From: a virus
Length of the DNA: 24,263 bases
IMG/VR virus record: IMGVR_UViG_3300028284_000030
Location: 1 to 24,263 of that record
Direction: 5' to 3' (one strand)
In this document: one piece after another, positions 1 to 24,263 of the stretch
Position numbering within the stretch: the first letter of the stretch is position 1
Layout: the number at the start of each line of letters is the position of its first letter
The notes under the pieces: model-generated
Told to the model about the DNA's origin: nothing
Seen by the model: only the letters and a program-made list of their open reading frames with translations
The model's database searches: none
Program-made: the position numbers and the translations under genes

Positions 1-948
1 TGGACAGACTCGAATACAAGGAGCATATTCAGCGGGAAAGAACTTGGGAACGTACTTGTCTATATACCAAAAATATATAAAGTGGATGTAGTCTTAACAG
101 AAGATATAGTTAAAATAAAATCAGTAAAAAAACTCCTTTCTATATTTAATCCGATATATAATTTACAAGTAGAAGTAAACGAACAAGAACCAGAAATAGA
201 GTATGATTTTATGTTACCTGGATTTGAAAACGGACTTAAATCACATTTTAATCGGAAAGATGATCCTTTAGAAATTTTAAAAGTATGTCAAATGCAAGAT
301 AAGACTTACCTACATTCTGATTTACATTCAAGTAGGTTTTATTTGCAAAAAACATTTACCCATACTAATAGGTTTTTTGATATACTGTTTAGAAATAAAT
401 TGAATGTATATACCACAAATATCGATGCATCAAAACAGCACCAAAGGTCTAAAAATATAGACGATATTAAATTGTTAATTAACTACGACAAAAAAGACCA
501 GGATAGTTTGTCCCACTATATTAGTATGTTCGGACACCTACACCCAGCTGATAATATGTTTAACGGAGCAGAAGGAGGAGTACAGGGTTTAGTCTCTTAC
601 TCTAGAGTTGCCAATAGTATACCAGGAGAATTAACAAAAGACGAAATAAATACTTTAACTGAATTTGATATAAAAAAGGAAGCTAAGTATACTTACCCTA
701 GTCTATCCTATAAGGAAGTTGATATAGACTGTAATTTGGAAGATATTGTAAGAAAGAATGAATATAAAGGAATATGTATACTTCATAAAATAGAAAACTC
801 AAGCTTTATTCACGACTATAACTACTTACTCTTTCATTTACCTTTTGAATATACATTAACTAGAAGTAAGGATAAGTCAATTTGGATTATAAACTGTCAA
901 CACCCATATTGGAAAACAGGGGATAGTTACTTAGAGAATGTGCTATGA
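1..948 (+). CDS. Unrecognised protein, 5' end cut by the window edge
   Basis: The reading frame is open from base 1 and encodes residues such as WTDSNTRSIFSGKELG ahead of the first possible start, the GTG at 82. The gene therefore probably begins outside the window and the GTG is internal. At least 315 codons are visible. I recognise no family. The protein is polar and rich in Tyr, Asn, Asp and Lys, has no obvious membrane segment, and contains a His/Gly-rich stretch (MFGHLHPADNMFNGAEGGVQG) in its middle. Its stop overlaps the next start (ATGA at 945-948), so it is translated with the sugar-metabolism genes downstream. A role in the same glycan pathway is inferred from position only. Confidence 0.7.
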   Translation, partial: WTDSNTRSIFSGKELGNVLVYIPKIYKVDVVLTEDIVKIKSVKKLLSIFNPIYNLQVEVNEQEPEIEYDFMLPGFENGLKSHFNRKDDPLEILKVCQMQDKTYLHSDLHSSRFYLQKTFTHTNRFFDILFRNKLNVYTTNIDASKQHQRSKNIDDIKLLINYDKKDQDSLSHYISMFGHLHPADNMFNGAEGGVQGLVSYSRVANSIPGELTKDEINTLTEFDIKKEAKYTYPSLSYKEVDIDCNLEDIVRKNEYKGICILHKIENSSFIHDYNYLLFHLPFEYTLTRSKDKSIWIINCQHPYWKTGDSYLENVL

Positions 949-1763
949 CGATAGGATTTTTAACACCATATAAACATTTACCTGACTTTGCAGAATATGT
1001 GGAGAAAGAATATAGGTGTGTAAACCTTCTAACAGACCCTCAACATGTGGACTTTATATTTTCAGCTCCCAACTACGACAACTGTGTTATAGGAGATACC
1101 GAAGTACTTAAATTTACCCCTACTGCTATTCTATCTCCCTCTACAGGGACTAATCACATTACTACAAACCTTGTACCGGTAGTAGATATAAAGAATGATA
1201 CAGTATTAGAGTATATTCCGTCAACAGCAGAGCATAACCTATACTTAATCCTGAGTTTAGTCCGAACCGCTTCTCCGATACAGCAATTAGGAGATTTAAC
1301 TTTAGGAATACTGGGGTACGGGAGACTAGGTAAAATGTTGCATAGTAAATGCGCTAACTTATTTAAAAGTGTAGAATACAAAGACATTAACGAACAGAGT
1401 CCTAACTTCTATACCGATACAGATATACTCAGTTTAAATATAGACTTGACAGATAATAATATAGACTTTATAGACTCTAAGTTTCTTTCAAAGTTTAACA
1501 AAGACTTATTTATAGTTAATACTAGTAGAGGTGAAATAATTAACGAAGAAGAGTTGATTATAGAAATTAAAAATAATAAAGTTTTAGGGTACGCAACAGA
1601 TGTTATAAAAGAAGAGAATAGTAATACAAACACGGCATTAAAAGAATACAGTAAAACATCTAATATAATAATAACTCCGCATATAGGAGGAACCGCAATA
1701 GGAGCACAGGAATTAGCATATAAAAGAACAGTAATTAAATCACAAGAAAAATATGGCAAATAA
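945..1763 (+). CDS. D-isomer-specific 2-hydroxyacid dehydrogenase-like protein
   Basis: A predicted NAD(P)-dependent oxidoreductase of the 2-hydroxyacid dehydrogenase (phosphoglycerate dehydrogenase-like) family, 272 residues. The Rossmann dinucleotide motif GILGYGRLG is at 121-129. The substrate/cofactor motif NTSRG at 192-196 supplies the catalytic Arg (R195). DVIKEE at 219-224 offers the likely catalytic Glu (E224), and TPHIGG at 244-249 supplies the catalytic His (H246). The full triad is present, so activity is plausible. It is shorter than typical family members (about 310-330 residues), mainly in the N-terminal substrate-binding part. The start overlaps the preceding stop by four bases and the end overlaps the next gene by eleven. 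In this cluster it may oxidise or reduce a sugar-acid precursor; the substrate cannot be told from sequence. Confidence 0.85.
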   Translation: MTIGFLTPYKHLPDFAEYVEKEYRCVNLLTDPQHVDFIFSAPNYDNCVIGDTEVLKFTPTAILSPSTGTNHITTNLVPVVDIKNDTVLEYIPSTAEHNLYLILSLVRTASPIQQLGDLTLGILGYGRLGKMLHSKCANLFKSVEYKDINEQSPNFYTDTDILSLNIDLTDNNIDFIDSKFLSKFNKDLFIVNTSRGEIINEEELIIEIKNNKVLGYATDVIKEENSNTNTALKEYSKTSNIIITPHIGGTAIGAQELAYKRTVIKSQEKYGK

Positions 1764-2250
1764 TTGGAGAGAATTTGATAAGTACAGCAAAGCATTTGAA
1801 TGGATTATAGAAAACAGACCAATGTTAATAGTGGAATACGGCGGTGGAAGCAGTACACATCATATTAATCAACTACTAGATGAACTTGACTACGGTGGAA
1901 GGGTAATTGCATATGAAAATAACCCTGAATGGTTAGAACACGCTAATAATAAAGGAGAAAATCAACACGGTAGTATACGGTTAGCTGAGATTGAAGTGAT
2001 TGACCACGATAAAGGTTATTGCCGTTACATTCACCCTATTGAAGATGTAGAAGAAGTTGACATGGTGATAATAGACGGACCGGATTACAGGTTGCTTTTA
2101 GACCCAAGAGGACACCCATTTAATGCTACTGACAACCTAGAATTGATTGTAAATCACTTAGGTAGAGAAGTCCCCTACTTTGTAGACAGTAGACAAGGAG
2201 TAGTAAGGTATTATAAAGATTTAGGATACACAACACAAATTCCACAGTAA
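1753..2250 (+). CDS. Small class I SAM-dependent methyltransferase-like protein
   Basis: A 165-residue protein with the Rossmann-like layout of class I methyltransferases. A glycine-rich SAM-binding loop, EYGGGSST, is at 28-35. An acidic residue ends strand 2 (E55 in VIAYENNPEW), and a strand 4 motif VDMVIIDGPDYR lies around 102-113. It resembles the minimal methyltransferases found in polysaccharide loci. The start at 1753 overlaps the dehydrogenase stop, and the stop shares one base with the next start (TAATG). It probably methylates a small molecule or glycan, but a catalytically inactive SAM-fold protein cannot be excluded. Confidence 0.7.
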   Translation: MANNWREFDKYSKAFEWIIENRPMLIVEYGGGSSTHHINQLLDELDYGGRVIAYENNPEWLEHANNKGENQHGSIRLAEIEVIDHDKGYCRYIHPIEDVEEVDMVIIDGPDYRLLLDPRGHPFNATDNLELIVNHLGREVPYFVDSRQGVVRYYKDLGYTTQIPQ

Positions 2251-3068
2251 TGAAAAGCTCTTATGATTGCGTTGTAGCTGTCGGTTGCAGTTACACAGCA
2301 GGATCGAACATAATAACCGATCCAATGACTGATGCTTACAAACTTAGAGCATCTTATATACTAGCCAATGAATTAAACATTCCAGAAATTAATTTAGCAA
2401 AACCAGGAGGAGGAAATCAGTTCATTACTAGGACTGTATACGAATGGATTAAAAATAATACTAAATATAGTAACCCTTTATTTTTAATAGGTACAAGCGG
2501 TATCACACGTAAAGAGTTTCAAAGTGTAGAAACAGACAAGTATTACGATTTACATATATTCGACTTTCAATGGAATAACCCAAAGGAATTTCAAAACTCA
2601 TTAAAAACAAGAGCATCTAAAGTTTCAACACATTTAGATACTGAATCATTTGAGAAATGGCTGAGAGTAGAAACTGAATTTATGTATAATGATTCTTATG
2701 AGCAAGAAAGAGCTAAAAGACTTTACGAGCTACTTACAGTGTACATTGAAAGCAAAGGCTATAACTACGTAATTTTTAATTCACTATATGATGTAATTGG
2801 TTCTTTGAAAGACGAATTAAATTTCGTATCTTTCAATATGGAAGAAGGTCAAGAGTACGCTATGAATGATGTTGCATCGACTAAAAACGAATCACAACTA
2901 CATGATTGTTGGTACCACTACCTACGTCAACAACACGGTAAGAAGTATGACTTTAACGATACATCCACTAGAAGTAATGTAGCACCTTATGGTGAGTACT
3001 TTTGCGGTGGACATCCATCACCTAAAGCAAATTACGAATTAGTACAACGAATTAAAAAGTACATATAA
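2250..3068 (+). CDS. SGNH/GDSL-like hydrolase, copy 1
   Basis: A 272-residue protein whose N-terminus VVAVGCSYTAGSN (8-20) matches block I of SGNH hydrolases, with S14 as the likely nucleophile. A glycine-rich block II (AKPGGGN) follows near residue 50, and the C-terminal GGHPSPKAN gives the catalytic His (H255). The usual Asp three residues before that His is absent (CGGHP), and block III reads GTSGITR without the usual Asn, so the site is either divergent or degenerate. Such enzymes act as O-acetyl esterases, and in glycan clusters they typically trim or transfer acyl groups. There is no signal peptide. Start and stop are fused to the neighbours. A second copy lies at 4760. Confidence 0.7.
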   Translation: MKSSYDCVVAVGCSYTAGSNIITDPMTDAYKLRASYILANELNIPEINLAKPGGGNQFITRTVYEWIKNNTKYSNPLFLIGTSGITRKEFQSVETDKYYDLHIFDFQWNNPKEFQNSLKTRASKVSTHLDTESFEKWLRVETEFMYNDSYEQERAKRLYELLTVYIESKGYNYVIFNSLYDVIGSLKDELNFVSFNMEEGQEYAMNDVASTKNESQLHDCWYHYLRQQHGKKYDFNDTSTRSNVAPYGEYFCGGHPSPKANYELVQRIKKYI

Positions 3069-3069
3069 A

Positions 3070-3903
3070 ATGAGAATTATAGCAGAGTTATGCCAAAATC
3101 ATAATGGAGATAAAAAACTATTAGAGAAAATGGTGAAAGAAGCTTCAGAAAGCTGTGAGATAGTTAAAATACAAACAATTTTAGCAGATTCATTAGCTAA
3201 GAGAAAAGAATATGAAGAGTTCAGACCTTACGAAGCAGAGTATAAAAGATTAAAAGGATTAGAACTATCAGAAGATGACGAAAAATTCTTTATTGATAAA
3301 TGTAGAGAATATAATGTTGAACCTATGACTACACTTTTCTCTAAACAACAAGTTCAGAGATTCAACCGGTTAGGGTATAAAAAATTAAAACTATCAGGGT
3401 ATTCAATTCCTACGTTCGATTACGGAAAAGGATTAAAGGAAGTAAAATTTGACGAATTATTTTTCTCTACATCTTCATTAACTCCCTCAGAAATTAGAAG
3501 AACTGTTATTAATTTAAATGAAATGGGAATAAAATTTACGATGCTTCAATGTACTTGTAAATACCCAACTAGGATGGAAGATGCAGGACTTCACAATATA
3601 AAATTTATAAAGGAAAACTTTAAACTAGAGAGGATAGGCTACAGTGACCACTCTAACCCTTGGAAAGATGGATTAAGTATTCCTAAGATAGCTATATTCA
3701 ACGGTATTGACGTACTTGAAAGACATTTTACTATACTAGGAGAAGAAGATACAAGAGACGGTAAGGTATCTATAAATGCTGCTATGGCAAAAGAACTGAA
3801 AGAATTTAGTTTAAAAATACCGTACCAGCAATACCTAGAACTCAACGTATTTGACTCAGAGCAAGAACATAATCACGATTTTTATAGAGGGAGATTCATA
3901 TGA
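3070..3903 (+). CDS. NeuB-like sialic/nonulosonic acid synthase, catalytic barrel only
   Basis: The family condenses phosphoenolpyruvate with an amino sugar to make a nine-carbon sugar acid. Visible landmarks are AELCQNHNG near residue 5 (family AEI-NH-G), VKIQT near 35, MLQCTCKYPT at 158-167, IGYSDHS with H194, and LERHFTI (family EKHFT). At 277 residues it lacks the C-terminal antifreeze-like (SAF) domain that usually completes the active site in proteins of about 340-350 residues. The position that is His in NeuB (LHCT), a metal ligand, is Gln here (Q160); other branches of the family also vary at this site. Product identity, and whether it is a true synthase, are therefore open. It sits between an SGNH hydrolase and a glycosyltransferase. 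Confidence 0.82.
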   Translation: MRIIAELCQNHNGDKKLLEKMVKEASESCEIVKIQTILADSLAKRKEYEEFRPYEAEYKRLKGLELSEDDEKFFIDKCREYNVEPMTTLFSKQQVQRFNRLGYKKLKLSGYSIPTFDYGKGLKEVKFDELFFSTSSLTPSEIRRTVINLNEMGIKFTMLQCTCKYPTRMEDAGLHNIKFIKENFKLERIGYSDHSNPWKDGLSIPKIAIFNGIDVLERHFTILGEEDTRDGKVSINAAMAKELKEFSLKIPYQQYLELNVFDSEQEHNHDFYRGRFI

Positions 3904-4766
3904 AAGTAACTTTTGTAATAGTTTATTCATCTTTAGATACACCAACTAAACTGTATGATAACGATTTAGAGGTAACCAGTGTAATAAATCAACACACAGT
4001 AAACCTTCTAAACCAATTTGAAGATATAAAAATAGATAAAGAGATTATATTAGTAGACAATACCGGAGACTTTGGAGACTTTAGGGTACCTAATATGAAA
4101 GTGATTACAGGTCCTCAATACTACCTGGAAAGAGGACTAGAAGTACCATACGAGTGGTACACTAAGGAAAATATAAAAGACTTGTATATATCTACTCATA
4201 ATCACAACCATGCAGCATTTTGCTCCATGGGCTTTCAAGCTGGGGTTGAAGAGGCTACAGGAGACTATATAATCATGCAACATAATGATACTAAGTACTT
4301 ATTCGATCATTATAGCGGAGACAAAGTTATACAAGACAGTATAACGCTATTAGAAGATAACGACTATGCTTATATAACAGTAGATAAAAAACCTAGAAAA
4401 GAAACAGAACCACTTACTGCTGAAAATGTACCGCATATTGAATATTTTGCGGATTGTTATTGGTTTCTGTGTAGAAGAGATTTTTACTCTGAAAATAATA
4501 TACATGTAGATTGGACTAGAGGAGATACCAACCATTTAGCTACAATTATATGTGAACAGACAAATCAAAAATATTTACACCTCCCAGGGTATTATGAAGT
4601 TAAACAATTTAGAGACCCAGAATGGAGAGAAAACTTACAAAAAAAGTACCCAAGTTTGTTGGCTCACGGGCAAAATATTCATACATTGTATAATATACCT
4701 TTCTTAGCACACGTTAAAGGAGGAACAGGATTAGGAAGAAAGATAATTAAAGGTACAATATGGTAA
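3900..4766 (+). CDS. Glycosyltransferase, GT-A fold (GT2-like)
   Basis: A 288-residue protein with the family 2 layout. An N-terminal Rossmann-like strand (TFVIVYSS) is followed by EIILVDNTGDFG around 48-59, with D53 as the likely nucleotide-binding acid. The stretch AGVEEATGDYIIMQHND around 114-130 corresponds to the A-G-YI-DxD region of GT2 enzymes, with HND at 128-130 in the metal-binding position. A later tryptophan/acid-rich acceptor region follows. It probably transfers an activated sugar, perhaps the one made by the neighbouring NeuB-like and nucleotidyltransferase proteins, though that link is inference. It is likely cytoplasmic, with no transmembrane segment evident. The start overlaps the NeuB-like stop by four bases. 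Confidence 0.72.
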   Translation: MKVTFVIVYSSLDTPTKLYDNDLEVTSVINQHTVNLLNQFEDIKIDKEIILVDNTGDFGDFRVPNMKVITGPQYYLERGLEVPYEWYTKENIKDLYISTHNHNHAAFCSMGFQAGVEEATGDYIIMQHNDTKYLFDHYSGDKVIQDSITLLEDNDYAYITVDKKPRKETEPLTAENVPHIEYFADCYWFLCRRDFYSENNIHVDWTRGDTNHLATIICEQTNQKYLHLPGYYEVKQFRDPEWRENLQKKYPSLLAHGQNIHTLYNIPFLAHVKGGTGLGRKIIKGTIW

Positions 4767-5539
4767 TACTATGCAATGGAGATAGCTGGACACAAGGAGA
4801 TTCTCCTGCTCAACAGGTTAACTGGAATGTCAAAGAAAGCGAAATCTTCGATGATTACCAGATACTACCAAGTTTTTCTGATCCTTATGTTCGACACAAC
4901 CTACGTGCTACACACAAATTCTATAATTCCCCAGTATGGCCGAAAGTGCTTGGTAACAGTTTAGAAATAAAGACATACAATACCGGGAGGTTGGGAAGAA
5001 GTAACTACGATATAGCAATATCTACAGTAAAAGCAGTAAACACTTTACTGAATGAAGGAATTAAAGAAATATTCGTAGTAATAGGATGGTCATCCCTTTT
5101 AAGAAAAAATATATTCTGCTATAATGGAAAGCTGGACAGACCAACACCAATGCAAATCAGACCATTGACAGAAGGTTTTGAGCATGTATATCAAGATATA
5201 CTAACATTAGAAGATGCATTTGCAAATAATATATACCTAACTCAACAGTACCTTACCTCAAAAGGAATTGATTTTTTATTTTTTAATGCTTTTGATACAT
5301 TTACTAATTACAAAAACACTCAAGTCGGTAACACACTAGATAAAACTAAGTGGTTGAATGAAGATATTACGTCTTCACATTTTTTAGACTTTTTAAATCA
5401 ACATAGTATAGAAAACGATATAGAGTTAGTGAATAATAGTCAAGATACAGATTACCTAATCTCCAACCATCCAACAGATAAATCACATAAACTTTGGGGT
5501 TCTTATTTATCTCAAGAAATAGTTAATAAGGTTAAATAA
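4760..5539 (+). CDS. SGNH/GDSL-like hydrolase, copy 2
   Basis: A 259-residue protein with block I CNGDSWTQGD (S9 nucleophile), a block II-like NTGRLGRSN, a block III-like VIGWSS, and a C-terminal SNHPTDKSH with H237. As in the first copy, the Asp normally three residues before the His is missing. The two proteins share the same order of blocks but are otherwise divergent, suggesting related rather than identical roles such as acyl-group removal or transfer on a glycan. The start overlaps the glycosyltransferase stop, and the stop shares one base with the next ATG. The family call is good; catalytic competence is uncertain. Confidence 0.7.
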   Translation: MVILCNGDSWTQGDSPAQQVNWNVKESEIFDDYQILPSFSDPYVRHNLRATHKFYNSPVWPKVLGNSLEIKTYNTGRLGRSNYDIAISTVKAVNTLLNEGIKEIFVVIGWSSLLRKNIFCYNGKLDRPTPMQIRPLTEGFEHVYQDILTLEDAFANNIYLTQQYLTSKGIDFLFFNAFDTFTNYKNTQVGNTLDKTKWLNEDITSSHFLDFLNQHSIENDIELVNNSQDTDYLISNHPTDKSHKLWGSYLSQEIVNKVK

Positions 5540-6906
5540 TGAATAAAGTAAAATTAGTAATTTTTGATTTAGACGGTGTATTAGTAGAAGCTAAAAATAT
5601 ACACTTCGATGCCCTCAATGTCGCGTTAGGTGAAGAATACGCTATTAGCTGGTCAGAGCACTTATCAACTTACGATGGTTTAAAGACTAATCAAAAGCTA
5701 CAAATGCTTTCAGATAATAAAGGACTACCTACAGAATTACATAACCATATTTGGGAAGCTAAACAAAAACTTACTCTATATAAACTTAAATCACTTATCC
5801 CTAATCAAACCTTACAGTCTCTAATGAATGCATTAGTAGAAGATGGGTATAAGATTGCAGTATGTTCTAATTCTATCAGAAAGACAGTGTTAACCGTTCT
5901 TTCAAAATTAGGGCTAATGGAGTTTATGGACTATATAATATCAAATGAAGATGTACAAAACTCTAAACCGCACCCAGAAATGTACTGGAGAGCTATCTCC
6001 AAAATGGGATGCTTACCTGACGAAACTCTAATAGTAGAAGACTCACCCTACGGCCTTCTAGCAGCATCTAGAGCTAAAGCTCATGTACTGAGAGTAAAGA
6101 ATCCAACAGAAGTAACTTATACAAATATATTTAAAAAACTAACAGAGATAGAAATGGGAAAAACAAACGATAATCCTAAATGGGAAGATAAGCATTTAAA
6201 TGTACTAATACCAATGGCCGGAGCCGGAAGTAGATTTCAACAAGCAGGTTATACTTTTCCAAAGCCTTTGATAGACGTTAACGGTAAACCGATGATTCAA
6301 GTTGTTACTGATAGTTTAAATATTAAAGCTAACTTTATCTATGTAGTACAAAAAGAACATAGAAGTAAGTACAACCTAGACACCCTACTAAATTTAATCA
6401 CACCAGGATGTAAAATAGTAGAGGTAGAAGGAGTAACAGAAGGAGCAGCATGTACTGCATTACTAGCTAAAGAGTTTATTGACTCAGATAAACCTTTATT
6501 TTTTGCTAACTCTGATCAATTCGTAGAATGGGATTCAAATGAATTTCTTTACAAAATGAATGAGACAAATGCAGACGGTGGGATAGTATCTTTTAGGTCT
6601 ACTCACCCAAAATGGAGCTTTGCTAAAATTAACGATAAAGGTTTAGTAACAGAGGTAGCAGAAAAAAATCCAATATCGGATATTGCTACTGTTGGATACT
6701 ACTACTGGAAGCATGGTTCTGATTTTGTTAAATATGCTGAACAGATGATAAATAAAGATGTTAGGGTAAACGGAGAATTTTACGTATGCCCTGTTTTTAA
6801 TGAAGCGATTGAAGATGGAAAAGAGATACGCACATTTGACATACCAAAGATGTGGGGATTAGGAACACCAGAAGACTTAAAACATTATTTAGAAAACAAT
6901 CGTTAA
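5539..6906 (+). CDS. Bifunctional HAD phosphatase - sugar nucleotidyltransferase fusion
   Basis: Two enzymes in one 455-residue chain. Residues 1 to about 205 are a HAD phosphatase of the beta-phosphoglucomutase/phosphoglycolate phosphatase type: FDLDGVL with nucleophile D10 and D12, the motif II region VCSNS, KPHPEMY, and acidic VEDSPYGLLAA. From about 218 comes a nucleotidyltransferase of the glucose-1-phosphate family: LIPMAGAGSRF at 223-233, FPKPLIDVNGKPM with K242, and NSDQ with D326. The likely sequence is to dephosphorylate a sugar phosphate and then activate a sugar phosphate with an NTP, but the substrates may differ. The nucleotidyltransferase is not of the NeuA CMP-sialate type. 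TAATG junctions occur on both sides, so the whole cluster is probably co-transcribed. Confidence 0.85.
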   Translation: MNKVKLVIFDLDGVLVEAKNIHFDALNVALGEEYAISWSEHLSTYDGLKTNQKLQMLSDNKGLPTELHNHIWEAKQKLTLYKLKSLIPNQTLQSLMNALVEDGYKIAVCSNSIRKTVLTVLSKLGLMEFMDYIISNEDVQNSKPHPEMYWRAISKMGCLPDETLIVEDSPYGLLAASRAKAHVLRVKNPTEVTYTNIFKKLTEIEMGKTNDNPKWEDKHLNVLIPMAGAGSRFQQAGYTFPKPLIDVNGKPMIQVVTDSLNIKANFIYVVQKEHRSKYNLDTLLNLITPGCKIVEVEGVTEGAACTALLAKEFIDSDKPLFFANSDQFVEWDSNEFLYKMNETNADGGIVSFRSTHPKWSFAKINDKGLVTEVAEKNPISDIATVGYYYWKHGSDFVKYAEQMINKDVRVNGEFYVCPVFNEAIEDGKEIRTFDIPKMWGLGTPEDLKHYLENNR

Positions 6907-7505
6907 TGAAAGTAGCTCTAGATATAGGTGCTCATGACGGAAGAGATTCTCTCAAACTTTTAAAAGAAGGGTATAGAGTATATGCTTTCGAACCTTTAAA
7001 GAACAGGTACGATAAATACTTCAGACCTATTGAAGATGCTTATGAAAATTTTACACTTTTACAGCTTGGCATAGATAAAAACCCAGGCCTTAAAAAGTTT
7101 TACGATAACACTGGTTTAGGAACTATAAGTAGTTTGTATGAATTAGATAAGTCTATTGTAGAAGAAAAATGGCCAGGACAAGATTTAGACAAAAGTATTA
7201 CTGTTAGAGAAATACTGTGTATAACATTATTTGATTTTTGTACGTACGCTAATATAGACAGAATAGACTACTTACACTGTGACACTCAGGGAAACGATTT
7301 AAACGTATTAGAGTCTTTAGGAAGCAAAATAGATATGGTTCAAAAAGGAGTAGTTGAAACATCTGGAACAAAAAGCCTGTATTATTCAAATAACTCTAAG
7401 GAAGCAGTTATTAAGTTCTTAATTAATTGTAATTTTAAAATAGATAAAGAAGAATTATTAGGAGACGGCTCTATTGAATATAATATTCATTTTAGCAAGA
7501 TATAA
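6906..7505 (+). CDS. FkbM family methyltransferase
   Basis: A 199-residue SAM-dependent methyltransferase. I chose the ATG at 6906, which overlaps the preceding stop as TAATG like its neighbours. An in-frame start at 6852 would only add 18 basic residues overlapping the nucleotidyltransferase gene. The SAM-binding motif is VALDIGAHDG (3-12), with the acidic FEPL (E29) ending strand 2. The FkbM hallmark LHCDTQGNDLNVLESLG lies in the middle, followed by VVETSG. Members commonly O-methylate sugars in capsules, lipopolysaccharide and antibiotics. Here it may cap or tailor the glycan made by the surrounding genes, which is inference from context. Confidence 0.82.
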   Translation: MKVALDIGAHDGRDSLKLLKEGYRVYAFEPLKNRYDKYFRPIEDAYENFTLLQLGIDKNPGLKKFYDNTGLGTISSLYELDKSIVEEKWPGQDLDKSITVREILCITLFDFCTYANIDRIDYLHCDTQGNDLNVLESLGSKIDMVQKGVVETSGTKSLYYSNNSKEAVIKFLINCNFKIDKEELLGDGSIEYNIHFSKI

Positions 7506-7510
7506 AAACT

Positions 7511-7861
7511 ATGAGAGAAAGCAAAAGATATTCAGAAGGACAAAAACGAGCTTTAGTAGACATAGATGAAACAATATCTACTTACCCCGGTAAGCGTATA
7601 TACGAACTTGCAGTTCCTCTAAAAGCAAATATTGGTAAAATAAATAAAATGCACTCTGAAGGATGGCATATTACTTACTGGACTGCTAGAGGAGCATCAT
7701 CTAAGATAGATACTTATGCTTTAACAGTCAAACAGTTAAATGAATGGGGCTGTAAATTTGACGACTTAATTGTAGGGTATCGGGAAGAACCTTACCACCC
7801 TACTAAACCTCATTTTGATATGGTAATTGATGATAAAGCAAAAAGAATAGAAGAAATATAA
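7511..7861 (+). CDS. Small HAD-superfamily phosphatase
   Basis: A 116-residue protein with the complete HAD signature. Motif I is ALVDIDETI with D17 and D19, motif II is YWTARGAS with T58, and motif III/IV is VIDDKA with D107 and D108. There is no room for a cap domain, so it resembles the minimal capless HAD phosphatases found in capsule loci. These act on sugar phosphates or other phosphorylated biosynthetic intermediates. It may supply the dephosphorylation step for the NeuB-like product, in parallel with the HAD half of the fusion protein upstream. It starts five bases after the FkbM gene and ends in a TAATG junction with the GDPD-like gene. Confidence 0.75.
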   Translation: MRESKRYSEGQKRALVDIDETISTYPGKRIYELAVPLKANIGKINKMHSEGWHITYWTARGASSKIDTYALTVKQLNEWGCKFDDLIVGYREEPYHPTKPHFDMVIDDKAKRIEEI

Positions 7862-8301
7862 TGATACTAATTTCACATAGAGGTAATATAGACGGCCAAA
7901 ATAAAGATAGAGAAAATACACTTAGCTACATTAACGAAGCCCTGAAAAACGGTTTTCAAGTAGAAATAGATGTATGGTATGTAAAAGGAAGTTTCTACTT
8001 AGGACATGATACACCAGATACCAAGATACGTTTCGCGGAATTTGGCAGTGATATTACTAAGTTATGGATTCATTGTAAGAATACATCTGCACTATCTGAA
8101 TTAAATAAGTTAGATATGAGAGGAGTTAAACTTAATTACTTTAGCCACGATCAGGATAATGCAGTATTGACATCAAAAGGTTATATATGGTCTATACATT
8201 CTATAGAAAGAAGTATACTAGTAATGCCAGAGTCTACTGGGAATTTACCTACATCTAATACGATAGGTATTTGCAGCGATAATATTAAAATGTATGCTTA
8301 A
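7861..8301 (+). CDS. GDPD-like phosphodiesterase, short
   Basis: The N-terminus carries the glycerophosphodiester phosphodiesterase signature: ISHRGN (H6, R7), RENTLSYINEAL (E18, N19), VEIDVW (E35, D37) and YLGHD (H49). All active-site residues expected in the first half are present. At 146 residues it is well short of the roughly 240-residue TIM barrel, so the C-terminal strands are reduced or lost. Related short proteins occur in polysaccharide clusters. It could cleave a glycerophosphate-linked substituent, but function is uncertain. It overlaps the next gene by eight bases. Confidence 0.68.
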   Translation: MILISHRGNIDGQNKDRENTLSYINEALKNGFQVEIDVWYVKGSFYLGHDTPDTKIRFAEFGSDITKLWIHCKNTSALSELNKLDMRGVKLNYFSHDQDNAVLTSKGYIWSIHSIERSILVMPESTGNLPTSNTIGICSDNIKMYA

Positions 8302-8962
8302 AACAGCTATAATAATTTCAGGGTATTTAGTAGAACTCTCGGACAATATACTACCCTTTCTCAATAAAAGCACTGATGTATATGTGCATACTTGGAACAC
8401 CCCTGAAAATCGTAAATGGATAACAAAGCTCAACAGGTATAAAAAATTCTGTAGAAACCTACACGTTATTATAGACGAACCAATAGAACATTATAGTAAA
8501 CTGTATTCGTACTTTACTTCCACATATAGAGCAGCCCATTCTATCGATAGTAGAGTTGAGTACTCTAAAGTCATTAAATTTAAACCTAATATAGAGGGAG
8601 AGATTGAATATAAAGGAAATATAGAAAGGTATTATAATAAAGCGTACATTCACACTAGACCTATGCTACAGAGCACTACTATTAACCAATGTATATTTGG
8701 GAGTAGCTATTACCGTACATTAGATGAACGTATGTTTACATTGACACCATCAGCTTTAACTAAAATGTTTAATTATAGTCCTAGAGATTTTGAAGTTAAA
8801 ATGCAAAACGTTTACTCTTTAATTAAAGCCGATTTTGGGAATAACCCAGAAGGTAGTATTTTCTGGAAACGATGGTTAGACATTCATAATATACACCTTA
8901 TTCAAGATATAGATTTAAAATTAAATAATAATATACAGCATGGACAAACAAGATACTATTAG
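8294..8962 (+). CDS. Unknown protein, possibly glycosyltransferase-like
   Basis: A 222-residue protein. The start KTAIIISGYLVEL followed by DVYVHTWNTPENRKW (about 28-42) resembles a family of capsule-cluster proteins that begin with an ISG strand and a D-hHTW motif and are suspected glycosyltransferases. A later NPEGSIFWKRWLDIHNIHL segment fits the C-terminal part of such proteins. The middle is rich in Tyr and Lys without clear motifs. It is the last gene of the glycan run. It overlaps the previous stop by eight bases, and its own stop lies inside the next small gene (23-base overlap). The glycosyltransferase idea is tentative. Confidence 0.6.
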   Translation: MLKTAIIISGYLVELSDNILPFLNKSTDVYVHTWNTPENRKWITKLNRYKKFCRNLHVIIDEPIEHYSKLYSYFTSTYRAAHSIDSRVEYSKVIKFKPNIEGEIEYKGNIERYYNKAYIHTRPMLQSTTINQCIFGSSYYRTLDERMFTLTPSALTKMFNYSPRDFEVKMQNVYSLIKADFGNNPEGSIFWKRWLDIHNIHLIQDIDLKLNNNIQHGQTRYY

Positions 8963-9203
8963 TTTAGACTCAAATGAGTTAGAAAAAATTAAATACCTAA
9001 AAGACAGACAAGCAGCAGTTAAAAACTCAATTACCCGAATGGGTATGGCACAACTTCGTTTAAGTATAGAAAAAGATGAAATGGAGGTATTCCATAAGGA
9101 AAATATTACTCTAGAAAAGACAATAGGACAGGAGTTAATGGAAAAGTATGGAAACGGCAGTATCGATATAGAGACAGGAACTTTTACTCGATATAATAAA
9201 TAG
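8940..9203 (+). CDS. Small coiled-coil protein, function unknown
   Basis: An 87-residue acidic/basic mixed protein with long helical heptad-like stretches (ELEKIKYLKDRQAAVKNSI; EKDEMEVFHKENITLEKTI) and a compact C-terminus GSIDIETGTFTRYNK. It has no cysteines and no membrane segment. It starts inside the end of the previous gene and is the last gene before the tail module. I recognise no named family. A structural or chaperone role is possible from position only. Confidence 0.65.
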   Translation: MDKQDTISLDSNELEKIKYLKDRQAAVKNSITRMGMAQLRLSIEKDEMEVFHKENITLEKTIGQELMEKYGNGSIDIETGTFTRYNK

Positions 9204-9225
9204 ACTGTTTAGCCTTTTTTTGATC

Positions 9226-9233
9226 TATTTATA
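9226..9233 (+). promoter_or_regulatory. TATTTATA element, distal copy before the tail sheath gene
   Basis: An exact TATTTATA in the 117-base gap before the sheath gene, shortly after a T-rich run (9214-9221). A second copy lies 50 bases further on. It may be a late promoter core or a chance AT-rich match. Confidence 0.3.
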
Positions 9234-9283
9234 AACGTAGCAAGAAACCAAACGTATAACAGGCGGTTTAGTAATTCCGCATA

Positions 9284-9291
9284 TATTTATA
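9284..9291 (+). promoter_or_regulatory. Candidate late promoter core before the tail sheath gene
   Basis: An exact TATTTATA with 29 bases to the sheath ATG, suitable for a -10-like element with a short leader. The same octamer precedes the tube, tape measure and 21728 genes, and a one-mismatch copy precedes the gp26-like gene. No -35 element is visible, as in T4-type late promoters. The octamer is the reverse complement of the T4 late consensus TATAAATA. Confidence 0.45.
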
Positions 9292-9320
9292 ATTAGAAAT
9301 TAAACAAATTTAAACCTAAC

Positions 9321-11045
9321 ATGGCAGAATCAATAATCTCCCCAGGTGTATTTCAAAGAGAGAATGATATTTCATTTATCCAACCTGCAGCAACCGAAGT
9401 TGGCGCAGCAATAGTTGGACCTACAGTAAAAGGCCCGATTGAAGTACCGACACAAGTAAATTCATATAATGAATACACTCGCTTATTTGGAACAACTTTT
9501 GAAGATGGATCAGATAATTTTGAGTACCTAACTTCTATTGCTGTAAAAAGCTACTTTGATCAAGGCGGAAGCACTTGTTTAGTTTCTAGAGTAGTGAAAA
9601 CAGCTTCAGGATGGGCCGGAGCAGGAAATACACATATTTCTTCTTCTAATAATGCTTCAGTAGAGCCTTTTGAGCTTAAAACATTAGGTAAAGGTACAGT
9701 ATACAATAACGCAACATCAGCAACAGACATTGCCGCATTTACAGACGGTTCTTATAAATCTGGATCAGCTGATAATTTTAAATGGGAAGTATCAAATATA
9801 GATGCAGCCTACGGTACATTTTCTTTATCAATTAGAAGAGGAGATGATACACCTTCAAATAAAATAGTATTAGAGACATTTAATAATCTTTCATTAGATC
9901 CTAATAACTCTAACTATGTTGCTAAAGCGATTGGTAACCAAGTAATTGGTTTAAACGCAACAGCCGACGGAATCAACCAAGTAGGAGATTTTGCAAATAA
10001 ATCTAACTATGTATATGTCGCAGCAGTAAACAGTAAGACACTTAACTACATCGGAAACGATGGACTTACAGTTGGAGCTGGATACGCTGATAAATTACCA
10101 GCAGCAGGAGTAGGAGGATTCTTCGGAGCAACAGAAACTGCAGTTAGTACACCAAAATACTTTGGAGATATTAACGCATCAAATTCACAAGGACTGGGAG
10201 CTGCCGATTATACAAATATATTAACACTACTAGGTAACAAAGACGATTTTCAATTCAACGTATTATCAGCACCAGGTGTAGTAGATGAATTTATGGGCAC
10301 AGTTTGTGACCAAATGGTTTCTTTAGTAGAATCTAGAGGAGACGCTATAGCAGTAATTGATTTAAAAGGATACGGAGCATCAGTTGCACAACTTAAAACA
10401 CAAGCAGCTACATTTAATAGCTCTTACGCAGCATCTTATTGGCCATGGCTTCAAATGTCATCAGCATTAGGTAAGAATGTATGGGTACCAGCATCAACAG
10501 TTATACCAGGAGTATTTGCATTCACAGATGGAGCAGCAGCTCCTTGGTTTGCACCAGCTGGTTTAGTTAGAGGTGGATTAGTAGGAGTACTACAAGCAGA
10601 GAAAAAATTAACAAGAACCGACAGAGATACTCTATATAACGGTAAAGTAAATCCAATAGCTACTTTCCCTGGAACAGGTATAGCAGTATTTGGTCAAAAG
10701 ACTTTACAGACTAAAGCATCAGCTTTAGATAGAGTAAACGTAAGACGATTACTAATTGAACTTAAAGAGTTTGTTGGTAACCAATCTAAAAACCTAGTAT
10801 TTGAACAAAATACTATAGCAACTAGAAATAGATTCTTAGCAGCAGTTAATCCTTACTTAGAATCAGTAACACAGAGACAAGGTCTTTATGCTTACAGAGT
10901 AGTAATGGATGATACGAACAACACTGCGGATGTAGTAGATAGAAACCAATTAGTTGGTCAAATCTTTATACAACCAGCTAAAACAGCAGAATTTATCGTT
11001 CTAGACTTCGTTGTTGAACCAACAGGTGCAACTTTCGGAGCATAA
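9321..11045 (+). CDS. 18: Contractile tail sheath protein (T4 gp18-like)
   Basis: A 574-residue sheath subunit. The N-terminus SPGVFQRENDISFIQPAATE, followed by GAAIVGPTVKGP and YFDQGGSTCLVSRVV, is the standard sheath start that threads between neighbouring subunits. The C-terminal region contains RLLIELKEFVGNQSKNLVFEQNT, RNRFLAAVNPYLESVTQRQGLY and QIFIQPAKTAEFIVLDFVVEPTGA, the conserved sheath core with the C-terminal handshake strand. The subunits polymerise around the tail tube and contract on adsorption. T4 gp18 is 659 residues, so this one is somewhat shorter, with differences in the middle variable domains. It is followed directly by the tube gene. A TATTTATA element lies 29 bases upstream, and the leader ends in AAACCTAAC with no Shine-Dalgarno. 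Confidence 0.96.
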   Translation: MAESIISPGVFQRENDISFIQPAATEVGAAIVGPTVKGPIEVPTQVNSYNEYTRLFGTTFEDGSDNFEYLTSIAVKSYFDQGGSTCLVSRVVKTASGWAGAGNTHISSSNNASVEPFELKTLGKGTVYNNATSATDIAAFTDGSYKSGSADNFKWEVSNIDAAYGTFSLSIRRGDDTPSNKIVLETFNNLSLDPNNSNYVAKAIGNQVIGLNATADGINQVGDFANKSNYVYVAAVNSKTLNYIGNDGLTVGAGYADKLPAAGVGGFFGATETAVSTPKYFGDINASNSQGLGAADYTNILTLLGNKDDFQFNVLSAPGVVDEFMGTVCDQMVSLVESRGDAIAVIDLKGYGASVAQLKTQAATFNSSYAASYWPWLQMSSALGKNVWVPASTVIPGVFAFTDGAAAPWFAPAGLVRGGLVGVLQAEKKLTRTDRDTLYNGKVNPIATFPGTGIAVFGQKTLQTKASALDRVNVRRLLIELKEFVGNQSKNLVFEQNTIATRNRFLAAVNPYLESVTQRQGLYAYRVVMDDTNNTADVVDRNQLVGQIFIQPAKTAEFIVLDFVVEPTGATFGA

Positions 11046-11060
11046 ATTTAAAAAGTATAA

Positions 11061-11068
11061 TATTTATA
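11061..11068 (+). promoter_or_regulatory. Candidate late promoter core before the tail tube gene
   Basis: An exact TATTTATA in the 39-base gap between sheath and tube, 16 bases before the tube ATG. It may boost tube transcription independently of the sheath. Confidence 0.4.
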
Positions 11069-11084
11069 TTAAAGACAACACAAC

Positions 11085-11570
11085 ATGCCAGTATTAGATC
11101 CAAACGAAATAATGTTCAGAGCTTTCGAGCCTAAAGTACAAAACAGATTTGTAATGTACATGGACGGGATACCATCCTTTATGGTAAAGAATGCTAAAGC
11201 ACCTACTTTTACAGACAACGTAGTGAAGCTTGACCATATCAACACATACAGAAAAATAAGAGGAAAAAGAGAGTGGGAAGATATGTCTTTCACTTTATAT
11301 GATCCAATTACTCCTTCTGGAGCACAAGCTGTAATGGAATGGGCAAGACTATCTTACGAATCAGTAACAGGTAGAGCAGGGTATTCTGATTTCTACAAAA
11401 AAGATTTAACTCTTAATATTTTAGGTCCTGTAGGAGATATCATCGGTGAATGGATCATCAAAGGTGCATTTCTTACTAACGGAGACTTTGGTCAATATGA
11501 CTGGTCTTCTGACGAAGTAGTAGATCTTAACATTACTGTTGCAATGGATTACTGTATATTAAATTACTAA
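11085..11570 (+). CDS. 19: Tail tube protein (T4 gp19-like)
   Basis: A 161-residue protein, close to T4 gp19 (163). The pattern NRFVMYMDGIPSFMVKNAKAP, the KIRGKREWEDMSFTLYDP strand region, and the C-terminal LTLNILGPVGDIIGEWIIKGAFL and GDFGQYDWSSDEVVDLNITVAMDYCIL are characteristic. It forms the stacked hexamers of the inner tube that pass DNA into the host. It lies immediately after the sheath and before an intrinsic terminator, giving the expected sheath-tube pair. The leader ACAACACAAC has no Shine-Dalgarno. Confidence 0.95.
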   Translation: MPVLDPNEIMFRAFEPKVQNRFVMYMDGIPSFMVKNAKAPTFTDNVVKLDHINTYRKIRGKREWEDMSFTLYDPITPSGAQAVMEWARLSYESVTGRAGYSDFYKKDLTLNILGPVGDIIGEWIIKGAFLTNGDFGQYDWSSDEVVDLNITVAMDYCILNY

Positions 11571-11604
11571 GTAAGAGTACTATACAACTATATATTTAAC
11601 GAAG

Positions 11605-11636
11605 GCCTGGTTTATTCCAGGCTTTTGTTGTTTTAT
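11605..11636 (+). terminator. Intrinsic terminator after the tail tube gene
   Basis: A perfect 6-bp GC-rich stem GCCTGG / CCAGGC (11605-11610 and 11617-11622) with loop TTTATT, followed by a T-rich tail TTTTGTTGTTTTA. It lies 35 bases after the tube stop and separates the sheath/tube unit from the next genes. Confidence 0.85.
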
Positions 11637-11652
11637 AAATTTATTTATCGTA

Positions 11653-11660
11653 TATTTATT
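11653..11660 (+). promoter_or_regulatory. Candidate late promoter core before the gp26-like gene
   Basis: TATTTATT, with a second near copy TATTTATC at 11642-11649, 29 bases before the ATG and just after the terminator. It also contains CGTATATT (11649-11656), shared with the elements before the polymerase and gp32 genes. Its position after a terminator supports a fresh promoter here. Confidence 0.45.
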
Positions 11661-11689
11661 AATAGAATAAGTTACACCTAATAAAATTT

Positions 11690-12436
11690 ATGGAACCGAA
11701 ATTTAAACTACCTACTGAAACAGTAGATTTACCTTCAAAAGGGATTCTTTACCCCGAAGGGCATCCTCTATCTAATGGAGCCTTGGAAATGAAGTACATG
11801 ACCGCAAAAGAAGAAGACATTCTTACTAATCAAAACTACATTAAGAACGGCACAGTAATAGACCGTTTATTAAAGTCCCTTATTGTTACTGAGGGTATTA
11901 ATTATGAAGACATATTAGTAGGTGATAAAAACGCCTTAATGGTAGCAGCGAGGATATTGTCCTACGGTGCTGACTATAATATTAGTTACAGAGGTGAACA
12001 AGTTACTGTAGACTTAGCTAAAGTAGATAATAAACCTTTAGATGAAAGTCAATACGAAAAAGGTAAGAATGAATTTACCTTTAACTTACCAGTATCAAAA
12101 GCTGTAGTAACATTTAGACTCTTTACACACAAAGAAGAGAAAAATATTGAAAAGGAACTACAAGGACTTAAAAAATTAAGACCTAATGAATCACCAGAAG
12201 TTACTACTAGGTTTAAGTACATGATTACTTCTATCAATGGTAACAGAGAATCAGGTGAAATTAGAGACTTTGTCGACAATTACTTATTAGCTAGAGATGC
12301 TAGAGCACTAAGAAAAGAGTATTCAAGACTTCAACCAGACCTTAACTTAACATTTAACTTCGTTAATGACGAAGGAAGAGAGGAGGAGGTTCCTCTGCCC
12401 ATAGGGTTGGACTTTTTTTGGCCTGACGCAGAGTGA
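11690..12436 (+). CDS. gp26-like baseplate hub / tail assembly chaperone, zero-frame product
   Basis: A 248-residue protein beginning with the conserved-looking LPSKGILYPEGHPL and MKYMTAKEEDIL, followed by a helical region (VIDRLLKSLIV), a beta-rich middle and a basic/acidic helical segment (THKEEKNIEKELQGLKKLR). It resembles the T4 baseplate hub gp26-like family found in uncultured T4-like phages. Its place directly upstream of the tape measure gene is that of a tail assembly chaperone. The frame ends LDFFWPDAE at TGA 12434. A run of seven T at 12413-12419 lies five codons before the end, where an overlapping frame begins that has no standard start codon of its own before 12516. A longer shifted product of about 324-325 residues is likely. 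Confidence 0.75.
   Translation: MEPKFKLPTETVDLPSKGILYPEGHPLSNGALEMKYMTAKEEDILTNQNYIKNGTVIDRLLKSLIVTEGINYEDILVGDKNALMVAARILSYGADYNISYRGEQVTVDLAKVDNKPLDESQYEKGKNEFTFNLPVSKAVVTFRLFTHKEEKNIEKELQGLKKLRPNESPEVTTRFKYMITSINGNRESGEIRDFVDNYLLARDARALRKEYSRLQPDLNLTFNFVNDEGREEEVPLPIGLDFFWPDAE
12411..12422 (+). other. Candidate programmed frameshift site (T7 run)
   Basis: The zero frame reads GAC TTT TTT TGG. A Phe-tRNA on the second TTT (12416-12418) can re-pair perfectly one base forward (12417-12419) or two back (12414-12416). Both lead into the open frame GGC CTG ACG CAG. A -1 slip would instead meet TGA at 12424-12426. A purine-rich AGAGGAGGAGG lies upstream at 12379-12389, and its 6-bp pairing with TCCTCT (12391-12396) may be incidental. 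Confidence 0.6.
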
Positions 12437-12665
12437 TAAGTTAAGAATATTCACACAGATACATGAGATAGTATTTCATGGCAATGGAGGATACGATTGG
12501 GAAACAGTTTACAATATGCCTATTTGGCTTCGTAACTTTACGTTTAATAAACTTAAAGAACATTATGAGAAGCAAAATGAAACTAATTCCCCACCTAAAA
12601 AAACTCCTAAAATACAGAGACCTAATATAAAACAGGGTTATAGTACAAAGGCTTCTAACAATTAG
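12420..12665 (+). CDS. Frameshift extension of the gp26-like/chaperone gene
   Basis: Eighty-one codons that read as real protein: IHEIVFHGNGGYDWETVYNM, then PIWLRNFTFNKLKEHYEKQN, then a Pro/Lys-rich tail. The frame is open from 12405, but no ATG, GTG or TTG occurs before the ATG at 12516, which would drop the well-folded-looking first 32 residues. Translation by a +1 or -2 shift from the upstream gene at the T7 run explains this, giving a chaperone with a short and a long form as in lambda G/GT. The tape measure gene follows, as expected. Alternatives are a homopolymer sequencing error that split one gene, or a truncated 49-residue protein from 12516. Confidence 0.7.
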   Translation, partial: GLTQSDKLRIFTQIHEIVFHGNGGYDWETVYNMPIWLRNFTFNKLKEHYEKQNETNSPPKKTPKIQRPNIKQGYSTKASNN

Positions 12666-12673
12666 AAGTCTTT
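12647..12673 (+). terminator. Strong hairpin overlapping the chaperone stop codon
   Basis: A 12-bp stem AAAGGCTTCTAA / TTAGAAGTCTTT (one G-U pair) with a 3-base loop CAA. It spans the TAG stop at 12663-12665 and ends just before the TATTTATA element. The 3' side is only moderately T-rich (CTTTACTATTTAT), so it may act as a weak terminator, an mRNA 3' stabiliser or a translational element. Confidence 0.6.
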
Positions 12674-12675
12674 AC

Positions 12676-12683
12676 TATTTATA
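12676..12683 (+). promoter_or_regulatory. Candidate late promoter core before the tape measure gene
   Basis: An exact TATTTATA 23 bases before the tape measure ATG, directly after the hairpin at 12647-12673. Terminator-like hairpin plus promoter element mirrors the arrangement before the gp26-like gene. Confidence 0.45.
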
Positions 12684-12706
12684 CTATATAAGCATATACA
12701 CACCTA

Positions 12707-15172
12707 ATGGCAGAAAGCGGTAACATAGATAAAGCATCGAAAGAGGCAGCAAAGTCAACTAAAGAGACAGCAGAGCACGCAGAAACATTATCTGAGAATT
12801 TAGCAAGGTCTGGAGAGAGATTAAAGGAAATCTCTGCAGAAGCTACAGAATCAGGTAATGCACTCCGTGATATGGCTAAGTCGATGAAAGAATCTGCTAA
12901 AGATGGCGGAGACTTCTCTAATGCCATCAGCTTTGGAGCTGGCTTGGCAACGAAACTATCAAAGACTTCAGAATCTATTGCTAAATTCACAAAGGAAAAT
13001 TTAGGTGCTAGCAAGGATACAGAGAAAGTTTTAAGGCGACAAAAAGTTGTAAGAAGTCAAATTCAAGAGGTAGAATCTCAAATTAAGTTCCTACAGGATG
13101 CTAAAGCAAACGCATCTAAAGCAGAGAGAATAGAAATATCTAAAACTGTTAAAAAGTTAACAGATTCAGTAGGTGTTGCAGAAGACTTACTTGATAACAT
13201 GCAAGAAATTGCAGAAGCTAACGAGAAACTTAATGATAGTACAGCCTGGTTAGACGGAATGTCTGATCTAGTTGGGGATATTCCTGTTGTCGGTAAGATG
13301 TTCGGTGAATTTAGTTCTGCAGCTAAACAAGCTAGAAAAGATGGAGTAGAAGGTGGAGACGCATTAAAAGCAGGAGCTGGAGCCCTTGCTAAATCTGCTA
13401 GTAAGTTAATGTTAGCTTTTGCCGCAAAGACTGTAGTAGAAGGAATGTACGAAGGCTCTCAAAGAGCTACAGACTTATCTAGAAACCTAAACTTAAGCGA
13501 AGAAGCAGCTTATGATTTAAATAATGAATTCAATAGACTAGGAGCAAAAGTTCCCGGACTAATAGGTAAAGATTTCTTCGATGCTACCATGGCTATGTCA
13601 GACACTATGGGAGCTACAGCAGATCTTTCATTCGAATCTGCAAAAAATTTCGGTGCGATGACTAAGAAGATGGGCTTGTCTGCAGAAACTGCAGCAACCC
13701 TAACTAAGTTAACCGGAGTAATATCAGAGAATGGACAAGGATCTGTTAATACAATAGTAGGACAAGTAGCAGCACTTAACGATGCTGAAGGTACAGCGAT
13801 AAGGTATCAAGATGTAATGAAGGATATAGCTGGAGCAGGAGCATCACAGCAACTATCTATATCAAAACAACCTGGCGGATTAGCAAAAGCAGCATTCCAA
13901 GCTAGAAAATTAGGATTAAACTTCGCTCAATTAGAATCCTCAGCAAATAGTTTACTGGACTTTGAAAATTCTATTAGTGCTGAGTTAGAAGCTGAACTAC
14001 TTACAGGTAAACAGTTAAACCTTGAAACAGCTAGAATGGCTGCTTTGAGAGGAGATGACGCTGTATTAGCAGAAGAATTAGCTAAGAATTTAGGTACCGC
14101 AGAAGAATTCGCTTCTATGGGAAGACTGCAACAAGAAAAATTAGCAGCAGCATTCGGAATGTCTAAAGACGAAGCTGCACAAATGCTAATGAACCAAGAA
14201 GCACTCAGTAAATTTGGTGCTAAAGACCTAGCAGGTTTACAGAAAAAAGCCAAAGAAGAACTCAAAAGAGCAGATTTATTAGAAAAAGAAGGTAAAATAG
14301 AGGATGCAAACCTTTTAAGAGCTAAGGTATTTGAGAAATTAGGAGATAGTGAAATAACAAGGCAGTTAAAAAATTCATCTGCAGCAGAAAAACAAAAAGA
14401 AGCAATGGCTGCAATGGTAGAAGCTGCACAAGCACTATCTTTAGCACTTACTCCTATTACTTGGATGTTTAGTAAAATTGCTGGAGCTGGAGGAGAAACA
14501 CTGGGGTTTGTTACTAAAATAGGCGTTAAGCTTTCAACAATGGGAAAAATACTAACAAAGACGCTAGAACCAGCAACTAAGTTATTAAATTTCCTACCAA
14601 AACAAGCTATAAAGTACTTTGAAAAAATTACTAAATTCTTAGGTGGCGGAATGCTAAAAGGAGCCGCTAAAACAGGAGGTAAAACGTTACTTAAAAAAAT
14701 ACCGGTAATTGGACTTATAGTCGGCGCCGGTTTAGCAATATCACGTGCTAGCAAAGGAGACTGGTGGGGAGCATTAGCAGAAGTCGGATCAGGAGTTGCA
14801 TCACTATTCCCAGGAATAGGAACAGGTATTTCAGCAGCTATCGATGTCGGCCTAATGGCTTCAGATGCAGGTGGGTTAACAGGAGGAAATCCAAATGCAG
14901 AAAAAGCTGCTGCTGCGAAAAAGAAACAAGCAAGCGGATTAACTGATGATGTAGCTGCAGATTTTATTTCCAGACCAGGTCAACCAATACAGAAATTTAG
15001 AAAAGACGATATTATATTAGGTGCCACTAACCCATTAGGTGGAAGCGGCAACAATGAAGCTATCACTTTGCTTAAAGAAATTGCTTTAGCTATCAAACAA
15101 GGTGGTGATGTTTATATGGACGGAAATAAAGTAGGTCAATCGTTAATGCTTGCTTCATCTAAAATGAGTTAA
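12707..15172 (+). CDS. Tail tape measure protein
   Basis: An 821-residue, mostly helical protein rich in Ala, Lys and Glu. Residues 1-200 are long charged helices (coiled-coil-like). A hydrophobic segment KLMLAFAAKTVVEGMYEG lies near 233, and a second long hydrophobic, glycine-rich region (KIPVIGLIVGAGLAI through LFPGIGTGISAAIDVG) at about 663-725 could span the membrane on ejection. The C-terminus DVYMDGNKVGQSLMLASS is a common tape measure ending. Length sets tail length; T4 gp29 is 590 residues, so this tail may be longer. It follows the chaperone/frameshift pair and precedes baseplate genes. The leader ACACCTAATGG has no Shine-Dalgarno. Confidence 0.88.
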   Translation: MAESGNIDKASKEAAKSTKETAEHAETLSENLARSGERLKEISAEATESGNALRDMAKSMKESAKDGGDFSNAISFGAGLATKLSKTSESIAKFTKENLGASKDTEKVLRRQKVVRSQIQEVESQIKFLQDAKANASKAERIEISKTVKKLTDSVGVAEDLLDNMQEIAEANEKLNDSTAWLDGMSDLVGDIPVVGKMFGEFSSAAKQARKDGVEGGDALKAGAGALAKSASKLMLAFAAKTVVEGMYEGSQRATDLSRNLNLSEEAAYDLNNEFNRLGAKVPGLIGKDFFDATMAMSDTMGATADLSFESAKNFGAMTKKMGLSAETAATLTKLTGVISENGQGSVNTIVGQVAALNDAEGTAIRYQDVMKDIAGAGASQQLSISKQPGGLAKAAFQARKLGLNFAQLESSANSLLDFENSISAELEAELLTGKQLNLETARMAALRGDDAVLAEELAKNLGTAEEFASMGRLQQEKLAAAFGMSKDEAAQMLMNQEALSKFGAKDLAGLQKKAKEELKRADLLEKEGKIEDANLLRAKVFEKLGDSEITRQLKNSSAAEKQKEAMAAMVEAAQALSLALTPITWMFSKIAGAGGETLGFVTKIGVKLSTMGKILTKTLEPATKLLNFLPKQAIKYFEKITKFLGGGMLKGAAKTGGKTLLKKIPVIGLIVGAGLAISRASKGDWWGALAEVGSGVASLFPGIGTGISAAIDVGLMASDAGGLTGGNPNAEKAAAAKKKQASGLTDDVAADFISRPGQPIQKFRKDDIILGATNPLGGSGNNEAITLLKEIALAIKQGGDVYMDGNKVGQSLMLASSKMS

Positions 15173-15173
15173 T

Positions 15174-16640
15174 ATGGGAATAATTAGAGAAACATACGAC
15201 GACGGTAACCATACTAGTTTAAATAAACTTAAGTACAGTGAGTACGGACAAAGGGAACCTATAATCACAAAAGAAATACCTCATAAAGGAGATAGCAAAG
15301 CTCCAACTACTAACAACTTCACCAGAAGAGTAGATGATTTTACCCGTATTGCTACTATTCTAACTCAACCACCAGGTTTACGTTACTTAGGTAATGAAAC
15401 AATGTTGAATATACCAAAGGTAGATTTCAAAACAAAATTAAAAAAAGACGGATCAGTAAGTAAACTAGGAACACTTGTTAACGCAATAGGCGCTAACTTA
15501 CTCAGTACAGTTAAGATTATTGGTTCAACTTTAGCACAAGTACCTTTAAATGGAACCGGAACTCATTTCGTTAAGGGATTTGACGGGGTAGGTAAAAGAG
15601 TATATTTAGATAACCTGCAGACGTCTGCTCATAAGTTAGCTCTATTTAACGGTAAAGTATTCGAAGATAATATACTACCAGAAGGATACAACAATGTTTG
15701 GAGAAACCCTGGAATGTATAGAGAAATACCAGAAGATGAGTTTATGGCTACTTCTACTATGCCGGATAGTTCATATACTAAGTTTCACCCATCTAAGGAA
15801 GCACTTAAACGGTTCTTTAAAGAAGGCGGAGCTGCAAACAAAGAAGGTAGGTTTAATTTAGGTAAACCCGGAAAACGGCTCTATTTCCATGATATTACAG
15901 CACCTGATGAGGATACTATCGACAAGAAGAATCAATTAGGTCCGGTTGACTCAACATCTAAAGATTTTGAAATACCTAAAGAAGCAGCAGATATTATTAA
16001 GTTTCACTTCGAGGTTATTACACCAAAAGGAAACACTATGTTATTCTTTAGAGCATTTTTAGATACGCTTTCCGATGCATATTCAGCTAACTGGACACCA
16101 ATTCAGTATATAGGAAGAGGTGAATCTTTTTATTCCTATGATAACTCAACTCGTAGTATAAACTTAGGTTTTAAAATTTCTGCTCAATCAAGACAAGAAA
16201 TGCGACCATTATATCAGAAAATTAACTTCTTAGCATCTTCAACTTCCCCTTCATACACAGCAGCAGGGTTTCAAACACCTACATTTGTCAATGTAACTGT
16301 TGGGGACTACTTAGAGGAAGTACCGTGTATAGTTAACAATGTTAATTATAACTGGAATCAAAATTACAATTGGGAAATAGCAAAAGGAGGATTAAAAAGA
16401 AATGACGATGGAAGTAAAGAATGGGATGCGGAAATAGATTACGATGTACAGGAATTACCTCAGACTTTAGATTGTACATTACAGCTTACTCCTCTACATT
16501 CATTCTTACCTCAAACAGGAAATATGCCATTTATAGGCTCTAGTCAAGGAGGAGATAAAGGATTTGTGAAAGCAGATAAAGACGGAGGCCCAGGAACATT
16601 AATTACTCAACCTACTCAACCTACTCAAACTACTAAATAG
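15174..16640 (+). CDS. Baseplate or tail structural protein, family not named
   Basis: A 488-residue soluble protein. The region around 280-370 (FHFEVITPKGNTMLFFRAFL, SANWTPIQYIGRGESFYSY, RSINLGFKISAQSRQEMRPL, YQKINFLASSTSPSY) matches a pattern I associate with tail-tube-like or baseplate-cap proteins of uncultured T4-like phages. In that pattern a GRG-E motif is followed by an R-I-F-K strand and a helix ending at an L-P-Y turn. The C-terminus is a short TQPTQPTQTTK repeat. It lies two bases after the tape measure gene and abuts the LysM-like gene, the position where T4-type phages keep tube-initiator (gp48/gp54) functions. That equivalence is inference. Confidence 0.65.
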   Translation: MGIIRETYDDGNHTSLNKLKYSEYGQREPIITKEIPHKGDSKAPTTNNFTRRVDDFTRIATILTQPPGLRYLGNETMLNIPKVDFKTKLKKDGSVSKLGTLVNAIGANLLSTVKIIGSTLAQVPLNGTGTHFVKGFDGVGKRVYLDNLQTSAHKLALFNGKVFEDNILPEGYNNVWRNPGMYREIPEDEFMATSTMPDSSYTKFHPSKEALKRFFKEGGAANKEGRFNLGKPGKRLYFHDITAPDEDTIDKKNQLGPVDSTSKDFEIPKEAADIIKFHFEVITPKGNTMLFFRAFLDTLSDAYSANWTPIQYIGRGESFYSYDNSTRSINLGFKISAQSRQEMRPLYQKINFLASSTSPSYTAAGFQTPTFVNVTVGDYLEEVPCIVNNVNYNWNQNYNWEIAKGGLKRNDDGSKEWDAEIDYDVQELPQTLDCTLQLTPLHSFLPQTGNMPFIGSSQGGDKGFVKADKDGGPGTLITQPTQPTQTTK

Positions 16641-16943
16641 ATGAACAGATACGAGTCAATAGACGTTAAATCAAGCGAAGAGGGTAACAGATATATTGCC
16701 ACAGTAATATATCCAAACATTCCCAGATCTTCTGACGACACATACACTATAACAACGGATGGAGACAGGTACGATACTTTAGCATTTGACTTTTATAATG
16801 ATTCTAGCTTATGGTGGGTTATAGCATCCGCTAATACACTTAGATCATCAGCTCTTCCATTAAAACCAGGAGTACAGATTAGAATACCATCTGATACAGA
16901 AAAAATAATAAGTGACTTTATAGAGTTAAATAAAAATAGATAG
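16641..16943 (+). CDS. LysM-like baseplate protein (T4 gp53-like / P2 gpX-like)
   Basis: A 100-residue protein with one LysM-type unit: TITTDGDRYDTLAFDFYNDSSLWWVIASANTL, then PLKPGVQIRIPSD. The GD-Y-LA-YND-WW-IA-AN-L-PG-IRIP pattern is the hallmark of small baseplate/tail proteins such as T4 gp53 and P2 gpX. These bind other wedge or hub subunits rather than cell wall. Its ATG follows the previous stop directly, and the hub-lysozyme gene starts two bases after its own stop. The three genes are therefore translationally linked. Confidence 0.8.
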   Translation: MNRYESIDVKSSEEGNRYIATVIYPNIPRSSDDTYTITTDGDRYDTLAFDFYNDSSLWWVIASANTLRSSALPLKPGVQIRIPSDTEKIISDFIELNKNR

Positions 16944-16945
16944 TT

Positions 16946-19819
16946 ATGGCAATAGGTTGGAATAAAAAATCTTACTTAGGAAGTCCCCTTGATCAACCTG
17001 TTCTTTTACAGCTGGAGAAACGTAAAAAAAGATTCACTAAAAAAGTAAGAGATAACGAAGATATTCAATATTTAAATGCTAATAGTATATGGATTAGATT
17101 AATGTCTAGTGTAGATACGTTATCAGGAGTTAATCAAGACTCAAATGAATACTCAAGTGAACTTGCTAAATCTAATATTCTACTTAACGGAACACTCACC
17201 AGTAAGGGTAAATTAAGGTATGGTGCTCCTACGAATATGGTTTTCGACGAGCAACGAGGTGATGAAGCTTATGATGTAACATTACCTGACGGAACAGTCC
17301 CTATGCCGGGAATTACAGCTTTTCAAGTAGAAAGTAAGAACACACACGGTACAGTCAGACTAGCAAAAATAGAATTCTCAGTACATTCAGGAGATCAGCT
17401 ATCTGTTTTAGAAGCTCTTTTTATGAGACCCGGATACGATGTTCTTTTAGAGTGGGGACATACAGTGTATATTAATAGCAAAGACGAAGTAGTAACTTCT
17501 CCTAAAAAGATATCAGATACGTACTTTATGACATCTGGTGGCTCACATAAAGCTATACAAAAAGGATTACAAGATGTTAGGATACTAAATGATTATAATT
17601 CTGATGGAATGTTTGGAGCTGTATCTAATTTTTCATGGAAAGTAAACGGAGGTAGCTTTGACTGTTCGATAGATATAATGTCTAAAGGAGATCTACTAGA
17701 ATCTGTTCAGATGAATATGTCCAATGGAAATGTTGGAATCTATGGTAAAGCACCTGGTGAGGCTGCAACAACAAATGCAACTCAAGAAGAAAAATTACTT
17801 CAGTCTTCTGCTATGCACCAATGGTTAGGAATTCTTCAATACACGAAAGCTACAGAATTTAGAAAAGCACCAAAAGCAATTGTCTCAAGACTGTTATCTA
17901 AGATGTTTGGCTTTACAACTTGGATGATGGACTTCGAGTATAATACTAATACTACAGGAATCCCCGGTGAATACGGATATGATGAAAGTTTAGATGTGCG
18001 TCATAGGGTAATACATCATATATGTAGTACATCAAGGGTAAATTCTAATGGAGAATTATTTAGATTTATGCCCTTAGCAGAAGTACTTACACTTTTAAAT
18101 GTAGTATTTATGCCTAAAGAGTTAATAGGAAGGAGAAATAAAGTTAATATAGTAAAATTCTGGACCGGCGATAAAGCAAATTTGGAAGATCCAAAAACTC
18201 CCTTCTTAACATTTCCAGAACACTTTGCTTTGGATGTAGGTGTAGCTCTTCTCCCTAAAACCTCAAAAAAAGATTACGTACCTACCCTAGCAACTCATTT
18301 TAATAAAAAGAATGGGCAGATAGATGATATATTAAACATTTATGTAAATGTAAACTATGTAATAGAAACTCTAGATAAACAGATATTAGAAACATCAGAA
18401 AATACCTCTACTATACTGACATTTGTCAGGGCTCTAATGTCTGGAATTCAACATACATTGGGAGATGTAAATGAGTTCGATATAAGTTTTGAAGAAGGAA
18501 CAGGAACTTACTTTGTAGTAGATAGAAAAATAGTACCCGGTGGGGACCAATTAAAGAACCTCGATTCTAAAATTGATATAGTAGGATTAGGAAGTACAGC
18601 TGAAAATATTCAGATTACCTCTAAGAACACATCCAGTATTGCAACAATGGTCGCTATAGCAGCACAAGCTACACAGAGTGATGCAGGAGAGCGTATGCTA
18701 GCAATGCAGAAATGGAACTTAGGACTCAAAAACAGACACGTTAAACCTCTAGTAATAGGAGCAACCGAAGCTAAAAAGTTAGAAGAAAAACCAGAGGTAA
18801 CAAAAGCCGTACAGGCTAGACTAAAAAAGTTTTTAACAGATCAGGACTCCTTAGCAGCATTAAGAACAGCAGCACAGGGTGATGATTCAAGTGCCCCTGC
18901 TGGCGACAGTCCAATAGTACTTGATTATGTAGCAAGCGAAATTAAATACCTTATACCTGCTCATAACCATGCAATGCAAAAATTTGCAGGTATTGAAACA
19001 AGAACAAAAAAATTTAATCCACCTGGGTTAGTTCCTATTGAATTAAGTTTTGCCTTAAAGGGTATTTCTAGTATTAAAATTGGTCAAGCTTTTATACTAG
19101 CTAATGAACAAATACTCCCTTTTCGCTATAGAGGAAATGTAGGGTTTATGATAACAGGGGTATCCCATTCAGCTGAAGGTAACAGATGGATGACCCAAAT
19201 TAAAACACAAATGATTGTAGTTTCTTCATTTACAGAAGAGATAGTTAAACAAGATACCGAAGAAGCTGAGAGTAAAACAGAAGAAGTAGAAGAAGCACCA
19301 CCTTACGTTCCTCCTACTAATCCAAGTACTCGTCAAGCTCCAAGCTCTCTATCTATCAGTGACGATGGATTAGAAAACATCAAAGAAGATGAAGGCTTCA
19401 GAGCAAACGCATATAGAGATCCAGGTTCAGGAGATCAGCCAATTACAATAGGATACGGTACTACACGAATTAACGGTAAAGCAGTGCAACTAGGAGATAC
19501 AATCACAGAACCTAAAGCAACTTCATTAATAAGACGTCAAGTACAGAATATATACGGAGCTGCAGTTAAAAGAAAAGTAAAGGTAGATCTAACTCAAAAC
19601 GAATACGATGCTTTAGTTTCTTTCACATACAATGTAGGTGTAGGTAATTTCGGAGCTAGTACACTACTACGCAAACTTAATGAAAAAGATTACCTCGAAG
19701 CAGCTGACCAGTTCCTAAGGTGGAATAAAGCTGCTGGACAAGTAATGAGAGGGTTAACAAAAAGAAGAAAAAAAGAAAGAGAGTTATTTTTAAAAGATAG
19801 CCCAGGAAATATAGCTTAA
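16946..19819 (+). CDS. Baseplate hub protein fused to a C-terminal GH24 lysozyme
   Basis: A 957-residue two-part protein. Residues 1 to about 765 form a large hub-like structural region (for example SVLEALFMRPGYDVLLEWGH and FSWKVNGGSFDCSIDIMSKG). An acidic/proline linker follows at about 770-806 (DTEEAESKTEEVEEAPPYVP). The last 150 residues are a T4-lysozyme-type GH24 domain. Catalytic Glu is E816 in KEDEGFRANAYRDP, and the counterparts of T4 lysozyme D20 and T26 are D825 and T834 (in ITIGYGTT). The family block FTYNVGVGNFGASTLLRKLN follows. The enzyme probably cuts peptidoglycan during infection, as T4 gp5 does, but it is fused to the end of the hub with no needle-like beta-helix after it. 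Confidence 0.85.
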   Translation: MAIGWNKKSYLGSPLDQPVLLQLEKRKKRFTKKVRDNEDIQYLNANSIWIRLMSSVDTLSGVNQDSNEYSSELAKSNILLNGTLTSKGKLRYGAPTNMVFDEQRGDEAYDVTLPDGTVPMPGITAFQVESKNTHGTVRLAKIEFSVHSGDQLSVLEALFMRPGYDVLLEWGHTVYINSKDEVVTSPKKISDTYFMTSGGSHKAIQKGLQDVRILNDYNSDGMFGAVSNFSWKVNGGSFDCSIDIMSKGDLLESVQMNMSNGNVGIYGKAPGEAATTNATQEEKLLQSSAMHQWLGILQYTKATEFRKAPKAIVSRLLSKMFGFTTWMMDFEYNTNTTGIPGEYGYDESLDVRHRVIHHICSTSRVNSNGELFRFMPLAEVLTLLNVVFMPKELIGRRNKVNIVKFWTGDKANLEDPKTPFLTFPEHFALDVGVALLPKTSKKDYVPTLATHFNKKNGQIDDILNIYVNVNYVIETLDKQILETSENTSTILTFVRALMSGIQHTLGDVNEFDISFEEGTGTYFVVDRKIVPGGDQLKNLDSKIDIVGLGSTAENIQITSKNTSSIATMVAIAAQATQSDAGERMLAMQKWNLGLKNRHVKPLVIGATEAKKLEEKPEVTKAVQARLKKFLTDQDSLAALRTAAQGDDSSAPAGDSPIVLDYVASEIKYLIPAHNHAMQKFAGIETRTKKFNPPGLVPIELSFALKGISSIKIGQAFILANEQILPFRYRGNVGFMITGVSHSAEGNRWMTQIKTQMIVVSSFTEEIVKQDTEEAESKTEEVEEAPPYVPPTNPSTRQAPSSLSISDDGLENIKEDEGFRANAYRDPGSGDQPITIGYGTTRINGKAVQLGDTITEPKATSLIRRQVQNIYGAAVKRKVKVDLTQNEYDALVSFTYNVGVGNFGASTLLRKLNEKDYLEAADQFLRWNKAAGQVMRGLTKRRKKERELFLKDSPGNIA

Positions 19820-19823
19820 ACAT

Positions 19824-20336
19824 ATGTACTTACCTAAATCTAAATACAGTAAACCGATATACACCAGAGGCGATGAACTTACTGTTATGTCAACAGGCAA
19901 GCCCTATGTCGGTTGGTACTTTGAAATATACAACGGTAAAGTGTATAAAGGAAAAGACCCTGACTCCGCAGGAGCAGAACTCAAAAAGATAAGTAGCGGA
20001 GTAGAGAAACCATCGCTAAGGTTTACTCCTGATGCTATTACACCACCTGAACTTACAGACAGTGTAACTACCTTCAAGCGATATTTTCTACAGGACAAAA
20101 GAAATAAACAAATTATTGAGGTCAATATTAATAAGTTTAACTTCTTTTCCGCTAAAAGCTACATAATAGGAGTTGTAATAAAGTGGAATATGAAAGGACC
20201 AGCAGCAGATTCTGTTGAAAAAGGGTACAGGTTTATAGGTACCGCATCAAAAAATAAAGAAGCTGTATCCGCCTTTGCATTAAATATCCCAGAACTTCCT
20301 AAATTTATTGAAGATTACTCTGAATTTGTAGTTTAA
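19824..20336 (+). CDS. Unknown protein of the tail module
   Basis: A 170-residue protein starting MYLPKSKYSKPIYTRGDELT, then PYVGWYFEIYNGKVYKGKDP, a Lys/Pro-rich middle, and KRYFLQDKRNKQIIEVN. I recognise no named domain. It has no signal peptide or membrane segment. It starts four bases after the hub-lysozyme stop and is the last gene before the replication module, so a minor baseplate or virion protein is plausible by position. It is followed by a 40-base gap holding the polymerase promoter element. Confidence 0.6.
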   Translation: MYLPKSKYSKPIYTRGDELTVMSTGKPYVGWYFEIYNGKVYKGKDPDSAGAELKKISSGVEKPSLRFTPDAITPPELTDSVTTFKRYFLQDKRNKQIIEVNINKFNFFSAKSYIIGVVIKWNMKGPAADSVEKGYRFIGTASKNKEAVSAFALNIPELPKFIEDYSEFVV

Positions 20337-20346
20337 TTAAAAGTAA

Positions 20347-20364
20347 ATTCGTATATTATAATAA
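20347..20364 (+). promoter_or_regulatory. 18-base element before the DNA polymerase gene
   Basis: ATTCGTATATTATAATAA, containing a perfect bacterial -10 hexamer TATAAT at 20357-20362. It matches the element at 22190-22207 in 17 of 18 positions. It ends 12 bases before the GTG start, implying a very short leader. It may be an early/middle promoter, distinct from the TATTTATA class. Confidence 0.55.
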
Positions 20365-20376
20365 AAGCGATAATAC

Positions 20377-21702
20377 GTGTTTTATATAGTAGAAGAAGAA
20401 ACTAAACTTGATCACCTAACTAATCTAGCTAAGCAGTCAGCATTTGTTGAAGTTATTACAACCAACTCACAGATGCATTCAAGCTTTACAGATGTAGTAG
20501 CTGTATACATTAGACCGAAAGTCGGTAGTTGTGGATATATTATACCTGTTGATCACGATGAAGGTATTAATGTAGCAAAAGACCGTATCTACACGCTACT
20601 TAATTCTGTTACCACACTATATACATTAGATAAGAAATCTCTTCTATACCACTTTAATATACAGGGTGCTATAGACGTATCACTTCTTTATTCAATGACT
20701 AAATACGAAAGATTAGAAGTGTCTTCTGATAATCCCACATTAAATTGGTACAACAACAAATATAAAGACTTTAAAGATGTTAATAAACTAGTTCCTATAT
20801 CTAAAATATACGAAAATAGTGAGAAAATATACAAATCAGTAGAGAAGCATTTAGGTATTGATATACCTGAAGGTTTTGAATTTTATAACACCACCGCTAC
20901 TAATGTATTCTTCTTATTAGAACACCCAGGATTAGGTATACATTACCAGCCTTTCGTAGATACGTTCACTCCTAAGTCTCCAAGGAATAGTATTAAAGAT
21001 GGAGTAACATATACATCATATAATTTATATAACTCTACCTCTAGACCTACAAATGCTTTTAATAGCGTAAACTATGCTGCAATACCAAAATCAGAAGAAC
21101 ATAGGAAGTGTTTTCATCCACAGAATGATGTATTCGTAGAGTTTGATTTCGACGGATACCACTTAAGGTTACTTTGTGAACAGATAGGATACCCGTTAAC
21201 TGATGAATCCGCACATAAGCAATTAGCCAAACATTACTTTGGTACCGAAGATATCTCAGAAGAGCAATACCTAGAAGCAAAACAGATTAATTTTCAAGCT
21301 ATATACGGTAAAATACCAGAAGAACATAGTGACTTGAAGATATTTAAGGAAATACAGAATTATATTGATTCTATGTGGAGCCTTTTTAAAGAAAACGGCG
21401 TTGTATTCAATCCTATTTCCGGTAAACCATTTACAAGTAACTTAAAAGAGATGCACCCAGCTAAGCTCATGAATTATATGATGCAATCGTTGGAAACCGC
21501 AAGAAATATTCTTATATTGAAAGATATACTTAGATACCTTAAGGATAAACGCACAAAAGCAGTTCTATACACCTATGATGCAATCCTTTTCGATTTTGAT
21601 AAAAAAGAAGGTAAAGAAGTACTAGAAGGAATAAAAAACATATTAGAACAAGACGGGAAATACCCAGTAAAGTTTAAATACAGTAAAGATTTAGTTTTAT
21701 GA
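20377..21702 (+). CDS. Family A (PolA-like) DNA polymerase, short, degenerate proofreading region
   Basis: A 441-residue protein with the three PolA motifs. Motif A is EFDFDGYHLRLL, with catalytic D257 and H262 where E. coli Pol I has E710. Motif B is AKQINFQAIYG, with K302, F306 and Y310 in exact K758/F762/Y766 spacing. Motif C is YTYDAILFDF, with catalytic D401, where the usual HDE reads YDA. The N-terminal 120 residues resemble a DnaQ-type exonuclease in layout (YIVEEETKLDHL, GYIIPVDHDEG) but lack the DxE and N-D metal ligands. GTG is the start: an in-frame TAA lies six bases upstream and the next Met is residue 33. The chain is short compared with Pol I (928). T4 relatives normally use a family B polymerase. 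Confidence 0.82.
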   Translation: MFYIVEEETKLDHLTNLAKQSAFVEVITTNSQMHSSFTDVVAVYIRPKVGSCGYIIPVDHDEGINVAKDRIYTLLNSVTTLYTLDKKSLLYHFNIQGAIDVSLLYSMTKYERLEVSSDNPTLNWYNNKYKDFKDVNKLVPISKIYENSEKIYKSVEKHLGIDIPEGFEFYNTTATNVFFLLEHPGLGIHYQPFVDTFTPKSPRNSIKDGVTYTSYNLYNSTSRPTNAFNSVNYAAIPKSEEHRKCFHPQNDVFVEFDFDGYHLRLLCEQIGYPLTDESAHKQLAKHYFGTEDISEEQYLEAKQINFQAIYGKIPEEHSDLKIFKEIQNYIDSMWSLFKENGVVFNPISGKPFTSNLKEMHPAKLMNYMMQSLETARNILILKDILRYLKDKRTKAVLYTYDAILFDFDKKEGKEVLEGIKNILEQDGKYPVKFKYSKDLVL

Positions 21703-21712
21703 GACAGTTTAA

Positions 21713-21720
21713 TATTTATA
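21713..21720 (+). promoter_or_regulatory. TATTTATA element before the 21728 gene
   Basis: An exact TATTTATA in the 25-base gap after the polymerase gene. It ends only 7 bases before the ATG at 21728 (19 before the in-frame ATG at 21740), so if active the message would be almost leaderless or use the second ATG. Confidence 0.3.
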
Positions 21721-21727
21721 TAAGAGA

Positions 21728-22183
21728 ATGACAAATGTTATGACCACCAGGTTTGATTATGATATCGAACCCCTGTACTTTAATGAAGATATGAGTAATA
21801 AACTATTCTGTACATTTGCTACGGAAGATACACTAGATAGCGTACTTGAAACTATTCAAGATAAATACCGCATCATCTATAATAAAATTTTTGTACTATA
21901 TTCTAAAAGTCAAGATGAATATATATGTACCTATAATGTTGACTTCGGTAACGTCGGAAGTTTTATAGATAATACCATCTTGGTACACCGTAAAAAAGAG
22001 TCTAATACACTCTATACCATTAATGCTCTGAATACTTTAATTCAAGAACTAAATGGAGGTAAACAAGATAGTAGTTACAGAGTTAACTGGGCAGATTATA
22101 AGAACTGCGTACTGTTAACCAAAGGACCTGAATTAAAAAGAATAAATACCAAATTATTTCGTATTATTCAGTTGGAGAGTTAA
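21728..22183 (+). CDS. Unknown protein between polymerase and ssDNA-binding protein
   Basis: A 151-residue protein; starts at 21728 or the in-frame ATG at 21740 are both possible. The C-terminal half, NTLYTINALNTLIQELNGGK followed by VNWADYKNCVLLTKGPELKR and INTKLFRIIQL, reads like a compact conserved domain. The N-terminal half is Asp/Tyr-rich with mixed strands and helices. I cannot name a family. Its place between the polymerase and gp32 suggests a replication accessory or regulatory role (RNA- or DNA-binding), by context only. Confidence 0.65.
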   Translation: MTNVMTTRFDYDIEPLYFNEDMSNKLFCTFATEDTLDSVLETIQDKYRIIYNKIFVLYSKSQDEYICTYNVDFGNVGSFIDNTILVHRKKESNTLYTINALNTLIQELNGGKQDSSYRVNWADYKNCVLLTKGPELKRINTKLFRIIQLES

Positions 22184-22189
22184 TATAAT

Positions 22190-22207
22190 ATTCGTATATT
22201 GTAATAA
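22190..22207 (+). promoter_or_regulatory. 18-base element before the ssDNA-binding protein gene
   Basis: ATTCGTATATTGTAATAA, differing at one base from the element before the polymerase gene, and 25 bases upstream of the ATG. It lies inside an imperfect inverted repeat (TATAATAT at 22184-22191, ATATTGTA at 22196-22203). It may be a promoter or an operator, for example for control of gp32 level. Confidence 0.55.
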
Positions 22208-22232
22208 CAAGTTATAATTTAAAATTAGTTAT

Positions 22233-23036
22233 ATGAATTTAGATGCAATCAAGGCTAAACTAGACGCCTTAAACTCTAATGGTCAAGACAGAGAAAAGAC
22301 TGACTATTCAAAAATCTTTTGGAAACCTGCTATTGGAAAGCAAACGCTACGTATTGTACCGTCCGCTTTTGATCCTGCATTCCCGTTTAAAGAGATGAAA
22401 TTTCACTATGGAGTGGGTAAATACCCTATGGTGGCTTTATCAAATTTCGGTAAGCAAGATCCTATTGAGGAATTTGTAAAAGAGCTTAGAAAAACAAACG
22501 ATAAAGACAATTGGTCGTTATCAGGTAAGTTAAATCCTAAAACACGTATATTTGCTCCTGTAATTGTAAGAGGCGAAGAGGAAAAAGGTGTTAGACTATG
22601 GGGATTTGGCGTAACTATCTATAAAGCTTTATTAGCTTTAGCAGAAGATGAAGATATCGGTGACTTTACTGATGTAATCAACGGATGGGATATGGTAGTA
22701 GATATGCAACAAGGTAACCCTTACCCGGATACATCTGTACGTATTAAACCTAAACAAACTCCTCTATCAGATGATAATGAGCTAGTCGACTTATGGTTAA
22801 AGACGCAACCTAACCCTGAAGAAGTACATAATCAATATGATTACAACTTCATTAAGAAACAATTGCAGAATTATTTAAATCCAGGCTCCGGAGATGAAAC
22901 TCCAGCAGCTAGTACAGACGCAACAACACCTTTACCAGAGAGTTTAGGCCAACAAAAAACAGACTTTACTTTAGAAACAGCAACAGCAGAGAACAAAGAT
23001 AAAGTAAGTAAATTTGATGACCTATTTAACGAATAA
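22233..23036 (+). CDS. 32: Single-stranded DNA-binding protein (T4 gp32-like)
   Basis: A 267-residue gp32 relative. The basic N-terminus (MNLDAIKAKLDAL) corresponds to the cooperativity domain. The core has FWKPAIGKQTLRIVPSAFDP, FPFKEMKFHYGVGK, DPIEEFVKELRK and the OB-fold strands RIFAPVIVRGEEEKGVRLWG and GWDMVVDMQQGNPYPDTSVR. The C-terminus is a Pro/Thr linker plus acidic tail ending KVSKFDDLFNE, the usual partner-binding tail. It coats ssDNA and recruits replication and recombination proteins. No cysteine occurs anywhere, so the His/Cys zinc site of T4 gp32 is absent. It lies two bases before UvsX, its functional partner. The leader is AT-rich without Shine-Dalgarno. Confidence 0.92.
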   Translation: MNLDAIKAKLDALNSNGQDREKTDYSKIFWKPAIGKQTLRIVPSAFDPAFPFKEMKFHYGVGKYPMVALSNFGKQDPIEEFVKELRKTNDKDNWSLSGKLNPKTRIFAPVIVRGEEEKGVRLWGFGVTIYKALLALAEDEDIGDFTDVINGWDMVVDMQQGNPYPDTSVRIKPKQTPLSDDNELVDLWLKTQPNPEEVHNQYDYNFIKKQLQNYLNPGSGDETPAASTDATTPLPESLGQQKTDFTLETATAENKDKVSKFDDLFNE

Positions 23037-23038
23037 AC

Positions 23039-24112
23039 ATGGCAAAGAAAAAAGAAGCAGTACAGAAAGCCGCGACTGCGGCAGTCAAGAAAGGATTTAA
23101 TCTTGGCAATTTTAAAAAGAAGAAAGGTTTTGCAAATGCTTCCGTAAAGTTTAAAGAGCAGGGGTGGATACCCCTCTCTAAAGCTTTTCAAGACATTACA
23201 TCATTACCTGGTATTCCTACTGGTCACATTACCTTACTAAGAGGGCATAGTGATACAGGGAAGACAACTGCTTTACTAGAAGCAGCGGTTAATGCACAAA
23301 GACAAGGAGTTCTACCAGTGTTTATTATTTCAGAGATGAAATGGTCATGGGAACATGCTAAAGAAATGGGATTAGAATTCACAGAAGTTCTAGATGAGCA
23401 TGGGAAAGTTACCGACTACGAAGGGTTCTTTTTATATGCAGACAGAGGTACTTTAAACACTATTGAAGAAGTAGCAGTACATATGGCTGACTTAATAGAT
23501 GAGCAAACTAAAGGAAACTTACCTCATGACTTATGCTTCTTCTGGGATTCAATTGGATCTATTCCATGTGATTTATCAGTTCGTTCTAATAAGAACAATA
23601 ATGAATGGAATGCAGGAGCTATGTCTACTCAATTCGGTAATAACTTGAATCAAAAGATTCTTTTATCAAGAAAAGAGAACTCACCTTATACTAATACGCT
23701 TGTTGCTATTAATAAGGTTTGGACTATGAAACCAGAACACCCTATGGGTCAACCTAAGTTGCAAAACAAAGGAGGAATGTCAATGTGGTACGATGCTACC
23801 TTAGTAGTTACTTTTGGAAATATAACAAACCCAGGTACCTCTAAAATTAAAGCTGTTAAAAACGGTCTTCAAGTGGAATTTGCTAAAAGAACAAATATTC
23901 AGATAGAAAAGAACCATATTGGAGGAGTACAGTCAAGAGGTAGAGTAGTTATGACATCTCATGGATTTATCGAGGACGATAAAAAAGCTATTGATAAGTA
24001 TCGAGATGCTCATAAAGAACACTGGCTCAAGTTAGTAGGTTCTATAGACTTTGATCTAATTGAAGAAGGAGATTTAGAAGAAGAAACTATCACTCCAAAC
24101 ATATTAGACTAA
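23039..24112 (+). CDS. uvsX: RecA-like recombinase (T4 UvsX-like)
   Basis: A 357-residue strand-exchange ATPase. A basic N-terminal tail (MAKKKEAVQKAATAAVKKGF) precedes the core. Walker A is GHSDTGKT at 69-76. The catalytic Glu is probably E99 in IISEMKWSWEHAKEMG. Walker B is DLCFFWDS ending at D170. The nucleotide/DNA-loop region SVRSNKNNNEWNAGAMSTQF follows, then NKGGMSMWYDATLVV. It forms filaments on gp32-coated ssDNA to drive recombination-dependent replication. It ends acidic, EEGDLEEETITPNILD. It starts two bases after the gp32 stop and ends by overlapping the exonuclease ATG (TAATG), so gp32, UvsX and the exonuclease form one unit. Confidence 0.93.
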   Translation: MAKKKEAVQKAATAAVKKGFNLGNFKKKKGFANASVKFKEQGWIPLSKAFQDITSLPGIPTGHITLLRGHSDTGKTTALLEAAVNAQRQGVLPVFIISEMKWSWEHAKEMGLEFTEVLDEHGKVTDYEGFFLYADRGTLNTIEEVAVHMADLIDEQTKGNLPHDLCFFWDSIGSIPCDLSVRSNKNNNEWNAGAMSTQFGNNLNQKILLSRKENSPYTNTLVAINKVWTMKPEHPMGQPKLQNKGGMSMWYDATLVVTFGNITNPGTSKIKAVKNGLQVEFAKRTNIQIEKNHIGGVQSRGRVVMTSHGFIEDDKKAIDKYRDAHKEHWLKLVGSIDFDLIEEGDLEEETITPNILD

Positions 24113-24263
24113 TGGCGTACGATGATATACTAAACAACCTTAAAGAGTCCCCACCCCGAGAACAGAATGATCATATCTTGATTGTAGACGCTATGAATAT
24201 GTTAATTCGTAGCTTTTCTCTTCTTAAAGCAATGAACCCTTCCGGCCACCATATAGGTGGTTT
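24112..24263 (+). CDS. 5'-3' exonuclease/RNase H-like (T4 Rnh/FEN family), 3' end cut by the window
   Basis: The first 50 codons of a gene that runs off the right edge. After a short leader, the sequence NDHILIVDAMNMLIRSF gives the first metal-binding Asp (in VDAMN) of the PIN/FEN nuclease fold. PSGHHIGG then resembles the G---G-F turn that follows in 5'-3' exonucleases. T4 Rnh removes RNA primers. The ATG overlaps the UvsX stop. Only the first motif is visible, so the call rests on the start of the protein. Confidence 0.7.
   Translation, partial: MAYDDILNNLKESPPREQNDHILIVDAMNMLIRSFSLLKAMNPSGHHIGG

Follow-up and report, generated by a model that had tools for sequence, protein, structure and literature searches.

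A short family A DNA polymerase of the divPolA1 family in a T4-like phage is probably an accessory enzyme beside a separate full-length polymerase

The closest described relatives of the gene studied here are short, divergent family A DNA polymerases that were published in 2024 under the name divPolA1 and were named in 14 phages, including Flavobacterium phage immuto (Yutin et al., Virol J 21:200, PMC11348598). Its authors describe the family as having lost exonuclease function and part of the thumb and as lying among conserved replication genes, in phages that also have a regular PolA, PolB or PolC (PMC11348598). The authors conclude there that polymerase activity is likely retained and that divPolA1 is a replication-linked second PolA (PMC11348598). 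In the literature that we searched, the name is used only in this paper and its preprint, and we found no enzyme assay for any member of the family. Queuosine genes and T4 core genes are common to immuto and the Far-T4 phages (PMC4360716). As far as the available text of Yutin et al. goes, our analysis adds to the published family the uniform substitutions in the active-site pocket, a near-obligate neighbouring gene (p151), the size of the family and its occurrence in a 484-kb phage.

We analysed a stretch of 24,263 nucleotides (hereafter the window), which is a genome fragment and spans positions 1 to 24,263 of IMG/VR virus record IMGVR_UViG_3300028284_000030. The polymerase gene lies on the plus strand at 20377..21702, begins with GTG and encodes 441 aa; the choice of start codon agrees with the homologs, which have the same MFYIVEEE N-terminus. 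The protein matches PF00476 (DNA_pol_A) with 36.1 bits and an E value of 4.7e-9, above the curated cut-off of 34.3 bits. A phmmer search of the PDB with the single 441-aa sequence returned chance matches only, and a 53-sequence divPolA1 profile found Klenow and Bst. The window protein matched no PHROGs family, and 15 of the 53 relatives matched phrog_17. Its best annotated relative is the 'DNA polymerase family A' of immuto (NC_055915.1:1-1326; 61% identity over 441/441 aa, E 6e-176). From position 9321 to its end, the window is collinear with immuto from tail sheath to UvsX at 29-79% identity, and the two phages are different species. At 82-8962, ahead of the tail sheath, we observed a block of surface-sugar-type genes, among them a 2-hydroxyacid dehydrogenase (945-1763), a NeuB-like synthase (3070-3903) and a HAD plus nucleotidyltransferase fusion (5539-6906); no ORF of this block matched the immuto genome. 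As in T4 gp5, a C-terminal phage lysozyme domain (residues 813-944, E 1.3e-42) is part of a 957-aa tail protein at 16946-19819.

More distant relatives are found in LR756508, a 484-kb uncultured phage (30% identity), and in Microcystis phage Mel-JY01 (27%). At least 529 environmental relatives came from IMG/VR in an alignment-based scan, and a scan of GTDB genomes located divPolA1 in three contigs of metagenome-assembled genomes. Two contigs with divPolA1 and p151 (L272 and L273) are binned as Rickettsiaceae and Nitrosopelagicus genomes and are probably phage contigs that ended up in these bins. In a tree of 107 short proteins, built by a quick method and with long branches, the window sequence falls inside an immuto-like clade of 44 sequences with a support of 100%. 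All typed members of this clade carry a regular PolA, and members with PolB lie outside it. The window gene belongs to the published divPolA1 family, as it combines homology, a conserved palm, an inactivated exonuclease fold, a truncated thumb and downstream replication genes.

The fold of the protein was modelled with AlphaFold2. With 53 diverse sequences the model reached a pLDDT of 92.4 and a pTM of 0.90; an earlier model from 24 close sequences (pLDDT 75.6) had left the active-site loop unresolved, which the diverse set fixed. Residues 1-441 superimpose on the Bst Pol I large fragment with a Z score of 27.3 and an rmsd of 4.4 over 412 residues, and Foldseek retrieved Bst/Klenow-type large fragments with an E value of 6.7e-19. 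Since the structural match starts at residue 1, the N-terminal 160 residues (20377..20856, plus strand) correspond to the exonuclease-type domain that Bst Pol I also has, here a vestigial 3'-5' exonuclease-like domain without metal ligands. The exonuclease domain of Bst Pol I is itself inactive. The exo I strand reads V/I-x-V/P and has no D-x-E, the expected exo II Asp position is Lys87 (96% conserved in 107 sequences) and the exo III position may be Glu146, with all three positions assigned by us from secondary-structure order; hhalign comparisons of divPolA1 with regular PolAs were weak, too weak to map exonuclease motifs. The missing D-x-E and the Lys at the exo II position led us to judge the exonuclease inactive, which agrees with Yutin et al. 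(PMC11348598). An initial annotation of the window had proposed a dead proofreading region, which is supported by this structural alignment without intact ligands, mapped in the order of secondary-structure elements. Residues 161-212 (20857..21012, plus strand) form a short thumb-like region with modelled helices at 167-182 and 190-197. In the sequence alignment, the region before R223 is ~120 residues shorter than the Klenow region before R668, the model has ~50 residues between the exonuclease-like domain and the TSRP motif, and the 412 aligned residues are set against a 580-residue Bst fragment, all of which describes a truncated thumb.

The active site was assessed in an alignment of 107 divPolA1 sequences, with Klenow/E. 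coli residue numbers counted by hand from the aligned motifs and all coordinates on the plus strand. R223 (Klenow R668), in the motif T-S-R-P-T-N, is present in 100% of sequences (21043..21045), as are D257 (D705), an extra D259 (S707) and H262 (E710) of motif A (21145..21162). Motif B, the O helix (21268..21309), contains Y298 (R754), K302 (K758), F306 (F762) and Y310-G311 (Y766-G767), conserved at 99-100%, and the primer/template contacts N366 (N845) and Q370 (Q849) are kept at 99% (21472..21486). N232 (N675) and H280 (H734) are also kept at 99-100%. In motif C (21574..21582), Y400 (H881) and D401 (D882) occur in 100% of sequences, and the position of E883, A402 in the window protein, is Ala in 45 and Ser in 62. 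The alignment confirmed the proposal of the initial annotation that D257 and D401 are the catalytic Asp residues, together with its reading of His262 for the motif A Glu and of Y400-D401-A402 for motif C; the change of R754 to Tyr298 is a further pocket replacement that had been overlooked.

The replacements S707D, E710H, R754Y, H881Y and E883A/S are uniform in the 107 sequences. Because they are fixed among sequences that are only ~30% identical, they suggest a specialised pocket and not decay. Mutations at E710, R754, H881 and E883 lower the activity of Klenow, so an enzyme in which all four are replaced could have low activity, depend on a partner or act on a different substrate. The palm/fingers part has an entropy of 1.55 bits, versus 2.2 bits for the N-terminal part, and holds 28 of the 32 columns conserved at 99% or more. 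Over 22 independent sequence pairs, the median dN/dS is 0.10 for the exonuclease-like part and 0.09 for the polymerase part; the gene is under purifying selection, at a dN/dS of ~0.09 in both halves. The option that this protein is a regulatory remnant is disfavoured by a pocket that is more conserved than the rest of the protein, by two Asp residues invariant in 107 sequences and by a dN/dS of ~0.09, and a degenerate remnant is unlikely.

Next to divPolA1 we observed a largely constant set of neighbours. Tail genes precede it in the window, and directly downstream lies p151 (21728..22183, plus strand), which encodes a widespread, conserved protein of 151 aa with the signature HRKKxxNTLYTINALN. 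Of 125 divPolA1 loci that extend far enough, 123 have this gene immediately 3' of divPolA1, and the reverse check placed divPolA1 upstream in all 79 p151-anchored loci with enough upstream sequence, taken from the best 80 matches and biased to the immuto-like clade. Searches of the PDB and PHROGs with p151 gave no usable match. The two genes are 2-3 kb apart in several lineages that are more distant and in part of the PolB type (L132, 11290-13641; similarly in L128, L103 and L160), and in LR756508 a 358-aa acidic ORF lies between them. In the window, p151 is followed on the plus strand by a gp32-like single-strand DNA binding protein (22233..23036, PF08804, E 8.7e-11) and a UvsX/RecA-like recombinase (23039..24112, PHROG 97, E 2.4e-16), which together with the PF00476 match confirms the early reading of a short PolA-type protein in a replication module. 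Downstream of divPolA1, gp32 was found in 89 of 92 loci and UvsX in 67 of 69, and 56 of the 60 loci that are long enough continue with a Pol I-type 5'-3' exonuclease (PF02739/PF01367). A search with PF09116 (T4 sliding clamp) matched nothing anywhere, controls included, and is hence uninformative. As read from its gene content, the operon appears to split what bacterial Pol I combines, with one gene for the polymerase and another for the 5' nuclease, and to lack proofreading.

To place divPolA1 beside the other polymerases of the same genomes, we compared 29 related records. The first set of 12 contains a full-length PolA beside the short one in eight records, immuto included, and Mel-JY01 and LR756508 have PolB instead; the second set of 17 contains PolB in ten and a full-length PolA in none. 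PolC matches came from LR756508 and from two records that have neither PolA nor PolB. In total, the 29 records comprise eight with PolA, 11 with PolB, two with PolC and one with PolB plus PolC, and no other polymerase was found in the remaining seven, which are shorter contigs of 35-59 kb. In 11 related records PolB is encoded by a gene of its own, and the immuto-like records lack it. In LR756508.1 (260623-266900 and 47415-48068), PolB matches fall in two ORFs of 1022 and 625 aa, and the PolC match and divPolA1 come in addition, possibly a split PolB plus a third polymerase family in one genome. The second PolA of immuto (777 aa, 37898-40231) adjoins groES/groEL and has intact motifs. In the clade of the window, the full-length PolAs measure 774-800 aa, and those checked have intact exo motifs I-III and the motif A Glu. 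The window, as a fragment, gave no PF00136 (family B) match, and we saw no PolA-like ORF in it besides divPolA1; as all typed members of the 44-member clade carry PolA, a regular PolA adjoining groES/groEL is predicted in the unsampled rest of this phage genome.

The coexistence of divPolA1 with a full-length PolA, PolB or PolC suggests that it is an accessory enzyme, and it bears directly on the opposite proposal, that divPolA1 is the replicative polymerase in place of gp43 and the other polymerase does repair. What speaks for such a swap is the location of the genes, as divPolA1 sits in the conserved replication operon and the regular polymerases lie in a variable neighbourhood, in immuto among chaperonin and nucleotide genes; on this ground, Yutin et al. 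describe what the regular enzymes do as less obvious (PMC11348598). However, divPolA1 lacks proofreading, its thumb is truncated and it coexists with an intact PolA, PolB or PolC, and the regular enzyme switches family between lineages while divPolA1 stays. It is also found at the tail-to-replication junction in PolB phages, which argues that it did not take the place of gp43. The polymerase swap raised in the initial annotation is thus unsupported, since every examined relative of sufficient length, bar a few fragments, has a full-length PolA, PolB or PolC. In the clade of the window, gp43 is replaced by the other, full-length PolA. Replacement of gp43 by divPolA1 is refuted for the family and unlikely in the window phage, and we consider a replicative role with repair left to the other enzyme very unlikely.

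Probably, then, divPolA1 is a second, accessory family A polymerase, with gap-filling as its most likely task and a separate full-length polymerase copying the genome. It retains the residues of the two-metal site together with most contacts to primer and dNTP, and has lost proofreading and part of the thumb. Such an enzyme would fill short gaps, or extend 3' ends, that arise from lagging-strand maturation or from recombination driven by UvsX and gp32. Its partners would be the Pol I-type 5' nuclease encoded in the operon and, probably, the neighbouring p151, and genome copying would be left to a distinct full-length PolA, PolB or PolC. The argument for gap-filling or Okazaki maturation comes from the linkage of separate polymerase and 5' nuclease genes in the operon, and against it stands that gene neighbourhood alone is not proof of a shared pathway. 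The repair or lagging-strand role suggested from the window sequence is supported to this extent, as an accessory enzyme beside a full-length polymerase and in an operon with gp32, UvsX and a 5' nuclease.

The same pocket residues allow two further readings. A catalytically silent PolA fold might bind primer-template or D-loop ends and regulate or load other proteins, as could be expected from four pocket residues that are replaced alike throughout, including the triphosphate-contacting Arg (R754Y). However, both metal-binding Asp residues and the equivalents of K758, F762, Y766 and H734 are invariant, which is not expected for a mere DNA binder, and we regard a silent fold as rather unlikely. 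Alternatively, with His at the steric-gate Glu and Tyr at the triphosphate-contacting Arg, the polymerase might have an altered substrate and incorporate ribonucleotides or extend RNA primers. The uniformity of H262, Y298 and D259 around the nucleotide pocket would fit this, but a His is likewise a bulky residue, F762 is retained and a DnaG primase is annotated in immuto, all of which makes a changed substrate highly improbable. A bolder version of the accessory role, in which divPolA1 and p151 form a two-subunit polymerase whose re-tuned pocket (His, Tyr and the added Asp) has an activity unlike that of characterised family A enzymes, in a very large group of T4-like phages, strikes us as quite unlikely.

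A phage is generally assumed to need a single DNA polymerase. An exonuclease-dead PolA that is kept in a large set of environmental phages while the main polymerase changes family must do something beyond the reach of the replicase. With its fixed set of active-site changes and its constant partner gene, it is a two-gene system open to direct testing, and a laboratory model is at hand in immuto with its cultured Flavobacterium host.

In comparison with known systems, the window gene is closest to divPolA1 of immuto, with the same inactive exonuclease domain, truncated thumb, conserved palm and downstream replication genes; nothing essential differs, and the regular polymerase of the window phage is predicted to lie outside the fragment. 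With the Bst/Taq Pol I large fragments it shares the family A fold and a vestigial exonuclease domain at 15% identity to Bst, but it is ~140 residues shorter, has E710, R754, H881 and E883 replaced and is encoded by a phage beside another polymerase. The regular PolA of immuto-like phages is likewise of family A and resides in the same genomes, but the two sequences are distant; unlike divPolA1, it has intact exo motifs (DxET, NASFD and YAxADT), the motif A Glu, RNxAK in motif B, HDQ in motif C and a Leu at 762. As described by Yutin et al., divPolA2 of barbaviruses resembles divPolA1 in being a second divergent PolA beside PolB without working proofreading, but an unrelated N-terminal domain replaces its thumb and its neighbourhood is variable (PMC11348598). 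Finally, T4 gp43 is also found in phages with gp32 and UvsX, but belongs to family B.
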